Source: Myxococcales bacterium
GTDB taxonomy: Bacteria > Myxococcota > Myxococcia > Myxococcales > JAJYLH01
Direction: 5' to 3'
Assembly: GCA_021787845.1 (NCBI GenBank)
Contig: JAJYLH010000007.1
Span: 62,001-126,000, forward strand
Length of the DNA stretch: 64,000 nt
The notes beneath the pieces were generated by a model. That model was not told the origin of the DNA. It ran no database searches and saw nothing but the letters and a program-made list of their open reading frames with translations. This document shows, piece by piece, positions 1 through 64,000 of the stretch (position 1 is its first letter; each line of letters begins with the position of its first letter). The position numbers and the translations under genes are program-made.

Positions 1-100
1 GGACCTTTGCGCTGTAGACGTAGGCCTTCTTGATGACCTCGAAGTCCGCCTGCGGCTTGTAGGTCGCGACCTCGTCGAGGATGTCGTTCAGCCGAATCAT
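1..100 (-). CDS. rel: RelA/SpoT family (p)ppGpp synthetase/hydrolase, N-terminal fragment
   Basis: The first 33 codons of a minus-strand gene that leaves the window at base 1. The translation begins MIRLNDILDEVATYKPQADF and continues into VIKKAYVYSAKV, the characteristic N-terminus of long RelA/SpoT (Rel) enzymes that make and hydrolyse the stringent-response alarmone. The ATG is at 98-100; no good Shine-Dalgarno lies directly before it, but the family-typical MIRLNDIL start supports it. The HD, synthetase, TGS and ACT domains lie outside. It follows the outer-membrane gene at 246-1127 on the same strand after 145 bases. The family call is firm for so short a piece, but the active-site state cannot be judged. 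Confidence 0.8.
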   Translation of the reverse strand, partial: MIRLNDILDEVATYKPQADFEVIKKAYVYSAKV

Positions 101-245
101 GCCGGGGGGAGCTTACTCGAACGCCCGAAAAGTTGCAACGCGCCGCGTCGAAGGCGGGCGCCGGTGCCGCGCCGCCGCACGCCTCGGGTCGCCAAGCCGC
201 CTGGCCCAGGAGGATGGGCGCAGCCGAGCAGAACCATCGCCCGTC

Positions 246-1127
246 TCAGTTCGCGTAGACGGTGAGCCCGAACGCCCAGAGCCCTTCGCCGGTGGTCATG
301 TCGTGGCGGTAGCTGGCGTTGAGCCCGATGTTCTTGGTGATGAACCCGACGCCGCCGGAGAGGTAGGTCGTGACGTGGACGCCGTCTCGCGGGATGCCGT
401 CTCGGGTGACGGCGAATCGCAGCGGCAGGAAGCCGGCGAGCAGATACTCTCCCGCCAAGGACCAGGAGCCCGCCTGTTTGCCGCCCGGCCAGGCCCACTG
501 GTAGTCGCCGGCGAGCAGGTAGTGCTGCCCGTCGCCGAGCGACAGCCCGGTGGCGATGCCCTGGGGAAGGACCGGCGTGTCCACCTTCAGGAGGTTCGTT
601 CCGACGACCCCGATGCCGACGGGCCCGAACTTCAGCAGCAACCCCAAGTCGCCGGTGAAGGTACTGATGTCCCGCTTGTCCTCGGTGTAGCTCAGGTAGT
701 CGATGTGGGTACCGATCACGATGCTGGGCGAGAGCGCGAAGGCGACCGCGAGATCCTTGATCGATCCTTTCAACGTGGCGCCGCCCTTGCCGGCCGAGAA
801 GTAGCGGTAGCTGACGCCGGTCGGAAACATCGGGTTCGACAGGCTGTCCGCGAGGCTGATGACGATGCCGTCGGCGTCGTTCGCGTGCAGATAGTCGAGC
901 TGGAGGGCGTAGCTGTTGGTCGCGCCGAGCCCGGCCGGGTTCAGGAACAAGGCGTCCGGTCCGCTGGCCGCGAGGACGTTCTGGCCCATCGCGACCGCGC
1001 GCGAGGCGACGAAATCCGACGGCTCGACGGCGCGGGCCGAGAGGCCGAGCCCCGTCACGCCAAGGAGGGTCAGCGCCCAGAGTCGCACCGGCACCCTATG
1101 CCACTTTTCGCGGTTTGTTGCTAGCAT
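246..1127 (-). CDS. Outer-membrane beta-barrel protein (PorV/PorQ-like)
   Basis: A 293-residue protein with an N-terminal signal (positive residues then LWALTLLGVTGLGLSARA) followed by ASRAVAMGQNVLAASGPDALFLNPAGL, the pattern seen at the start of PorV/PorQ/UPF0164-like barrels where a conserved Asn-Pro-Ala follows the first strand. The rest alternates short amphipathic strands and ends AFGLTVYAN, an aromatic-rich terminal strand suited to outer-membrane insertion. Start: the ATG at 1125-1127 leaves only 6 bases to the ATG of the divergent gene at 1134; GTG codons at 1094 and 1088 also leave a usable signal peptide. Function beyond an outer-membrane barrel is unknown. Confidence 0.7.
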   Translation of the reverse strand: MLATNREKWHRVPVRLWALTLLGVTGLGLSARAVEPSDFVASRAVAMGQNVLAASGPDALFLNPAGLGATNSYALQLDYLHANDADGIVISLADSLSNPMFPTGVSYRYFSAGKGGATLKGSIKDLAVAFALSPSIVIGTHIDYLSYTEDKRDISTFTGDLGLLLKFGPVGIGVVGTNLLKVDTPVLPQGIATGLSLGDGQHYLLAGDYQWAWPGGKQAGSWSLAGEYLLAGFLPLRFAVTRDGIPRDGVHVTTYLSGGVGFITKNIGLNASYRHDMTTGEGLWAFGLTVYAN

Positions 1128-1133
1128 GGGCGG

Positions 1134-1460
1134 ATGGCCGACCCTCCTCGCTCCCCGGCGCCAGATGTCGCTCCCGCGCCCGAGCTGCCAGTGCGCGCGA
1201 CGATCTACCTGACCCCCGACGGCCAGGTCCACTTCGGCGCGCTCTTCGAGGAGCTTCTGCCCGTCGCGAAGGCGCTCGACCCGGCGTTCGAAATCGGCGG
1301 CGCCTGCGAGCTGCCCCCGCGCGAGGGCCGGACCGCCTCCGCCGCCACGGCCGCCGAAGCCGAGAAGAAGGTCGAGGCCGGCTCGCGCCAGGCGCCGAGC
1401 GACAAGACCGCGGCTGGCACGACCGGCTCCGACTCCGGCGGCGACGAATCCGCGCCATGA
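1134..1460 (+). CDS. Hypothetical protein, 108 aa
   Basis: Small acidic protein with a Pro/Ala-rich N-terminus, a central ordered-looking stretch (residues about 20-57, RATIYLTPDGQVHFGALFEE and following) and a low-complexity Ala/Ser/Gly tail. I do not recognise the family. Support as a real gene comes from its stop codon overlapping the next gene in the arrangement ATGA at 1457-1460, implying translational coupling. It diverges from the outer-membrane gene only 6 bases away, so the regulatory region of each must lie inside the other's 5' end or the true starts differ. No signal peptide or membrane segment. Confidence 0.55.
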   Translation: MADPPRSPAPDVAPAPELPVRATIYLTPDGQVHFGALFEELLPVAKALDPAFEIGGACELPPREGRTASAATAAEAEKKVEAGSRQAPSDKTAAGTTGSDSGGDESAP

Positions 1461-2635
1461 GCTCGATGCGCAAGCTGCTCGTGGCGCTTCTCGCCGCGCT
1501 CGGCGCGCTCCTGAATCGCCTGCGCGCGCGCTGGTATCGGTGGCGGCGGCTCCCGACCGTGCGCGACCAGCTCTGGTCGGGCACGCTTCGACCGCTGGCG
1601 CTCGGCGCGGTGCGAGTGCCGCCGGCGCCGGTTCTCGCCGACGATCGCTCGCCCGATTACCTGTCGATTCCGAGCTCGTCGCGCCTCCTCGGGGGAAAGC
1701 CTTCGCCGCTCTTCCGTGTCGCCTCGACCCGCATCCTTCCTGCGCCCGCCCGCCCGCTCAGCGCGCTGCGCGCCGACCGGTGGAACGTCGAACAGCGTCG
1801 ATCGATGCCCGAGCCGGTGTCAAAATTCCTGCGGCCGGGAGAAACCGCCCTTCGGACGCCGAACCTCGCCGCCCTGCCCAGGCGAGCGTCGACCGTCGCC
1901 CGCCCGGAACGGTTCGGGCTGGACGCGAACCTCTCGACCCGGACCGAACGCGCGCTGCCCGCGCTCGAGGTCTCGACGGCGCTCGACACGCGCGGCCTTG
2001 GGTTCGGCGGCGTTCCGTTCGTCCCCAGCCCTTCGACTGCGCTTCCGATGGGCGGGTCGCAACGCGGCATCGGGCTCGCCGATCCGACCGCCTTCGGCCT
2101 CGACGCCGACATCCGCCCGGCGGCCGAGTCCGTTCCCGCGCCGCGCCGCCTGCCGCCTAAGCTCAGCCCCGCCCGCGCGAACTTCGTCGTCCGTTACGTC
2201 GACCCGCAGCGCTCCGAGGTTCTGGTGAAACCGATCATCAGTACCTGGGGAGATCATTTCGAGAAGTCGGTCGAACCCTACTTCGGAATCCCCGACCTCG
2301 GCGCCGACGACGACGTCTACGAATGGGAGGTCGACGACGACGTCGCCGATCAGATGAAGGAGGTGCGCGAACAGATGTTCCTACGGCGGGACATCACCCG
2401 TACCGAGTTCGACGGCAACGACCTCGGACGACAGGAGCGGGGCGACGAGGAGGTGCTGGCGGCCATCGAGACTTTCACCGGTCTCGAGTTCGAGGACGCC
2501 GAGCCCGAACCCTGGGCGCCGCTGAAGATGCGCCTGGAAACGCCGCCCATCGACCTCGCGCCGCCCACCGAGTCGGCCGAACGCGATCTCGCCAGGCTCG
2601 TCGCCGCGATTCGGGACCATCCCGAGACCGCGTGA
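1457..2635 (+). CDS. Hypothetical protein with N-terminal hydrophobic segment, 392 aa
   Basis: Starts at the ATG overlapping the previous stop (ATGA). Residues about 5-20 (MRKLLVALLAALGALLNRLR) are hydrophobic and flanked by Arg, looking like an uncleaved anchor or amphipathic helix. The middle is Pro/Arg-rich and poorly conserved-looking. The C-terminal third is strongly acidic (ADDDVYEWEVDDDVADQMKE, then LGRQERGDEEVLAAIETFTG). No family recognised. The coupling with the 108-residue gene suggests a two-gene operon. It ends 15 bases before the converging end of the gene at 2651-3253. Confidence 0.5.
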   Translation: MSSMRKLLVALLAALGALLNRLRARWYRWRRLPTVRDQLWSGTLRPLALGAVRVPPAPVLADDRSPDYLSIPSSSRLLGGKPSPLFRVASTRILPAPARPLSALRADRWNVEQRRSMPEPVSKFLRPGETALRTPNLAALPRRASTVARPERFGLDANLSTRTERALPALEVSTALDTRGLGFGGVPFVPSPSTALPMGGSQRGIGLADPTAFGLDADIRPAAESVPAPRRLPPKLSPARANFVVRYVDPQRSEVLVKPIISTWGDHFEKSVEPYFGIPDLGADDDVYEWEVDDDVADQMKEVREQMFLRRDITRTEFDGNDLGRQERGDEEVLAAIETFTGLEFEDAEPEPWAPLKMRLETPPIDLAPPTESAERDLARLVAAIRDHPETA

Positions 2636-2650
2636 TCGCCCGGTGCCCGC

Positions 2651-3253
2651 TCACGGGAAGTTGGCGACGTTCTCCAGTTTGTAGCAGGCGGTGTCGTCCT
2701 GGCCCGTGATGTTCGTCGAGACCCAACCATCGACGTTGGCCGCCTTGCCCCAGTCAGCAAGACCGCCCAAGTAGAGCCCGTACCGAGTGCGCTCCGCGTA
2801 GAAGTTCGAGTTCCCGGCGACGGCGAACCAGCCCGAGGGACACGTGGCGAACGAGGCCGCGTAGTTGATCATGCTGACGTGCGGCCGACCTTCGCTCCGG
2901 TACTCGCGGGTGCACAGCGTCGTCGGCCCGTTGCCGCCGGTGCCCCCGACGAAACCGACCTTCAGGTACTGCCCTCCGTAGCTGAGGCTGTCGGAACCTC
3001 CCACGTAACTGCCGTCGCCGTTCAGCACCAGGTAGAGCCAGTGGTTCGCCCCGCGCAAGGTGTCGATGCTCTCGCTCGTGAACCCGGCGGGACAGGTGCC
3101 CGAACTGTTCATCGCGATCATCATCGTGAACTTGCGCTCGGTGAGAATCGCGCTCCCCGGCGTCCGCGGCGTCCACGACGAGGTCTGGTCGCTGTACTCG
3201 AGCTGCTGCCCGTCGGCCAATCGGCGCGCGACGGCCGCCGCGCGGCTTGCCAC
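2651..3253 (-). CDS. Hypothetical protein with paired cysteines, 200 aa
   Basis: Minus-strand ORF opening at a GTG (3251-3253). Residues about 42-200 look folded, with two similar blocks: CPAGFTSESIDTLRGANHWLYLVLNG and CPSGWFAVAGNSNFYAERTRYGLYLGG both put a Cys-Pro-x-Gly-[FW] motif before an aromatic strand. This suggests an internal duplication of a disulphide-containing extracellular domain. No clear signal peptide is visible with this start, so the N-terminus may be wrong or the gene truncated. The start lies inside the uvrD promoter region. Not recognised; C-terminal half credible as protein, N-terminal 40 residues doubtful. Confidence 0.45.
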   Translation of the reverse strand: MASRAAAVARRLADGQQLEYSDQTSSWTPRTPGSAILTERKFTMMIAMNSSGTCPAGFTSESIDTLRGANHWLYLVLNGDGSYVGGSDSLSYGGQYLKVGFVGGTGGNGPTTLCTREYRSEGRPHVSMINYAASFATCPSGWFAVAGNSNFYAERTRYGLYLGGLADWGKAANVDGWVSTNITGQDDTACYKLENVANFP

Positions 3254-3275
3254 CCGAACATCTGTCCAGTACCCT
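3247..3275 (+). promoter_or_regulatory. Putative sigma70-type promoter giving a leaderless helicase mRNA
   Basis: TTGCCA at 3247-3252, a 17-base spacer, then TACCCT at 3270-3275. The helicase ATG is at 3284, only 8 bases after the -10 box, so the transcript would start at or within a base or two of the AUG. No Shine-Dalgarno precedes the ATG, in agreement with a leaderless message. Confidence 0.45.
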
Positions 3276-3283
3276 CGCCCGCC

Positions 3284-5416
3284 ATGCGCCGATACACCCT
3301 GCGCGACGCGACGCCCGCTCCCGCCCGCCTCGACTACGAAGGCGCGCTCAACGACGAGCAGCGCGCGGTGGTCCTCGCCGGGCCCGGGCCGATGCTGGTC
3401 CTCGCCGGCGCCGGCAGCGGCAAGACCCGCACCCTAACCTTCCGCGTCGCGAGGCTCCTCGAGACCGGTGTCGCTCCCCACGAGCTGCTGCTCTTGACCT
3501 TCACCAACCGCGCCGCCGACCAGATGCTCAAGCGCGCGAGCGCCCTCGTCCAGGTCGACCTCTCCCGCCTCTTGGGCGGCACCTTCCACCACGTCGGGAA
3601 CCTGGTCCTGCGCGAGCACGCCGAGGCGCTGGGGTTCGGTCGCGATTTCGGCATCCTCGACCGCGAGGACCAGAAGGAGCTGATGACCGCCTGCATCGCG
3701 GAGACCGGCCACGCGGTCGCCCGCCGCCGCTTCCCCAAGGCCGACGTGGTGGCCGACCTCTACTCCACCGCGGTCAACCTCCAGAAGCCGCTCCTCGAGG
3801 TCGTCGCCCAGCGCGCGCCTCAGTTTCTCGCTCACGAGGAAGCGCTCCTCCAGGTCGGCCGGCGCTATCTCGAGCGCAAGCGCGCGCTCAACGTGATGGA
3901 CTTCGACGACTTGCTCTTGCAATGGAAGGTGCTGTTGGTGGAGCGGCCGGACCTCGCGCGAAAGCTCCAGGAGCGCTTCCGGGCGGTTCTGGTCGACGAG
4001 TACCAGGACGTGAACCGCCTCCAGGCGGACATCGTCGATTCCCTCGGCGCCGTCCATCGCAACGTCCTCGTGGTCGGCGACGACGCGCAGAGCATCTACG
4101 CCTTTCGCGGGGCGGAGGTGGAGACGATCCTGCGCTTCCCCGAGCGCTACCCCGACGCGGTCACCCACAAGCTCACCGTCAACTACCGCTCGACCCCGCA
4201 GATCCTGGCGCTCGCGAACGCGTCGATCGCGAAGAACGAACGCCAGTTCCGCAAGGACCTGCGCGCGGTCCGCGAGGGCCGGGAGCTGCCGGCGTTCGTC
4301 GTCGTGCGCGACGTCGTCCAGCAGGCGGAGTTCGTCGCCCAGCGGCTCCTGGAATTACGCGACGAGGGGTTCTCGCTTCAGGACATGGCGGTGCTCTACC
4401 GCGCCCACCACCACTCGATGGAGCTGCAGCTCGAGCTCGGCCGCCGGGGCATCCCCTTCGTCGTCCGCAGCGGCGTGCGCTTCTTCGAGCAGGCGCACAT
4501 CAAGGACGTCCTGGCGATCCTCCGATGGGTCGACAACCCGAAGGACGAGCTCGCCTTCAAGCGGCTCGTCAAGCTCTTCGTGGGCCTCGGGAGCGCTGCC
4601 GCGGACGCCCTGTGGGACGCCCTCGCGCTCGAGGCGGCCAAGGGCCAGGACTCCCGAGTCGTCTTCACCCACCGCGACCTGTCGCGGCTCGTCCCGCCGA
4701 AAGGCCGCACCGGGCTCGAGAGGGCGAGAGCGCTCCTCTCCGAGCTGTGCGCTCCTGCTCTGTTCAGCGCTCCCGCCCAGCTCATCCAGCGCATCCTCGA
4801 CGAGGGCGCTCTCAAGGAGCACTTGCGCACCCGCTACCCGAACTTCCAGGCCCGCGAGGACGACGTCGCCCAGCTCGCGAGCTACGCCCTCGAGTTCGAG
4901 TCGCTCTCCGACTTCGTCCAGGACATCGTCCTCGCCGGCGAGCTCCAGGGCGAGGACGTGGTCGAAGGCGAGGAGCCGGACGAGAAGCTCACCCTCTCCA
5001 CCATCCACCAGGCGAAGGGCCTCGAGTGGCGGGCGGTCTTCGTCCTCTGGCTCGCCGAGGGGCGCTTCCCCGCGCCGCCCGCGCTCAAGACGAAGGCCGG
5101 CGAAGAGGAGGAGCGGCGCCTCTTCTACGTGGCGGCGACGCGGGCGAAGGACGACCTCTACCTGGTGCAGCCGCTCCTCCACGCCGAGCGGGACCGCACC
5201 CGGACCCTTCTTCGGCCGAGCCGGTTCGTCGACGAACTCGACCTGCCCGGCCGTCCGGTGTTCGAACGCTGGACCATCGAAGAGGCGCCGCCGGAGCTTG
5301 CCGCGACGACTCCGCCCACCTTGGGCGAGCCGAGCCCGCCGCCGCTCGGGCCCGCGCCACCCCCGCCGGAAGCGCTGCCGCCCAACGTGGTGCCGCTGTT
5401 CCCGCGAAGGAGCTAG
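3284..5416 (+). CDS. UvrD/PcrA/Rep-type superfamily 1 DNA helicase
   Basis: A 710-residue ATP-dependent 3'-5' DNA helicase. Walker A AGAGSGKT at residues 41-48, LTFTNRAADQM (motif Ia), DEYQDVN (motif II) at 238-244, GDDAQSIYAFRGA (motif III) at 265-277, NYRSTPQIL (IV), STIHQAKGLEW (V) and EEERRLFYVAATRAKDDL (VI). Length is near PcrA/UvrD, and the C-terminus is a Pro-rich tail (residues about 665-705). The start is chosen at ATG 3284 because the conserved QRAVVLAGPGPMLVLAGAGSGKT block begins about 25 residues in; upstream extension is unlike the family. Role: unwinding in repair or replication. UvrD and PcrA cannot be told apart here. Single gene, convergent with the giant lipoprotein. Confidence 0.93.
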   Translation: MRRYTLRDATPAPARLDYEGALNDEQRAVVLAGPGPMLVLAGAGSGKTRTLTFRVARLLETGVAPHELLLLTFTNRAADQMLKRASALVQVDLSRLLGGTFHHVGNLVLREHAEALGFGRDFGILDREDQKELMTACIAETGHAVARRRFPKADVVADLYSTAVNLQKPLLEVVAQRAPQFLAHEEALLQVGRRYLERKRALNVMDFDDLLLQWKVLLVERPDLARKLQERFRAVLVDEYQDVNRLQADIVDSLGAVHRNVLVVGDDAQSIYAFRGAEVETILRFPERYPDAVTHKLTVNYRSTPQILALANASIAKNERQFRKDLRAVREGRELPAFVVVRDVVQQAEFVAQRLLELRDEGFSLQDMAVLYRAHHHSMELQLELGRRGIPFVVRSGVRFFEQAHIKDVLAILRWVDNPKDELAFKRLVKLFVGLGSAAADALWDALALEAAKGQDSRVVFTHRDLSRLVPPKGRTGLERARALLSELCAPALFSAPAQLIQRILDEGALKEHLRTRYPNFQAREDDVAQLASYALEFESLSDFVQDIVLAGELQGEDVVEGEEPDEKLTLSTIHQAKGLEWRAVFVLWLAEGRFPAPPALKTKAGEEEERRLFYVAATRAKDDLYLVQPLLHAERDRTRTLLRPSRFVDELDLPGRPVFERWTIEEAPPELAATTPPTLGEPSPPPLGPAPPPPEALPPNVVPLFPRRS

Positions 5417-5450
5417 CGTTCGGCCGTTCGCCGCCGGCTGCGCGCCCCGC

Positions 5451-5490
5451 GATCGATCGGACCGATCGGTCGGATCGGTCCGATCCGACG
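5451..5490. repeat. Dispersed intergenic repeat, family A, copy 1
   Basis: Contains the 18-base core GGACCGATCGGTCGGATC at 5459-5476, made of overlapping GATCGG/CCGATC palindromes. The same core recurs at 16229-16246 (one mismatch) and 31222-31239 (exact). This copy lies between the convergent uvrD-like gene and the lipoprotein at 5691. Confidence 0.75.
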
Positions 5491-5605
5491 GGCGAACCTC
5501 CGGAGGTGAGGCGCGACCCTCGGCAATCTCGAGCCGAACGTCGCTACGTCGGCAGGAGCGCTCCCGCTTTGACAGTGTGGCCGAGAGGCAAGCGTAACAG
5601 GCCAC

Positions 5606-5657
5606 AACCGCTCGTCCTCGGCGCTCATCCCGAGCGCCAGTCGAAGGACGAGCGGTT
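5606..5657. terminator. Large double hairpin between convergent genes (dispersed repeat family B, copy 1)
   Basis: AACCGCTCGTCCT at 5606-5618 is perfectly complementary to AGGACGAGCGGTT at 5645-5657 (13-bp stem). Inside the loop GGCGCTC and GAGCGCC form a second 7-bp hairpin. The sequence uses the GCTCATCC...GAGC...TCGAAGGACGAGC vocabulary of copies near 17421 and 48976. It sits in the gap between the ends of two converging genes, so a bidirectional terminator role is likely, though no T-run follows. Confidence 0.6.
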
Positions 5658-5690
5658 CCTGGCCGAGACGAAGCTGTCGGCCGAACCCGA

Positions 5691-8600
5691 CTAGAGCGAG
5701 CCTTGCAGGTTCAGTCGGAACGCGAGCCCCTGGACGACGACCGGATCGCCCGTCAAGGTCGTCGACAGGAACCGGTACTTGAACTGGTAACTGGCCATCG
5801 GCGGCGTGTTCCCGCCCAGATTGAACTGGATCTTGCCGGGGTCCGAGCCCCCGGCGTCGGGCTCACCCCAGGTCGCGCCGTTGTCCGCCGACGCCGACAC
5901 GTCGACGCTCGGCATCGCCACGCATCCCGTCTGCGTCGGATCGCAGCTCAACCCGCCGGCCGAAATCGGCGAGACCACCTCCGTCGCGCCCTCGCCGCCG
6001 GCGACGCCCAACAGCACCGCGCTCACGATGTTCATCGGGGTCGAGGTCGAGGCGGAGTCGTCATAGGCGGTCACCGACTGCGTGTGGAACGCGCCGCTCT
6101 CGCCGACGTACAACGTTCCGGCCGCCGCCACCGCCGGCGAACCGGTGTTGTCGATCTCGCCGTAGTCGAGGCGGACGTGACCGCCGGCGCGCGCGAACAG
6201 GCGCGTGTACGACGTCGTCAGGATCAGGTTCCCGCCCGCGACCCAGATGGTTCCGGCCTCACCACCGCTGCCATCGGCCGCGATGTAGGCGCTCGCGTCG
6301 GCCGGCGAGCCCGTCGAGTCGTCGAAGGTCAGCGTCCCGGCGGTGATGAAGACGATGCCGCCGTTCGTCCCCGAGCCGCTCTCGCCCTCGAGCAACCGGC
6401 TGAGCGAGGGGGTGGTGGTCGGCGCGGCGTTCGCCTCCGCCGTCGGCATCCCGTTCGAGGTCATGTCGATGGTCCCCAGCACCTGTACCGTTCCCTTCGC
6501 CCGGAACGCGAGCACGCCGGTGCCGCCCCCCGGGTAGCCGTTCTGGTTCGTCGGCGCGCTCGAGGTCAGGACGCTCGCCGTCTGCGACGAGCCGAGCGCG
6601 GTCACCGTGACGTTGTCGAAGTTCGGCACCCGCTGAACGATGGTCCGCTGGTCGGAGCCGAACGCGCCGCTGTTCCCGTAGGCGTTCTCGATGGGCGTCG
6701 TGAAGAGGATGTGCCCGGTCGAGACCTCGAGCACCCGCTTGAACTCGTAGTCGCCCATCGTGCCCGCGCCGGACCGGGTCCACATGGAGTAGAGCAGCAC
6801 CTCGTCGCCCGGCGCGAGGCTCGGCGCGACGCCCGAGTCGATGGTGACGTCGCTCGTTCCCATCGCCAGGACGTTGTAGGCGCGCGCGTAGCCTTGGGCT
6901 TGGAGGTCGACGGTGGTGTGATCGACCGTCAGGTCGCCGTCGGCGCCGGTGCCGAGGTCGAACGCCGGCTGCGCGACCGACCCGCTCAAGAGCGTGTTCC
7001 ACTGCGCGGTGGTGGCCGTCCGGTCGTCGAGCGTGGTGGTCGAGAAGTCCTCCGCCACGTAGACGGTCTTCGTCGGCACCTGGCCCTGGGCGGGAGGCGG
7101 CGGATTGGCGAACTGGATGGTGGTCGTGCCGATCGCGTCGCCGCCGAGCGACCCGGTGACCGTCAGGGTCCGGGTGGTGTCGTTGCCGTTCTGGTCCTTG
7201 CACGCGGCCGGCGCGAGGATCACGACGCTCGCGATGCCGTTGCGCGTCGGCCGCTGGAGGCCCGGCGCCACCGGGTCGGCGTCCTGGCTCGCCAAGAGCG
7301 AGTCGGGCGCACCGGCGGGGAAGTCGTGGCTGAAGGTGACCATCGTCCCGTCCGGGACCGTCACGCCCGCCGCGCTCTTGATCGGGTCGGAGTAGACGAG
7401 CACCCGCGAGATGCCGTCGCACGGCACCTGGTCGGTCGCGCTCGCCAACATCGCGTGCAGCGGGACCACCGCCGTGGCCGTCGAGCCGCTCGGCGCGTTG
7501 GCCGGCAGCAGCCCGCAGTAGGTCGTCGTGCTCGCGCCGCCGACGCAGCCGGCCGAGCCCTCCGGCCCGACGCAGGCGCCGCTCATGCACTGGCCGAGGC
7601 AACGCTCGGAGAAGCGCCACTCGGTGGAACCGGTCGACAGCCGCACGCACTCTTCGACTTCCGGACCGACGCACTCGACGTCGCCCGGGTTGCAGGTGTT
7701 GGCCGTCACCACGCACTCGCCTCCCGCGCAGGTTCCCGGACAGAGGTCGGTCTGGACCCAGCCGGTCCCGTCGGACTTGCACACCTGGACCGTGCTCTGG
7801 CCGGTGGACAAGGTCCCGCACTGGCGGCTCAAGGGCACGCAGGTGGGCGCGTTGCAGGAGGCCGAGGTCGAGGAGGGCGGCTGCGTCGCCGTGCAGCCGG
7901 AGGGGCAGTACTGGACGAAACCGTAGCCGCTCTGGTCCGGGGTGCACTTCTCCAGCGCCTGACCGACGCAAGTCAGGTCGCCCGCGTTGCAGACCGGCGG
8001 GTTGCACGCGGGAGCGTTGCCCGAGGTGCTGCAGCCGTACTGGCAGGTCTGTTCCGGCTCGAAGGCGGTCTCGCTGTCGTTGCACTGGACGAGGACGTTC
8101 CCCTGGCAGGCCTCCTGCCGGCTCTGGATGGCGCCGTTCGAGTCGAGCGTGTTCGAGCAGGCCTTCGGGACGCAGGAGCCGCCGTAGCAGACCCGCGTCG
8201 AGGCGTCGCACTGGCTGTCGACCCACGCGGTCCCGCGCGAGTTGCAGGTCTCGAGGGTCGAGTTGTCGCCGCTCTTGCACTGGGTCTGGAAGGGAACGCA
8301 GGCGGCAGCCGGGCAGGACGCGGTGCCGGTGCTCTGGTCGTAGTCGCACCCGTTCTGGCAGACCTGCATCGTGTCCCACTTGGCCTGGGTGGCATCGCAC
8401 TTCTCGGCGACGGTGCCGTCGCAGCGCTCGTCGGCCGTGGTCACGTTGCCGCTCTGGTCGACGGTGGCGCTGCAGACTTTCGGCAGGCACCGCCCCTGGA
8501 CGCAGACGGTGTTCGAGGGGTCGCCGCAGGAGGCGTCGTTCCACCCGGTGCCCTTCGAGTCGCAGGTCTGGAGGGTGTTCGACCCATCCGACTTGCACTG

Positions 8601-9053
8601 GGTGTCGAACGGCGCGCAGACCGGGTCGGCGCAGTCGGTGTTGTCGGTGTTGCACTGGGTCGGGCAGGCGTTGACCAGGGCCCACGCCGACCCGTTCGAG
8701 AGGCACTCGAAGATGGAGCCGCCCTCGCACTTGCGCGCGTTGGGGGCGCAGACCTGCGGCTTGCAGGCGGCGTTCTCGCAGCCGGTCGCGCAGTTGTCCG
8801 CCGGGCTCGCGATTTCCCAGCGGTCGCCGGCGGCGGAGCAGGTCTCCACCGCGTCGCCGTTGCACCGCTTGACGCCCGGGTTGCAGATGGTCTCCGCGTC
8901 CAGGACGCAGCTTCCACCCTTGCAGTAGAAGGGCTTGGCGCAATCGGAGTTGCGCGCGCAGCTCCCGTTCAGGCCCTGGCCACCCGCTTGGACCTTCCCG
9001 CAGGCGGCGGCGAGACAGCACAGTCCCGCGAGGACGAAGCGTCGGACGCTCAT
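5691..9053 (-). CDS. Giant Cys-rich surface lipoprotein, 1120 aa (paralogue A)
   Basis: Starts at ATG 9051-9053 with a strong AGAGAGGG ribosome site. The signal MSVRRFVLAGLCCLAAAC ends in a lipobox with the lipid-attachment Cys at 18. Residues about 30-500 hold a chain of Cys-rich modules of roughly 45-60 residues, pattern C-x-PG...C-x-G...C...W...C...C, expected to be disulphide-bonded. The middle contains an Ig-like stretch (VPDGTMVTFSHDF). The last 500 residues are Gly/Thr/Ser-rich with repeated hydrophobic turns (GGGTGVLAFRAKGTVQVLGTIDM) resembling a beta-helix passenger. It is a close paralogue of the gene immediately upstream (9236-12733). Probably an exposed envelope or matrix protein; binding partner unknown. 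Confidence 0.8.
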   Translation of the reverse strand: MSVRRFVLAGLCCLAAACGKVQAGGQGLNGSCARNSDCAKPFYCKGGSCVLDAETICNPGVKRCNGDAVETCSAAGDRWEIASPADNCATGCENAACKPQVCAPNARKCEGGSIFECLSNGSAWALVNACPTQCNTDNTDCADPVCAPFDTQCKSDGSNTLQTCDSKGTGWNDASCGDPSNTVCVQGRCLPKVCSATVDQSGNVTTADERCDGTVAEKCDATQAKWDTMQVCQNGCDYDQSTGTASCPAAACVPFQTQCKSGDNSTLETCNSRGTAWVDSQCDASTRVCYGGSCVPKACSNTLDSNGAIQSRQEACQGNVLVQCNDSETAFEPEQTCQYGCSTSGNAPACNPPVCNAGDLTCVGQALEKCTPDQSGYGFVQYCPSGCTATQPPSSTSASCNAPTCVPLSRQCGTLSTGQSTVQVCKSDGTGWVQTDLCPGTCAGGECVVTANTCNPGDVECVGPEVEECVRLSTGSTEWRFSERCLGQCMSGACVGPEGSAGCVGGASTTTYCGLLPANAPSGSTATAVVPLHAMLASATDQVPCDGISRVLVYSDPIKSAAGVTVPDGTMVTFSHDFPAGAPDSLLASQDADPVAPGLQRPTRNGIASVVILAPAACKDQNGNDTTRTLTVTGSLGGDAIGTTTIQFANPPPPAQGQVPTKTVYVAEDFSTTTLDDRTATTAQWNTLLSGSVAQPAFDLGTGADGDLTVDHTTVDLQAQGYARAYNVLAMGTSDVTIDSGVAPSLAPGDEVLLYSMWTRSGAGTMGDYEFKRVLEVSTGHILFTTPIENAYGNSGAFGSDQRTIVQRVPNFDNVTVTALGSSQTASVLTSSAPTNQNGYPGGGTGVLAFRAKGTVQVLGTIDMTSNGMPTAEANAAPTTTPSLSRLLEGESGSGTNGGIVFITAGTLTFDDSTGSPADASAYIAADGSGGEAGTIWVAGGNLILTTSYTRLFARAGGHVRLDYGEIDNTGSPAVAAAGTLYVGESGAFHTQSVTAYDDSASTSTPMNIVSAVLLGVAGGEGATEVVSPISAGGLSCDPTQTGCVAMPSVDVSASADNGATWGEPDAGGSDPGKIQFNLGGNTPPMASYQFKYRFLSTTLTGDPVVVQGLAFRLNLQGSL

Positions 9054-9235
9054 GTTCCCTCTCTTCTGGCTTCCAAGGCCAGGTTCCTTCGCTGGCGCGC
9101 CGAGCGGGCGCGAGCCCAAGTGATCGAGCTCCCGGACGGGAGCAGGGTTTACGGTCGGCCGTCCCGGGGTCGGGGGCCGGAGGTTCTTCGCTTTCGTTTC
9201 CGCCAGCGCCGCGCCGCCAGCCGTCGCCGGCGAGC

Positions 9236-12200
9236 TCATTGCAGCACCAGCTTGAACGCCAGGCCGGAGAGGTAGACCGGCCGGTCGTCCAGGTTCGTCA
9301 GGGCGGCTTTCCACTCGAACGAGGAGCCCCGGTAGGGCGGCGGCGGTTTCGGAGTCCCGGTGGTCCCGTCGTAGAGAACCCGGCCCGCGTCGGAGTCGCC
9401 GTAGGTGGTGCCGCCGTCGGCGGTGGTCTGGACGGTCAGCATCGGCAGCGGCCCGGTGAGCCCGCCCGCAGGAATCGGGGAGACGACGCTGCTGCCGCCC
9501 TCGCCGCCGATCACCCCCTCGAGGGTGGTCGTGACGATGGTGTTCAGCGGGGTGCTGGAGCCGGCCTGGTAGGCGACGGTGCTCTGCACGTTGAACGCGC
9601 CGGCGTGGCGGACGGTGAGACTCGTCTGCGCGTCGACCGGCGGCGGGGTCTCGGTGGAGGTCACCGGGTCGTCGTCGACGGTCGCGTAGGTGAGCGACGC
9701 CCGGCCCTGGTTGCCGGTCTCGAAGCGCGGGAACGCGGTCGGGTCGGAGCCGAAGACGATGCTCGCGCTCTTGGCGACAACCACCCCGCCGGTGCCCGGA
9801 AAGATCGGCGGACCGATGATCGCGCCGGCGCCCGGGATCAACCCGAGGCCCGGCGTGCCGGCGGCGACGGTGATGAGCGCGCTCGAGTCCGCCGGGTTGC
9901 CGCTCTGGTCGTCGAAGGTGAGGTCCTTCGCGGATAGGAGAGCGATGCCTCCGCCGGGATAGGAACCCGACGCGCGGCCGCCATGGCCGAGGACCAGCCG
10001 GCCGGTCGCGCTCGAGGGCGGCGCGGTCGGGGAAACACCCCAGGGAAAGCCCTTGCCCGACAGGTCGATCTTGCCGAGGACCCGGAGCGTGCCCTGGACC
10101 CGGAAGGCGAGCACGCCGGTGCCGCCGCCGAGAGCGCTGCCGCTCCACGTCGGCGCGTCCACCGTGACCGACGCGCTCGGCTCGACGGTGAAGTTCAGGA
10201 AGTTCGGCACCCGCTGGATGACGGTGCGATTGCTGGTGAAGTCGAGGTTCGCGCCGCCGTCGCCGAAGACGTGCTCGATCGGCGTCGACAGCCCGATTTC
10301 CCACTGGCCGATGTCCGCGCGGAACGCCGTCGAGACGACCCGGTGGAGCTCCCAGGTCCCGATGGTGTCGCCGGCGGCGCTCCACAGCGTCAGGAGCAAC
10401 ACCTCGTCGCCGGGAGCGAGCGTGCTGGGCGCCCGGCCGGCGGCGTCGGAGACGGAGACGTACACGCTCTCAGGCCCCATCCGCGACACGTCCCAGCTCG
10501 GCGCGAAGCCCTCCTCGTCGAGCGAGTGGACCCCCTTGCCGGTCTTCTGGTCCACCGTCGCGTCGTAGTCGCCGTCGCCCCCGGTCCCGAAGTCGTAGGG
10601 CGCTAGCGCTACCGCTGCTCCGATGGAGGTGTTCCACTGGGCGTCCGTCGCCGACGGGTCGTCGTAGGTGGGCCGGGAGAAATCTTCCGCGACGTACACG
10701 TCCCGAGACAACGACGACTGGGACGGACCGAACTGGACTCCGACCGCGCCCGTCGCCCGGCCGCCGAGGGACGCTTCCACCGTGATCGTCGTCGGTCCGG
10801 AACAGCTTGCGGGCGCCTGCAAGAGCACCGCCGCGCGACCGAAGAGGGTCGGCCGCTGCAGCCCTGGCAGCGCCGGATCCGCATCCTGGCTGGCGAGCAG
10901 ATTCGCGCTCGTCCCCGAGAGGGAGAACGTCACGAGCGTCCCGTCAGGAACCGCGACGCCCGCCGCGCTCACGATCGGGTCGGAGTAGACGAGCACCCGC
11001 GAGACGCCGTCACACGGCACCACTGGAAGCACCTTGGTGACGGCATCAGGCGCGAGCAGCGGGTGGAGGTCGACCACCTGCCGGTCGGGGGCGCCGCAGA
11101 TGGTGGTCGGCAGCGCTCCTCCTGCACATCCCGCCGAGCCGCCCGCAGTGCAGGCGCCGCTCTCGCACGCCCCCAGGCACCGCTCGGAGAAACGCCACTC
11201 GGTAGCGCCGTTGGAGAGCAGCTCGCATCGCTCCACCTCCTCGCCCTCGCAGCGCTGCGACGCCGGGCCGCTCGTCGGGCACTGGGCGTCCAACACCGCG
11301 CAGTTGCCGTCGACGCAGGATTGCGCGCAGTCGTCGGTGCGCACGAACTTCGATCCGTCGGGTTGGCAGAGCTCGACGTACTGGATGCCGGTCGCCGGGT
11401 CGGTCCCGCACTGGGTGGAAAACGGCGTGCAGCTCGTCGGCTCGCAGGAAGCGACCGGCGGGGTCTTCGTCTCGTCGACCGCGCATCCCGCCGGACAGTA
11501 CTGGATGAAGTCCCAGGAAACGCCGTTCTTGTCGCACGCCTCGAGCGCGGACTGGTCGGCCCCGCCGCACGTCGATTGGCCCTGCGCGCACAGCGCCGGC
11601 GCACAGGCCGGGTTCCCGTTCGAGTCCTGGCCGCAGCCGTACTGGCACAGCTCGAGGGCATCCCAACCGTTCTCCTGCGGGTCGCACTGCTCGAGGACCG
11701 TGCCGGCGCACCGGGTGTCGGCGGTGACGGTCGTCGTCCCGCCGCTCGTCACCGCGTGGTAGCTGCAGACCTTGGGGACGTACTCGCCGTCGACGCACTT
11801 CTGTCCGGACGGAATCGCCTGGTCGACCCAGGCGGTGCCGAGCTCGTTGCACTGCTGGACCTGGTCGAGGTTCGCCGGATCGCACTGGGTCGCCCAGGGG
11901 GAGCAGACCGCTGCCGGACAGCTCGCGGTCTTGGTGCCCGTGTCGAAGACACAGCCGTTCTGGCACACCTCTTTCGCGACGTAGGCGGTGCCGGCGTCGT
12001 TGCAGCTCACCACCGTCGTCCCGGTCTCGTCGCACTTCTCGTCGCCCGGGGTGCAGACCACGGGTAGGCAGGTCCCGCCGCTGCAGGTGGTGTTGTCGGG
12101 GCAGCTCTCGTCGCGCCACGCGGTCCCTTCCGAGTCGCACTGCTGCCGGGTCTGGCCGGACGGATTGCACCGGTGAGCGAACGGCGTGCAGACCGGCGTC

Positions 12201-12733
12201 GAGCACTCGGCCTGGCCGTTGGCCATGACACAGCTCGTCGGACACACCTGCGCGTCGACCCAGGCCGTGCCGCGCGCGTCGCACTGCTGGATGATGGTCG
12301 GGGAGGTGCTGTCGCTCGTCGGGAAGCACTCCGTCGCCCCGGGGGTGCAGACCTGGGCCGCGCAGGTCGCCGTCTGCGTCTCCTTCACCCAATCGCAGCG
12401 GGTGGTGCAGGTCTGGGTCACCTTCCACACGTTGCCATGGATGCCGTCGCCGGCGTCGCTCTGCGGGTCGCAGGTCTCGATCGCCAGACCGTTGCAGCGC
12501 TCCTTCCCCTTGTCGCAGACGGCGTTCTGGTCCAGCTCGCACCGCTCGACCGCGGTGTTGTCGGCCGCGGCCTTCGTCTTCGCCCAGTTGGGCGCGGTGC
12601 AGATGAGCGGGGCCTTGCAGTCGGCGTTCGTCAGGCAGGGGTCGTTCACCCCGCCGCTGCCGGCCGCGGGCGACTTCGCGCAGGCGACAGCGAGGCACGT
12701 CAGGCCCCAGAGCATCAGGCGTCGGAAGGTCAT
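9236..12733 (-). CDS. Giant Cys-rich surface lipoprotein, 1165 aa (paralogue B)
   Basis: Same architecture as the 5691-9053 product. ATG at 12731-12733 with the same leader (GGAGAGGGAACG just before the start). Signal MTFRRLMLWGLTCLAVAC with lipobox Cys at 18, then Cys-rich modules, a shared central block (PCDGVSRVLVYSDPIVSAAGVAVPDG in B, nearly identical in A) and a Gly-rich beta-helix-like C-terminus ending in the same style (LSGLAFKLVLQ in B, VQGLAFRLNLQ in A). The pair arose by tandem duplication. 182 bases separate the two genes and include a GCTCCCG/CGGGAGC hairpin at 9128-9143. An extracellular lipoprotein is well supported; function unknown. Confidence 0.8.
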   Translation of the reverse strand: MTFRRLMLWGLTCLAVACAKSPAAGSGGVNDPCLTNADCKAPLICTAPNWAKTKAAADNTAVERCELDQNAVCDKGKERCNGLAIETCDPQSDAGDGIHGNVWKVTQTCTTRCDWVKETQTATCAAQVCTPGATECFPTSDSTSPTIIQQCDARGTAWVDAQVCPTSCVMANGQAECSTPVCTPFAHRCNPSGQTRQQCDSEGTAWRDESCPDNTTCSGGTCLPVVCTPGDEKCDETGTTVVSCNDAGTAYVAKEVCQNGCVFDTGTKTASCPAAVCSPWATQCDPANLDQVQQCNELGTAWVDQAIPSGQKCVDGEYVPKVCSYHAVTSGGTTTVTADTRCAGTVLEQCDPQENGWDALELCQYGCGQDSNGNPACAPALCAQGQSTCGGADQSALEACDKNGVSWDFIQYCPAGCAVDETKTPPVASCEPTSCTPFSTQCGTDPATGIQYVELCQPDGSKFVRTDDCAQSCVDGNCAVLDAQCPTSGPASQRCEGEEVERCELLSNGATEWRFSERCLGACESGACTAGGSAGCAGGALPTTICGAPDRQVVDLHPLLAPDAVTKVLPVVPCDGVSRVLVYSDPIVSAAGVAVPDGTLVTFSLSGTSANLLASQDADPALPGLQRPTLFGRAAVLLQAPASCSGPTTITVEASLGGRATGAVGVQFGPSQSSLSRDVYVAEDFSRPTYDDPSATDAQWNTSIGAAVALAPYDFGTGGDGDYDATVDQKTGKGVHSLDEEGFAPSWDVSRMGPESVYVSVSDAAGRAPSTLAPGDEVLLLTLWSAAGDTIGTWELHRVVSTAFRADIGQWEIGLSTPIEHVFGDGGANLDFTSNRTVIQRVPNFLNFTVEPSASVTVDAPTWSGSALGGGTGVLAFRVQGTLRVLGKIDLSGKGFPWGVSPTAPPSSATGRLVLGHGGRASGSYPGGGIALLSAKDLTFDDQSGNPADSSALITVAAGTPGLGLIPGAGAIIGPPIFPGTGGVVVAKSASIVFGSDPTAFPRFETGNQGRASLTYATVDDDPVTSTETPPPVDAQTSLTVRHAGAFNVQSTVAYQAGSSTPLNTIVTTTLEGVIGGEGGSSVVSPIPAGGLTGPLPMLTVQTTADGGTTYGDSDAGRVLYDGTTGTPKPPPPYRGSSFEWKAALTNLDDRPVYLSGLAFKLVLQ

Positions 12734-12826
12734 CGTTCCCTCTCCGTCCAGCGCCACCTAGGAGCGCTGGCGGGGACCGAAACGGCTCCAGCTCGCCTTA
12801 GAGCCCGAGCGGTCCCCAGACCTCGG

Positions 12827-14383
12827 TCAGAACGGTTCGTCCTCGCCCAGGCGGTGGGCGCTCCCGGCGGGCTTGGGCGCCGCGGTCGGGGCCGCGGCCG
12901 CAGCCGCGCCGAGCTGGTAGACGAAACGCAGTTGGACGTCGAACGGCGGTGGCGGCGCGAGGCCCGGCAGGAGCATCCGGCTCTCGTTGGTCGAGCTCGA
13001 GTAGCCGCTGCCGGCCCCGGTCAGCGAGAAGTCGAGGCCGAGCTCGAGCCCGATGAGCGAGGTGAAGTCGTAGCGGGCGCCGAGCCCCAGGCGTTGCGGA
13101 ATCTGCCAGCCGCTCGCGGGGAAGAGGCTGGGGCTCGGGGCGCAGGTCGCGGTCGAGGTCTGCCCGGAGCAGGACGCGAACTTGAGCCGGTCGACCGGGA
13201 CGTCGAGGCTCCACTCGACGAACGGCGTCACCTGGCCGAGAGGCACCTGGGCCGCGAGCGCGAGGCCCAGGTCGTCGTAGCGCGACAGGTCGAGGGCGTA
13301 GGTGTCGAAGTCGCTCCAGGCGCCGCCGACCGTGCTCTCGCTGTTGTTCCAGAGGTAGCCCGCGTTCAGCGTGAATACGGCGCCAGGAGCGTCGACAGTG
13401 ACCGCCCCGGTCAGGCCCGGGTTCGCCACCCGCGACCCGTTCGAGGCGGCCGCCGGCAGCGCCAGGTTCCCGACGAGGCCCAGGTGGACGACCCCCAGGG
13501 GGCCGCTCGTCAGCCGCAGGGTGAGGTCGAAGTCGGTCCCGGTCGAGGCGGACAGGGGCCAGGCGGAGGTCGCCGCCGAACCGGCCGCGAGCGAGGAGTG
13601 GCCGAAGGCGGTGTCGAGCCCGACGCCGAGGAAGCTCAGGGCCTGGTAGGCGACGGACAGGCCCATCGACTCGCCGGACAGGCTCGCGCCGGGATAGAGG
13701 AAGTCGCCGCCGAACGCGTAGTCGCCGTTCGCGCGGATCTGGAACATGCCGACGGGCAACGCCCGACCGGTGAAAGCGCGCAGGACGCGCGTCGCGCGCA
13801 GGGGTGCCATCGGCCCCGTCGGCGCGCCGTTGACCAGGTTCTCCTGGTTCGGCGGAGGAGACGCTGGCGGCGGGGGCGGCGGCGCTGCGTTGGGTGGCGG
13901 CACCGCTAGCACCGTGTGAAAGCGCTCCTGGTTTCCGGCCGGGGGAACGGTAGCGCTGGCGGGTGGCGGCACCGCCGCCGCCGTGGTGACCGTCACCTTC
14001 TGCGGGTGGTCGGCGGAGGCGAAGAGCGCGGGGCCGTTGCCGAGCACGTCGTAAGCCTCGATCCAGAACTCGAAGTCGCTGCTGGCGGTGAGCTTGGCGG
14101 TGAAGTGGGGGCCCGGCTGGGGAAAGTCGATTTCCCGGTAGTTGGTCTCGCCCACCGGCCGCCAGTGGAGCAGGACCCCGAAGAGGGCCGACTGGTCCGT
14201 CACCGTGAACGAAATCTCCACCGGACCGGCCGTCACCTGGCCAGGTGGCTGGCAGGTGATCACCGGCGGGCTGGTGTCGGGCGGGCTCGCCCGGGCGCTC
14301 GTGGCGAGCGCGGTGACGGCGCCGAGCGCCGCGAAGAGCACGCGGCCCCGGAGTTGGAAATGGCCGACATCAGCGAGGTGCAT
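12827..14383 (-). CDS. Secreted outer-membrane protein: Ig-like domain, Pro-rich linker and beta-barrel
   Basis: 518 residues from ATG 14381-14383 (AAGGCGG upstream); an in-frame ATG at 14423-14425 would add 14 residues. Signal peptide VLFAALGAVTALATSARA. Then an Ig/fibronectin-like domain (PPVITCQPPGQVTAGPVEIS through FEFWIEAYDVLGNGPALFAS), a disordered linker of about 60 residues with repeated PPP and NQE units, and a C-terminal outer-membrane barrel of about 340 residues ending FDVQLRFVYQL followed by an Ala/Pro tail. It lies upstream of the two lipoprotein genes on the same strand. The three may form an envelope operon, with an inverted repeat GGGGACCG/CGGTCCCC at 12772-12817 between this gene and paralogue B. 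Confidence 0.65.
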   Translation of the reverse strand: MHLADVGHFQLRGRVLFAALGAVTALATSARASPPDTSPPVITCQPPGQVTAGPVEISFTVTDQSALFGVLLHWRPVGETNYREIDFPQPGPHFTAKLTASSDFEFWIEAYDVLGNGPALFASADHPQKVTVTTAAAVPPPASATVPPAGNQERFHTVLAVPPPNAAPPPPPPASPPPNQENLVNGAPTGPMAPLRATRVLRAFTGRALPVGMFQIRANGDYAFGGDFLYPGASLSGESMGLSVAYQALSFLGVGLDTAFGHSSLAAGSAATSAWPLSASTGTDFDLTLRLTSGPLGVVHLGLVGNLALPAAASNGSRVANPGLTGAVTVDAPGAVFTLNAGYLWNNSESTVGGAWSDFDTYALDLSRYDDLGLALAAQVPLGQVTPFVEWSLDVPVDRLKFASCSGQTSTATCAPSPSLFPASGWQIPQRLGLGARYDFTSLIGLELGLDFSLTGAGSGYSSSTNESRMLLPGLAPPPPFDVQLRFVYQLGAAAAAAPTAAPKPAGSAHRLGEDEPF

Positions 14384-15384
14384 GCCGCCTTGCCTCTCGT
14401 TCCCCCACCTACGCAAGGTTCGCATCCTAGCCCGCCCTGGTTTCGGGAAACAAGGTCCCCTCGACTTCTCTCGAAAAAGACAACGTTCTCGGCCGGTCCG
14501 CGACGCGAAGGAAGGCCAAGGTCACCCGATGGGCCCACCCCCGAACGCCCCCGCCGGCGACCCGCGCCGACCTATGGAGGCCGGCAGCGGTACCGGTTAC
14601 CTTGCGACGGCGGCCGGATTCGCTGCCTTGGGCCAGCGCCGCAGCATCCGACCGGAAGCGGTCCAGGGATCCGTCTCGGCCGCCCGCCGATCGCGGCCGA
14701 CGGGGCGGCTTCTTGACTTCTCCATGGTCCTCGGGCAAGGCTGTCGCCCGCAGGGCCGCCCGGGCGAGCTCGGCACGGGCACGCGACACCGGGCGGCGGC
14801 TCGCGGTCGTCCCGGGCTCTTGCCCTCGCCGCGAGCGATGATTACCGAGTCGTCACCGGCGGGACCGGGAGGGCGCTCGGGCAAGCCGGGCGGACCGGAT
14901 GCCAAGCCGAGGTCGCCCCGGGGAAGTTCCCATCGACTTTCTGGCGCGGGATGCGGGCCGCCGGGCGGGTGGCGACACGAGATAGCCGCGGCGCGGTTCC
15001 AGCTCGCTCGACAGGGCCGCGAAGCGGAACCGAATCGGAGCGTGGCGCATCGATCCGGCGTGCCCGGACCGGAGACGATTTTCGTCTCGACCGGGAATGA
15101 GGGACGCCTTGCGCACCGTTCAAGGGAGAGGGTCGAAGCCGACGAGCCGAGAGCGGCTCAAGGCGCCGGGGGGAACGTCGCATCGTCCCGCGAGGAAAGG
15201 CGAGCCGCCGCTCCACCTCCCCGGTCCACGATCGAGCAAGGCCACGTCGACGAACGCGAGCCGGCCTTCGACGACCCGCGTCGTGCCGGCATCGGGGCGG
15301 GCGGAAGCGAGGACGACGGCCGGGCCGTCCGGGTCATCGAAGAAAAACGGGGGGGTCGAAAGCCCCCCGAAAGGTTCGAAGCAG
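14384..15384. other. Gene-free 1-kb interval upstream of the sigma factor gene
   Basis: No ORF here has the composition of a real protein; translations in all frames are Arg/Pro-rich shadows. It separates the divergent barrel gene and sigma factor gene, so it must hold both promoters and perhaps a long 5' leader. I see no tRNA, no known riboswitch signature and no CRISPR repeat. The last 40 bases carry the hairpin described separately. Confidence 0.5.
15349..15374 (+). promoter_or_regulatory. GC hairpin abutting the Shine-Dalgarno of the sigma factor gene
   Basis: Seven G at 15349-15355, a short TCGAAAG loop, and six C at 15363-15368 form a 6-bp all-GC stem. The ribosome site GAAAGG (15369-15374) follows immediately, 10 bases before the ATG. 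No T-run follows, so it is not an intrinsic terminator. Because the downstream gene is RpoH-like, a thermosensor or translational gate is a natural but untested idea. Confidence 0.45.
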
Positions 15385-16107
15385 ATGAGGAGCCAACTGG
15401 CACAGGAATACGAGTCGCTCGCGCCCTACCTCAAGGTGGCCAAGGCGCACCCGCCGTTGACCCGCGAGGAGGAGTACGCGCTCTCCGGGCGCGCGCGCGC
15501 CGGCGACCAGAAGGCGCGACAGCTCTTGATCAACCACAACGTGGCGTTCGTGCTCTCGATGTGCCGCCGCTACGCCGGCAAGGGCTGCCGGCTCGACGAC
15601 CTGGTGCAGGAGGGGATGATCGGCCTCTTGAAGGCGGTCGAGCACTTCGACCCGGCCAAGGGCAACCGTTTCTCGACCTACGCGAGCTGGTGGATTCGGG
15701 CGTACGTCCAGAAGTTCCTGCGCGACATGCGAGCGACGGTCAAGCCGGTCGTCTCGCAGCCGGGGCAGGCGCGCTTCGCCCTCCCGAAGGACTTCTCGCT
15801 GGACACGCCGCTTTCCGACGACGACGAGACCACCCACCTCGACCGGCTGGAGGACGTCGGGCCGACCATCGAGGACCAGTACTACCGGGGCGAGCACGCC
15901 GGGGCGATCCAGGCGGCGCTCTTGCGGGTGAAGAAGCGCATCGGGGGCCTCGGCTGGGACATCGTCGAGCAGCGGCTCGAGGAGGACCAGCCGCGTACGC
16001 TCGAAGAGATCGGCAAGGACTGGGGCCTGTCGCGCGAGCGCGTCCGCCAGGTGGAGAAGAGCACCCGCGCCTTCCTCGAGCGCTACCTGGAGCCGTACGC
16101 GGCGTAA
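15385..16107 (+). CDS. Sigma-70 family factor, RpoH-like
   Basis: 240 residues. Region 2 is complete: LLINHNVAFVLSMCRRYAGKGC, then DDLVQEGMIGLLKAVEHFDPAKG and RFSTYASWWIRAYVQKFLR (core binding and -10 recognition). Region 4.2 is TLEEIGKDWGLSRERVRQVE. The stretch FSLDTPLSDDDETTHLDRLED matches the RpoH-type region after 2.4. The diagnostic RpoH box (QRKLFFNLR in enteric RpoH) is replaced by YVQKFLRDMRATVKPVVSQP, so it is better called RpoH-like, resembling the SigB/SigC developmental sigma factors of myxobacteria (from knowledge of the family). Start: ATG 15385 with GAAAGG upstream; longer N-termini are Arg-rich shadow. Confidence 0.85.
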   Translation: MRSQLAQEYESLAPYLKVAKAHPPLTREEEYALSGRARAGDQKARQLLINHNVAFVLSMCRRYAGKGCRLDDLVQEGMIGLLKAVEHFDPAKGNRFSTYASWWIRAYVQKFLRDMRATVKPVVSQPGQARFALPKDFSLDTPLSDDDETTHLDRLEDVGPTIEDQYYRGEHAGAIQAALLRVKKRIGGLGWDIVEQRLEEDQPRTLEEIGKDWGLSRERVRQVEKSTRAFLERYLEPYAA

Positions 16108-16143
16108 GGCGGAGGCGTCGGAGCTTCCACGAACGAAGAAGCG

Positions 16144-16177
16144 CGAGGGCGGTCCGGCGACGGGTCGCCCTCGTTTT
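16144..16177 (+). terminator. Rho-independent terminator of the sigma factor gene
   Basis: CGAGGGCG (16144-16151) pairs with CGCCCTCG (16166-16173), followed by TTTT. An outer stem (ACGAAG.GCG with CGCTTCGT) brackets it. It begins 37 bases after the stop codon. Confidence 0.7.
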
Positions 16178-16193
16178 CGCTTCGTCCATCGGT

Positions 16194-16271
16194 CCGCTCG
16201 CCGGGCGGAGGGGAAGCTTCGTCCAATCAGACCGATCGGTCGGATCGGACCGCTCGCCGGGCGGAGGGGAA
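16194..16271. repeat. Direct repeats flanking dispersed repeat family A, copy 2
   Basis: A 22-base sequence beginning CCGCTCGCCGGGCGGAGG occurs exactly at 16194-16215 and again at 16250-16271. Between them lies the family A core (16229-16246, one mismatch from the other copies). The whole unit fills the gap between the converging sigma factor and prs genes. Confidence 0.75.
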
Positions 16272-16293
16272 ACCGGCACCCCTGCCGTTCTCC

Positions 16294-17244
16294 TCAGACG
16301 AAGAGGCTGGAGAGGCTCTCGCCGTAGCGGATGCGGCGGATGGCCTCGGCGAAGGTGCGGGCGACCGAGAGCTGCTCGATCTTCGGGCAGGCGCGCGCTT
16401 TCTCCGCGAGCGGAATCGTGTCGGTGAGGACGAGCTTCTCGATCACCGACGCCTCGATCCGTCCCACCGCCGGACCGGAGAGCACCCCGTGGGTGGCGAA
16501 GCCCACCACCCGCTGCGCCCCGTGCTCCACGAGAGCGCTCGCGGCGTGCGTCAGCGTTCCCGCCGTGTCCACCATGTCGTCGAGCAGGAGCGCTGTCTTT
16601 CCCTTCACCTCGCCGATGAGGCTCATCGCCTCCGACTCGTTGGCCCGGCGCCGGCGCTTGTCGACGATAGCGAGGCTGCAGCCGAGCCGCTTCGAGTAGG
16701 CGCGGGCCCGCTCCACGCCGCCCGCGTCGGGGCTGACGACGACGAGGTCGTTAGGAGCGCTCTCCCTCTGCATCCGCTCGAGCAGCACGGGCATCGCGTA
16801 GAGGTTGTCGGTCGGGATGTCGAAGAAGCCCTGGAGCTGGCCGGCGTGCAGGTCCATCGAGAGCACCCGGGTCAGGCCGGCGATGCTCATCATGTTCGCC
16901 ACCAGCTTCGCCGAGATGGGCGCCCGCGGGGCGACCTTGCGGTCCTGCCGGGCGTAGCCGAAGTAGGGCACCACCGCGGTGATGGTCGCCGCCGACGCCC
17001 GCCGCAGGGCGTCGGTCATGATCAAGAGCTCCATCAGGTGGTCGTTGACCGGCGCGCAGGTCGACTGGACGATGAAGGTGTTCGAGCCGCGGACGTTCTC
17101 CCGGATTTCCACCGCGATCTCGCCGTCGGAGAAGCGGCCCACTTCCGCTTTCGCCAGCTCGGTGTCGAGCGCGAGGGCGATGTCCCGCGCCAGGGCGACG
17201 TTGGAATTGCCCGCGAAGATCAAGGTTTCTCGGTCGCGCGACAT
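16294..17244 (-). CDS. prs: Ribose-phosphate pyrophosphokinase
   Basis: 316 residues, full length. Makes PRPP from ribose-5-phosphate and ATP for nucleotide, His and Trp synthesis in the cytosol. Visible signatures: [24 protein letters not shown] (ATP-binding flexible loop), [20 protein letters not shown] (metal/PRPP signature), [14 protein letters not shown] and the PRPP loop [20 protein letters not shown] at 17242-17244. It follows spoVG on the same strand with a 253-base gap that holds a family B repeat. The spoVG-prs neighbourhood is common in deltaproteobacterial lineages. Confidence 0.97.
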
Positions 17245-17420
17245 CGTCGATGCCTCCGAAGCCCTGGCGCGTCGCTGGCGCCAGCAGGCGAAGCCCTACC
17301 ACGAGCGGCACGGGCCCGTCGACCTCGGACGCGGGGCTTCGCACGCTCCGCCATCGGCGGATGGGCTCATCCGGTCAAGGCTTTCGAGATGCGACCCGAG
17401 CCGGAATCGCCACTCGTCCC

Positions 17421-17465
17421 GAGCGGTCGTCCTCAACGACGTCGAAGGGCTCAGGAGGAGCGGTC
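17421..17465. repeat. Dispersed intergenic repeat family B, copy 2 (degenerate)
   Basis: GAGCGGTC at 17421-17428 and 17458-17465 bracket GTCCT...GTCGAAGGGCTCAGGA. The words match the repeats at 5606-5657 and 48976-49037, but the long palindrome is lost here. Lies between spoVG and prs. Confidence 0.5.
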
Positions 17466-17497
17466 CTGTCGCTCGTCGGCACCTCGAAAGCCCGTGC

Positions 17498-17788
17498 TCA
17501 CCCCGTCTGGCTGTCGCCGGGCGGCGGCCGTTGCCGCTCGAGCTCCCGCTCGTACTCGTCGAGGATGACCTTCTCCATCTTCTCGCGGGTCTCGGCGTTG
17601 AGCGGGTGGGCGATGTCCTTGAAGGTGCCGTCCTTGCGCCGCTTGGAGGGCATCGCGACGAAAAGGCCGGAGTTGCCGTCGATGATCTTGATGTCGCGCA
17701 CGACGAAGCAGCGATCGAAGGTCAAGGTGACGTAGGCCTTGAGCTTGGGCTCGTCGACCGGGAAGACCCGCACTTCCGTAATCTCCAT
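17498..17788 (-). CDS. spoVG: SpoVG family regulator
   Basis: 96 residues from ATG 17786-17788 (GGAGAGGACGG upstream). The core [40 protein letters not shown] and [20 protein letters not shown] is the SpoVG signature. SpoVG proteins are small site-specific nucleic-acid-binding regulators; in Firmicutes they influence sporulation septation and virulence genes. Length is normal and the C-terminus ends in a Pro/Gln-rich tail. First gene of a probable spoVG-prs unit, with a long leader (about 210 bases) from the promoter proposed at 18006-18034. Confidence 0.95.
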
Positions 17789-18005
17789 CGAACCGTCCTC
17801 TCCATCCACCGTGCCGCTTCGAGGTGCCGGACGCCGTCTCGATGGGCGTCGCGCTCGTCATCTTCTTCCCGGCAGCTCGCTCGGGGTATTTCGCGAACGA
17901 CCGGACCTTCCACGTCGCGAAAGCCCGCCCTCGAGCCACCTTGGTCTTGAGAGCCCGGGCGTCGACCGCGCCGCTTGGCGCCGATTCACGAGGCCTGGGG
18001 CGGGA

Positions 18006-18034
18006 TGCCAACACTCACCCGGGGCCCGTGTCAA
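18006..18034 (-). promoter_or_regulatory. Putative spoVG promoter
   Basis: On the minus strand: TTGACA (18034-18029), 17-base spacer, TTGGCA (18011-18006). The -35 is perfect and the -10 weak. It diverges from the rho promoter about 70 bases away. Confidence 0.45.
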
Positions 18035-18099
18035 GCTCTTTGGACGGCCGGGCGCGAGCCTCGGGCTTCGCGTCCGGCGCGCGAGGGCGAGCGGGACGC

Positions 18100-18128
18100 T
18101 TGACTCGGCCGCCACGGCATCCTTATGT
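18100..18128 (+). promoter_or_regulatory. Putative rho promoter
   Basis: TTGACT at 18100-18105, 17-base spacer, TTATGT at 18123-18128. Transcription would begin near 18135 and leave a leader of about 284 bases before the rho ATG, which would fit leader-mediated autoregulation. Confidence 0.5.
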
Positions 18129-18418
18129 TCTTTCTCGCGTCCTTGAGAAGACGAGGGCGTTCGCCCTTAGGGAACGCCAAGCCTCTCGCTCGTCGGCGTC
18201 GCGACCTCCCGCGGGATCAACGAGCGCCAGTCCCCCTCGCTTCCCATCAGCTCTCTTTCTTCCCGGCGCGCCGGTCTTCTGGGCCTTGCCGGGTTTCGCC
18301 AGCGAGGCCAAGGGGCCTGTCGCCCCTTTGGCTCCCAAGGAAACCACCCTAGAGCGGACGGCGTCGCGCGCGGCTTCCCGGTCGTGCCTGCCGCTCGCAC
18401 GAAAGCGAGAACAGCCTC
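18129..18418 (+). other. Long untranslated rho leader with a hairpin
   Basis: No plausible gene. GCCAAGGGGC (18307-18316) pairs with GCCCCTTTGGC (18322-18332) with one bulged base, making a strong stem about 90 bases before the rho start. Rho in many bacteria limits its own synthesis by termination in its leader (known); whether this stem takes part is inference. Confidence 0.4.
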
Positions 18419-19738
18419 ATGCCCGAATCCCTCTCCTCCGCCACCCTGACCCCGCCGGAGCTGCCGGCGGACCCGCAGAAGCAGCGGGTGCTGAACCTCT
18501 CCGACTTGAAGAACATGAAGATCACGGAGCTGGCGAAGCTCGCGCGGAGCCTCTCCCTGGAGGGCGCGAGCGGCCTGAAGAAGCAGGACCTGATCTTCGC
18601 CATCCTCTCGGCGCAGTCGGAGACCAACACCCAGGTCTACGGCAACGGCGTCTTGGAGGTGCTCCCGGACGGGTTCGGCTTCCTGCGCTCGCCGGATTTC
18701 AGCTACCTGCCGGGGCCGGACGACATCTACGTCTCGCCCTCGCAGATTCGGCGGTTCAACCTCGAGACCGGCGACACGGTCAGCGGACAGATCCGGCAGC
18801 CGAAGGACTCGGAGCGCTACTTCGCCCTGCTCAAGGTGGAGAGCATCAACTTCCGGGAGCCCGAGGAGGGCCAGACCAAGATCCTCTTCGACAACCTGAC
18901 GCCGCTCTATCCGAACCGGAAGGTGAGCTTGGAGCACGAGTCGGAGGAGTACACGACCCGCATCGTCGACTTGCTCTGCCCCATCGGGTTCGGACAGCGC
19001 TGCCTCATCGTCGCGCCGCCGCGGGCGGGAAAGACGGTCCTCCTCCAGAACTTCGCCCACGCGATCGCGCGCAACCATCCGGACGCGGTCCTCATCGTGC
19101 TCCTCATCGACGAGCGGCCGGAGGAAGTGACGGACATGGAGCGCACGGTCAAGGGCGAGGTGGTCAGCTCCACCTTCGACGAGCCGGCGACGCGTCACGT
19201 GCAGGTCGCGGAGATGGTGATCGAGAAGGCGAAGCGCCTGGTGGAGGCGGGCCGCGACGTGATCATCCTCCTCGACTCGATCACCCGGCTCGCGCGCGCC
19301 TACAACGCGGTGGTGCCGCCGAGCGGGAAGATCCTCTCGGGCGGCGTCGACTCGAACGCCCTCCACAAGCCCAAGCGCTTCTTCGGCGCCGCGCGCAACA
19401 TCGAGGAGGGCGGCAGCCTCACCATCATCGGCACCGCGCTCGTCGACACCGGTAGCCGCATGGACGAGGTGATCTTCGAGGAGTTCAAGGGCACCGGGAA
19501 CTCGGAAATCGCCCTCGACCGGAAGCTGATGGAGAAGCGCATCTTCCCCTGCCTGGACATCAACCGCTCCGGCACCCGCAAGGAAGAGCTCCTGATGGAC
19601 GAGTACACGCTCCACCGGGTGTGGGCGATGCGCCAGGTCCTCCACGGCCTGAACCCCATCGATTCGGTGGAGCTCTTGCTCAAGAACATGAAGCCGACGA
19701 AGAACAACCGGGAGTTCCTGGAGTCGATGAGCCGCTAG
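18419..19738 (+). CDS. rho: Transcription termination factor Rho
   Basis: 439 residues, a hexameric RNA-dependent ATPase that releases transcripts. N-terminal helical domain with [19 protein letters not shown]-binding cold-shock-like domain with [15 protein letters not shown] (residues about 78-91). ATPase domain with Walker A APPRAGKT (199-206), [28 protein letters not shown] (Walker B), [20 protein letters not shown] (Q and R loops) and the C-terminal [13 protein letters not shown]-type segment. Start at ATG 18419, no upstream alternative needed. Followed after 119 bases by rpmE, which has its own promoter-like sequence; rho-rpmE adjacency is common. Confidence 0.98.
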
Positions 19739-19761
19739 GGCGGAACGTGCCTCTTCGGCGC

Positions 19762-19790
19762 TTGACGAAAGGGGGCACGGTCCGCTAGAC
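19762..19790 (+). promoter_or_regulatory. Putative rpmE promoter
   Basis: TTGACG at 19762-19767, 17-base spacer, CTAGAC at 19785-19790. Placed 68 bases before the GTG start of rpmE. The CTAG-type -10 resembles that proposed before the gene at 25699. Confidence 0.4.
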
Positions 19791-19857
19791 ACCCTGCCCT
19801 TTCGCGCGAGACCCCCGGAGCCTGTCCGGAGCACCGCGCGACGATGGAGAGCGAAAA

Positions 19858-20085
19858 GTGAAGCCGAACATCCATCCCGCCTACGTGCCGGCGAAGGCCC
19901 TCTGCGCCTGCGGGAACACCTTCGAGACCCGGTCGACCAAGCCCGAGCTCCACGTCGACATCTGCTCGCAGTGCCACCCGTTCTTCACCGGCAAGCAGAA
20001 GCTCATCGACACCGAGGGCCGCATCGACCGCTTCCGCAAGAAGTACGCGGGCAAGGTGCAGCCTCCGAAGGCGCCGAAGACCTGA
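19858..20085 (+). CDS. rpmE: 50S ribosomal protein L31, zinc-binding form
   Basis: 75 residues. KPNIHPAYV start, then [20 protein letters not shown] and [12 protein letters not shown], carrying the Cys set of the zinc-containing L31 type (C+ form). GTG start at 19858-19860 with GGAGAG nine bases upstream; the family begins MK.IHP, fixing this start. Located just after rho. Confidence 0.97.
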
Positions 20086-20204
20086 GGCCCGAGGCCTCAG
20101 AGCTCAGGAACACCGCACCCGTGAGGTGGGAGCGCTCGCGCCTACCGGCGGATCGGCCCGGTCCGCGGCCGACGCGCAAGAGCGCCCTCCGGGCAGGCGA
20201 AGAG

Positions 20205-20295
20205 CCGGGCACGGGAGTACCCGGACACGGCACAGCGCAAAGATGCGCAGCGACACTTCCGGTGCGGCCCGAAAGCCGGGCACGGGAGTGCCCGG
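20205..20295. repeat. Two copies of a 20-base hairpin in the rpmE/crp convergent gap
   Basis: CCGGGCACGGGAGTACCCGG at 20205-20224 and CCGGGCACGGGAGTGCCCGG at 20276-20295. The second folds into a perfect 8-bp stem with a GGGA loop; the first has one mismatch. The gap 20086-20447 has no gene; these hairpins could stop transcription from both sides, though no T-run is seen. Confidence 0.6.
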
Positions 20296-20447
20296 ATCGA
20301 GCGGAGCCTTCGCTCCCCGCAACGGATACTGCGAGCGCCCATGCCGGGCTCTCCTCCGCGGCTCTCCTTGCCTTCGACGACGAGCCGAAAAGACCGGGGC
20401 CCCGCCTGGCGGCAGGGCCTCGGTAGAGCCGGTCCGCTTCCGGGGAG

Positions 20448-21158
20448 CTAGACGCGGTCCTTGGTCGCGAGGCGCTTGAGCTCCTTCGGCTGGCGCAGGC
20501 AGAGGGTGCGGCCGACGTTGCCCAACAAGCCGTCCCGCTTCATTTCGTTGATCAGGGTGGAGACGAAGGACCGGCTCGCGCCCACCAGGTCCGCGAGGTC
20601 CTGCTGGGTGATGCCCCGCAGGTCGATCTCCCCGCCGTGCTGGCAGCGCTCGCCGTGGGTCTCGCCCAGCACCAGCAGGGTCTCCGCGAGCCGCGCCGGC
20701 ACCTCCTTGAAGGTCAGCGCGTTCGCCCGCCGGGTCAGGGCCCGGTTCTTGTCGTTCAAGCCCCGGATGATCTCCAGCGCCAACGGCGGACGCGCCTCCA
20801 CCAGGGCCTTGAGGTCCCGCCCCTCGATGCTCCACACCTCGGTCTCGCCCTGGGCGACCGCGTACTCTTCCATCGTCGCCTCCGGCGGCCGCAACGCCTC
20901 GCCAAAGAGGTCGCCCGGCCGCAAGAGCGCGTGCAGGCTCTCCTTGCCGTGCGCGCCGGTGGCCAGCACCGGTCCCGGCCTCATCAGCCGCACCCGCCCC
21001 GTGCGCAGGAGGTAGATGCGGTCGGCCGGGTCGCCCGGCCGGTAGAGCACGGCGGCGTGCGGGTAGGTCTCGACCTTGAAGTAGCTGCGGAAGTCGACCG
21101 CCTCCACCGGCGTCGCGGCGGGGGCCTGAACGGGAACGGACGGCTGGACCTTGGCCAT
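20448..21158 (-). CDS. Crp/Fnr family transcriptional regulator
   Basis: 236 residues. Cyclic-nucleotide-binding-type beta-roll at about 22-125 (LYRPGDPADRIYLLRTGRVRL, LLRPGDLFGEAL), long dimer helix, then a winged helix with ITQQDLADLVGASRSFVSTL as the recognition helix-turn-helix (183-209). The Arg/Ser pair that binds cAMP phosphate in Crp is not obvious, and there is no N-terminal Cys cluster for an Fnr-type iron-sulphur centre, so the ligand is unknown. ATG at 21156-21158 with a strong GGAGGAG site. Divergently oriented from nothing; it follows the NtrC-type gene on the same strand after about 300 bases. Confidence 0.9.
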   Translation of the reverse strand: MAKVQPSVPVQAPAATPVEAVDFRSYFKVETYPHAAVLYRPGDPADRIYLLRTGRVRLMRPGPVLATGAHGKESLHALLRPGDLFGEALRPPEATMEEYAVAQGETEVWSIEGRDLKALVEARPPLALEIIRGLNDKNRALTRRANALTFKEVPARLAETLLVLGETHGERCQHGGEIDLRGITQQDLADLVGASRSFVSTLINEMKRDGLLGNVGRTLCLRQPKELKRLATKDRV

Positions 21159-21461
21159 TTCTTTTTCTCCTCCTCGGCGACTCGACGGCCGCCGGTGCGC
21201 ACAGGCGCCTTACAAGGTTCGCGCCACCTTTCCGAACAGTGCGCGCCTGCGGTCAGATGCCGGCTCCCCCGTCGGGATTCCAACCGAAATCTGCACGAAA
21301 CGTTCACTTCCGGCTGAACGAAACGTGCAACAGCTTGCATCGAAACGTTCATCCGGGACCATCGCGAGCCGGGCGGGCCGGCAGCGCGGCCCCGCGGCGG
21401 ACCGGTCCCGCTGCCGCTCGGCCTGGGCCCTTCCGGTCCTTCGCTCTCGGGGATTTCGCCT

Positions 21462-22850
21462 CTACGTGCGCGCCCGGGTCCGGCGGGGGACCGCCAGGTG
21501 GTACTTGCGCAGCTTGCGCTCGAGGGTGGGCCGGGTGATGCCGAGCACCTCGCAGGCCTTGCCCCGGTGGCCGCCGGTGGCGGCGAGCACCCGCTCGATG
21601 TGCGCCCGCTCGATCTCCTCCAGGGTCCAGACCGCTTCGCCGGGCGGGAGCGGTGCCCCTGAGCCCTCCATCGCCGGCGGGCCGGGGGCGGGAGAGGTGC
21701 CGATGAGCTCGGGGAGCAGCACGTCGCCCGGGGCCATCACCACCGCGCGCAAGAGCGCGTTCTCCAACTCCCGGACGTTGCCCGGCCAGGGGCGGCGCTT
21801 GAGCTCGGCCATCACCTCGGGGGGGACCTTGGTCACCTTCCGGCCGGTCCGCTCGTTGATGCGCCGTAAGAGGTGCCCGACCAGGAGCGGAACGTCCTCC
21901 GCCCGCTCGCGCAAGGGCGGCAGCTCCAGGGTGACCACCTTCAGCCGCTGGTAGAGGTCGTCGCGAAAGAGGCGCTCGCCGGCGCGCTGGCCGAGGTCGT
22001 GGTGGGTGGCGGCGATCACCCGGGCGCGCAGGGGCAGCCTCTTCACCCCGCCCACCCGTTCGAACTCCCGCTCCTGCAGGACCCGCAAGAGCTTCGCTTG
22101 CAAGGACAGCGGCAGGTCCCCGATCTCGTCGAGGAAGAGGGTCCCGTCCTCGGCGAGCTCGCACTTCCCCGGCTTCTGGGCGACCGCTCCGGTGAAGGCG
22201 CCGCGCTCGTGGCCGAACAGCTCGCTCTCGAGGAGCGTCTCGACGATGGCGGCGCAGTTGACCGCGACGAAGGGGCGGCTCGGCGCCGAGTAGCGGTGGA
22301 TGACCCGCGCCAACAGCTCCTTGCCGGTACCGCTGTCACCCTTCAGGAGCACTGTCGCCTTGCTCGAGGCGATCTTGCCCACCTCCTTGAAGATCTCCTG
22401 CATCGGGGGGCTGTTGCCCACCAGGGCGTGAAGGTCTGGGGAAGCGCTGTCGCCAAGCTGTAGCGTTTTCGCACTGGAGGAGACCCGCCGCTCCTCGAGT
22501 GCCCGGTCGAGGGCGGCGTCGAAGGCGAACAGGTCGATGGGCTTGCGGATGTAGTCGAAGGCGCCGCTCTTCATCGCGAGGATGGTGGTCGCCATGTCGT
22601 GGAAGGCGGTGACCACCAGCACCGGCGCGTCGGTCGTCTGGCGCAGGGCCTCGAGGAGGTCCAGGCCGGAGCGGTCCGGGAGGTGGACGTCGAGGACGAT
22701 CACCTGGGGCCGCTTCTCCCGCGCGAGCTTCTCGCCCTCGGCGCCGGTGCCCGCGACCTCGACGGCGAGCCCTCGCTCCTCCAAGTGCATCTGGAGCAGC
22801 TCGCGCAACGAACGGTCGTCGTCGACGACCAGAATCGAGGGCACAGGCAA
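21462..22850 (-). CDS. NtrC-family sigma54-dependent response regulator
   Basis: 462 residues. Receiver domain 1-120 with phospho-acceptor Asp54 (VIVLDVHLP) and acidic cluster DDD. AAA+ domain with Walker A GDSGTGKE (171-178), sigma54-contact loop GAFTGA (217-222), Walker B FLDEIGD (239-245) and PWPGNVRELEN. C-terminal Fis-type helix-turn-helix IERVLAATGGHRGKACEVLGITRPTLERKL. When phosphorylated it should activate RNA polymerase with sigma54 at specific enhancers. It lies 12 bases after the kinase gene, so the two form a two-component operon. Targets unknown. Confidence 0.95.
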   Translation of the reverse strand: MPVPSILVVDDDRSLRELLQMHLEERGLAVEVAGTGAEGEKLAREKRPQVIVLDVHLPDRSGLDLLEALRQTTDAPVLVVTAFHDMATTILAMKSGAFDYIRKPIDLFAFDAALDRALEERRVSSSAKTLQLGDSASPDLHALVGNSPPMQEIFKEVGKIASSKATVLLKGDSGTGKELLARVIHRYSAPSRPFVAVNCAAIVETLLESELFGHERGAFTGAVAQKPGKCELAEDGTLFLDEIGDLPLSLQAKLLRVLQEREFERVGGVKRLPLRARVIAATHHDLGQRAGERLFRDDLYQRLKVVTLELPPLRERAEDVPLLVGHLLRRINERTGRKVTKVPPEVMAELKRRPWPGNVRELENALLRAVVMAPGDVLLPELIGTSPAPGPPAMEGSGAPLPPGEAVWTLEEIERAHIERVLAATGGHRGKACEVLGITRPTLERKLRKYHLAVPRRTRART

Positions 22851-22862
22851 GGCGAGAGCCTT

Positions 22863-23537
22863 CTAGCGCGCGCCGGGAAGCGTGAGGGTCGCCAGGGTCC
22901 CGGTGGGGTCGCTCGACAGGTCTAGCTCGCCCTGGCATCGGCGCGCAATCGCTCGGGCCCGAGCCAGCCCCAGGCCGAGCCCGCGGGGTTGCCGGGTGAA
23001 GAACGGGTCGAACGCCCGGGCGCGCTCTTCGGCGCCAAGCCCGGGGCCGTGGTCCTGGACGGCGAGCTGGACCGTCCGCCCCGACCGCCGGGCCGAGAGC
23101 TCCACGAGACCGCTCTCGGCGGACGCCTCGGCGGCGGCCCGCAAGAGGTCCGCGAGCGCTCTCGCCCCCTGGGAGGGGTCCACCAGAACGGTGAGCGCCT
23201 CCGCTCCCTCCGGCGGCTCCACCCGGAGGTTCTTTTCCAAGAGCAGCGGCTGGACGAGGGCGAGCGCTTCGTCGACGAGCAACGAGAGCTGGACTGGCCG
23301 GATCGACGGCGGGAGCGGGCGCGCCCAGTCGAGCACCTCGGTCAACAGCTCGTCGATGGCGCCGACCTGCCCGAGGGCGATCGCCAGCCGGCGGGCGTCC
23401 TTCTCCTCCAGCGAAAGGTGTCGCTCCAGCGTCTGGAGGGTGATCTTGACCGACGAGAGCCGGTTTCTGAGCTCGTGGGAGAGGGCGGAGGCGAAGCGGG
23501 CGAGGTCTTGCGAGGGCTCGGAGGCGTCGGCGGCCAT
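22863..23537 (-). CDS. Soluble sensor histidine kinase (partner of the NtrC-type regulator)
   Basis: 224 residues from ATG 23535-23537. Begins almost directly with the HisKA dimerisation helix: FASALSHELRNRLSSVKITLQTL with the phospho-accepting His in SHELRN. The ATPase part contains VQDHGPGLGAEERARAFDPFFT (N/G1 boxes) and GLGLGLARARAIARR (G2). There is no sensor domain, no PAS domain and no membrane helix, so the input must come from a partner protein or the cytosol. An in-frame TTG at 23556 would add only seven residues. Upstream gene of the kinase-regulator pair. Confidence 0.88.
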   Translation of the reverse strand: MAADASEPSQDLARFASALSHELRNRLSSVKITLQTLERHLSLEEKDARRLAIALGQVGAIDELLTEVLDWARPLPPSIRPVQLSLLVDEALALVQPLLLEKNLRVEPPEGAEALTVLVDPSQGARALADLLRAAAEASAESGLVELSARRSGRTVQLAVQDHGPGLGAEERARAFDPFFTRQPRGLGLGLARARAIARRCQGELDLSSDPTGTLATLTLPGAR

Positions 23538-23833
23538 CAGCGGACTCCGGGGAAGCAAGCCCTAGACGCAAGAGCATCGGTCTCCTCGGGGAGGCGCCGT
23601 TCCCTCGCCAGGGCGGCCGGACTCTAGGCGTCCGGGGTCGGAGGCGACAAGACCTCCCGTTTTCTCGCGCGCGCCAAAGGCGGACCCCTCATCCTCCGGT
23701 TGACCGACGCTTCATCCTCCCGATGACGGATGGAGGGGTGAATTCCAGGCGCTACAGTGGGGTTCGTCGCAAGCACACCGAGCCGACGACCGGCTCCAGG
23801 CAAGCCGCCAGAGGGGCGGCCAAGGAGAACGAG

Positions 23834-24097
23834 ATGAAGCGCCAGAACATTCGCCGGTTGATGCACCGCCTCGGGCGCGAGGACGGCCAGGGGATGACCG
23901 AGTACATCATCATCGTCGCGATGATCGCCATCGCCGCCATCGGGGTGGTCACGGTCTTCGGCAAGGACATCCGCGACCTCTTCGGCTCGGCGACCAGCGG
24001 CTTGTCGGGCGGCAACGCGCAGTCCGCGGCGTCGACGGCGACGGTGTCCAACAAGACGATGAAGAACTTCAACAGCCACACGAGCACCGGCGACTAG
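23834..24097 (+). CDS. Flp-type (class IVb) pilin-like prepilin
   Basis: 87 residues. A short basic leader ending EDG, then QGMTEYIIIVAMIAIAAIGVVTVFG: Gly18 precedes the cut site, Glu falls at mature position +5 and the hydrophobic spine follows, as expected for substrates of a TadV/PilD-type prepilin peptidase. The mature C-terminal part is small and Ser/Thr/Asn-rich. Start: ATG 23834 preceded by AAGGAG; the longer reading lacks a ribosome site. No Tad/Flp secretion genes are in this window, so it is an orphan. A strong terminator follows at once. Confidence 0.8.
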   Translation: MKRQNIRRLMHRLGREDGQGMTEYIIIVAMIAIAAIGVVTVFGKDIRDLFGSATSGLSGGNAQSAASTATVSNKTMKNFNSHTSTGD

Positions 24098-24161
24098 CGG
24101 CCTTAGAACCGCGCTCGAGCGGCGGCCGGGCCGCAGGACGAGAGCCGAGTCGACCTCACGG

Positions 24162-24210
24162 GCGTTCGCCCGCTTCCGCTACGTGCCGGGAGCGGGCGAA
24201 CGCTTTTTTT
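24162..24210 (+). terminator. Rho-independent terminator of the pilin gene
   Basis: GCGTTCGCCCGCT (24162-24174) is a perfect 13-bp complement of AGCGGGCGAACGC (24191-24203), followed by seven T (24204-24210). A textbook intrinsic terminator and the strongest in the window, as expected for a highly expressed pilin. Confidence 0.9.
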
Positions 24211-24304
24211 CGTCCGGCTTGTCGGCGGGCGCGAGAGAAAGTATCGTCCCTTTCCTCTCGAGCGCGATCGGCCCTCTTCGCGCCTCAGTTCCTCGGACAC
24301 CCGG

Positions 24305-25144
24305 ATGAGCAAGCAGGACGGCAGGGACGTGCTCGGCCAATCGGACGCGCACAACGAGCGCGGCATCGAGCTGGCCGACCGCGGCTGGCTCGACGAGGCG
24401 ATCAAGGAGTTCAAGAAGGCGCTGGAGCTCGACCCCGACAGCGCGCACGCGCACGACAACCTGGCGACCGTCTACGCCGAGAAGAAGCTCTACCGGGAAG
24501 CGCTCCAGGAGTACCTGGCCGCGCTCAAGCTCGAGCCCGAGAGCCCGACCGCCCACTACAACCTCGCGAGCTTCCTGACCGAGCACTCGCTCGACTTCGC
24601 GGTCGACGAGCTCTCCGAGGCGATCGCGATCGACCCGGAGTACGCCGACGCCCACCTGAACCTCGGCCTCGCGTACGCCGACCTGGGGCGGGCCGAGGAG
24701 GCCTTCGCCGCGATGCGACGGGCCATCGACCTCTCCCCCGACGACGCCTTCGCTCGCCACGAGCTCGCGGTGCTCCTGATGGACGAGGGCGACTACCGCT
24801 CGGCGATCTCCCAGCTCAAGGAGGTCGTGCGACTCGAGCCCGAGAACTTCGAAGGGCACCTGGACCTCGGCATCTGCTATGCGCAGAAGGGCTTCTACGA
24901 GGAGGCGGAGCGCAGCTACCGGAGGGCAGAGCAACTGCAGGGCGACGACGTCCTCGTCCTCTACAACCTCGCCGCGCTCTATGCCCTCTGGGGTCGGCCA
25001 GAGGAGGCGCTCGATTATTTGAAGCGCTCGGTCGGCCGGGACGCCGAGAAGGTCCGCGCCTGGCTCGCGACCGACGCGATGTTCGACAGCTTGAAGGGCC
25101 TGCCCGAGTTCGACGAAGCGCTGAGCCCCGCCGCGCGCGCCTAG
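24305..25144 (+). CDS. Tetratricopeptide repeat protein
   Basis: 279 residues consisting almost entirely of about six TPR units, e.g. NERGIELADRGWLDEAIKEF, DNLATVYAEKKLYREALQEY, NLGLAYADLGRAEEAFAAMR, DLGICYAQKGFYEEAERSYR and NLAALYALWGRPEEALDYL. Acidic, no signal peptide, so a cytosolic scaffold for protein-protein contacts. The last 35 residues (VRAWLATDAMFDSLKGLPEFDEAL) match the C-terminal cap seen in other TPR proteins. Partner unknown. Stands alone between the pilin terminator and a gene-free gap. Confidence 0.85.
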   Translation: MSKQDGRDVLGQSDAHNERGIELADRGWLDEAIKEFKKALELDPDSAHAHDNLATVYAEKKLYREALQEYLAALKLEPESPTAHYNLASFLTEHSLDFAVDELSEAIAIDPEYADAHLNLGLAYADLGRAEEAFAAMRRAIDLSPDDAFARHELAVLLMDEGDYRSAISQLKEVVRLEPENFEGHLDLGICYAQKGFYEEAERSYRRAEQLQGDDVLVLYNLAALYALWGRPEEALDYLKRSVGRDAEKVRAWLATDAMFDSLKGLPEFDEALSPAARA

Positions 25145-25698
25145 CTGGACCCCGTCCGAAAAGCCTCTGGCCTTGCCCGCGAGCCTCGAGCGGAGCGACG
25201 GCGATCGCCTTTGGCGCAGGCGAACGGCGGCGGCCGCGGTCGTTCCCGCCCGACCCCCGACGAGAGCGGTCATTGACCCCGGCAGCGCTGCCGGCGGCCG
25301 AGAGGCCTTTCGGGGCCCGGGAGCGATCCCGGAAGGCATCGCGTCGAGGAGAGAACCGGTGAGCGCTCCCGGCGGGTGACCGCGCGAGCGCTCGCGACGA
25401 CGGACGGCGCCGATTCTCGGCGCGCCCCGGGAATCGGAGCGCTCGGGGCGCCCCCCAGGGGAGCGGGCGGGCGCGACCGGTCCACGTCCCACCGGCCCGG
25501 CCGGCCACGCGAAGAGCGCTCCTGGAGAGCGTCGGCGGCTTGACGCCCGCGGGGCTCGTCGGCTAGCGTGCGCCCGCTTTTCGCTCGCCGCTCGAAACGA
25601 CCGCTCGCGTGAGAGCTCGACCACGCGCCCGCCACGGCGGCGACTGGAAGAGCAACGGCAAGGGGCCGGGGGCCCGACCTGCGAAGGGACTCATCGAC
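25145..25698. other. Gene-free interval with a putative promoter at 25540-25568
   Basis: No credible ORF. TTGACG (25540-25545), 17 bases and CTAGCG (25563-25568) resemble a sigma70 promoter and would start transcription near 25575, upstream of the envelope operon. A GTG at 25609 is the alternative start of that operon's first gene. Nothing else recognised. Confidence 0.4.
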
Positions 25699-28014
25699 GT
25701 GCCGCATCTGAAGCTCCTGCGACGCTCCTGCATAGCGATAGCGGTCTTGCTCACCTCGACCGGGTGCCTCGTCTCGGAGCCGGCGCCGAACCTCTTGGGT
25801 CAGGACGTCCACCTGACCATCGTCCACACCGCCGACATCCACTCCCGCATCTTCCCCTACACGTTCACCCCGAACCGCTTCGAGCTCTCCTACGGGCTCA
25901 ACCCTCCGCAGGGCCCCTTCGGGGGAGCGGCGCGGGAGTGGACCCTCATCCAAGAGGAGCGCGAGCGGTCGGCCCGGTTCCTCCACCTCGACTCGGGCGA
26001 CTGGTTCCAGGGCGCGCCGATCTTCAACGTCTTCGCGGGCGAGGCGGAGCTGCGGGCGATGACCGAGATGCACACCGACGCGGCCGCGGTGGGCAACCAC
26101 GAGTTCGACAAGGGCTCCGACAACCTCGCGGCGCAGCTCAGCTTGTGGGGCGGCTTCCCGGCGCTCGCGTCGGACTACATCTTCGAGGACTACACGCAGC
26201 AAGGCCAGAACTCGCTCGGCCAGGTGATCCGGCCGTACACCATCCTGAACGTCGACGGGCTCGTGGTCGGGGTCATCGGCCTGGGGAACATCGACACCCT
26301 CACCGACATCGTCGAAGGCGGCAACAGCCTCGGCCTGACGCCGATGGACCCGGTGCAGACGGTCCGGACCTACGCCCAGCTCCTGCGCCCGCAGGTGGAC
26401 CTCTTGGTCGTCGTCAGCCACCTCGGCCTCGACGGCGACACCCAGATCGCGACCACGCCGGCCTCGACCGACCCGACGAAGGAGCCGAGCGACGTCGACA
26501 TCATCTTCGGCGGGCACATCCACGTGGTCCTGAACCCGCCGGAGACGATTCCCGAGTACGACACCAGCGGCAAGCCCACCGGCCACAACACGATCATCAG
26601 CCACTCGGGGGCGTTCGCGAAGACCTTCGGGCGGATGGACCTCATCGTCCACGTCAACTCCCCGGCCGAGATCGCCCAGATGGTGAAGGACGGCCAGGCG
26701 CCCCGGCGCGGATACGTCAAGGCGTTCGACTACCAGGTGGTGCCGGTGGTCGCGAAAGAGGCGGTCGACGGCGACCTGTGCGTCACTCCGGACGAGGACC
26801 AGAGCGGGCAGAGCTGCACCGCTACCAAGCCAGGGTACGGCTACTGCCAGACGACGACCGAGGCCGGGCAGCGCAAGAAGTGCATGGTCGGCGGCGGGGA
26901 CTGCGGCCAGGGCGACCCCTGCCTCCCCTGCATCTACTGCCACGTGCCGGAGGACGCCGACATGAGCCGCATCCTCGAGCCCTACGAGCTGAAGCTGAAC
27001 CAGTCGCTCGACCTGACCCGGGTCTTCGCCGGCGTCGCGGTGGCGAAGTCGGCCGGCGTCCCCGGGGTCATCGCCCGCAAGGCGCAAAACGGCGGCGACA
27101 GCCAGCTCGGCAACCTCGTCGCCGCCTCGATGCGCTTCGAGAAGAACGTCCAGGCCGACTTCGCCCTGACGAACACCCTCGGCATCCGCGCCGACTTCGA
27201 CAACGGTCCTCTATCTTTGGAAGAGATGTACAACGTGTTCCCGTTCGAGAACACCATCGAGGTCATGTACCTCTCCGGCGACGAGGTGCAGCAGATGCTG
27301 GACTACGTCGCCGAGCGCTCGGGCGAGCGGGGCTGCCAGTCGCAGGCGCAGGTCAGCGGCATCTCGTTCGTGATGGACTGCTCCCGGCGAAAGGCGGACC
27401 TGGTGCTCGTCGGCTCGGGGAACAACTGCACCTCTGACGCCCAGTGCGCGGCGACGAGCGAGGTGTGCGGGGCGACCTTGGGCTTCTGCCAGAGCTCGAC
27501 GAACCCGGCTGGCTCATCGATGAGCATCTGCCAGGTGAACGGGGCGAGCACCTGCCAGAGCGGCGAGACCTGCCAGCCCTCGGAGCTCGACAAGTGCGGG
27601 AAGCTCCTGAATCCGAACGCGACCTACAAGGTGGCGGTCAACGACTACATCGCGGGCGGCGGCAGCGGCTTTCTGATGCTCAAGCGGAACACCGCGAAGT
27701 ACGACACCGGCATCTCGCTGCGCGACGCGCTCGTCAACTACCTCCAGGACTTGGACGACCCGCAGTACGAGGGACCGTTCTCGTGCGACGCGGGGGCGAC
27801 GCCGAGCGCCAGCACCTGTCACGGCGCCATCCGCTGCGACGACCCGCGCTGGCAGTCGAACCCCTACCTGCAGGCGAACGACCTCATCACCCCGGACATC
27901 GCCGCCGCCGCGTGCCCGGGCAAGACCGGCGTCGGGAGCTGCTACGGCGACATCGTCTGCATCCTTCCCCACAACCAGCAGGCCGACGGCCGCATTCTCC
28001 CGAGGATGGAATGA
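25699..28014 (+). CDS. 5'-nucleotidase/UDP-sugar hydrolase-like metallophosphoesterase lipoprotein
   Basis: 771 residues from GTG 25699; a GTG at 25609 would add 30 Arg-rich residues. Signal VPHLKLLRRSCIAIAVLLTSTGC gives a likely lipid-anchored Cys23. Catalytic domain: TADIHSR, LDSGDWFQG, VGNHEFDKG, VVVSHLGLDGD and FGGHIHVVL, all dimetal ligands present. The C-terminal substrate domain is recognised by NGGDSQLGNLVAASMR, FALTNTLGIRADF and YNVFPFENTIEVM, plus YIAGGGSGF for base stacking. Two Cys-rich insertions (about residues 355-418 and 575-635) are not typical of the family. Acts in the periplasm or at the surface, releasing nucleosides and phosphate. Its stop overlaps the next ATG (ATGA at 28011). 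Confidence 0.88.
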   Translation: MPHLKLLRRSCIAIAVLLTSTGCLVSEPAPNLLGQDVHLTIVHTADIHSRIFPYTFTPNRFELSYGLNPPQGPFGGAAREWTLIQEERERSARFLHLDSGDWFQGAPIFNVFAGEAELRAMTEMHTDAAAVGNHEFDKGSDNLAAQLSLWGGFPALASDYIFEDYTQQGQNSLGQVIRPYTILNVDGLVVGVIGLGNIDTLTDIVEGGNSLGLTPMDPVQTVRTYAQLLRPQVDLLVVVSHLGLDGDTQIATTPASTDPTKEPSDVDIIFGGHIHVVLNPPETIPEYDTSGKPTGHNTIISHSGAFAKTFGRMDLIVHVNSPAEIAQMVKDGQAPRRGYVKAFDYQVVPVVAKEAVDGDLCVTPDEDQSGQSCTATKPGYGYCQTTTEAGQRKKCMVGGGDCGQGDPCLPCIYCHVPEDADMSRILEPYELKLNQSLDLTRVFAGVAVAKSAGVPGVIARKAQNGGDSQLGNLVAASMRFEKNVQADFALTNTLGIRADFDNGPLSLEEMYNVFPFENTIEVMYLSGDEVQQMLDYVAERSGERGCQSQAQVSGISFVMDCSRRKADLVLVGSGNNCTSDAQCAATSEVCGATLGFCQSSTNPAGSSMSICQVNGASTCQSGETCQPSELDKCGKLLNPNATYKVAVNDYIAGGGSGFLMLKRNTAKYDTGISLRDALVNYLQDLDDPQYEGPFSCDAGATPSASTCHGAIRCDDPRWQSNPYLQANDLITPDIAAAACPGKTGVGSCYGDIVCILPHNQQADGRILPRME

Positions 28015-29477
28015 GCTGCGTCCGGCAGGTGAACGCTACTCGGGCAGACGCGCGCGACCCGCGCCGGCGCGCGCGCGCCCAGGGCGTGCTCGTCCTCGCC
28101 CTCCTCGCGGCCGGCTGCACCCGCACCATCAACGTGACGCGACCCGAGCCCAGCTCGTTCAAGGTGCAGATCGTCTGCGCCGGCCAGAGCGCGGCCGACT
28201 GTCCGGCGGTGGCGCCGGGCGTGACGACCTGTCCGGCGCCGAGCCCCGAGCAGAAGCTGGACCTGGGGATCCCCTCGCAGCCGGTCGATCCCCTGCAGCG
28301 CTACTACCAGGCGCAAGTGACCGCCATCGACACCGACGGGAACCCGTACCCCTCGTACCAGGGGACGGCGAAGGTCTACGAGATGTTCGACGGCAACACG
28401 ACGCCGGCCCGTAGCGCCCTCACCCCGTGCAGCTCCGACGGGCTGTCGGCGACGAGCTGCCTCACCCTCCCCTTCCACAACGGCCAGGCCTGCCTCCAGG
28501 TCAGCCTGCCCCTCGCGCCGAACGGCACCGTCTACGGCTACAACCAGACCGCGCTCTGGGTGGAGGACTCCGGGACGCACACCTCCTACGCTGCCGGAGC
28601 CTCGCAGCCCATCTACCGGCCAGCACCGCTCATCTCCGACGTCCAGTTCACGCAGGACCTGGACACCGGCGCCTCGGCCCTGGACAACAAGCACGTGCGC
28701 ATCGACCGTGGCACCGGCGGCAGGCCCCTCGTCGTCACCTCGATTTCGACCGGCGCCTACACGGTCACCGACATGGGCACGCCGGGCGACCACCCGTGGG
28801 GAAGCCTCGAGGTCTACTCCTACTCCTATCCGCAGACGGTCGAGGTCGACAACGGGGCCGCGGCGACGCAGCAGGCGGGCGGGGTCACCGGCCAGTCGTT
28901 CTCGACGATGAACCTCAAGGTCGGCGAGGAGGTGTACCGGCTGGACGGCATCGTCGACGAGTACCTCGGGCTGACCGAGCTGAACTTCCCGAGCTGGCAG
29001 CTCGTCGAGGATTCTTCCGGCCAGCCGGTGATGGCGACGAGCCTTCCGCAGGCGCACCCGCTACCCGACACCGCTCTCGTGAACCCGCTCAAGGAGCTGG
29101 AGCCGTACGAGTCGGGGCTGGTGGAGACGAGCCAGTGGGTGATCTGCGCCCTCTACAACAAGCAGGGGCAGCCGGTGAACAAGTACGACGCCAAGAGCTG
29201 GGAGCAGTACCAGCAGTGGAAGGTCGCGCCGGCGGCCGGCATCGCGACCACCGACGGGAGCTGCGCCGACACCGGCATCAGCGTCCAGACGAACATCACC
29301 GCGCCGTCGTTCGACCCCATCCACAACGTCGGGAAGGTCCTGTGCCAGATGAAAGGGATCCTCTCGCAGGTGATTCCGGCGCCAGGGGTCAACCTCTGGA
29401 TGATCACCCCGCGCAGCCCGGACGACCTGGGCGTGTGGAAGGACTCGGCGAGCCAGTGCCCGACCCCCTCACCCTGA
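28011..29477 (+). CDS. Uncharacterised lipoprotein, 488 aa
   Basis: Starts at ATG 28011, overlapping the nucleotidase stop by ATGA, so the two are translationally coupled. After an Arg-rich start comes VLVLALLAAGC, a textbook lipobox with Cys36. The mature protein has an Ig-like first half (YYQAQVTAIDTDGNPYPSYQGTAKVYEMFD), then a block with repeated aromatic and acidic residues, and several Cys. No enzyme motif seen. Its position between a lipoprotein nucleotidase and a porin-like barrel suggests an outer-membrane-associated accessory subunit. Function not recognised. Confidence 0.7.
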   Translation: MSCVRQVNATRADARDPRRRARAQGVLVLALLAAGCTRTINVTRPEPSSFKVQIVCAGQSAADCPAVAPGVTTCPAPSPEQKLDLGIPSQPVDPLQRYYQAQVTAIDTDGNPYPSYQGTAKVYEMFDGNTTPARSALTPCSSDGLSATSCLTLPFHNGQACLQVSLPLAPNGTVYGYNQTALWVEDSGTHTSYAAGASQPIYRPAPLISDVQFTQDLDTGASALDNKHVRIDRGTGGRPLVVTSISTGAYTVTDMGTPGDHPWGSLEVYSYSYPQTVEVDNGAAATQQAGGVTGQSFSTMNLKVGEEVYRLDGIVDEYLGLTELNFPSWQLVEDSSGQPVMATSLPQAHPLPDTALVNPLKELEPYESGLVETSQWVICALYNKQGQPVNKYDAKSWEQYQQWKVAPAAGIATTDGSCADTGISVQTNITAPSFDPIHNVGKVLCQMKGILSQVIPAPGVNLWMITPRSPDDLGVWKDSASQCPTPSP

Positions 29478-29568
29478 GCGGGACCGCTCATGGACCTCGA
29501 TAGGGGTCCCCCAGGGTAGAAGCGCTTTTGACCAGTTGGACGTGACGTCAAGGACCGAAGGAGAGCTC

Positions 29569-31131
29569 ATGCGTCGCACGACACTTCTCGCGCTCATCGC
29601 CCTGGCGGCGGGCGCGCTCGCCCCGAAAGCGGCCCGCGCCGGCGACTTCATGGACACCCGGCTGAGCTTCAACCTCACCGACGAGGACCTTCTCGGCAAC
29701 CCCACGCTGCTCCAGCCGCAGGCTGCCGGCCTGCGCTTCGGCACCCCCGTTGCCCGCTGGGGGACGATGTTCTTCGACAACTACGACACCCGCTTCGCGG
29801 GGTTCGAGAACCTGACCGCGCTCGTGCTCTACAAGTCGCTCAAAGTCGGCCAGAGCGACTTCGAAGGCGCGCTGGTCATCCGCCCCAACGAGCTCTCCGA
29901 CAACGCGATCATCCTTTATGACGCGGGGTCCTACCTCAAGTGGACCTACTGGCTCGACCCGACGCGGACGAACAAGACCAACCTCGCGGTCACCGCGTTC
30001 CCGATGTCGTCGGATCCGCTCCGGCTCGGCTACTCGTACAAGATCTCCTGGGGCGGCTCGCCCATCTACTTCAAGCCGAACCCGGACAACCCCTACGCCA
30101 TCGGCGTTCCCGCCAACAATCCGAACCCGGTCCCCGGGCTGCGCGTCCAGCTTTCCGGCGACCGCGCCTATGGTTTTCTGGCCGCCAAGTCGACCGTGCT
30201 GCTCAACGTGAAAGACAACCAGCAGGAGGCAGTGGGAGCGGTGCTGGGTGGCGCGGGGGTCGACCTGACCCCCGAATGGCGGCTGGAAGCGAACGGCGGT
30301 TTCTTCGACCGGGGAACCCTCCCGAAGGAGGGCGTGCTCGGCCAGCCGCTCGACACCTTCGGCGGCACCGGCCAGATTGTCTACCACCACGGCGTGCCGG
30401 TCGGCCGCAGCATCGACTTCCAGCTCTACAAGAACGACCCGACCAGCTCGGCCACATGGTTCAAGCCGGAGACCTATCCGGGCGGCCTGACCTGGCTCGT
30501 CAGCTCCGAGGTGACCTGGACCGGTACCACCCTCCAGAACCCCGACATCCCCTCGAGCACCACCCTCGCGCCTGGCATGGCCGGCGACGTGAACTTCCGG
30601 ATGAAGTACAACTTCCTGCGCCTGCACGCGGACCTGATGTACCGGGACTTGATGTTCGCGCTTCTCAACGTCCCTGGCTTCGACCCAAACACCGCGCTGA
30701 GCTCGACGAGCGCGAAGGTCACGCCGGAGATGTTCGCGGCGGTCGGCGCCGACTACTACTTCTCCGGTCCGCACCTGACCCTGGGGCTGACCGGTGGCGT
30801 CGACAGCCCGGCAACCTACAGCGGCGTCTTTCCGAAGGCGCTCGCCGGCAACATCCCCGAGGAGGCTCTGCCCGTCTCGACCACGGTCGTCGTCCAGTCG
30901 GAGGGTAACTACGAGCTCTTGCCGCCCAAGCAGGCCGCGGCACCCATCGTCGCCTTCGAAGGCACCGGGAAGGTCGACTTCGGCGCCTTCGCGGTGGTCG
31001 GCGAGCTCTACCTCGACATCGACCACAACCTGACCGAGCTCCAGCGCAACAGCGCCCAGGACCCCTACGTGCGCGTCCCGTTCAACGCCTTCGGCCTCGG
31101 GTTCAACCTCTGCTTCCAGGCGAAGTTCTGA
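29569..31131 (+). CDS. Outer-membrane beta-barrel protein, 520 aa
   Basis: ATG 29569 with AAGGAGAG upstream. Signal MRRTTLLALIALAAGALAPKAARA ending in AxA. The mature protein is built of alternating strands and Gly/Asn turns and ends FNAFGLGFNLCFQAKF, with terminal Phe typical of BAM-recognised barrels. Segments such as NLAVTAFPMSSDPLRLGYSYKISW and RLHADLMYRDLMFALLNV look like long strands. 92 bases after the lipoprotein gene, so probably part of the same envelope cluster. Possible role: passage of nucleosides or phosphate released by the upstream nucleotidase (inference only). Confidence 0.72.
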   Translation: MRRTTLLALIALAAGALAPKAARAGDFMDTRLSFNLTDEDLLGNPTLLQPQAAGLRFGTPVARWGTMFFDNYDTRFAGFENLTALVLYKSLKVGQSDFEGALVIRPNELSDNAIILYDAGSYLKWTYWLDPTRTNKTNLAVTAFPMSSDPLRLGYSYKISWGGSPIYFKPNPDNPYAIGVPANNPNPVPGLRVQLSGDRAYGFLAAKSTVLLNVKDNQQEAVGAVLGGAGVDLTPEWRLEANGGFFDRGTLPKEGVLGQPLDTFGGTGQIVYHHGVPVGRSIDFQLYKNDPTSSATWFKPETYPGGLTWLVSSEVTWTGTTLQNPDIPSSTTLAPGMAGDVNFRMKYNFLRLHADLMYRDLMFALLNVPGFDPNTALSSTSAKVTPEMFAAVGADYYFSGPHLTLGLTGGVDSPATYSGVFPKALAGNIPEEALPVSTTVVVQSEGNYELLPPKQAAAPIVAFEGTGKVDFGAFAVVGELYLDIDHNLTELQRNSAQDPYVRVPFNAFGLGFNLCFQAKF

Positions 31132-31220
31132 GCCGGAGCGCTGCCGCTGAGCGGTAGCGGTGCCGCTTTGAGGCGGCGGTGCGGCGGAGGAGATTCCCTC
31201 CTGCTACCCGCGTCCCTGCT

Positions 31221-31256
31221 CGGACCGATCGGTCGGATCCGTCGGATCGGTCTTGA
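31221..31256. repeat. Dispersed intergenic repeat, family A, copy 3
   Basis: Exact 18-base core GGACCGATCGGTCGGATC at 31222-31239, followed by a second half-unit CGTCGGATCGGTC. Lies in the gap between the converging barrel and Hsp70 genes. Confidence 0.75.
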
Positions 31257-31306
31257 GTCGACCGTGAGCGAAGGCTGGGCGGGCGCGCCCGGTCCTGGGT
31301 CTCGCG

Positions 31307-32911
31307 CTAGCCGCCCCAGATGCGCCGGATCGAGGCGAAGAGCCCGCCGCCCCGGGGCGGCTCGGCGGCGCTCTGCTCGGCCGCGCGCCGGGCCATCTCC
31401 TCGTTCCAGGCTTCCTTGAGCGACTGCGGGGTGTCCTTGGTCGCGAGGAGCACTTCTCGCGCGGCACCCGTCGTGCCCTCCGCGGTCACCCGGAGCATGC
31501 ACTCCTCGTCGACCTGGAAGGTCACCTTCCTGCCCCCAAGGTCGGGCGCGAACCGGAGGGTCCCCAGGTACTCGTTGTCGACGATCTGCTCGGCCTCGCC
31601 CTGGAACACGTCCAGCTCGACGTCACCGCTCTTGGCGGGCGGCAGCCGGAAGCTCTTCGCCGTCGGGATGCTCGCGTTCTTCTCGATGATGCGCCGGAAC
31701 CGCCCGCCCGGGAGGGCGATGCCGATGGGCACCGAGAGCACGTCGACCAACGTGACCGCGTCCTCCTCGTGCAGGCTCTCGCCCAAGAGCGCCGCGCCCA
31801 GCGCCACCGACTCGTCCGGGTGCACGCCCTTGCGCGGGAGCTTGCCGAAGTACTGGTGGGTCTTGCCCTGCACCAGCGGCATGCGCGACTGCCCGCCGAC
31901 CAGGAGGACCTCCCGCAGGTCGGTCGGGCGCAGGCTCTCCTCGGCGAGGAGGTTGCCGACCACCTGGAAGGTGCGGTCGACCAGGTCGCCGGTGAGGGCG
32001 TTGAGCTTCTCGCGCGAGAGGGCGATCCGCAGGTCGACGGGCTTGCCCCTCCGGCTCTCGATGTACGGCAGCTCGATCATCACGTTCGCCATCATCGACA
32101 GGTCGATCTTGGTGGTCTCGGAAGCGCTCTTGATCCGCTGCAGCGCTATCGGAGAGGTCGCGAGGTCGATGCGGGTCTGCCGCCGGAACTCCTCCAGCAC
32201 GTAGTCGATGATGCGGTTGTCGAAGTCGACCCCGCCGAGGAAGGTGTCGCCGCCCGTCGCCACCACCTCGAAGACGTTGCCGTGGAGCTGGAGGATGCTG
32301 ACGTCGAAGGTCCCGCCGCCCATGTCGTAGACCAGGATCTTCTGGTCGAAGCCGCGGTTGAACCCGTAGGCGAGCGCGGCGGCGGTCGGCTCGTTGATGA
32401 TGCGCTTGACGTTGAACCCGGCGAGCTTGCCCGCCTCCTTCACCGCCGCCCGCTGGCTGTCGGTGAAGTACGCCGGCACCGCGATCACCGCGTCCTCGAT
32501 CGGCTCCTCCAGGAACGCCTCGCTCACCTTCTTGCAGTGGCTGAGGATGTGGCTCGAGACCTCGGGGATCGACTGGACGGTGCCGCCCAGGTTGACCGCG
32601 CAGCCGCCGTCCTCGCCCTCTACGATTTCGTACGAGAAGTACTTGCGCAGCTCCTCCACGGTCTTCGAACGGAACTGCCGGCCGATCAGCCGCTTGACGC
32701 CGTAGACCGTGTTCTTCGGGTTCGTGACCATCTGGTCCTTGGCCACGTTGCCGACGAGCAACTCGCCCTTGGTCGACTTCGCCACCACCGACGGGAGCAC
32801 GAGGCTCCCCTTGTCGGTCGGGACGCAGCGCGGGACCTTGCCCTTGACGTAGGCGACGCAGGTGTTCGTGGTTCCGAAATCGACGCCGAGGGTGATGGGC
32901 TTTGCGCTCAT
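31307..32911 (-). CDS. Hsp70/DnaK-family chaperone, short paralogue
   Basis: 534 residues from ATG 32909-32911. The ATPase domain is complete: [16 protein letters not shown] (phosphate 1), [39 protein letters not shown] (phosphate 2), [12 protein letters not shown] and [14 protein letters not shown] (adenosine). The substrate-binding beta domain follows (about 390-495), but the helical lid of full DnaK (about 640 residues) is reduced to about 35 residues ending in SIRRIWGG. No dnaJ or grpE nearby, so it is not the housekeeping copy. Myxobacteria carry several such paralogues (e.g. SglK, known). A transposon is inserted 93 bases upstream of its start. Confidence 0.9.
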
Positions 32912-33004
32912 GGCCGGTTCACGGTCGTCTCGAGAACACCCGCTCGACTCAGCGGTCCAGATCCTCAAGGCTATCCGACGCGGCCTGCGGCCAGCAACAA
33001 ACCG

Positions 33005-33012
33005 ACCCGGAC
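33005..33012. repeat. Left target-site duplication of the transposon
   Basis: ACCCGGAC, identical and in direct orientation to 38153-38160, immediately outside the left terminal inverted repeat. Eight bases is within the range known for IS1-family insertion. Confidence 0.9.
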
Positions 33013-33029
33013 GGTGTTGGTCGGTTTTG
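33013..33029 (+). repeat. Left terminal inverted repeat
   Basis: GGTGTTGGTCGGTTTTG, 17/17 match to the reverse complement of 38136-38152. Similarity stops just inside (GATTTCC on the left against AAGTAGC on the right). Confidence 0.93.
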
Positions 33030-33074
33030 GATTTCCGCTCGCCGGGCCGGCCCTCGCGAGCTACGTTGGCCGGC

Positions 33075-33404
33075 ATGGACCACCCGACCCCCAGCGCCGC
33101 CCCCGTTCTCGACCCGGCCGGCATCCCGGCGCTCACTGAAGCCATCGCTCACCTGCACGGCGCCCGTGCCCGGTTCGTCGAGTGGGTCCGAGTGGCCGAC
33201 ACCTTCCAGGGCGCCCCGGTGTTCGACACCACCGTCGGGGTGTTCGAGCTTACCGGCTTCGCCGCCGCTCAGCGCGCGTATGCCTGGAGCGAACCCGCCG
33301 GGGGGAAGCGCCGCCGCTTCTTTGCCGTGCTGCACGCGCCGCCGGTGGACGGCCCGCTTGCCGCCGTCCGGGCGAGCATCGCGAAGGATGCGCGGAGCCA
33401 TTAG
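33075..33404 (+). CDS. Hypothetical transposon-borne protein, 109 aa
   Basis: First gene inside the left end, ATG at 33075-33077, about 45 bases from the inverted repeat. It encodes a compact alpha/beta-looking protein: IPALTEAIAHLHGARARFVEWVRV, FDTTVGVFELTGFAAAQRAYAW, then GGKRRRFFAVLHAPPVDGPL. Length, lack of low complexity and a sensible codon pattern support a real gene. No recognised family. Its TAG overlaps the TAA of the opposing 81-residue gene by two bases, a tail-to-tail arrangement. Confidence 0.5.
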   Translation: MDHPTPSAAPVLDPAGIPALTEAIAHLHGARARFVEWVRVADTFQGAPVFDTTVGVFELTGFAAAQRAYAWSEPAGGKRRRFFAVLHAPPVDGPLAAVRASIAKDARSH

Positions 33405-33646
33405 TCTTTCTTTAGGTATTTTTCCCACGGGCGCGGATTGCGAGGCGTGGGCGCCGGTGACGAGGCTGGCGGCAGCGCCTTCGGCTTAGGGCCGGGGCGA
33501 TACTTCGCCATGAGTTTCATCACGTCGTCTGCCACGGGCTCGACGGCGGCCATGATCTGCGGGTTGCCGGACGCGCCCGTGTTCTCGATGTTGGCCCGTT
33601 CCCCTTCCTGGGCGAAGTGCATCCCAGCAAGTTCAAGGCTCGACAT
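33401..33646 (-). CDS. Hypothetical transposon-borne protein, 81 aa
   Basis: Minus-strand ORF with an ordered N-terminal half (SLELAGMHFAQEGERANIEN, then MAAVEPVADDVMKLMAKYRP) and a Pro/Lys-rich tail ending PWEKYLKKD. Its Lys/Glu/Asn content differs from the Arg-rich translations of non-coding frames here, supporting reality. Weak ribosome site (ACAGG). A second in-frame Met lies at residue 9. Function unknown. Confidence 0.45.
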   Translation of the reverse strand: MSSLELAGMHFAQEGERANIENTGASGNPQIMAAVEPVADDVMKLMAKYRPGPKPKALPPASSPAPTPRNPRPWEKYLKKD

Positions 33647-33742
33647 CCTGTCGCGGGCGTTCCCTTCTCCTTCTCGGGTCGCGAGAATCTGACGGTGCCC
33701 GGTGCCCCCAACCGCATCAAGTCGTTTGCCAGGAGGCGACCG

Positions 33743-33898
33743 ATGCTAGAGAGCAAAAGCGAAAACGCAAGCAAGGCGTTGACCGTCGTATTCGAACCCG
33801 GTGGTCCCGACGCGAAGGTCCGCATCACCCCGGACGGAAGGTTCGTCGCCATCGACGTGCTCGGGGCGCTCGGACAGGCCGATCCCGGTCGAACGTAG
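33743..33898 (+). CDS. Hypothetical small protein, 51 aa
   Basis: ATG 33743 is preceded by a perfect AGGAGG with good spacing, the main reason to call it. The product runs from SKSENASKALTVVFEPGG into KVRITPDGRFVAIDVLGALG, a beta-rich stretch. Not recognised. Lies upstream of the structured non-coding region on the same strand. Confidence 0.5.
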   Translation: MLESKSENASKALTVVFEPGGPDAKVRITPDGRFVAIDVLGALGQADPGRT

Positions 33899-34049
33899 CG
33901 TGCGATAGTGGGAAGAAGAGACGCTGGGCCGGGCGATTCGCCGCTCGGCCCTCTCGGCCCGCGTCAGGGCCTCACGCCTTTTTTTGCGAGGGGCCGGAAT
34001 TGCACCCAGGCAGGCTCTCGCACGTCGATCCTCCTCCAGAACCTTCAAC

Positions 34050-34142
34050 TTCGACTTGCGCGCAGACGGGTTCTAGTGCAGGATCGTGGCGCCCCCACCG
34101 GGTGGCACCACATCCTGCGGCATCTACGCCGAAAAGTGGTCC
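34050..34142 (+). ncRNA. Candidate small RNA in the transposon left arm
   Basis: The gene-free stretch 33899-34178 contains TTCGAC (34050-34055), 17 bases, CTAGTG (34073-34078) as a possible promoter. A long interrupted stem follows, GCAGGAT (34078-34084) pairing with ATCCTGC (34112-34118) and containing GTGG/CCAC and GCC/GGC. The intrinsic terminator at 34143-34177 comes next. Promoter, stem and terminator in a row would give an RNA of roughly 90 nt. Purely sequence-based; the stem could instead be protein-bound DNA. Confidence 0.3.
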
Positions 34143-34177
34143 GGCCCTGGGCGTTCCCGCGCCCGGGGCCTTCTTTT
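34143..34177. terminator. Hairpin terminator between convergent units
   Basis: GGCCCTGGGCG (34143-34153) pairs with CGCCCGGGGCC (34160-34170), one mismatch, loop TTCCCG, followed on the plus strand by TTCTTTT. It lies just beyond the stop of the minus-strand 138-residue gene, so it may serve both strands. Confidence 0.65.
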
Positions 34178-34178
34178 G

Positions 34179-34595
34179 CTACCCCTCCTTCTTCTCTTGG
34201 AGCGGTAGCGTCGCCGTTCCACGCCGCGCCCGGTAGGCGTTCCGCTTTCCAGGCACGGCCTCGATACGAGCCGTCTTCTTCCGGGCGGTCCGATTCACCT
34301 CCGCCGCCAAGCGTCCGGGTCGAAGGTTCTCGGCGCCGAGTTCCTTGGCGATGTCCTTCACACCGAACACGCGGCCCGGCTGAGCACACAACAACTCTTC
34401 GATGCGTTGCGGGAGCGATGGGGCCGCCGTGCCTGACTTGGGATTCGGAACCGCTGCCGCTCTGCTCGCTGGCGCCGCCTCGCTTTGCGGCGGCGCTGCT
34501 GCTTGGCGCTTGCGCCCGAAGTGGCGCTCAAGCTCTTCGAGTGTCCCGCTCCATTCAAGTCGTCCGTCCGGGAACTCGGTGACTGTCAGGCCCAT
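34179..34595 (-). CDS. Putative winged-helix DNA-binding protein, 138 aa
   Basis: ATG at 34593-34595 with a strong AAGGAGGGAG site. N-terminal 36 residues form a small domain (MGLTVTEFPDGRLEWSGTLE, then ELERHFGRKR), followed by an Ala/Pro-rich linker. C-terminal residues about 66-130 look like a winged helix: LPQRIEELLCAQPGRVFGVK, DIAKELGAENLRPGRLAAEV, then a basic wing RTARKKTARIEAVPGKRNAY. Divergent from the transposase operon across a 333-base region full of palindromes, so it is a good candidate for the element's regulator (inference). No exact family recognised. Confidence 0.6.
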   Translation of the reverse strand: MGLTVTEFPDGRLEWSGTLEELERHFGRKRQAAAPPQSEAAPASRAAAVPNPKSGTAAPSLPQRIEELLCAQPGRVFGVKDIAKELGAENLRPGRLAAEVNRTARKKTARIEAVPGKRNAYRARRGTATLPLQEKKEG

Positions 34596-34635
34596 GCGTG
34601 CTCCCTCCTTGCCGCTGGTCCTTTTAGCGCCCCCG

Positions 34636-34790
34636 CTGGCGGCCGTCAACCGCCAGTTTCTTCTCCGCCAGAAGCGGTGTTGGCGGAATCTTGGCCAAGG
34701 TCCACAAAACGTACGGGAAAGGCCGTTTTGGTGCGTCAGCATCGCCAGTCTTGGCACGACGAGTGCCAAGACTCGTGGCATCATGCCACG
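34636..34790. promoter_or_regulatory. Cluster of palindromes between divergent transposon genes
   Basis: CTGGCGG/CCGCCAG (34636-34656) with more TGGCGG half-sites up to 34685. Then CTTGGCAC-GACGA-GTGCCAAG (34750-34770) and CGTGGCAT-C-ATGCCACG (34774-34790), both perfect 8-bp inverted repeats sharing TGGCA. They lie between the 138-residue gene and the transposase promoter, the expected place for operators. No gene occupies 34596-34928. Confidence 0.55.
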
Positions 34791-34866
34791 CAACGGCGAC
34801 GGCACGGGCCGCCACTCACACAAACGCCTTGTTTTCCGGGGTTTTCAACTATTTTCGCCCTTCCCC

Positions 34867-34894
34867 TTGACACCCGCTAATTTCCGCTTACAAT
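34867..34894 (+). promoter_or_regulatory. Consensus sigma70 promoter of the transposase operon
   Basis: TTGACA (34867-34872), 16-base spacer, TACAAT (34889-34894). The best promoter match in the window; transcription would start near 34901, about 28 bases before the transposase ATG, leaving room for the CGGAGAG ribosome site. Confidence 0.75.
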
Positions 34895-34928
34895 AACCGT
34901 CCAAGAGGGTGGGGGACGGAGAGCGGCG

Positions 34929-35759
34929 ATGGCGAAGGAAAAGCAGGTGGCGATCCTCCGGGCGCTGAGCGAGGGCATGGGCATCCGGGCGACGGAGCGG
35001 CTCACCGACACCTCGCGCGAGACGGTGCTCTCGTTGCTCGTGCGCGCGGGCGAGGGATGCGAACGGCTGCACGACCGCCTCATGGTCAACCTGCCGTGCC
35101 GGCTGCTTGAGCTTGACGAGATTTGGGGCTACGTCGGGAAGCACCAGCGCTTCTGCACAGAGAAGGACGATCCCGCGCGCGTGGGCGATTTCTGGACGTG
35201 GACCGCCCTGGACCCGGAGTCGAAGCTCGTGCCGAGCTACCGCGTGGGCAAGCGCGACGGCGAGACGGCCAACGCCTTCGTCGCGGACCTCGCCGCACGC
35301 CTAGCGGGACGGGTGCAGCTTAGCAGCGACGGTCTTGTTGCCTACGTGGACGCCATCGAGAAGGGCTTTGGCGGGACCGCCGATTACGCTCAGGTGGTTA
35401 AAGACTACGTGGCCGAACCCGCCGGCGAGGGCCGCTACAGCCCGCCGCGCGTGAGCCACGTGTTCAAGGAGGCGATCAACGGCTCCCCGAACATGCGCTT
35501 CGCCACCACGTCGCACGTCGAGCGGCTGAACCTTTCGATCCGCATGGAGAACCGGCGGCACACGCGCCTGACGCTCAGCTACTCGAAGAAGTTAGCGAAC
35601 CACAAGGCCGCGACGGCGCTCTTCTTCGCGCGCTACAACCTTTGCCGCGTCCACCATTCGCTGCGCGTCACCCCGGCGATGGATGCCGGCGTTGCCGACC
35701 ACGTGTGGAGCCTCGAAGAGCTGCTCGACAGCGCTCTTGCCAAGCCGGAGGCCGCATGA
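34929..35759 (+). CDS. IS1-family transposase, single-ORF type
   Basis: 276 residues. N-terminal helix-turn-helix (residues about 5-40, KQVAILRALSEGMGIRATER then LTDTSRETVLSLL). DDE catalytic core: LELDEIWGYVG (Asp63), WTWTALDPESKLVPSYRVG, LSSDGLVAYVDAI (Asp134) and TSHVERLNLSIRMENRR (Glu198), then SYSKKLANHKAATALFFARY and LRVTPAMDAGVADHVWSLEE, the hallmark C-terminus of IS1-like transposases. Unlike IS1 InsAB' there is no separate zinc-finger ORF and no frameshift is needed. All three acidic residues and full length indicate an active enzyme. Its stop overlaps the ATG of the RHH gene (ATGA), placing it at the head of the restriction-modification operon. Confidence 0.9.
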   Translation: MAKEKQVAILRALSEGMGIRATERLTDTSRETVLSLLVRAGEGCERLHDRLMVNLPCRLLELDEIWGYVGKHQRFCTEKDDPARVGDFWTWTALDPESKLVPSYRVGKRDGETANAFVADLAARLAGRVQLSSDGLVAYVDAIEKGFGGTADYAQVVKDYVAEPAGEGRYSPPRVSHVFKEAINGSPNMRFATTSHVERLNLSIRMENRRHTRLTLSYSKKLANHKAATALFFARYNLCRVHHSLRVTPAMDAGVADHVWSLEELLDSALAKPEAA

Positions 35760-35986
35760 GCGCGACGGCGGACAAGCGCGGACCGGGAAGGCCACCGCTC
35801 GGCGAAGGCAAAGCGAAAGCGGTGGTGCTCTCCCTGCGGTTCACCGAGGGCGAGGTCCGGGCGATGGACCGCGCGGCGCGTGCGGCGGGGAAGGCGCGCT
35901 CCACGTGGGCGCGGGAAGCCGTGGTGCGCGCGGCCCGCGCCACCGCGTCCGACCCCCATGCTACAACGTCGGACCAGGAGGCGTGA
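35756..35986 (+). CDS. Ribbon-helix-helix-like small DNA-binding protein, 76 aa
   Basis: ATG overlaps the transposase stop (ATGA at 35756-35759). N-terminus DKRGPGRPPLGEGK contains a GRP AT-hook-like motif. Then AVVLSLRFTEGEVRAMDRAA and RAAGKARSTWAREAVVRAAR fit a beta strand followed by two helices, the Arc/MetJ/CopG fold. Such proteins are usually autoregulators. It ends two bases before the vsr ATG. Fold assignment by pattern only; target unknown, with the palindromes upstream of the transposase as obvious candidates. Confidence 0.6.
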   Translation: MSATADKRGPGRPPLGEGKAKAVVLSLRFTEGEVRAMDRAARAAGKARSTWAREAVVRAARATASDPHATTSDQEA

Positions 35987-35988
35987 GC

Positions 35989-36462
35989 ATGGCGGGAGCG
36001 CTGCCGCAAACCGAGACGCGGCGTCGCGATCCGCTATCGCCAGCGGCGCGAAGCGAGCGGATGAGCCGCGTGCGCGCGGTGGACACGGGGCCAGAGTGGA
36101 CCGTTCGACGGCTCCTTCATCGGCTCGGCTTCCGATACGCGATTCACGTTGCGGACCTTCCGGGGCGCCCGGACATCGTGTTTCGCTCACGGCGCAAGGC
36201 GGTTTTCGTTCACGGCTGTTTCTGGCATCGCCACGCGGCGAAGTCGTGCAAGCTCGCGCGGTTGCCCAAGTCGCGGCTCGACTTCTGGTTGCCGAAACTG
36301 GAACGGAACCACGAGCGCGACCGCGAGGCGTTGGCGGCCCTTCGAGAACTCGGGTGGAGCGCGCTCGTGGTGTGGGAGTGCGAGCTACGGGACAGCGGCG
36401 GTCGCGCGCGCGACCTCACCCGCGTCGAGCGCCGCCTTTGCCGCTTTCTGGAGAACCCATGA
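35989..36462 (+). CDS. vsr: Very short patch repair (Vsr) endonuclease
   Basis: 157 residues, the size of E. coli Vsr (156). Motifs: LPGRPDIVF with the catalytic Mg-binding Asp62; VFVHGCFWHRH (73-82) with catalytic/zinc His and Cys; RNHERDREALAALRELGW; and LVVWECEL. Vsr nicks 5' of the T in T:G mismatches created by deamination of 5-methylcytosine, limiting mutation caused by C5 methyltransferases. AGGAGG precedes the ATG at 35989-35991. The stop overlaps the methyltransferase start (ATGA at 36459), tying production of the two proteins together. Confidence 0.95.
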   Translation: MAGALPQTETRRRDPLSPAARSERMSRVRAVDTGPEWTVRRLLHRLGFRYAIHVADLPGRPDIVFRSRRKAVFVHGCFWHRHAAKSCKLARLPKSRLDFWLPKLERNHERDREALAALRELGWSALVVWECELRDSGGRARDLTRVERRLCRFLENP

Positions 36463-37709
36463 TGAGGGCCATCGAGCTTTTCGCCGGCGCGGGCGGACTT
36501 GGGATGGGCGTCTCGGCCGTCGGCTTTGAGCACGCCGCCGTCGTCGAGTGGAACCGCGACGCCTGCGCGACGCTCCGCGAGAACCAGGCGCGCAAGGTGC
36601 GGCCGGTCTTCAAGTGGCCGGACATCTACGAGGGCGACGTGCGTGCCTTCGACTTCTCGAAGCTCGGCACGATCGATCTCGTGGCCGGCGGCCCGCCATG
36701 CCAGCCGTTCTCGCTTGGCGGCAAGCATCAGGCGCACCGCGACCGGCGAGACATGTGGCCGCAAGCCGTGCGCGCTGTCCGCGAGTTACGGCCGCGGGCG
36801 TTCCTCTTCGAGAACGTGCGTGGCCTCACTCGGCAGACGTTCGCCGAATACTTCGAGCACATCCGCCTTCAACTCGCGTTCCCGGAATTCGAGCGCCGCG
36901 CGTTCGAGGAGTGGCCGGAACACCGCGAGCGTCTCTTGCGCCACGCCGCTGAGAAGCCGCGCGACGGCCTTCGGTACGACGTTTTCTTCAAGGTGCTGAA
37001 CGCCTCCGACTTCGGCGTACCGCAGCGTCGGGAGCGCGTTTTCGTGGTCGGCTTCCGAAGCGACCTTGGCATCCGGTGGGCCTTCCCGACGCCCACCCAT
37101 TCGCATGAAGCGCTGCTCTGGACCCAGCGCCACGATGGCGAATACTGGGATCGGCACGGTGTTTCCCGGCGCGCGCGAAAGGCGCTCATCAACTGGACGG
37201 AACCGCTCTTGCCCCCATCTTCGGCGTGCAGCCCGTGGCGCACCGTCCGCGACGCGCTTTCGGGCTTGCCCGAACCAAAGGACAGAGACGCCCCCGGCGT
37301 CCTTAACCATCGGCTACAACCCGGCGCGAAGCCATACACTGGGCACACCGGCAGCGCTCTTGATGAGCCGGCCAAGACATTGAAGGCGGGCGTGCATGGC
37401 GTGCCGGGCGGCGAGAACATGCTCGCTTATCCCGACGGGCGCGTCCGGTATTTCAGCGTGCGCGAGAGCGCTCGGCTCCAGACGTTCCCGGACGATTACG
37501 CCTTTCGGGGAGCGTGGGGCGAAGCCATGCGCCAGATCGGGAACGCGGTTCCCGTACGCCTCGCTAGAACGGTGGCGATGGCCGTGAAGAAAGCGATCAC
37601 TTCGGCGGATACTTCGCATCCCACGCACTCACACGAACTCCGGGTCGGCCCGACCCCGGCACGTGGCCCCCAAAACCGCTCTTGTTCCACTCCGGCTTGT
37701 AGTGGTTGA
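36459..37709 (+). CDS. DNA (cytosine-5) methyltransferase
   Basis: 416 residues. Motif I ELFAGAGGLGMG (6-17), motif IV GGPPCQPFS with catalytic Cys81, motif VI ENV (118-120), motif VIII QRRERVFVVGF, and motifs IX/X RESARLQTFPDDY and QIGNAVPVRLA. Between VIII and IX lies a target-recognition region of about 110 residues. It transfers a methyl group from S-adenosylmethionine to cytosine C5. Starts MM at 36459, overlapping the vsr stop. The last about 37 residues (ADTSHPTHSHELRVGPTPAR onward) are encoded antisense to the end of the restriction gene and look non-conserved. Paired with an Eco29kI-type enzyme, the likely target is CCGCGG (inference). Confidence 0.95.
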   Translation: MMRAIELFAGAGGLGMGVSAVGFEHAAVVEWNRDACATLRENQARKVRPVFKWPDIYEGDVRAFDFSKLGTIDLVAGGPPCQPFSLGGKHQAHRDRRDMWPQAVRAVRELRPRAFLFENVRGLTRQTFAEYFEHIRLQLAFPEFERRAFEEWPEHRERLLRHAAEKPRDGLRYDVFFKVLNASDFGVPQRRERVFVVGFRSDLGIRWAFPTPTHSHEALLWTQRHDGEYWDRHGVSRRARKALINWTEPLLPPSSACSPWRTVRDALSGLPEPKDRDAPGVLNHRLQPGAKPYTGHTGSALDEPAKTLKAGVHGVPGGENMLAYPDGRVRYFSVRESARLQTFPDDYAFRGAWGEAMRQIGNAVPVRLARTVAMAVKKAITSADTSHPTHSHELRVGPTPARGPQNRSCSTPACSG

Positions 37710-38040
37710 TCAGGGCGCTCTCTGCCGATGCGGCGACCCACTCTTCGCCGTCGGTGTCGATGACGAGGTAGCGACACCACATCTCGGAAACGTCGATGTT
37801 CCGTCGGCCGCCTATTTTCCTCGCGTGCTCGCTCAGGCGTCTGGCCAGGGTGATTTTCGTAGCTTTTCCGACGTACACCGGCTTTTTCGCTGTGTTCTCA
37901 ATATAGAGCGCGTAGACGCCGAGCAATTCCGGGGCCTCGTGGCTCAAGAGCGGGTGCATCGGCGAGCGTTCGAACTGGTCAAGCGCCTGCTCTCGGTAGG
38001 CGAGCGCGATGTTGAACGTGAATCGGTGCCGGTCGCACAT
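37597..38040 (-). CDS. Eco29kI-family GIY-YIG type II restriction endonuclease
   Basis: 147 residues from ATG 38038-38040; a GTG at 38088 would add 16. Motifs: GVYALYIENTAKKPVYVGKA (GIY-YIG written GVY...YVG), ARRLSEHARKI (catalytic Arg region), CRYLVIDTDG, AESALINHYKPEWNKSGFGG with the metal-binding Glu and Asn, then HVPGSGRPGVRVSAWDAKYP. That last motif matches the GFGxHxPGxGR...S-WD..HP end of Eco29kI-like enzymes (family knowledge), which cut CCGCGG. Slightly shorter than Eco29kI (214 residues). Converges on the methyltransferase and overlaps it by 113 bases. The cognate partner is therefore obvious. No clear Shine-Dalgarno at either start. Confidence 0.85.
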   Translation of the reverse strand: MCDRHRFTFNIALAYREQALDQFERSPMHPLLSHEAPELLGVYALYIENTAKKPVYVGKATKITLARRLSEHARKIGGRRNIDVSEMWCRYLVIDTDGEEWVAASAESALINHYKPEWNKSGFGGHVPGSGRPGVRVSAWDAKYPPK

Positions 38041-38135
38041 GGGCGCAGCATCGCCCGCGTCCGCTGCCGAGCACAATTTTTCGACCACTCGGCGGGTCGG
38101 CCGGTAGCGCTAACTCGCCTGCCAGCCCGCTACTT

Positions 38136-38152
38136 CAAAACCGACCAACACC
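38136..38152 (-). repeat. Right terminal inverted repeat
   Basis: CAAAACCGACCAACACC, the exact reverse complement of 33013-33029. About 95 bases upstream of the restriction gene start, so any promoter for that gene lies between the start and this end, or within it. Confidence 0.93.
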
Positions 38153-38160
38153 ACCCGGAC
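38153..38160. repeat. Right target-site duplication of the transposon
   Basis: ACCCGGAC, exact direct repeat of 33005-33012. The next host feature, the ybaK stop codon, is 15 bases further on. Confidence 0.9.
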
Positions 38161-38175
38161 GGGGTCGACCGAACG

Positions 38176-38655
38176 CTAATCCGGCTTGTCGCGGGCGATG
38201 GCGCCGACCGTGGCGCCGGTCGCGCGCAGGTAGTCGGCCGGCGCGAGGACGAGTTGGGTCCCGCGAACGCCAGCGCTGAGCGCGACGCGGTCGAACAGCT
38301 CCATCGTCTCGTCGGCGAAGACCGGGTACCTCTTCTTCGCCGCGAGCGCGGTGACGCCGCCCCGGACGTAGCCCGTCAAGGGCTGCACCTCCTTGAGCGC
38401 GACCATCTCGACCTTCCGGTCGCCAGCGAGCTTGGCAAGAGCCCTCAAGTCCAGCTCGGTGCCCGCCGGCACCACCGCGAACAGGACTCCCCGTCTCTCG
38501 CCGAGGCAGACCAGCGTCTTGAACACCTGCTCCGGCGGCAGCCCGACCTTGCGCGCGACCGACTCGGCCGACAGATCGCTCTCGTCGACCGCGTAGTCGC
38601 GCAGCTCGTAGCCGATGCCGAGCGAGTCGAGGAGGCGCGCGGCGTTCGTCTTCAT
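38176..38655 (-). CDS. ybaK: YbaK/EbsC family Cys-tRNA(Pro) deacylase
   Basis: 159 residues from ATG 38653-38655 (CAGGGAAAG upstream). Features: FKTLVCLGERRGVLFAVVPAG with the conserved Lys, RKVEMVALKEVQPLTGYVRGG and a final LVLAPADYLRATGATVGAIA. Enzymes of this family hydrolyse Cys mischarged on tRNA(Pro), a trans-editing quality control in the cytosol. Length is normal (E. coli YbaK 159). The gene diverges from the glutaredoxin gene (45 bases between starts). Before the transposon arrived its 3' end was about 116 bases from the Hsp70 start on the same strand. Confidence 0.92.
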   Translation of the reverse strand: MKTNAARLLDSLGIGYELRDYAVDESDLSAESVARKVGLPPEQVFKTLVCLGERRGVLFAVVPAGTELDLRALAKLAGDRKVEMVALKEVQPLTGYVRGGVTALAAKKRYPVFADETMELFDRVALSAGVRGTQLVLAPADYLRATGATVGAIARDKPD

Positions 38656-38700
38656 GGGCTTTCCCTGCACCGAAACGGGAGCGATGGCATCCTTGTCGGC

Positions 38701-38964
38701 ATGAGCGCGCCGGTGACGATCTACACGAAAGCGACCTGCCCGTACTGCCTCAACGCCAAGAAGCTGTTCGACCGGCTGGGCGTCCGCTACGACGAGATCC
38801 CGGTCGACGGCAACCCCGCGCTGCGCGAAGAGATTCGGGAGCGCTACCGCTGGCCGACCGTGCCCGTGATCGTGATCGGCGACCGGATGGTCGGCGGCTT
38901 CGACGACGTCTCCCAGCTCGAGCGCACCGGCGAGCTCGCGAAGCTGCTCGCGGCTGAGACCTGA
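38701..38964 (+). CDS. Glutaredoxin (GrxC type)
   Basis: 87 residues. Dithiol active site CPYC (Cys13, Cys16) after VTIYTKAT, cis-Pro in PTVPVIVIGDRMVGG, then FDDVSQLERTGELAKLL: a complete thioredoxin-fold glutaredoxin of the GrxC class. Reduces disulphides with glutathione in the cytosol. Starts at ATG 38701. Converges with the purine nucleoside phosphorylase gene. Confidence 0.95.
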   Translation: MSAPVTIYTKATCPYCLNAKKLFDRLGVRYDEIPVDGNPALREEIRERYRWPTVPVIVIGDRMVGGFDDVSQLERTGELAKLLAAET

Positions 38965-39032
38965 AGCGCTCTCAGCCGGCAGGAGCGCTCTGGCCTACCG
39001 CGTCGGGCCCGCGTCCGCCGGGCGGGACCGGC

Positions 39033-39893
39033 CTAGCCCGCCAGCACCGCCACCGCCTTCGGCAGGAAGGCGGTGATCAGCGCGATGAACGCCTCGCGGA
39101 CCCGGTCGGCGGTCTCGGTCACCTCCTGGTGCGACAGCGGTTGGTCGAGGATGCCCGCCGCCATGTTGGTCAGGCAGGAGATCCCCGCGACGGGAACGCC
39201 CATCTGCGCCGCCGCGATCGCCTCGGGCACGGTCGACATCCCCACCGCGTCGGCGCCGACCGCGCGCACCATCCGGATTTCCGCCGGCGTCTCGTAGCTC
39301 GGGCCGAGCATGCAGGCGTAAACCCCCGCCCGCAGCCGCAGCCCGAGAGCGCTCGCGGCCTCGTCCAGCACTGCCGCCAGGCGCGGGTCGTACAGCCGCG
39401 ACAGGTCCGGGAAGCGCGGCCCCAGGTCCGCGTCGTCCGGCCCCACCAGGGGGTTCTGGCCCGAGAAGTTCAGGTGGTCCGTCATCCGCATCAGGTCGCC
39501 GGGAGCCCAGCCGGGGTTCGCACAGCCGGCCGCGTTCGTCAGCACCAGCGCCCGGATGCCGAGCCGCCCCAGGACCCGGACCGGAAACGCCACCTCGGCC
39601 GCGGTGTAGCCCTCGTAGACGTGGACGCGCCCCTGGAGCACCACCACCGAGACGCCGTTCACCCTCCCCGCGACCACCCGGCCCGCGTGCCCCACCACCT
39701 GCGAGACGGGGAAGTGCGGCACCTCGGCGTAGGGCCGAGCGACCGCGCCTTCCAGCCGCTCGGCGAAGGCTCCGAGACCGCTGCCGAGGACCACACCCAC
39801 TTCGGGGGGGCGCGGCAAGAGCGGTCGCAGCGCCGCCGCCGCCTCGTCGATCCACGGGAGCCAGCGGAAGTCTCGGAGAGCGGCAGCGGTCAC
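39033..39893 (-). CDS. Purine nucleoside phosphorylase, trimeric PNP-I type
   Basis: 286 residues from GTG 39891-39893 with AGGAGAAG upstream. Conserved: VGVVLGSGLGAFAERLEG (phosphate loop), VPHFPVSQVVGHAGRVVAG, VVVLQGRVHVYEGYTAAEVAFPVRVL, LVLTNAAGCANP, MLGPSYETPAEIRM, VGMSTVPEAIAAAQMG and GISCLTNMAAGI (base pocket Asn). Splits inosine/guanosine with phosphate into base and ribose-1-phosphate in purine salvage. Lies 23 bases after tatC on the same strand, so cotranscribed with the Tat genes without an obvious functional link. Confidence 0.93.
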   Translation of the reverse strand: MTAAALRDFRWLPWIDEAAAALRPLLPRPPEVGVVLGSGLGAFAERLEGAVARPYAEVPHFPVSQVVGHAGRVVAGRVNGVSVVVLQGRVHVYEGYTAAEVAFPVRVLGRLGIRALVLTNAAGCANPGWAPGDLMRMTDHLNFSGQNPLVGPDDADLGPRFPDLSRLYDPRLAAVLDEAASALGLRLRAGVYACMLGPSYETPAEIRMVRAVGADAVGMSTVPEAIAAAQMGVPVAGISCLTNMAAGILDQPLSHQEVTETADRVREAFIALITAFLPKAVAVLAG

Positions 39894-39916
39894 GGTCTTC
39901 TCCTGGCGCTTTCTCG

Positions 39917-40804
39917 TCACGCCGCGGCGGCTTTGGTCTTCGCGCCCTTGCGCCGTTCCACCACCTTCGTCGCGAGGATGCCGATTTCGTAGCAGAGCAC
40001 CAGCGGCGCCGCCATCAAGCCCTGGGTGACCGGGTCCATGCTCGGCGCGAGGAACACGGCGACGACGAGGTTCACGATGATCGCGTGGCGCCGGTACTTC
40101 CTCAGGAACTGGGAGGTGATGAGGCCGATCTGCGCCAAGAGCGCCAGCACCACCGGCACCTCGAACACCAGCCCGAACGAGAGCACCAGCGACAAGACGA
40201 GGTCCAGCTCCTTGTCGATGGAGAAGACCTGGAACAGGTGCTTGCTGTGCCAGTCCACGATCAGGTACTGCATGATGTAGGGCATCGCGACGATGCGCGC
40301 GAAGAGCCCGCCGGTGAGGAACGCGAGCGACCCGCCGACGACGAAGGGGGCCGCCAGCGCTTTCTCCTTGCGGTAGAGCCCGGGCGCGATGAACGCCCAC
40401 AGCTCGTAGAGGATGACCGGCGCCGCGATGAAGAGCCCGGCGTAGAACGACACCCGGAGGATGGTGACGAAGTACTCCATGCTCTCGTGCACCGCGAGCT
40501 GCGGCGGGTGCGACGCGGCGTGGGGATGGAGGCGCTGGAGCTCCGCCAGCGCCTGGAGCACCGGCGCCATCAGCCACCACAGAATCTTCTCCGCGAAGTT
40601 GTAGGCGAGGCCGACGCCGACCAGGAGCGCTATCGCTGAGTACTTGAGCCGCTTGCGCAGGTCGTTCAGGTGGTCGACGAGCGACATGCGCACGTCGTCT
40701 TCCGGGCCGGTCGGCGTCTCGGGGCCGGTCGGCCCGGGCGCGGGCGCGGCCGCGGGCTCGGGCGGCGCAAGCTGCGGCTTCTCTTCCGGCGCGTTGGAGC
40801 TCAC
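39917..40804 (-). CDS. tatC: Sec-independent protein translocase TatC
   Basis: 295 residues from GTG 40802-40804, five bases after the tatB stop with GGAAGG/TTGAGG before it; ATG 40687 would remove a disordered 39-residue Pro/Ala leader. The core begins MSLVDHLNDLRKRLKYSAIA, then six membrane segments with FYAGLFIAAPVILYELWAFIAPGLYRKEK (contains the conserved Pro and Glu), FFLTGG-like loop, DLVLSLVLSFGLVFEVPVVL and MDPVTQGLMAAPLVLCYEIG. TatC is the receptor for twin-arginine signal peptides in the inner membrane. Cotranscribed with tatB. Confidence 0.95.
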   Translation of the reverse strand: MSSNAPEEKPQLAPPEPAAAPAPGPTGPETPTGPEDDVRMSLVDHLNDLRKRLKYSAIALLVGVGLAYNFAEKILWWLMAPVLQALAELQRLHPHAASHPPQLAVHESMEYFVTILRVSFYAGLFIAAPVILYELWAFIAPGLYRKEKALAAPFVVGGSLAFLTGGLFARIVAMPYIMQYLIVDWHSKHLFQVFSIDKELDLVLSLVLSFGLVFEVPVVLALLAQIGLITSQFLRKYRRHAIIVNLVVAVFLAPSMDPVTQGLMAAPLVLCYEIGILATKVVERRKGAKTKAAAA

Positions 40805-40808
40805 GGCC

Positions 40809-41330
40809 TCAAGCCTTCCGGCCGGCGCCACCGGACGCGGCGGGAACGCTGGGTGAAAGCGGTGTCGGTAGGCCCGAGCCCGCGGCGGACGGATCGACCG
40901 GCGGCCGGGCGATGGGCGTGGGCGCCGCCGAAGGCTCGTTCGCTACCGCCGCGGTCGGCGCGGCCGCCGAAGCGTCACCCGCCGCCGAGACGGAGTCCGA
41001 CGCCGCGGCGGGCGCGGGCGCGGCAGATTCGGACGCTGGTGGCCCGGCCGCATCGGAAGCGGACGCCGGCAGCCCCGTGTCCTGCGGCAGCGCGGCGACG
41101 GCTCCCGGCGGCCCCACCGGAACGGCCTGCGGCACCGGTCTCGGCCGGGGGGTGGGCTTCTCCTGCATCAGCTCCCGCTCGAACTGTTCGCGCAGGTCCT
41201 CGCTCGCCCGGCGGACTTCGCGCAACGCCTTGCCCAGTGTCTTCGCCGCGTTCGGCAGCTCCTGGGGGCCCAGGAGCAACAGCGCCACGACGAAGAGGAT
41301 GATGAGGTCGAACCCGGAGATGCCGAACAT
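40809..41330 (-). CDS. tatB: Twin-arginine translocase subunit TatB (TatA/B family)
   Basis: 173 residues, ATG 41328-41330. N-terminal membrane helix MFGISGFDLIILFVVALLLLG followed by PQELPNAAKTLGKALREVRRASEDLREQFERELM, an amphipathic helix: the TatA/TatB layout, with the MFGISGFDLI start and Glu in PQELP favouring TatB. The remaining about 115 residues are Ala/Pro-rich and disordered. Works with TatC at the inner membrane in export of folded proteins. GAGGAG ribosome site; a TATATT -10-like box lies about 30 bases upstream. Confidence 0.9.
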   Translation of the reverse strand: MFGISGFDLIILFVVALLLLGPQELPNAAKTLGKALREVRRASEDLREQFERELMQEKPTPRPRPVPQAVPVGPPGAVAALPQDTGLPASASDAAGPPASESAAPAPAAASDSVSAAGDASAAAPTAAVANEPSAAPTPIARPPVDPSAAGSGLPTPLSPSVPAASGGAGRKA

Positions 41331-41360
41331 GGCGCTCCTCGCAAAGCGGCCAGAGCCTCG

Positions 41361-41366
41361 AATATA
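41361..41366 (-). promoter_or_regulatory. Putative -10 box of the tatB-tatC-PNP operon
   Basis: TATATT on the minus strand, in otherwise GC-only surroundings, about 30 bases before the tatB ATG. The matching -35 (CCGAGG at the right distance) is poor. Confidence 0.35.
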
Positions 41367-41504
41367 GCGCCGGCCGCCCGCGGCCTCGGCGTCCGGTCGA
41401 ACCTCTCGAACAGCTCGCCCGGGCCGCCCATGCCATCCGGCCCGCGGGGCGCCTCCAGGTTCGTTCGCCCGCGCGAATCGGAGCGGTTAGGCTCCGCGGC
41501 CAGG

Positions 41505-42947
41505 ATGGATGCCGCCCGCGCGATTCTCGACTGGCTCCGAACGCGTTCCAAGGCCGAACGAAGCGCGCTCGCTCGCGCGGCGACTTCGCGGGCACGTGAG
41601 CTGGGGCTCGTCTTCCTTCGTCCGGACGGCGCGTTCGACATCCCGCTCGCGCTGTCGCCGGTCGTGACCTCCGAGGCGGACCTCGCCCGGCGCGCGCTGG
41701 ACGCGCACGCGCTCCTGGGCGCGGTCGTGAAGGCGGCACGGCACCTGCTCGACGGCAGCGCTGGCGAAGAGCGCACGGCGGTCGTCTTCCGCCATCTCGG
41801 CCCCCTGGAGCGCTCCTGTCTGGCGAAGGGGCCGGCCGCCGAGGACGTGACCATCGCCCGGGTCGATTGGTTCCTCGATGCCGCGGGCGGGCACCACGCG
41901 CTCGAGCTGAACGCGACCATCCCGGCGATGCAGACCTACTCCGACGCGGCCCAGCGCGCGTTTCTCTTGACCCTGGGCGAGGCCGCGCGGCTCTCCCCGG
42001 AGACCGTCGAGCGCCTGGTGGCGGCGAACGGCTCGAACCAAGAGGATCTCCGGCGGTCGATCGTCGCGCACGCGGGGCTCGCCGACGACCGGCACCCGTC
42101 GATCGCGCTCGTCCATCGGGAAGGCGACGCCCAGATTCGGGAGCTGGAAGCGCTCGCCCAGGCGTTTCGGGCGGCGGGCCACCGGGCGCGGTGCGCGACG
42201 CCGTCCGAGATCTCGCTCGCGCCCGACCGCACGGCGCGGGTCGGCGGCGAACCGGTCGACCTGCTCTACCGGCACATCTTCGCCCGGCGGATTCCCGAAG
42301 GCTCGCCCCTCGAGGAGATCGCGCTCGGTCGCTCGACGACGCCTCTCTTGAACCCGGTGAACGCGCACCTCGAGGTCAAGGGCGTTCTCGCCGAGCTCAA
42401 GCGGCTCGTCACGGAGCAGGGCGGGAGCGGTCTCGGTCTCACCGAGCTCGAGCGCGAGGTGGTCGAGCGCGTCGTCCCATGGACCAGGCTCTTCGAACCC
42501 GGGCCCGCCACCGGTCCCGACGGGTCCCGCCACCCGGACCTGGTCGCGCTCGTTCGAGCCGCACCGGCCCGGTTCGTCGTCAAACGCTCCTGGGACTACG
42601 GCGGCAAGAGCGTCTTCATCGGCCGCGACACCTTCGCTCGGGACGGCGAGAACGGGTGGAATCGCCAGCTCGACTCGGCTCTCGCGCAAGGACCCGGCGC
42701 GTTCGTCGTGCAGGAGCTGATCGAGACCCCGCGCCAGCGCCACCTGATCGTCGCTGCGGAGGGTGAGACCGCTCTCGAGGAGGTCTTCGTCGACGCCTCC
42801 ACCTACACCGCGTCGGGCACGAAAGCGGTGCCACAGGGCAGCGTCGCCCGCTTCTCCCGCGGGGGAATCGTCAACATCGTCGGCGGCGGCGGGGTGGCGC
42901 CGCTCGTCCGCGAGCCGGTCGCGCGGGCCATCGCCGAGGCGCTCTGA
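41505..42947 (+). CDS. ATP-grasp-like protein, 480 aa
   Basis: ATG 41505 after an in-frame region lacking protein character. Notable segments: ALELNATIPAMQTYSDAAQR (metal-binding Glu/Asn type), PVDLLYRHIFARRIPEGSPL, LLNPVNAHLEVKGVLAELKR, FVVKRSWDYGGKSVFIGRDT (ATP-binding Lys and Gly-rich loop), FVVQELIETPRQRHLI and GGIVNIVGGGGVAPLV. This order resembles glutathione-synthetase-like or circularly permuted ATP-grasp ligases of unknown substrate. Single gene, converging on the aminopeptidase gene. Exact reaction unknown. Confidence 0.6.
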   Translation: MDAARAILDWLRTRSKAERSALARAATSRARELGLVFLRPDGAFDIPLALSPVVTSEADLARRALDAHALLGAVVKAARHLLDGSAGEERTAVVFRHLGPLERSCLAKGPAAEDVTIARVDWFLDAAGGHHALELNATIPAMQTYSDAAQRAFLLTLGEAARLSPETVERLVAANGSNQEDLRRSIVAHAGLADDRHPSIALVHREGDAQIRELEALAQAFRAAGHRARCATPSEISLAPDRTARVGGEPVDLLYRHIFARRIPEGSPLEEIALGRSTTPLLNPVNAHLEVKGVLAELKRLVTEQGGSGLGLTELEREVVERVVPWTRLFEPGPATGPDGSRHPDLVALVRAAPARFVVKRSWDYGGKSVFIGRDTFARDGENGWNRQLDSALAQGPGAFVVQELIETPRQRHLIVAAEGETALEEVFVDASTYTASGTKAVPQGSVARFSRGGIVNIVGGGGVAPLVREPVARAIAEAL

Positions 42948-42991
42948 CACGACGCGAGCTGGCCGCTCGGCCGGGATGCCGACAAAGAGCG

Positions 42992-44176
42992 TCAGGGCAC
43001 GAGCTTGCCGTGCTGGACGAGAGGGGTGCCGTTGACCGTGACGGTGGCGTCCGGGAGCAGGAAGCTCGCCGCGAACGAGGTGTCGTCGTTGGAGCCGCCG
43101 ACGCGCTTGTCGTAACCGATGCCGATGGTGACCATCCCCGCCATCTCGCTCGAACGGTAGGTGCTGCCGCGGGGCGGCCGCGAGGCGTCGTTGGTGCCGA
43201 CCGCGAAGACGCCGATGATGCCTTTGCTTCCCGAGGCGTCGTCGAAGGCTCGCTGGAAGAGGTCGTACCCCGCTCCGCCGCTCTCCGGGAGCGCTTTCCC
43301 GTCGGTGAAGCGCAGGTGGACCCCTTTGACCAGCGTCCCATCGATCACCGTGTCGCCGACGAGCTCGCCGGTGCCGAAGAGCGTATGGGGCGCGGCCGCG
43401 ACCTCGCCGGCGGGCAGCGAAATCTCGTGCGCGCCGGGCCTGGCGAGCGTGTCGGGGTCGAAGAAGCCGTTGTTCACGTACAAGGGGCCGCCCGAGAGCC
43501 GGAGCGACAGGTCGGTCCCGTTCGGCGCGGTGACGCGGATCTGCTTGAGGCCGGCGAGAGCCTTGCGCACGCGGTCGGTCTTGAACTGGATGAGGGGGGT
43601 CTTCACCTCTGCCGCCGCCCACATCGCCCGCTGGAACGCGGCCGGTTCGGCGTGGAAGAGCCGCGCGCTCTCCTCCGACGGGTAGGCCGCGCCCGCGACC
43701 TCGAGGCGCCGCACGTTCGACCGCCAGAAAGTGTCGTCGAGCGCCTTGCGCCCGTCGCGCAGGTGGTCGAGCCGACCGGGAGCGATGCCGGAGAGTAGAC
43801 CAGGGTCGAAAGGGCTCGCCAGGTCGATGACCACGGTCGACGTCTGCAAGACCGACTGTCCGCACGGCGGCGCCTGCGCGAGAGCCGACTCCGGGGCGGC
43901 CTGAATCCAGGCCCGGACCGCGTCGGGCGAGACGAAGTCGATGGTCGTGGCCGCGCCCTTCTCCGCCGCCTGGGTAGCGACCTCCTCGGCGAGCGAGAGC
44001 GTCTGGTGCCCGGCCCGAACCAGCACCACATCCTGGCCGCCGACCTGGGCGGCGCTGACGATCTGCCGGGCGAGGGCCGAGTCGGGCCCCGCCGCCGGCC
44101 GCCGGGTCGTCTTGTGGGGCCGAGCGAGAGCGGTAGAGCCGAGCGCAACGAGCAGCAGGGTCGCGGGCAGGCGCAT
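42992..44176 (-). CDS. Secreted M29-like aminopeptidase
   Basis: 394 residues with signal MRLPATLLLVALGSTALA. The C-terminal part contains ISLPAGEVAAAPHTLFGTGE, GDTVIDGTLVKGVHLRFTDG and MVTIGIGYDKRVGGSNDDTS, corresponding to the GEV-type metal Glu and the catalytic C-terminal region of thermophilic (M29) aminopeptidases. The usual cobalt/zinc-binding His of M29 enzymes is hard to place, so activity is uncertain. Exported, unlike most M29 members. ATG at 44174-44176. Divergent from the PgpH-type gene. Confidence 0.65.
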   Translation of the reverse strand: MRLPATLLLVALGSTALARPHKTTRRPAAGPDSALARQIVSAAQVGGQDVVLVRAGHQTLSLAEEVATQAAEKGAATTIDFVSPDAVRAWIQAAPESALAQAPPCGQSVLQTSTVVIDLASPFDPGLLSGIAPGRLDHLRDGRKALDDTFWRSNVRRLEVAGAAYPSEESARLFHAEPAAFQRAMWAAAEVKTPLIQFKTDRVRKALAGLKQIRVTAPNGTDLSLRLSGGPLYVNNGFFDPDTLARPGAHEISLPAGEVAAAPHTLFGTGELVGDTVIDGTLVKGVHLRFTDGKALPESGGAGYDLFQRAFDDASGSKGIIGVFAVGTNDASRPPRGSTYRSSEMAGMVTIGIGYDKRVGGSNDDTSFAASFLLPDATVTVNGTPLVQHGKLVP

Positions 44177-44381
44177 GGCGTTCGCTTCCGTTCCTAAAAG
44201 AGGCCGCGTTCGGGCCGGCGGGGCCTTGGCTTAGCACGCTCGCTCGGGTCGGGTGAGCAACAGGCGGTCCGCGCCGGTTCTCGAGGGGCTTTCACGCCAG
44301 CTTCGGTTCTGCCTATCCTCGGCTTCCAGAAGACGTTCTTTGCGCCGAGGCGGCCGGCCTCGGGGAGAGCCTCACCTGAAG

Positions 44382-46829
44382 GTGCCAACCGACGAGGCGG
44401 CGCCAGCGAAGTCCCCGGGGCGAGGAGCGCTCCGGCGCCTCGGTGCGCGCCTCATCAGCCCGGCGGCGCGCCTCAAGGCCACCGGCGTCGCGGCGTTGCT
44501 CGTGGTCGGTCTGGGAGCGGCAGCGCTCCTGCCCCCATCGTCGGTGGTCGCGGACCTGCCCGGCGACAGCGCCCTCGGGACCCTCGCCACCCGTTCGATC
44601 AAGGCGAGCCGCGACTACCTGATTCCGGACCCGGACGCGACGCAGGGGCTCGAGCAGGCCGCGGTGCGCGCGGTGCGTCCGGTCTACGACTTCGACGTCT
44701 CGGTCGCCCTGACGGAGGCGGCTCGCATCGCCGACGCCTTTTCGGCGGTGCGCGCCGAGCAGGCCCAGGCGCTCGCGGCCCGGCCCCAGCGCAAGGCGCG
44801 CGGGCACTCGAAGGCGGCGCCGGCGACCGGGGACGACTTGGTCCAGGCGGCGGCGCCCTTCTACGGCGAGTTCCTGAAACGGCTGCAGACGGTGGTGGAC
44901 GAGAACGAATACCGGGAGCTGTCGCGCCTGCAATTCGCGCAGCCCATCCAGCGGGCGGCCGAGCTCTTGGTGCGGGGGACGCTGTCGGAAGAGGTCGCGC
45001 CCAGCCGGGAGCTGCTCTTCGCCGACCGCGAGCGCGGCATCACCATCCGGTCGGTCCACGGCACTTCGGCGCGCCCGGAGCGCGAGATCCAGGACGTCGA
45101 CCGGATTCCCGACGTCGCCCGCATCCGCCAGGACCTGAACCGCTTCGCCTCGGGGGAGCCCGAAGGGACCTCGACGAGCCGCGTCGGGCAGGTCGCCCTG
45201 GTGCTGCCCGCGGACCTCGACCCGCAGACCAGGAGGGCTGCAGCTCTGCTCGCCGCCCGGGTGGTCACCCCGAACCTCGCCTACAACGCGTCCGAGACCG
45301 AGGCGCGCAAAGAGGCCGCGGCCGAGGCGGTCAAGCCGGTCGTCCTCCAGATCGCGCGCGGGGAGAAGATCGTCGGGGACGGCGAGCGGATCCAGAAGCG
45401 CGATCTCCTGGTCTTCCACTACCTGCGCGAGCAGGCGCGCGCGCTCGACGACGTGCAGATGCGCACCGGCGCGGCGCTCTTCGCGATGCTCCTCGTGCTC
45501 TTCGCTTTCCGGCTCGCCCGCCGGACGGTGAAGGGCTTTCGGCCCTCCAAGCGGGACCTCGTGTTCCTTTCGGTGGTGCTCCTCGGCAACTTGGGCCTCG
45601 TGCGGGCGGCGCTCGCGGGAACGGAGGCGCTGCGCGACCAGCTCCCGCTCCTGACGAGCGACGCGGCGGTGCTGCTCATCCCCCTGACCGCGGGCGCGAT
45701 GCTGGTGCGGATGCTCCGGTCGGGCGAGAGCTCGGTGTTGTTCGCGCTGGTCTTCGCGCCGCTGGTGGCGGTGCAGCTCGGCTCCACCCCGGCGGCGGCG
45801 GTGGCGCTCGTCTCCAGCCTGGCGGCAGCGGACCAGCTCGGCAGACGGGCTGGAGCCCGGGGGCTCTTCGTGGCGGCGCTGCACGCGGCGGTGGCGGCGG
45901 CGCTGGTGGTGGTGGCGCTCGCGTTGTTCGGCGGGCGGCTGCTCTTGCCCGAGACCACCGTGCACGCGGCGGTGGCGGCGGTCGGCGCCGGAGTCCTCTC
46001 GCCTCTGTGCGCGGCGCTGGTGGCGCCGCTGGGCGAGGCGGTGTTCGGCTACGCTTCCGAGGGGCGTCTGGCGCGGCTGGCGAGCTTGAACCAGCCGGTG
46101 CTCAAGGAGTTGATCATCCGGGCGCCGGGGACCTACCACCACAGCCTCCTCGTCGGGGCGCTCGCCGAGGCGGCGGCGCGCAAGGTGGGCGCGAATCCGC
46201 TCCTGGCCCGGGTGGGCGGCTACTACCACGACCTCGGGAAGGCGAATCAGCCGCTCATGTTCGGGGAGAACCAGAAGCTGGAGAACCGGTTGGAGAAGCT
46301 GATGCCGGAGGCGGCGGCAGCGGCGCTCTTGAGCCACGTGACCGACGGAATCGAGCGGGCGCAAGCGGCGCGCCTCCCGAGAGCGGTGCAGGAGATCATC
46401 CGGCAGCATCACGGGACCCGGTCGGCCGGCGGCTTCTTCGGGCGGGCGAAGGAGCTCGCCGAGCGGGAAGGCCGCCTTCCTCCGCCGGAAGCGCTCTTCC
46501 ACTATCCCGGCCCGAAGCCGCGGTCCCGGGAGGCGGCGGTGGTGATGCTGGCCGACTCGGTCGAGGCCGCGTCGCGCGGGATGCTCGACCCGGCGTCGGA
46601 GAAGCTCGCGGCGCTCGTACCGAAGGTGGTGGAGCCGATCGTGATCGACGGGCAGCTCGACGAGTGCGACCTGTCGCTGGCGGAAGTCCGGCAGATCATC
46701 GCGGCGTTGCAGCAGACGCTGATCGAGGTCCACGGGCTGACCCGGGTGGAGCCGTTGGGGTCGAGGCTCGCGTCGCCGCCGCCGGCCGAACCGCGCAACG
46801 AGCCTCGCGCGGGCGTCAAGGTGCTCTAG
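44382..46829 (+). CDS. PgpH/YqfF-type 7TM HD-domain phosphohydrolase
   Basis: 815 residues from GTG 44382 (GTG 44253 would add 43 Arg-rich residues; start uncertain). One membrane segment at about 29-48 (ATGVAALLVVGLGAAALL), a periplasmic 7TMR-HDED-type domain of about 330 residues, a seven-helix membrane block (from ALFAMLLVLFAFRLA), then a cytosolic HD domain: GTYHHSLLVGALAEAAA (His near 586) and YYHDLGKANQP (His-Asp 616-617), HVTDGIERA, IIRQHHG. Members hydrolyse c-di-AMP in Firmicutes (PgpH); here the substrate is unproven. 81 bases before the converging end of the site-2 protease gene. Confidence 0.85.
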   Translation: MPTDEAAPAKSPGRGALRRLGARLISPAARLKATGVAALLVVGLGAAALLPPSSVVADLPGDSALGTLATRSIKASRDYLIPDPDATQGLEQAAVRAVRPVYDFDVSVALTEAARIADAFSAVRAEQAQALAARPQRKARGHSKAAPATGDDLVQAAAPFYGEFLKRLQTVVDENEYRELSRLQFAQPIQRAAELLVRGTLSEEVAPSRELLFADRERGITIRSVHGTSARPEREIQDVDRIPDVARIRQDLNRFASGEPEGTSTSRVGQVALVLPADLDPQTRRAAALLAARVVTPNLAYNASETEARKEAAAEAVKPVVLQIARGEKIVGDGERIQKRDLLVFHYLREQARALDDVQMRTGAALFAMLLVLFAFRLARRTVKGFRPSKRDLVFLSVVLLGNLGLVRAALAGTEALRDQLPLLTSDAAVLLIPLTAGAMLVRMLRSGESSVLFALVFAPLVAVQLGSTPAAAVALVSSLAAADQLGRRAGARGLFVAALHAAVAAALVVVALALFGGRLLLPETTVHAAVAAVGAGVLSPLCAALVAPLGEAVFGYASEGRLARLASLNQPVLKELIIRAPGTYHHSLLVGALAEAAARKVGANPLLARVGGYYHDLGKANQPLMFGENQKLENRLEKLMPEAAAAALLSHVTDGIERAQAARLPRAVQEIIRQHHGTRSAGGFFGRAKELAEREGRLPPPEALFHYPGPKPRSREAAVVMLADSVEAASRGMLDPASEKLAALVPKVVEPIVIDGQLDECDLSLAEVRQIIAALQQTLIEVHGLTRVEPLGSRLASPPPAEPRNEPRAGVKVL

Positions 46830-46909
46830 CGCGGTTGCTCTTCTTTCGGCTCTTCGTCCACGCACGTGCGGGCAGTATCTGAAGCGGGGAGCCTCGAAGA
46901 GGCGGCGAT

Positions 46910-48088
46910 TCACAGCCAGCCGTGGACGGTGTCGGCGCCGCCGGGGACCTCGGCGCCGGGGCGGCCGACGACGATCGTCCGCCGCGGCACCGCCTGGTGC
47001 GCGAGCTTCCTGAGCCGCAGCGCTCTCGCCAAGTCGTTGGGCTCCAGGATACCGACAACGTCGCCGCCCTCCAGCACCGGGGCCTCGGAGGTGTCGCGCT
47101 CGGCCATCGCCTCCAGAGCGTCGGTCAACAGCTCCTCCGCCTGGAGCCGCGGGACGTTCCGCTGGGTGATCGCGGAAATCGGCGTGCGGTCGCGCTCCAG
47201 GGGTCGCAGCGCCTCCAGATGGTGCAGCGCCACGACGCCCACGAGCCGCCCGCCCTCGACCACCGGGAGCGCCGTCTGGTGCGACTCGGCGAGCCGCCAA
47301 GCCGCATGGGTCGCGGGCAGCCATCCGTCCACCACCTCGCGCGAGGGCGTCATCACGTCGCGGACCTTGACGCCGGAAAGCTGGTCTTCCTGCACCGCCT
47401 GGTTCTTCTCCGCCGCCGCCCCGGCCCAGATGAACACGCCGATGAGCGCGAGAATCAGGTTTCCGCCGACCAGGCCGACCGCGACGAAGAGCCCGGAGAA
47501 GACCATTCCCGCGCCGGCCGCCCAGCGCGTCGCGCGCACCCGGGTCATCCTGGTGGACAGGAGCGCTCTCAAGACCCGTCCGCCGTCCATCGGGAACGCC
47601 GGCAGGAGGTTGAAGACGGCCAGGATCAGGTTCATCTCGCCGAGGTAGAACAACCCGAAGCGCACGTCGGCCGGCGCGCCGCCCAGGCGGTAGGCGCCCA
47701 GGCCCGCGACGCCGATGGCGAGCGACACGAGCGGCCCCAGCGCGGCGATCAGCGCTTCCTGGGACGGCTTCTTCGGCAGGCCCTTGAGCTCGGAGACTCC
47801 GCCCAAGAGCATCAGGGTGATCGACGCGACCTTGCCGCCGTAGCGCAGCGCCAACAGCGAGTGGCCGAGCTCGTGCGCGAGCACGCACGCGAACAGGAGC
47901 ACCGCGAGCGCGATGCCCCACACGTAGGGCGGCAGCACGATCGCCTGGGGGGAGACCCCGGCGGCCTTCGCGACCGGCCCGAACTGCGCGGCCATCAGGT
48001 ACGCGAGGTAGGGGACGATGAGCAAGAGCGTCCAGTGCGCTTTGATCGGGATGCCGCGAACGCGCGCGAGCGTCAAGGAACCGCGCAT
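46910..48088 (-). CDS. M50 family site-2 protease with CBS domains (SpoIVFB/Rip3-like)
   Basis: 392 residues. Zinc motif HELGH at 72-76 within ALAVLLFACVLAHELGHSLLALRYGG, and NLLPAFPMDGG at 160-170 supplying the Asp ligand, in a membrane core of about six helices. Residues about 235-365 hold two CBS domains (VRDVMTPSREVVDGWLPATH and ISAITQRNVPRLQAEELLTD), which usually bind adenine nucleotides. It would cut membrane-embedded regulators in an energy-responsive way; substrate unknown. ATG at 48086-48088. Divergent from the receiver gene. Confidence 0.92.
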   Translation of the reverse strand: MRGSLTLARVRGIPIKAHWTLLLIVPYLAYLMAAQFGPVAKAAGVSPQAIVLPPYVWGIALAVLLFACVLAHELGHSLLALRYGGKVASITLMLLGGVSELKGLPKKPSQEALIAALGPLVSLAIGVAGLGAYRLGGAPADVRFGLFYLGEMNLILAVFNLLPAFPMDGGRVLRALLSTRMTRVRATRWAAGAGMVFSGLFVAVGLVGGNLILALIGVFIWAGAAAEKNQAVQEDQLSGVKVRDVMTPSREVVDGWLPATHAAWRLAESHQTALPVVEGGRLVGVVALHHLEALRPLERDRTPISAITQRNVPRLQAEELLTDALEAMAERDTSEAPVLEGGDVVGILEPNDLARALRLRKLAHQAVPRRTIVVGRPGAEVPGGADTVHGWL

Positions 48089-48239
48089 GCTGTAAAGCTA
48101 GGAGCCATGTGGCGAGTTGGCGCCGGCGGCCGGGATCGAGCGGCATTCCCCTCGAGCGGGCGCCTCGACACGGCCGGGCCGCCTGCCTATCCTTGGCTTC
48201 GAACGAGACTCGTCCGCTGGCCGACGGGAGCTTTGGCGC

Positions 48240-48626
48240 TTGCGCCCCTACATCCTCATCGTGGATGACGACACGGACCTGCTCGAGGCGCTGGAGCTGG
48301 AGTTGGAGGACCACGGCTACGCGGTGAAGACGGCGACCAACGGGCTGGAAGCGCTGGAACGGGTCCGGGAAGCGCTGCCGATGCTGATCATCGCGGACCT
48401 GGCGATGCCGGTGATGAACGGCCGCAAGATGCTCCAGATCCTCCGGCGGGACGCCGAGGCGAAGGCGGTGCCGGTGCTCATCCTCTCGGCGTTCGGCTAC
48501 GAGTGGGAGGCCGAGCTGATGGGCGCGCAGGGGTACATCCGCAAACCCGTCTCGGCCGCGCAGCTCGAGCGGGAGATCGCTCAGGTGCTGACCGGCGCCC
48601 CGAAGAAGGCCGCGCTGCTCAACTAG
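48240..48626 (+). CDS. Stand-alone response-regulator receiver domain (CheY-like)
   Basis: 128 residues from TTG 48240, preceded by GGGAG; upstream in-frame sequence is not protein-like. RPYILIVDDDTDLLEALELE gives the acidic pocket, Asp53 in LIIADLAMP is the phospho-acceptor, Ser/Thr in LILSAFG and Lys in YIRKPVS complete the switch. No output domain, so it signals by protein contact. No kinase gene is adjacent. Divergent from the site-2 protease. Confidence 0.88.
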   Translation: MRPYILIVDDDTDLLEALELELEDHGYAVKTATNGLEALERVREALPMLIIADLAMPVMNGRKMLQILRRDAEAKAVPVLILSAFGYEWEAELMGAQGYIRKPVSAAQLEREIAQVLTGAPKKAALLN

Positions 48627-48808
48627 CCAGGCGAGAGCGCTCCAGTTCGCCGGCTGCCCCGCCGCTTAGGTGCTGGACACATTCAATTTGAGCATGTTCG
48701 GGCGCCGTCGCGTTCCCGCTCATCCTGATCCACCAAGCCACGAAATCTTCGCGCCGCGCGCAAATACTCGACCCCGCGGCAAGACGTGATGGCATGGGCG
48801 TCCTCGCA

Positions 48809-48880
48809 GCGTCCTCGCCCGTGAAGCCCAGCCGAACCCACCGACATGGCAGGTTCCCGAGCTCTCACGGGCGAGGACGC
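48809..48880. repeat. Perfect 16-bp inverted repeat
   Basis: GCGTCCTCGCCCGTGA at 48809-48824 and TCACGGGCGAGGACGC at 48865-48880, 40 bases apart. A further partial copy of GGGCGTCCTCGC precedes it at 48797-48807. Resembles a dispersed palindromic element rather than a terminator because no T-run follows. Confidence 0.7.
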
Positions 48881-48975
48881 CCGTGCCACTATCCGCGATC
48901 AGCTTCAAGATCGAGCTCGGGTTGTAGGCGATAGCCCGCGCCATGCGCAGTCGACGGATGGGCGGGAACGCCCGG

Positions 48976-49037
48976 GATCGCTCGCCCTTCGACAGGGTTC
49001 ATCCTGAGCTTGCCGAAGGGCTCAGGGTGAGCGGTCC
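48976..49037. repeat. Dispersed intergenic repeat family B, copy 3
   Basis: Nested inverted repeats: CCCTTCG (48985-48991) with CGAAGGG (49014-49020), and CTGAGC (49004-49009) with GCTCAG (49020-49025), bracketed by GCTCGCCCT and AGGGTGAGC. Shares TCATCC-GAGC, CGAAGG and GAGCGGT words with 5606-5657 and 17421-17465. Confidence 0.65.
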
Positions 49038-49109
49038 AGGACACCACGATTGGTCAACATCTCGATGCCGGTGGCCGAGCGGTCCCGCGGGCATATCGAG
49101 GAGAACGGC

Positions 49110-49145
49110 ACGAGCCGCCCCCCATCGGCTCTGGAAGCGGCTCGT
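49110..49145 (-). terminator. Possible terminator of the alpha operon
   Basis: ACGAGCCGC (49110-49118) pairs perfectly with GCGGCTCGT (49137-49145). Located about 35 bases beyond the rplQ stop. No T-run on the minus strand, so an intrinsic terminator is uncertain. Confidence 0.35.
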
Positions 49146-49178
49146 CCCGATTCATCGCTCGCTCGACCGACGGCTGGC

Positions 49179-49628
49179 CTAAGCGCTCTCCTCGGTCTTC
49201 TCTTCCGCCTTCGCCTCGGCGCCGGCCTTCTCCGCCTTCTTCTCGCCCTCCGCCGGCGCTTCTGCCTTCCCGCTCTTCTCCACCAGCTCGAGCAGGCCCA
49301 TGTCGGCGTTGTCGCCGTGGCGGAAGCCCAGCTTGAGGATGCGCGTGTACCCGCCCGGCCGGTGCTCGAAACGCGGGCGCAGCTCGTCGAACACCTTCTT
49401 CACCAGCGTCTCGTTCTTCAACACCTTGAACGCCTGCCGCCGGGCATGCAGCGTGTTCTTCTTCCCGAGCGTGATCACCTTCTCCGCGAGCCGGCGCGCT
49501 TCCTTCGCCTTCGGCACCGTGGTCGTAATCCGCTCGTGCTCGATCAGCGAGGCGACCATGTTCCCCAGCATCGCCAGCCGGTGCGGGGTCGAACGGCCGA
49601 GCTTGCGGCCCTGGTTGTTGTGGCGCAT
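49179..49628 (-). CDS. rplQ: 50S ribosomal protein L17
   Basis: 149 residues. [20 protein letters not shown] start, [29 protein letters not shown], then [10 protein letters not shown] and [23 protein letters not shown]: full L17 signature, followed by a 35-residue Lys/Glu/Ala-rich acidic tail beyond the usual length of about 120. Last gene of the alpha operon, 43 bases after rpoA. Confidence 0.97.
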
Positions 49629-49671
49629 CGACAGCTCTCCTTCATCAGGCCAAGAACGCTTGGCCCCTTCG

Positions 49672-50676
<1,005 letters not shown>

Positions 50677-50845
50677 CGCTTCCTTCCTCGCGCCGCCCAT
50701 CTCCACGCCGAAAGCCGAGCCGGCGGGCACCATCGGGTCGGACGCCTGGTGAGAGGTTCCGCGGGGGGTCGGCTCCGCCGCGGCCGAGCATGACGGCTGC
50801 TGGCCGGCAGGAACGCACCCGCCAGTCAGGACCGCAGAAAGAGGG

Positions 50846-51472
50846 CTACTTCGAGTAGAGCTCGACGATGAGCTGCTCCGCGATCGGCATCGTGATGTCC
50901 TCGCGGGCGGGCTCGGCCTTCACCCTGGCGGTGAACGCCTTCTTGTCCAGCTCGATCCACGGCACCAGTCCCCGCCGCTCGATCGCCTCCAGGGCCTCGT
51001 TGATACGCACGATGCGGCGGCTCTTCTCGCGGACCTCGATGACGTCGCCCGGCCGCACCTGGTAGGAGGGGATGTTGACCTTGCGGCCGTTGACCTGGAA
51101 GTGGCCGTGGCGCACGAGCTGCCGCGCCTCGTTGCGGGTGTCGGCGAAACCCGCGCGGAAGGCGACGTTGTCCAGCCGCTGCTCCAGGAACTTGAGCAGG
51201 TTCTCGCCGGTCTTGCCCTTCTTCGACGAAGCCCGCCGGTAGTAGCCGGCGAACTGGGCCTCAAGGAGGCCGTAGAGCCGCTTGACCTTCTGCTTCTCCC
51301 GGAGCTGCACGCCGTACTCGGAGAACTTGGTCCGGCCCTGGCCGTGCTGGCCGGGCGGGTACGGCCGCCGCTCGATGGCGCACTTGTCGGTGTGACAGCG
51401 GTCGCCCTTCAGGTACATCTTCAGGTTCTCGCGCCGGCAGATGCGGCACGCCGAGCCGTTGTAACGAGCCAT
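50846..51472 (-). CDS. rpsD: 30S ribosomal protein S4
   Basis: 208 residues from ATG 51470-51472 (the family starts MARY). Cys set CRICRREN...[15 protein letters not shown] suggests the zinc-binding form. The S4 RNA-binding domain is [42 protein letters not shown]. Ends in the conserved IVELYSK. S4 binds 16S rRNA first in assembly and often represses the alpha operon. 146 bases after rpsK, 169 before rpoA. Confidence 0.98.
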
Positions 51473-51618
51473 CCTTCGAGCTCCTTCGGGACGACGCCGT
51501 CCAATGGGGAGCGGGAGCCCTTCCATCGGGCGCTACCGCATCCGGTCAGGCCGCGAGCGATGCCTCCCGATCCGGCCGGCCCGCGGCACACGCGCCGGAT
51601 CGACACCTCGCCCTTTCG

Positions 51619-52062
51619 CTAGACGCGGCGCCGCTTGGGCGGCCGGCAGCCGTTGTGCGGCACCGGGGTCACGTCGCGAATCAGCGTCACCTTGAGGCCC
51701 GCCGCCGAGATGGCCCGAAGCGCCGTCTCCCGCCCGCTTCCCGGGCCCGCGACCAGCACCGTCACGCTCTTCAGGCCGTGCTCCATCGCCTTCGCCGCCG
51801 CGTCGCCCGCCGCCACCTGGGCCGCGAACGGGGTCGACTTGCGGGAGCCCTTGAAGCCACGGGCACCGGCAGAGCTCCAGGAGAGCACGTTGCCGGAGAC
51901 GTCGCAGATGGTGATGAGGGTGTTGTTGAAGGTCGAGCGGATGTGGACGATGCCCGACTGGACGTTCTTCTTCACCCGCTTCTTCCCCTTCTTCGGGGTG
52001 ATGGGGGCGGGGGTGATCTTCTCGGGCTCCAGCGCGGGGAGCGTTTCGGGAGTGTCAGCCAT
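51619..52062 (-). CDS. rpsK: 30S ribosomal protein S11
   Basis: 147 residues. An N-terminal Pro/Lys-rich extension of about 20 residues precedes the core [59 protein letters not shown] and the C-terminal [16 protein letters not shown] are invariant S11 sequences. ATG at 52060-52062, 18 bases after the rpsM stop. Confidence 0.98.
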
Positions 52063-52080
52063 GTCGTCTCTGGTCTCCGC

Positions 52081-52482
52081 CTACTTCTTCGGCGCCGCCG
52101 GCGTCGCCGCCGCCACCGGCCGGGCGCGGGCGATGGTGCGCTTCGGACCCTTGCGGGTGCGGGCGTTGGTGTGGGTGCGCTGGCCGCGGACCGGGAGGTT
52201 CTTGCGGTGCCGCAGGCCGCGGTAACAGCCGAGGTCCATCAGGCGCTTGACGTTCATCGCCACGTCGCGCCTGAGGTCGCCCTCGACCTTCAGGTTCGCG
52301 TCGATGTACTCGCGGATTTTCCGGACGTCGTCGTCGGAAAGGTCCTTGGTCCGGGTCTTGATGTCGATGCCGGTCGCCACCGTGATCCGCTTGGCGGTGG
52401 TCGGCCCGATTCCGTAGATGTACGTCAGCGCCACTTCGACCCGCTTTTCCCGCGGGAGATCGACGCCAGCAATGCGCGCCAC
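52081..52482 (-). CDS. rpsM: 30S ribosomal protein S13
   Basis: 133 residues from GTG 52480-52482; S13 begins ARIAGVDLP, which fixes the start (GGAGTGG upstream). [15 protein letters not shown], the helix-two-turn-helix, [41 protein letters not shown] and an Ala/Pro tail are all family features. Contacts 23S helix 38 and tRNA in the ribosome. Confidence 0.97.
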
Positions 52483-52591
52483 TTGGCCACTCCGAAAGAA
52501 GGGCGCCCCTCGAAGGGCCGCCGTCCGCAAGACGACCGCCCGGGCGGCCGCCGAAACCTCCGGCGACGGGGCGCCGCCGGTCTTTTGTCCG

Positions 52592-52708
52592 CTAGCCCTG
52601 CCGCTGCTTGTGGCGAGGGTTCGCCGTGCAGATCACCCGCACCACCCCCTTGCGGCGGATGACCTGGCACTTGTCGCAGATTTTCTTCACGCTCGCTCGA
52701 ACCTTCAT
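52592..52708 (-). CDS. rpmJ: 50S ribosomal protein L36
   Basis: 38 residues, too short for routine ORF lists. Begins [20 protein letters not shown] and ends [12 protein letters not shown]: the complete L36 sequence with zinc ligands Cys11, Cys14, Cys27 and His33. ATG at 52706-52708 with GGAGAG upstream. First visible gene of the alpha operon, 109 bases before rpsM. No infA or secY precedes it. Confidence 0.97.
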
Positions 52709-53439
52709 CGACCGCTCTCCATCCGACGCGCCGCCACGCCTGGGCTGGCGCAGAGCCGGCGGTGACTAGCACCCGGCGGGCCTCGTTGCAAGCAGAATCG
52801 TCCGACCGGGCGACGGACCGCTATTTCCCCGGCGTTTCTGCGGCGTGCTTCCGCCCGGCCGCCTCCGGGCGCCCCCGCTCTCCCAGGCCGCCGGCCGTCG
52901 GGGGTCCGTTTTTCTCCCCGCCCGTCGCGACTGGCAGTATATTGCATGTTATCGGGAAAGGCCGGCGCAACCAGCACTAAACTGCTACCCGGCGATTCGA
53001 CGGAGAAAGGGCTCCCGGCGGGAACGCTTTTGTCGCCAGGCGGCTGGGTCCTTCCGCGCCCCGGGGAAGCTTCTCAGCGACGCTGCCGGTGGGTGCCACC
53101 GCCGCCGTCGAGCGGCGGCCATCTCCCTCGCCTAGAGGCTCCTCGAAACGCCTCTTCCGCTCGACTGCCGTCGCGACGAACGGTCAGGGCTTTCGCGGAC
53201 TGTCCCCGCTCATCGCGAGACTCGTGAGCCGATGGCTCATCGTGGGCGCTGAAAACGGGGATGCCGAGTCGGAGCGCGGACATCCCGTCCACCCTGCGGG
53301 TGCCGGGCATCCTGGGCGGCATCGGGTGGGACGCCCGGATTCCAGGGCGGGCAAGATGCTAAGCGATCCGTGAAGCGTCCCACCACTTTCAGGGCAGCGC
53401 GGTCGAGGGACGGTGCGACGTTCTCGACGAGGGTCGCAG
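52709..53439. other. Gene-free region upstream of the alpha operon
   Basis: No gene with coding character; in particular no infA, map or secY. The likely operon promoter lies near 52936. Also TGAGCC-GAT-GGCTCA hairpin (53225-53239), possibly the end of the Big-1 lipoprotein transcript. Confidence 0.5.
52936..52941 (-). promoter_or_regulatory. Putative -10 box of the rpmJ-rplQ operon
   Basis: TATACT on the minus strand in an AT-rich patch (52936-52955) unusual for this DNA. The -35 at 16-17 bases is weak. Transcription would start near 52929, giving a leader of about 220 bases, long enough for S4 autoregulation. Confidence 0.45.
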
Positions 53440-56400
53440 CTACTGCGAGAGCGACCCGTCCTGGTTGACCGTGGCGATGAGCTCGTCGCTCAGCACGTTC
53501 GTCCAGCCGTTCCCGGTCGCCTGGTCGAGACCTCCGAAGACGACGAGCTTCCCGTTGACGATGCCGGAGCTCTGACCGTATCGCTGGTCGGGCAGGAACC
53601 CGACGCGCTTCCACGTCGACAGCGAGCCGTCGCCCTTGATCGTCGCCATCAGGATGCTGCTCACCAGCGTTCCCGAAGAGGAGTCGCCGTATTCGGTGGA
53701 TCCTCCCACCAGGAACAGGTGCGTCCCGTCGGAGACCAGAGACGCGCTGCCCGGCGACTTCTCCAAGCTGGTCGTCGCCTTCCACAGCCCGAGCGTTCCG
53801 TCGGCGTCGATCGGCGCGAAGAGCACCTCGTGCTCGGCGCAGCCGGCGGACGTTCCGGTGAGCCCGCCGACGACGTACAGGTAGCCGTTCACGACCAGCG
53901 CATCAGGCCGGCTGCGCGTGTCCGGCAGCGCCATCACCGGCGTGTACCCGCTGACCGTTCCGTCGGACGCGAAATCGACCCGCAGGACCTTCGCCTCGGG
54001 GGTCGATTGATCGGGCCCACCGCCAACGAGGTAGACGTGATCGGCGCTCGCGGCCGCCGCGCCATACGTCCAGTCCTGCGGCAGCGGCGTCGTTGCCTGG
54101 TAGGTGATCGTGCCGTCGGACGCGACGAGCCCGAAGGCGGCGTCCTTCGAGCCGACGATCGGATTGCCGCTCTGCCCGGTCGGCGAGCCGCCGAAGACGT
54201 AGAGGTCGGAGCCCACCGCCGCCACCGCGGCCTCCGGGTTCGAGTTCAGGCTCTGCGCCGTCTTCCAGCCGCTCGCCGCCACCTTCCCGTCGCTGCCGAG
54301 CGTCGCGCTGGCGGTGTCGGTGAGGAGCTGGTTGCCCGTCGTCTGCCCGTCGACCAGGACGATGGCCGAACCGACCATCGCCGCGCCCGCCTCGGTGCGC
54401 CCGCTCGGCAGGACATACAAGGTGTCCGGCAGCGGTGCCGTGGGGCAAGGCGACACTTCCGGGGTGGAGTCGGCCGAGCAGGCGTCGGCTTCGACCTGCA
54501 CGGCGGCGGCGGTCTCGCTGAACGTCACGGGCGAGCCGCTCAACGGCGCGTTGGCGTCGTTCGCCGCCGACGCGGTGAAGGTGTCCGTCCCCGGCGTGGT
54601 TCCCAGGTCCACCCAGGCGGTAGCGTACCCGTCGGCACCGGTCTTGACCTGCGTGTAGCCCGACTCGATGGAGCCGCCACCCGACCCGGCCGCCCAGGTC
54701 ACGTACACGTCCGACTTGGGATTGCCCGCTTTGTCGGTGACCTCGACGACGAGCGGAACCCACAGCTCGGAGCCGACCATCGCGGTCTCGGCGTCGCCGC
54801 TGACCTGGACCAAGTTGGTCGGCGGGTTCGTCGTCGGAGTCGCGTCGAACTCCACCGAGCCCGCGCCCGGATAGCCGTCGACGGTGGCGGTGAACTTGTC
54901 GCTCTCGTTGACGACCCTCCCCAAGGTCGCCGTCACCCAGGCGGCTCCGGTGTTGTTGCCGTCGGCGTGGGTCGTGCTCGAGGGTGGAATGGTCCCGGTC
55001 CCCGCGGTCACCGCCCAATCGACCTGGATCCCCGGCGTCGGGTTGCCGCCGGCATCCTTGACCATCACGACGAACGGGCTCAGGAGCGGGGTCAGGATGG
55101 GGCCGACCTGCGGCGGGTCGTTGCCGGAGACGATCTCGATCGACGCGGGCGGCCCCGCCTCGGCCGTCGCGGTAAAGGTGACGGGCTCATTGTTCAGACC
55201 GTCGGGCGTGGTGGCGGTGAAGGTGTCGGTGCCCGGCGTGGCCGACAAGGTCGCGGTCGCCGACGCGAGCCCATCGGAACCGCTTTCGCTCGACGGCGTC
55301 GCTGGCGTGATGCTCGCGCCGGAGTCCTTCGCCGTCCAGATGATCGTCTCGCCGAAGACCGGGTTGCCATACTGGTCGTCGACCTCGACCACCAACGGTT
55401 GCGCGAGCGTCGAGCCGGCGCGGCCGGACTGGCCGTCGCCCGAGGAGAGCTTGATCGACATCGCATGGCCAGCGACAGCGGTCTCGGTGAACGTCACGGG
55501 CGATCCCTGCACGTTGAGCGCCGAGGCGGTGAAGGTCTGCGGGCCCGCCTTGGTCCCCAGGACGACGCTGGCGGTCGCGGTGCCGTCACCGACGGTGAGG
55601 CTCGGCGAATCGCTGGGGGTGATTTGCCCGCCGCCCGTCGCCACCGCCCAGGTGATGGGAACGTTCGAGACCGGGTCGCCGCCGCTCGTCACCTTCACCG
55701 TGAGCTGCGCCGCGAGCAGCGGCTTGCCGACCGTGCCTGTGTATCCGTCGCCGTCCACGATGGAGAGCGTCGGCTGGGTCTTGGCGGTCACGGTGAAGAC
55801 GACCTGCGTCGCCGTCCCATCGATCGTCGCCGTGAACGTCTGGGTGCCCGCGCTCGCTCCCAGGGTCGCGGTCGCCTGCGCGTCGCCGCTCGCGTCGGTC
55901 ACGCTCGTCGCGGCGATGCTCCCGCCGCCGGAGGTGGCCCAATCCACGGTCACGCCCGAGACCGGGTTCCCGTAGCTGTCGGTGACGGTCACGACGAAGG
56001 GGTTGCCGAGCGGGCTGTTCGCATACCCGTTCTGTCCGTCTCCGGAAGCGCTGGCGATCGCCGCCGGCGCTGCCGCCGTGCCCGTCGCGGTGAAGGTCGC
56101 CGAAAGCCCGCCCGCGAGGGTCAGCGTGATCGTCTCGGGTCCGGCCGCCGTGCTCAGGGTCAGCCCGGTCGAGGCGCTCCCGTTCATGTCGGTCCCGGTG
56201 CTCGGCGCCACGGGGCTCGCGCCCGCGTACTCCCCCGATTGCGCGCCCTCGGTCCCCGCGCCCAGCGTCCAGGTCACCGCCACGTTCGGCACCGGGTTGC
56301 CGAAGCTGTCGGTCACCACGACCGCGAGCGGGGCCTTCAGGGTCGTGCCCACCGTCGCCGACTGCCCGTCGCCGGTCTTCGCGATCGTCGCCGGCGGCCC

Positions 56401-58689
56401 AGCGGTCGCGGCGGCGGTGAAGGTGACCGGCGAACCGGTGATTCCGGGGGCGGAAGCGGTGTAGGTCTCCTGGCCGCCGGATTGGGCGAGGCTCGCGGTC
56501 GCCTGCGCCTCGCCGTTGTCGCCGGTGAGGCTGTTAGGCGCGATGGTGCCGCCGCCGGTCGCCGCCTTCCAGGAGATCGCGACGCCGCCCACCGGCTGGT
56601 TGCCGGAATCGATCACGCTGACCACGAACGGCTGGGCGAGCGGCGAGCCGGCTGCGCCGCTCTGATCGTCGCCGGAGACGATGGCGAGGGTCGCCACCAC
56701 CGCCTTCGCGGTGAAGGTCACCGGCGATCCGCTCAATCCGTCAGCGGAAGCGGTGTAGGTCTCCTGCTCCGCCACCGCTCCCAAAGTGGCGGTCGACTGG
56801 GCGAGGCCGTCGCCGCCGGTGTCGCTGGCCGATGGCGCGAGGGTGCCGCCTCCGGTCGCGACCGCCCAGGCGACCGGCACGCCCGGGACCGGATTGCCGT
56901 ACTGGTCGGTCACCAGCACCACGAACGGCGCGATCGTCCCGCCGACGCCGGCCACCTGCCGGTCGCCGGACGAGAGGGCGAGGTCCGCCGCCGCCGCCGG
57001 GGTGGCGGTAGCGCTGAAGGTCACCGAAGCGGCCGAGACCCCGCCGATGCTCGCGGTGAAGGTGTCGGTTCCCGCCTTGGTCCCGAGGGTCCCGGTCGCC
57101 TGCGCGAGGCCGTTCGCATCGGTCTGGCTCGTCGCCGCGATGGTCCCGCCGCCCGTCGCCGCCGCCCAATCGACGGTCACGCCGGACACCGGGTTGCCGT
57201 AGGCGTCGGTCACCATCGCGACCAAGGCCGAGCCGAGCTGGGTCGCCACCTTCCCCGACTGGCCGTTGCCGGAAACCGACACGATCGCCGCCGGGGCTCC
57301 CACGCCCGCCTTCGCGGTGAACGTAACCGGGTCGAGGCCCGCGACCGCCGCCGAGAAGGTGTCGGCTCCGACGCTCTGCCCCAGGGTCGCCGCCGCCGCC
57401 GCGAGGCCGTCGCCGCCGGTCTCCTGCCCTCCGGTCATGCTCCCGTCTCCCGACACCGCTGCCCAGGTCACCGAGACCCCGCCGACGGGGTTCGAGCTCG
57501 CGTCGGTCACCAGCACCACCAAGGGGGCCCCCAGGGGTTGGCCGACCACGCCGGCCTGCTGGTCGCCCGCCGACACGGCGAGGTGCGCCGGGACGCCAGG
57601 CAGGGCGGTAGCGGTGAAGCCCACCGGCGAGCCGGCGAGGCCCTCGACCGAGGCGGTGAAGGTGTCGCTGCCCGCCTTCGTTCCGAGGGTGCCCGTCGCC
57701 TGCGCGGTCCCGCCGTCGCCGGTCTGGCTCGTCGCCTCGATGCTGCCGCCGCCCGTCGCCGCGGCCCAGTCGACCGTGACGCCCTGGACCGAGTTTCCGT
57801 ACTGGTCCGTCACCAGCACCGCGAATGGCGCCGCGAGCACGGCCCCGACGGTTCCCTGCTGCCCGTCGCCGCTCTCGAGGGCGATGGCGGCGGCGGGCCC
57901 GGCGGCAGCGGTCTCGGTGAACGCGACGGGCGATCCGCTCACGCCGTCGAGGGAGGCGGTGAAGGTATCGGTGCCGATGGCGGTGCCCAGGGTCGCCGTC
58001 GCCTGGGCGATGCCGCCCGCGCCGGTCTTGCTCGTCGCGCCGACGCTGCCGCCGCCGCTCGGGGCGGTCCAGGTGACGGTGACGCCGGGCACCGGATTGC
58101 CAGCGCCGTCGCTCACGAGCACCGCGAGCGGCGTCGGAAGAGCGGTCCCCACGGTGCCCGTCTGCCCGTCACCGGCGCTGGACGCGATCGTCGCGGGCTG
58201 CCCGGCGGTGGCGGTCGCGGTGAAGGTCACCGGCGAGCCGGCCAGCCCTTCTTTCGAGGCGGTGAAGGTCTCGGTGCCGAGGGCGGTCCCCAGGGTCGCC
58301 GTGGTCTTGGCGACGCCGTCGTCGCCGGTCTCGCTCGACGCGAGGATGCTGCCGCCGCCGGTCACCGCGAGCCACTGCACGGTCACCCGGGGCACCGGGT
58401 GGCCGGCGTGGTCGGTCACCAGCACCGCGAAAGGCATCGCCAGAGCGCTGCCGGCGGGCCCCGTCTGGTGATCGCCGCTGCTCAGAGCGAGGTTCGCCGG
58501 CGGGCCGACCTGGGTGCCGCCGTCGTTCGATGCGGCCACGCACTTGCCGGCGGAGCACTGCGACCCGGCGGCGCAGTCGCTGTCCTTCTGGCAGGTCGTC
58601 GCGGGGCTCCCCCCGCACGCGGTCGCGAGAGCGCAAGCCACGACCAAGAGCCCTTTCGCTCCCTGGCCCCCGAAGGTTCGCCAAGTCAT
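53440..58689 (-). CDS. Giant lipoprotein with 13 Big-1-like Ig repeats and Kelch-like C-terminus
   Basis: 1749 residues from ATG 58687-58689 (GGAGG eight bases upstream). Signal ...GLLVVACALATAC with lipid Cys25, then a Cys-rich module (CQKDSDCAAGSQCSAGKC). Next are 13 tandem repeats of about 98 residues, each with SGDGQ-x-G-x-VG...L..PF.V.VTD..GNPV.GV.V.W....GGG.I......T...G.A...ATLG...G..TFTA....G.PV.F.A: the bacterial Ig-like (invasin/intimin Big-1) signature. Residues from about 1395 to the end hold Kelch-like blades (VGSDLYVFGGSPTGQ, ADHVYLVGGGPDQS, VNGYLYVVGGLTGT, DGTHLFLVGGSTEY, VNGKLVVFGGLDQA), probably a beta-propeller. A surface fibre with a binding head is likely. Confidence 0.88.
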   Translation of the reverse strand: MTWRTFGGQGAKGLLVVACALATACGGSPATTCQKDSDCAAGSQCSAGKCVAASNDGGTQVGPPANLALSSGDHQTGPAGSALAMPFAVLVTDHAGHPVPRVTVQWLAVTGGGSILASSETGDDGVAKTTATLGTALGTETFTASKEGLAGSPVTFTATATAGQPATIASSAGDGQTGTVGTALPTPLAVLVSDGAGNPVPGVTVTWTAPSGGGSVGATSKTGAGGIAQATATLGTAIGTDTFTASLDGVSGSPVAFTETAAAGPAAAIALESGDGQQGTVGAVLAAPFAVLVTDQYGNSVQGVTVDWAAATGGGSIEATSQTGDGGTAQATGTLGTKAGSDTFTASVEGLAGSPVGFTATALPGVPAHLAVSAGDQQAGVVGQPLGAPLVVLVTDASSNPVGGVSVTWAAVSGDGSMTGGQETGGDGLAAAAATLGQSVGADTFSAAVAGLDPVTFTAKAGVGAPAAIVSVSGNGQSGKVATQLGSALVAMVTDAYGNPVSGVTVDWAAATGGGTIAATSQTDANGLAQATGTLGTKAGTDTFTASIGGVSAASVTFSATATPAAAADLALSSGDRQVAGVGGTIAPFVVLVTDQYGNPVPGVPVAWAVATGGGTLAPSASDTGGDGLAQSTATLGAVAEQETYTASADGLSGSPVTFTAKAVVATLAIVSGDDQSGAAGSPLAQPFVVSVIDSGNQPVGGVAISWKAATGGGTIAPNSLTGDNGEAQATASLAQSGGQETYTASAPGITGSPVTFTAAATAGPPATIAKTGDGQSATVGTTLKAPLAVVVTDSFGNPVPNVAVTWTLGAGTEGAQSGEYAGASPVAPSTGTDMNGSASTGLTLSTAAGPETITLTLAGGLSATFTATGTAAAPAAIASASGDGQNGYANSPLGNPFVVTVTDSYGNPVSGVTVDWATSGGGSIAATSVTDASGDAQATATLGASAGTQTFTATIDGTATQVVFTVTAKTQPTLSIVDGDGYTGTVGKPLLAAQLTVKVTSGGDPVSNVPITWAVATGGGQITPSDSPSLTVGDGTATASVVLGTKAGPQTFTASALNVQGSPVTFTETAVAGHAMSIKLSSGDGQSGRAGSTLAQPLVVEVDDQYGNPVFGETIIWTAKDSGASITPATPSSESGSDGLASATATLSATPGTDTFTATTPDGLNNEPVTFTATAEAGPPASIEIVSGNDPPQVGPILTPLLSPFVVMVKDAGGNPTPGIQVDWAVTAGTGTIPPSSTTHADGNNTGAAWVTATLGRVVNESDKFTATVDGYPGAGSVEFDATPTTNPPTNLVQVSGDAETAMVGSELWVPLVVEVTDKAGNPKSDVYVTWAAGSGGGSIESGYTQVKTGADGYATAWVDLGTTPGTDTFTASAANDANAPLSGSPVTFSETAAAVQVEADACSADSTPEVSPCPTAPLPDTLYVLPSGRTEAGAAMVGSAIVLVDGQTTGNQLLTDTASATLGSDGKVAASGWKTAQSLNSNPEAAVAAVGSDLYVFGGSPTGQSGNPIVGSKDAAFGLVASDGTITYQATTPLPQDWTYGAAAASADHVYLVGGGPDQSTPEAKVLRVDFASDGTVSGYTPVMALPDTRSRPDALVVNGYLYVVGGLTGTSAGCAEHEVLFAPIDADGTLGLWKATTSLEKSPGSASLVSDGTHLFLVGGSTEYGDSSSGTLVSSILMATIKGDGSLSTWKRVGFLPDQRYGQSSGIVNGKLVVFGGLDQATGNGWTNVLSDELIATVNQDGSLSQ

Positions 58690-58860
58690 CTCGAGGCCTC
58701 CGTGCCCGCCGGGAATGCCTGCCGGCGTGAGAAAAACGAAAGCGCCATCGTACACCAGGAGAGCCGGACGGGCCGGCCGCTGGCCGCTCACGCCTGTTTC
58801 CGCTCGCGGGCGCGCGCGCCCCTCGGGGCTCCTGGGGAAGGCGCGGCCTGGCGCGGGTCG

Positions 58861-60090
58861 TCAGGGCTTGCGGCGCGAGGCGACCGTCTTCTTCGGCAGC
58901 TCGTACTCGATGGTGCTCCGGAGCTTGCGCGCGCGGCGCTGGACGGCGGCGTCGAGGGTGGCGACGGCGTCGACGAAGTGGTCCATCAACCGGCGCGGCT
59001 TCTTCGTGAGGCTCGGATCGGACAGGAGCGCGTAGGTGATCCACGGGAAGATGGCGGTCACGTCGGCGTGGACGTAGATGGAGCGGCCGACGCCTTCCGG
59101 CGAGACCTTGCCCCAGGTGTGACCCTCTCCAGCAGGGCAAGAGCTCAGCGCGCCGTTGTCGACCGGGTCGACGCAGATCTGCACGTCGATGTCGAACCCC
59201 GGCGTCGGCACCCCGAGAATCTGGTCCAAGAGCGGCTCGCCCTGGAGCGTGTAGTTCTTGGGAACGCCGCCCCCCAGCATCATCACCGCGAGCGGCCGCC
59301 CGAGCTTTTCCGAGGCGTAGTGCTGCATCGCCGCCATCGCGAAGACGTCGTCGTTCACGTCGATTTCCAGCTTGAACTCCGCCCCCAGGAGCCGCTTGAG
59401 CTTGACCATGTTGAGGAAGATCGAGCCGTCCTGCACCGCGCCGACGAAGATCGGGACGCCGTGGCGGTAGCAGGTCGACAAGAGGCTGGGCGTCTCGATG
59501 CCCAGCGCCTCTTCGATGTCCGCGATTTCCTTGCCCAATAAGGAGTGCAGCTCCGGTGTCGTCATCCGCCGCTGGAACTCGGGCTTACGCAGGAGGGCGG
59601 AGAAGAGCCGGTCGGTGTCGAGCAGCGTCTCCTCCCAGAAGCCCAGGTCGTAGATGCGGATGATGCGCGCGAGACGCAGCTTCAGGTCGCCGGCGTTGGG
59701 GTCGATTTCGTGGATGCGGTGGCCGATGAGCCGGTGGGCGTCGTGGTAGAGGTTCGCGCCGGTGGTCGTCAGGGACTCGATGATGCCCCGCTCGATCAGC
59801 GGAATCAGGCAGCTCTGGTGGAGGCCGGCAGGGGTCATGGCCCCCGAGAGCGTTGCAAAGAGGCTGTAGTCCTCCTGGATGGCGCGAACGAGGAGCTCGA
59901 AAGCGGTCCTCTCCTGCCGGCCGACGTAGGCGGGAAAGCCGTGGCGGAGGATTTCCGCCGGCGATTCGCGGCCGGTGATCGCGCGGGGCGAGACGTCGCG
60001 GGCGCGCGCGAGCTCACCGCGCAAGCCCCGCGCGCGGCTCAAGGAGGCGTTCTTCTTCGAGCGGGCGTCGTCGGGAACGCGAGGCATCAT
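58861..60090 (-). CDS. Deoxyhypusine synthase-like protein
   Basis: 409 residues (start MM; ATG 60088 or 60085). Core motifs of the deoxyhypusine synthase fold: TLSGAMTPAGLHQSCLIPLIERGIIESLTTTGANLYHDAH (NAD-binding), CYRHGVPIFVGAVQDGS, EIDVNDDVFAMAAM and MLGGGVPKNYTLQGEPLL with the catalytic-type Lys278, then HTWGKVSPEG. Eukaryotic and archaeal members modify eIF5A; bacteria lack eIF5A, and bacterial relatives are thought to act in polyamine metabolism (e.g. homospermidine-type transfer). Substrate here unknown. Divergent from pyk, GGAG before the start. Confidence 0.85.
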   Translation of the reverse strand: MMPRVPDDARSKKNASLSRARGLRGELARARDVSPRAITGRESPAEILRHGFPAYVGRQERTAFELLVRAIQEDYSLFATLSGAMTPAGLHQSCLIPLIERGIIESLTTTGANLYHDAHRLIGHRIHEIDPNAGDLKLRLARIIRIYDLGFWEETLLDTDRLFSALLRKPEFQRRMTTPELHSLLGKEIADIEEALGIETPSLLSTCYRHGVPIFVGAVQDGSIFLNMVKLKRLLGAEFKLEIDVNDDVFAMAAMQHYASEKLGRPLAVMMLGGGVPKNYTLQGEPLLDQILGVPTPGFDIDVQICVDPVDNGALSSCPAGEGHTWGKVSPEGVGRSIYVHADVTAIFPWITYALLSDPSLTKKPRRLMDHFVDAVATLDAAVQRRARKLRSTIEYELPKKTVASRRKP

Positions 60091-60176
60091 TGGGCTCCAT
60101 CGCCACTTTGGGGCGGCGCATGATAGCCGCGCGCCGGCCGGGTGCTACGGTCCGTCGAAGGAGGCGTCGAGGTTTC

Positions 60177-61580
60177 ATGCGCAGGGCGCGGATCGTCGCG
60201 ACGCTGGGGCCGGCGTCGAGCACGTTCGAGGAGGTGCTGGCGCTGGCGCGGGCGGGGATGGACGTCGCGCGGCTGAATTTTTCGCATGGCACACACGAGG
60301 AGCACCGGGCGCTGTTCGAAGCGGTTCGGCGCGCGGCCGGCGAAGCGGGCCGGCCGGTGGCGGTGCTGCAGGATTTGCAAGGACCGAAGATCCGGGTCGG
60401 CAAGCTCGCTGGCGGCCGTTACGACCTCGTGCCCGGCTCGCTCGTCACGCTGACGGTCGACCCCGACGACCCGGACCCCGGCAAGGTCCCCTGCGCCTTC
60501 GCCGGCCTGCCGCAGGCATTGCGCAAAGGGGATCCGATTCTGCTCGCCGACGGCGCCTTCCGGCTGGAGACGACGGAGGTCCGCGAAAAGGAGGTCGTGG
60601 CGCGGGTGCTCACTGGCGGCGCTCTCACCGACCATAAGGGCATCAACCTGCCGGGAGCGGCGCTGAGTATCCCCGCGCTGACGCCGAAGGACGTCGATGA
60701 TCTGCGTTTCGGCGTCTCGCTCGGCGTCGATTTCGTCGCCTTGAGCTTCGTGCGCCACGCCAGCGACCTCGCCGAGGTCCGCCGGATAGCGGGAGCGCTG
60801 CCGGTGATCGCAAAGATCGAAAAGCCGCAGGCGGTCGAGCACCTCGACGCCATCTGCCGGGCCGCGGATGGCATCATGGTCGCGCGGGGCGACCTGGGCG
60901 TGGAGCTGCCGCTCCAGAAAGTGCCGACGCTCCAGAAGCACGCGATTGCGCTGGCGAACCGGCTCGGGAAGACGGCCATCGTCGCGACCCAGATGCTGGA
61001 GTCGATGGTCGACCATCCGGCGCCGACCCGGGCGGAGGTCAGCGACGTCGCCAACGCCATTCTCGACGGCGCCGACGCGGTGATGCTCTCCGAGGAGAGC
61101 GCGGTCGGGAAGTTTCCCGAGCGGGCGGTGCGCACGATGGCGACGATCATCGAAGAGGCGGAAAGACACCCGCGGACTTGCCCGCCGCACCTCTCGGAGC
61201 CGCTCCTGCCGGACGGCACCTTCGCCCCGGCCGTCGCGCGGGCCGCCACCGCCGCCGCCGAGCAGCTCGGCATCCGGACCATCGCCTGCTACACCCGCAG
61301 CGGCGAGACCGCGCGTCTGCTCGCGGAGTGCCGGCCGCGCGCGGCGATCGTCGCCTTCACACCGCACGAGTCGACCTACGCCCGGACCGCGCTCTCCTGG
61401 GGCACCCGGGCGCGCCGAGCGGAAGCGTTCCACTCCACCGACGAGATGCTGCGCGCGCTTTCGGCGGCGCTGGTCGAGCACGGCGACGCCCGCCCGGGGG
61501 AAGCGGTCATCGTCTGCAGCGCCGTTCCCCCCGACCGCGCGAGCGGCGGCACCTCGATGATGCAGATGCTCCGGGTCTAG
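60177..61580 (+). CDS. pyk: Pyruvate kinase
   Basis: 467 residues from ATG 60177 (AAGGAGG upstream). RRARIVATLGPASSTFEEVL; LNFSHGTHEEH; VLQDLQGPKIRVG; FVALSFVRHASDL; VIAKIEKPQAVEHLDAI (catalytic Lys and metal Glu); DGIMVARGDLGVELPLQKVP; ATQMLESMVDHPAPTRAEVSDVANAILDGADAVMLSEESAVG. All active-site residues for phosphoenolpyruvate, K and Mg are present, and the C-terminal allosteric domain is complete. Last step of glycolysis, cytosolic. Single gene. Confidence 0.97.
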   Translation: MRRARIVATLGPASSTFEEVLALARAGMDVARLNFSHGTHEEHRALFEAVRRAAGEAGRPVAVLQDLQGPKIRVGKLAGGRYDLVPGSLVTLTVDPDDPDPGKVPCAFAGLPQALRKGDPILLADGAFRLETTEVREKEVVARVLTGGALTDHKGINLPGAALSIPALTPKDVDDLRFGVSLGVDFVALSFVRHASDLAEVRRIAGALPVIAKIEKPQAVEHLDAICRAADGIMVARGDLGVELPLQKVPTLQKHAIALANRLGKTAIVATQMLESMVDHPAPTRAEVSDVANAILDGADAVMLSEESAVGKFPERAVRTMATIIEEAERHPRTCPPHLSEPLLPDGTFAPAVARAATAAAEQLGIRTIACYTRSGETARLLAECRPRAAIVAFTPHESTYARTALSWGTRARRAEAFHSTDEMLRALSAALVEHGDARPGEAVIVCSAVPPDRASGGTSMMQMLRV

Positions 61581-61610
61581 CGCGGGCGCGACGCGGAGGT
61601 CGCCGCGCTC

Positions 61611-62738
61611 CTACGGGTGCGGAGCGGGCGCGGCCGGCTTGGGCTGGGTGAGCTGGGCGAGAACGCTCCTGGCCCGCTGGACGCGCGGCGCCTCCGACGG
61701 GTCACGGGCGGCGGCGCCGACGTAGGCGTTGAGCCACTGCGCGGCGGCCTGGGCCTGCCCCGCCCGGTCGAACTCCATCCCGGCGAGATACGCGGACTCC
61801 AAGGACCCTCCCGACGACTTCGCCACCGCCGCGAAGAGCTGCGCCGCCTTCGCGTCCTGGTGGGCGCGCGCCGCGACCTGCGCGAGGCCGAAGGTCGCCT
61901 CCGGCTCCGCCCCCAGCTTCGACGCGTTCTGGTAGGCGGCCTCGGCCCGCGCAAGCTGACCGGTCTGGAGCCAATAGTCGCCGAGCGCGTGCTGCGAGAG
62001 GCCGTCTTTCGGATCCATCTGCACGGCCTTGACGAGCTCCTGCCCGGCCTGCGGGACTTTCTTCTGCGAATAGAGCGCGAGGCCGTAGAGCCGGTGCGCG
62101 AGCGCCGTCGCGTCGGGATGCGAGACCGCCTGCTCGAGCACCTTCGCCGCGTCGTCCGGCTTGTTCGCGAGAATCTCCTCTCCGCCGACCGCGGTCAGAG
62201 CGTCGGTGCTCTTCGGGTCCTTCTTGAGCGCCGCCTGGAACGACTGGAGCGCCTTCTCGTGCTGCCCGCGCTTCGACTCGAGCCGCCCCATCGCGAGCAG
62301 CGCCGGTGCGCCGGCGTCCGGCCGCTTCTCGGCCTGGGCGAAGAGCTTCTCGGCCGCCTGGTCGTCGCCGGTCGCGAGCTCGAGCTCGCCCTGCGCGAGC
62401 AGGTAATCGGTCAGGTGCGCCGGGTCGCGCTTCTGGAGCATCTCGGCCTGGTACTCGAGGGTCTGGACGTCGTGGACCGCCGCGGTCTGCGGGCTTTGCG
62501 CGAGCTGGGTCAGCCGCACCCTGAGCGCCAGGTCCTGCATCGCGGGATCGAGCGGATCCGCCTGGGCGGCGGCGTCGGCCGCGATCCGAGCCCGCGCGTA
62601 GTCGTGGAGGGCGAGAGCGGTCTTAGCTTGCGCGGCGTTCGCCGAGGCGATGCGGTGCCGCTCGGCGGCGTAGGGGTCCGGCCTGGCGCAGGAGATGGCG
62701 AGCGCGGCCACCGCGGCGAGAACGAGGGTCTTGTACAT
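61611..62738 (-). CDS. TPR-repeat lipoprotein, 375 aa
   Basis: Signal MYKTLVLAAVAALAISC with lipid Cys17. The rest is helical, with about eight TPR-like units, e.g. LAMGRLESKRGQHEKALQSF, LYGLALYSQKKVPQAGQELV, HALGDYWLQTGQLARAEAAY and AYLAGMEFDRAGQAQAAAQW, and an Ala/Pro tail. Alanine-rich. Anchored in the inner leaflet of the outer membrane or the inner membrane; probably an envelope assembly scaffold such as for pili or secretion. Partner not evident in the neighbourhood. Confidence 0.85.
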   Translation of the reverse strand: MYKTLVLAAVAALAISCARPDPYAAERHRIASANAAQAKTALALHDYARARIAADAAAQADPLDPAMQDLALRVRLTQLAQSPQTAAVHDVQTLEYQAEMLQKRDPAHLTDYLLAQGELELATGDDQAAEKLFAQAEKRPDAGAPALLAMGRLESKRGQHEKALQSFQAALKKDPKSTDALTAVGGEEILANKPDDAAKVLEQAVSHPDATALAHRLYGLALYSQKKVPQAGQELVKAVQMDPKDGLSQHALGDYWLQTGQLARAEAAYQNASKLGAEPEATFGLAQVAARAHQDAKAAQLFAAVAKSSGGSLESAYLAGMEFDRAGQAQAAAQWLNAYVGAAARDPSEAPRVQRARSVLAQLTQPKPAAPAPHP

Positions 62739-62880
62739 GGTCGGCGGTCCTCAAGCTTGAAGCGTCGTCGAGAAAACGAGCGAGCCTCATAGCGCCATGG
62801 GTGGCGGAAAAGCAACCTTGGGAAAGCAGGGCGCTCGCTCGACCCCCTGAACCGGCATCGAGCACGGCGTCGAGGGCGCG

Positions 62881-62908
62881 TTGACACGTTCGGACCCGCG
62901 CGTATCCT
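62881..62908 (+). promoter_or_regulatory. Putative promoter giving a leaderless radical-SAM mRNA
   Basis: TTGACA (62881-62886), 16-base spacer, TATCCT (62903-62908). The ATG of the next gene is at 62917, only 8 bases on, and lacks a Shine-Dalgarno, so the message is probably leaderless or nearly so. Confidence 0.55.
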
Positions 62909-62916
62909 CGCCGTCG

Positions 62917-64000
62917 ATGTACGAAGCGCGGGCCCTGCTGCACGAATTCGACAACGCGGAGTACCGCTTCGCCTGGCCGGGCTGGCAGAAGGCGCTCCAG
63001 CGGGTGGCGCCGGAGCAGGTGCTGGAGCAGCTCTCCGGCGTCGACCCGGCGCGGTGCCAGCGGCTGACGCTCGCCGGCGCCCCTCTCGAGCACCCCGAGC
63101 TCTTCGCGATTCTCGAGAGGCTGCGGGCGGCGGGCTTTTCGCGCTTCGCCCTGGAGACGGACGCGGCGGGGCTTTCGGTGCCCGGCCGGGCGGAGAAGCT
63201 CGCCCGGCTCGGGGTCGAGGATCTGTTCCTGGTGGTCGGCGGCATCCGGGAAAAAGTCTACGAGCACGTGATGCAGGCGCCGGGCACCTTCCGGGCGGCG
63301 ATGGAAGGAGTGCGGGAGGCCCTCCGGGGACCGGCAGCGGTGTACCTCATCGTGCCGCTCGTCAAGTGGAACGTCGCGGATCTGGAGCCGCTCGTCGACT
63401 GGACGCTGGCGCTCGAGGGCCGGCCGCACGGGGTCTTGCTCGCGCTGCCGGAAATCGGGCGAGTGCCGCAGAACGCGCGGGGGCTCGTCTTGCCCTACGA
63501 GAAGGAGGCGGAGGTCGCGGCGCGGGTCTTCCGCCACTGCCAGGGCCAGCGGCTGGAGTACGGCTTCTTCTCCAAGCGCGGCCTGCTCCCCTGCGCCTCT
63601 GGCGGCCACCTGGAGCGCTTCGCCTCGGTCTTCTGGGAGCGCATGCAGTTCATGCGGCACCAGAAGGACGCCGAGTTGGTGCGGGTGCCCGCCTGCGAGA
63701 GCTGCTCGCTCGCGAAGACGTGCCAGGGCGCCGAGCGGGCGTACGTCGAAACGTTCGGCACGAGCGAGATGAAGCCGGTGGCGCTGGAGGTCAGCGGCAA
63801 CTGGAAGCTGCGCAAGCTCAATAGCCTGGAGAAGCGGGACTTCACCCACGTCTCGCCGTTCTCCAACGAGGCCGCCGAGAACCCGATGGCGCTCGTCCGG
63901 GTCAACGGCCACTGCAACATGTCCTGCTCGTTCTGCTTCGTCGATCGGACGGTGCCGGACTTCGACACCGATGACCTCTTGGAGGAGATTCGCGGGCTCT
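62917..64000 (+). CDS. Double radical-SAM protein, N-terminal part (runs off the window)
   Basis: 361 codons from ATG 62917, still open at 64000. Residues about 1-240 look like a radical-SAM TIM barrel (RLTLAGAPLEHPELFAILER, VEDLFLVVGGIREKVYEHVM, GTFRAAMEGVREAL) but lack any CxxxCxxC. Residues about 259-268 carry CESCSLAKTC, a SPASM/twitch-like auxiliary cluster motif. Then a second domain begins with VRVNGHCNMSCSFCFVDRTV, a genuine CxxxCxxC for the 4Fe-4S/SAM cluster. So a degenerate domain plus auxiliary-cluster motif precede a catalytic domain in one chain. Activity probably in peptide or cofactor maturation; substrate unknown. Confidence 0.75.
   Translation, partial: MYEARALLHEFDNAEYRFAWPGWQKALQRVAPEQVLEQLSGVDPARCQRLTLAGAPLEHPELFAILERLRAAGFSRFALETDAAGLSVPGRAEKLARLGVEDLFLVVGGIREKVYEHVMQAPGTFRAAMEGVREALRGPAAVYLIVPLVKWNVADLEPLVDWTLALEGRPHGVLLALPEIGRVPQNARGLVLPYEKEAEVAARVFRHCQGQRLEYGFFSKRGLLPCASGGHLERFASVFWERMQFMRHQKDAELVRVPACESCSLAKTCQGAERAYVETFGTSEMKPVALEVSGNWKLRKLNSLEKRDFTHVSPFSNEAAENPMALVRVNGHCNMSCSFCFVDRTVPDFDTDDLLEEIRGL

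Follow-up and report, generated by a model that had tools for sequence, protein, structure and literature searches.

The locus analyzed here raises the question of whether a single small transposase and its two ends can move a complete restriction–modification (RM) system as one unit. The window, i.e., the whole stretch of 64,000 nucleotides that was analyzed, belongs to the 6.24-Mb genome of a Myxococcales bacterium. According to the original prediction it contains a complete IS1-family transposon with RM and mismatch-repair genes as passengers. Our analysis makes it highly probable that positions 33013–38152 represent an autonomous IS1-like transposon with cargo (a “transporter IS”), the module it moves being probably an RM system of the Eco29kI type.

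Boundaries and backbone genes

The element comprises 5,140 bp between perfect 17-bp terminal inverted repeats (TIRs) and is framed by a perfect 8-bp duplication. The left TIR GGTGTTGGTCGGTTTTG (33013..33029, + strand) agrees with the right TIR (38136..38152, − strand) in 17 of 17 positions, and the target-site duplication ACCCGGAC is identical in its left (33005..33012) and right (38153..38160) copies. All these boundaries had been predicted and were borne out by the sequence, by a repeat scan and by an end profile built from relatives. GG...TG-tipped inverted ends together with a target duplication of 8–9 bp, as found here, are typical of IS1-type elements. The inner 11 bp of the left TIR have the same letters as the ends of the sister element L044.

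The transposase gene (34929..35759, + strand) encodes a protein of 276 aa that matches the Pfam profile DDE_Tnp_IS1 with 26.9 bits versus a cut-off of 24.1. Its DDE triad (D63, D134 and E198) is invariant across 49 aligned transposase sequences, and the structural matches of its model (pLDDT 92.9) are the ISCth4, Mu and TnsB transposases. Thus, the assignment to the IS1 family stands as far as an IS1-related DDE transposase is concerned. It does not extend to the typical two-frame insA/insB′ organization, since the 276 residues form one uninterrupted frame, nor to the N-terminal extension with a zinc finger before the HTH, which is absent, and the score for the NCBIfam IS1 equivalog (57 bits) lies under the cut-off of 100 bits. 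A zinc finger encoded upstream of the annotated start was ruled out, because the stop-to-stop frame allows at most 16 further residues. Single-frame subgroups of IS1 are known, so that this organization does not bar membership of such a subgroup. Ahead of the gene lies a promoter-like site, TTGACA-16-TACAAT (34867..34894, + strand), with 11 of 12 consensus positions; it is the sole one in the region, with 0.3 expected.

The transposase stop overlaps (ATGA) the start of a gene for an RHH-type DNA-binding protein of 76 aa (35756..35986, + strand), which gives weak NikA/TacA profile matches and is probably a regulator. Its homologues are found beside the transposase in 8 elements. At the left end a gene for a protein of 109 aa (33075..33404, + strand) has homologues in 9 of the 64 delimited elements described below, among them all five elements of the window's clade. 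The modelled fold of this protein (helix–four strands–helix, pLDDT 85) gave no match in a PDB search, and a search for the protein on plasmids gave none either. Two further frames lie on the − strand. The first is a possible, weakly supported 81-aa ORF (33401..33646), taken from the ORF list and showing a marginal match to PADLOC PDC-S13 (E 8e-4). The second, of 139 aa (34179..34598), is without Pfam match and possibly encodes a regulator, as its C-terminus is winged-HTH-like. Judged by eye, the layout of the latter resembles that of ORFs in L018 and L045. The RNA candidates proposed for the element find no support in Rfam, where a search of the element gave no match near a gathering score.

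Restriction–modification cargo

The predicted passenger genes were recovered by profile searches. A Vsr mismatch endonuclease of 157 aa (35989..36462, + strand) reaches 136.6 bits with TIGR00632 (cut-off 97.9) and was also matched to E. coli Vsr structures. It is followed by a C5-cytosine DNA methyltransferase of 416 aa (36459..37709, + strand; PF00145, 1.1e-58; PADLOC MTase_II, 2e-127) that shares 55–61% identity with the methyltransferases encoded in Vsr-M-R or M-R operons. An Eco29kI-type GIY-YIG restriction endonuclease of 163 aa (37597..38088, − strand) was assigned by PF09517 (4.5e-19), by R.Eco29kI structures and by alignment. Its gene adjoins that of the methyltransferase, as is typical of Eco29kI-type systems, and is convergent with it, the 3′ ends overlapping by 113 bp. 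Equivalents of the R.Eco29kI active-site residues Y49, Y76, R104, H108, E142 and N154 (positions from PMC1952068) are kept in the alignments.

All RM proteins are complete ORFs with family signatures, and RM activity of the cargo is probable. Since the endonuclease is short (163 aa versus 214 aa in R.Eco29kI) and stops soon after the conserved W-D-x-x-x-P, lacking C-terminal residues that its Eco29kI-type relatives possess, its own activity is uncertain. Moreover, it shares only 34–36% identity with its relatives, compared with 55–61% for methyltransferase and Vsr; therefore, it was possibly added in a separate step and may differ in specificity. By homology its site would likely be CCGCGG. 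This hexamer occurs 64 times in the flanks versus 82 expected, a mild avoidance that is too weak to be used for specificity.

Plasmids with Eco29kI are stable and their loss kills the cell by post-segregational killing (PMC11324026); by analogy, the RM cargo of the element may act as an addiction module. The suggestion that the transposase is translationally coupled to such a module holds for the coupling itself, which exists and joins the transposase to the RHH gene. This coupling is a trait of the backbone, and the endonuclease is encoded on the opposite strand. A translational fusion of the RM operon as a whole to the transposase was rejected, because the RHH gene lies between them and recurs in sister elements without RM genes.

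Insertion site, origin and present state

The neighbours of the element are an Hsp70-like gene on one side and a YbaK-like gene on the other. G+C at third codon positions amounts to 0.74–0.88 within the element versus 0.93–0.97 in the two flanking genes, and since its codon use is unlike that of the neighbours the element came from outside. Both an empty site and other copies had been suggested as checks, and neither was found: in 117 genomes of the same order the flanking genes are present and not joined as here, no close second copy of the element was detected, and a search of all 6.24 Mb of the genome, with up to 2 mismatches allowed, located the end sequence only at the two TIRs.

Present mobility, and likewise the recent movement that had been suggested from the perfect ends, are plausible inferences. 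The most serious alternative is a decaying or immobile element, in which the transposase or the RM system has lost its function and just the anatomy is preserved. Its occurrence as a single copy and the missing C-terminal residues of the endonuclease would fit such a state, but the main ORFs are all open, the catalytic residues are kept and neither the ends nor the duplication contain a mismatch, so that we regard decay as unlikely.

A lineage with cargo as the rule

Passenger genes had been supposed to be rare in this lineage. This view has to be revised, since cargo is present in almost all of the 64 delimited elements (median 3.1 kb, the window's element included), 50 of which show a perfect target duplication of 8–9 bp. 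Besides the element studied here, 47 non-redundant relatives of 1.3–6.3 kb combine the same end type with a perfect duplication (8 bp, in two cases 9 bp), and this end type is also found beyond them in phage-borne and Sphingomonas elements. Left out were L005, L025, L029–L032 and the fragments L019–L022, for which no acceptable end pair with exact duplication was obtained, and L087, whose sole match, a poor 7-bp one, was discarded. None of the close relatives contradicts the predicted extent of the element, and in seven of the first nine the TIRs and an 8-bp duplication lie far beyond the limits of the transposase ORF. That such elements transpose is well supported.

The nearest transposase is 56% identical to that of the window. 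Together with L044, L045, L046 and L018 the window's element forms a supported clade (98/90), whose members have the left-end and RHH genes in common and differ in cargo, with RosmerTA-type genes in L044; the closest sister elements also share the end type of the window's element. As the sisters keep the RHH gene and carry different cargo, transposase and RHH gene can be understood as backbone, followed by exchangeable cargo. Compact elements with ends beside the transposase ORF are confined to a separate clade that is only distantly related (about 25% identity). These relatives (L026–L028, of which L026 and L028 measure about 1.18 kb) have some 60–70 extra N-terminal residues, cysteine-containing in L027, in contrast with the single-frame transposase of the window, which is without this extension.

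RM, RosmerTA/PD-Lambda-2-like, Panacea or similar immunity and addiction genes are found in at least 28 of the 64 elements, the control for an enrichment of defence cargo in this lineage being small. With slightly more doubt than confidence we propose an undescribed, widespread clade of IS1-like mini-transposons (mostly 2–6 kb) that may be specialized in interchangeable immunity and addiction modules (RM, RosmerTA-like, PD-Lambda-2-like, Panacea). Transposition or cargo exchange would be regulated by conserved backbone genes of their own, either a basic GG-K-G...ARW protein of 80–110 aa, as in most elements, or the 109-aa protein of unknown fold plus the RHH protein, as in the window's clade.

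The relatives also bear on a second alternative, namely that the ends belong to a smaller IS1-like element into which the RM genes were inserted later by other means, and that the composite has never moved in one piece. The lower third-position G+C of the cargo genes (0.77–0.79, versus 0.87–0.88 in transposase and left-end gene) agrees with it, as does the convergent endonuclease, which is less like known Vsr-M-R operons than methyltransferase and Vsr are. Nevertheless, nearly all relatives enclose cargo in perfect ends with duplications of their own, so that in this lineage cargo normally travels together with the ends, and the repeat search revealed no nested second pair of ends inside the element; a later insertion is thus quite improbable.

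For the ends themselves, a position profile was derived from 94 ends of the 47 other elements, with the window's element left out; in these ends the tip columns G1, G2, T6 and G7 are 100% conserved. A scan of the window for inverted-repeat pairs of at least 12 bp at 0.6–12 kb spacing gave 544 pairs, and only that of 33013–38152 is accompanied by an 8/8 duplication; 20 shuffles of the window gave about 5,600 pairs, one of them with such a duplication. Inverted repeats of 15–19 bp do arise in shuffles of this G+C-rich window, but the reading as an ordinary RM island of the chromosome, flanked by a repeat that arose by chance, has a negligible probability, being contradicted by the profile, which ranks the two ends first (38133, −) and second (33013, +) among all positions on both strands of the 64 kb, by the perfect duplication, by the genome-wide uniqueness of the ends and by the IS1-like transposase between them.

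Comparison with known systems

With the IS1 family as defined in ISfinder the element shares the DDE_Tnp_IS1-related transposase, the GG-tipped inverted ends and target duplications of 8–9 bp; in size, its 5.1 kb with cargo contrast with the 0.7–1.2 kb common there. In ISfinder, the ISMhu11 subgroup of IS1 reaches about 4.6 kb. In the literature searched we found neither a mention of ISMhu11 nor a paper describing IS1-like elements with RM or toxin–antitoxin cargo.

Transporter IS are known from several IS families, e.g., IS1595. The concept comprises IS ends and a lone transposase that move passengers unrelated to transposition (PMC7986276, PMC9330008). The anatomy found here corresponds to it, as perfect ends and a duplication enclose transposase and RM cargo, and movement as a unit is predicted. 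Differences from transporter IS elsewhere are the IS1-like lineage, cargo as the rule and the common accessory backbone genes.

Free-standing Vsr-M-R operons occur on Rhizobium (pR132502) and Methylocaldum plasmids and likewise combine an Eco29kI-family GIY-YIG endonuclease, a C5 methyltransferase and Vsr. In these operons the endonuclease gene is co-directional and longer, whereas here it is convergent, shorter and lies with its module inside a transposon. Collaboration of RM and IS, with selection against failing to keep the RM genes, was described for PaeR7I with IS1/IS5 (PMC3031569). In that case the chromosomal IS and the RM genes are separate partners, whereas here the RM genes lie, together with one transposase, between a single pair of ends. 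Tn7-like transposons are described as mobile elements with cargo that is often defence (PMC8649781); the elements presented here differ by one small transposase without TnsA/B/C, by their size (2–6 kb) and by carrying mostly one small module each.

Proposed mechanism and significance

We suggest that the cargo-carrying IS1-like transposon works as follows. The DDE transposase would act on the GG...TG-tipped inverted ends and an 8-bp staggered cut of the target would give rise to the duplication, as anatomy and many relatives indicate. Ends, left-end 109-aa gene, transposase and translationally coupled RHH protein would constitute the backbone, and behind it an exchangeable slot would be occupied here by Vsr, the C5 methyltransferase and, reading from the right end, the convergent endonuclease. 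Restriction of foreign DNA is the probable role of this cargo, which probably also punishes loss of the element, as Eco29kI does for its plasmids, while Vsr would repair deaminated methylcytosines. Having arrived from outside, the element would have landed between the Hsp70-like and YbaK-like genes.

Such a simple vehicle (one transposase, two ends) would move single immunity or addiction modules among chromosomes, plasmids and phages, and this may help to explain the spread of these genes and their entry into defence islands. With ends as clear-cut as these, the sequence itself shows where an element starts and stops, and genes of unknown function that occupy the cargo slot are candidates for new defence or toxin–antitoxin systems. 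The RM-carrying member would permit a direct test of whether addiction cargo raises the retention of a transposon.

Ends, duplication and flanks of the element

In a source genome of 6.24 Mb (153 contigs) the element of 5,140 bp (33013-38152) is placed between an Hsp70-like gene (31307-32914, minus strand, Pfam HSP70) and a gene recognized by eye as YbaK-like (38176-38670, minus strand). The complete unit described at first was confirmed in the sequence, with perfect inverted ends of 17 bp and the 8-bp duplication ACCCGGAC bordering each side. Shuffles of the G+C-rich window also yield inverted repeats of 15-19 bp and therefore the inverted repeat alone is unconvincing. Together with the duplication it is convincing against chance: of the 544 window pairs whose inverted repeat reaches 12 bp or more, the element's own is alone in showing an 8/8 duplication, and in 20 shuffles one of about 5,600 pairs did. 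The decisive test, independent of the window, is an end profile built from 94 ends of 47 other elements with the window excluded. Its maximum in the window is found at 38133 (minus strand, 12.8 bits), followed by 33013 (plus strand, 11.1 bits) and a third-ranked position with 7.6 bits. The site CCGCGG is seen 64 times in the flanks (82 expected), which makes it the most under-represented of the G/C-only palindromes, and once inside the element (4.7 expected); neither deficit is strong enough for an interpretation.

Transposase

The transposase (34929-35759) scores narrowly above the Pfam IS1 cut-off and below that of NCBIfam. Its residues D63, D134 and E198 show no variation across 49 aligned sequences, and the structure model (pLDDT 92.9) matches DDE transposases and integrases with ISCth4 as the best. 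Compact but distant elements of the IS1 type in Meiothermus (1,186 bp) and Deinococcus (1,178 bp) have transposases that are about 60-70 residues longer at the N-terminus. The compact group stands apart from the cargo clade in the transposase tree, but as both join on long branches the root position is not firm. Longer IS1 members are listed in ISfinder (ISMhu11 subgroup).

Gene order and restriction-modification cargo

At the left end a 109-aa gene (33075-33404) is followed by small ORFs whose coding status is doubtful, a 139-aa ORF on the minus strand and a promoter-like site (TTGACA-16-TACAAT) in front of the transposase gene. The ATG of a gene for a ribbon-helix-helix (RHH) type protein overlaps the transposase stop. 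Next come vsr and a C5 methyltransferase gene, the stop of the former overlapping the start of the latter, and on the opposite strand an endonuclease gene that overlaps the methyltransferase 3' end. Free-standing Vsr-M-R operons on a Rhizobium and a Methylocaldum plasmid, in which all three genes are co-directional, encode a Vsr and a methyltransferase with about 60% identity to those of the element; pECO29 has the order R-M. The endonuclease matches R.Eco29kI and in the alignment retains equivalents of Y49, Y76, R104, H108, E142 and N154, shown to be important in that enzyme (PMC1952068). Its activity is uncertain, since the protein is short and lacks a C-terminal stretch present in relatives.

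Relatives of the element

Close relatives with 41-56% identity were located in several settings: a different contig of this genome, further genomes from the phylum, plasmids of Alphaproteobacteria, and MAGs. Viral contigs contain relatives at 217 places (80 were fetched), but IMG/VR contigs may include host DNA, so presence there alone is no proof of phage carriage. One case, L024, lies inside a complete jumbo phage genome. This is Brevundimonas phage vB_BpoS-Gurke (ON529850), in which a 6,654-bp IS1-like cargo element (2474-9127, duplication CGAGTGTG) adjoins the phage DNA polymerase gene; the record has no annotation for this region and the cargo, by sequence, is seemingly an arsenic-resistance set (ArsC-like, Acr3-like, GNAT). 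The other contig of the same genome (L017:8298-11652) harbors a second cargo element of the lineage with 3,355 bp, duplication CAAGTGAG, a 46% identical transposase and different cargo. On a Sphingomonas plasmid (L023:1353-9876) an 8.5-kb unit with duplication AATTAAAA surrounds an IS1-like transposase that is divergent and extended at its C-terminus by a cysteine-containing stretch; among the unit's genes, annotation names an ABC-three component system and an HNH endonuclease.

GG-tipped ends with an exact 8-bp duplication (9-bp in two) are found in 47 non-redundant relatives; for further relatives that do have ends no exact duplication was found. The delimited set comprises 64 elements including the present one (median 3,135 bp). 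Similar ends were required and the best match was taken, so that a few individual boundaries are possibly wrong, and relatives interrupted by contig ends were left out.

Shared genes and variable cargo

Clustering of ORFs places a small basic protein with the pattern GG-K-G...LTP..R...A..AA..RW in 43 of the 64 elements, the 109-aa left-end gene in nine, the RHH gene beside the transposase in eight and a small HTH-like gene close to an end in five. The small basic protein (e.g., L013:6024-6275 and L015:6042-6251) carries the label histone H1 in a single record, and other records show it as part of a fusion with a P63C-domain protein. The cargo proper varies from element to element. ImmA/IrrE-type genes, forming two clusters, are present in 15/64; proteins of this type score as PD-Lambda-2_B or RosmerTA RmrA. 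RosmerTA has been validated as a family of phage defence (PMC10440598). DNA methyltransferases occur in six elements, the present one counted, besides Panacea-domain genes, AAA ATPases and ClpP-like and proteasome-like proteases. Proteasome-like (Ntn hydrolase-type) cargo recurs in loci L077, L108, L112, L106, L085 and L064, and Pfam Proteasome is matched by four A2 members and by L064:6470-7312. By annotation 28 of the 64 elements carry restriction-modification (RM), toxin-antitoxin or defence-type genes, a figure that is the plain sum of the annotated cargo sets named. With PADLOC the top two families among 66 cargo ORFs have 12 and 10 members, whereas 61 flank ORFs of the same loci gave a handful of matches with at most one member per family. 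This contrast is an indication and no measured enrichment, because the cargo list was partly picked by recurrence and methyltransferases were scanned separately.

In the transposase tree the element forms one clade with the loci L044, L045, L046 and L018 (support 98/90). All five members possess the 109-aa left-end gene and the RHH gene directly after the transposase, and the inner parts of their ends are similar, GGTCGGTTTTG being identical between the element and L044. Their cargo differs: L044 carries RosmerTA-type genes and L045, among others, an acetyltransferase-like gene. An odd passenger for a transposon of this clade is the unusual IGPS-like protein of L046 (ORF 6604-7611, indole-3-glycerol phosphate synthase match, E 4e-42). 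A backbone that stays constant while the cargo changes argues most strongly for regarding the RM genes as passengers. It also corrects the earlier view of a direct coupling between transposase and addiction module.

Proposed working and retention

The anatomy of the element shows ends, duplication, transposase and cargo. The transposase would pair the ends and insert the unit with an 8-bp stagger. The RHH protein may regulate a shared operon in which the methyltransferase gene is last, and the endonuclease would be expressed from its own start close to the right end. If the unit were lost, methylation would decay while the endonuclease would persist in the cell. For the homologous Eco29kI system, plasmid stability and post-segregational killing were measured (PMC11324026), and for PaeR7I RM-dependent selection of IS-linked integrations was shown (PMC3031569). 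By analogy, this element may be retained in an Eco29kI-like manner by killing at loss. Precedents exist both for transporter IS elements and for RM systems that are mobile (PMC7986276, PMC9330008, PMC3031569). What appears to be new here is the scale and the pattern, i.e. a lineage with cargo as the rule, frequent immunity and addiction genes and backbone accessory genes that its members share.
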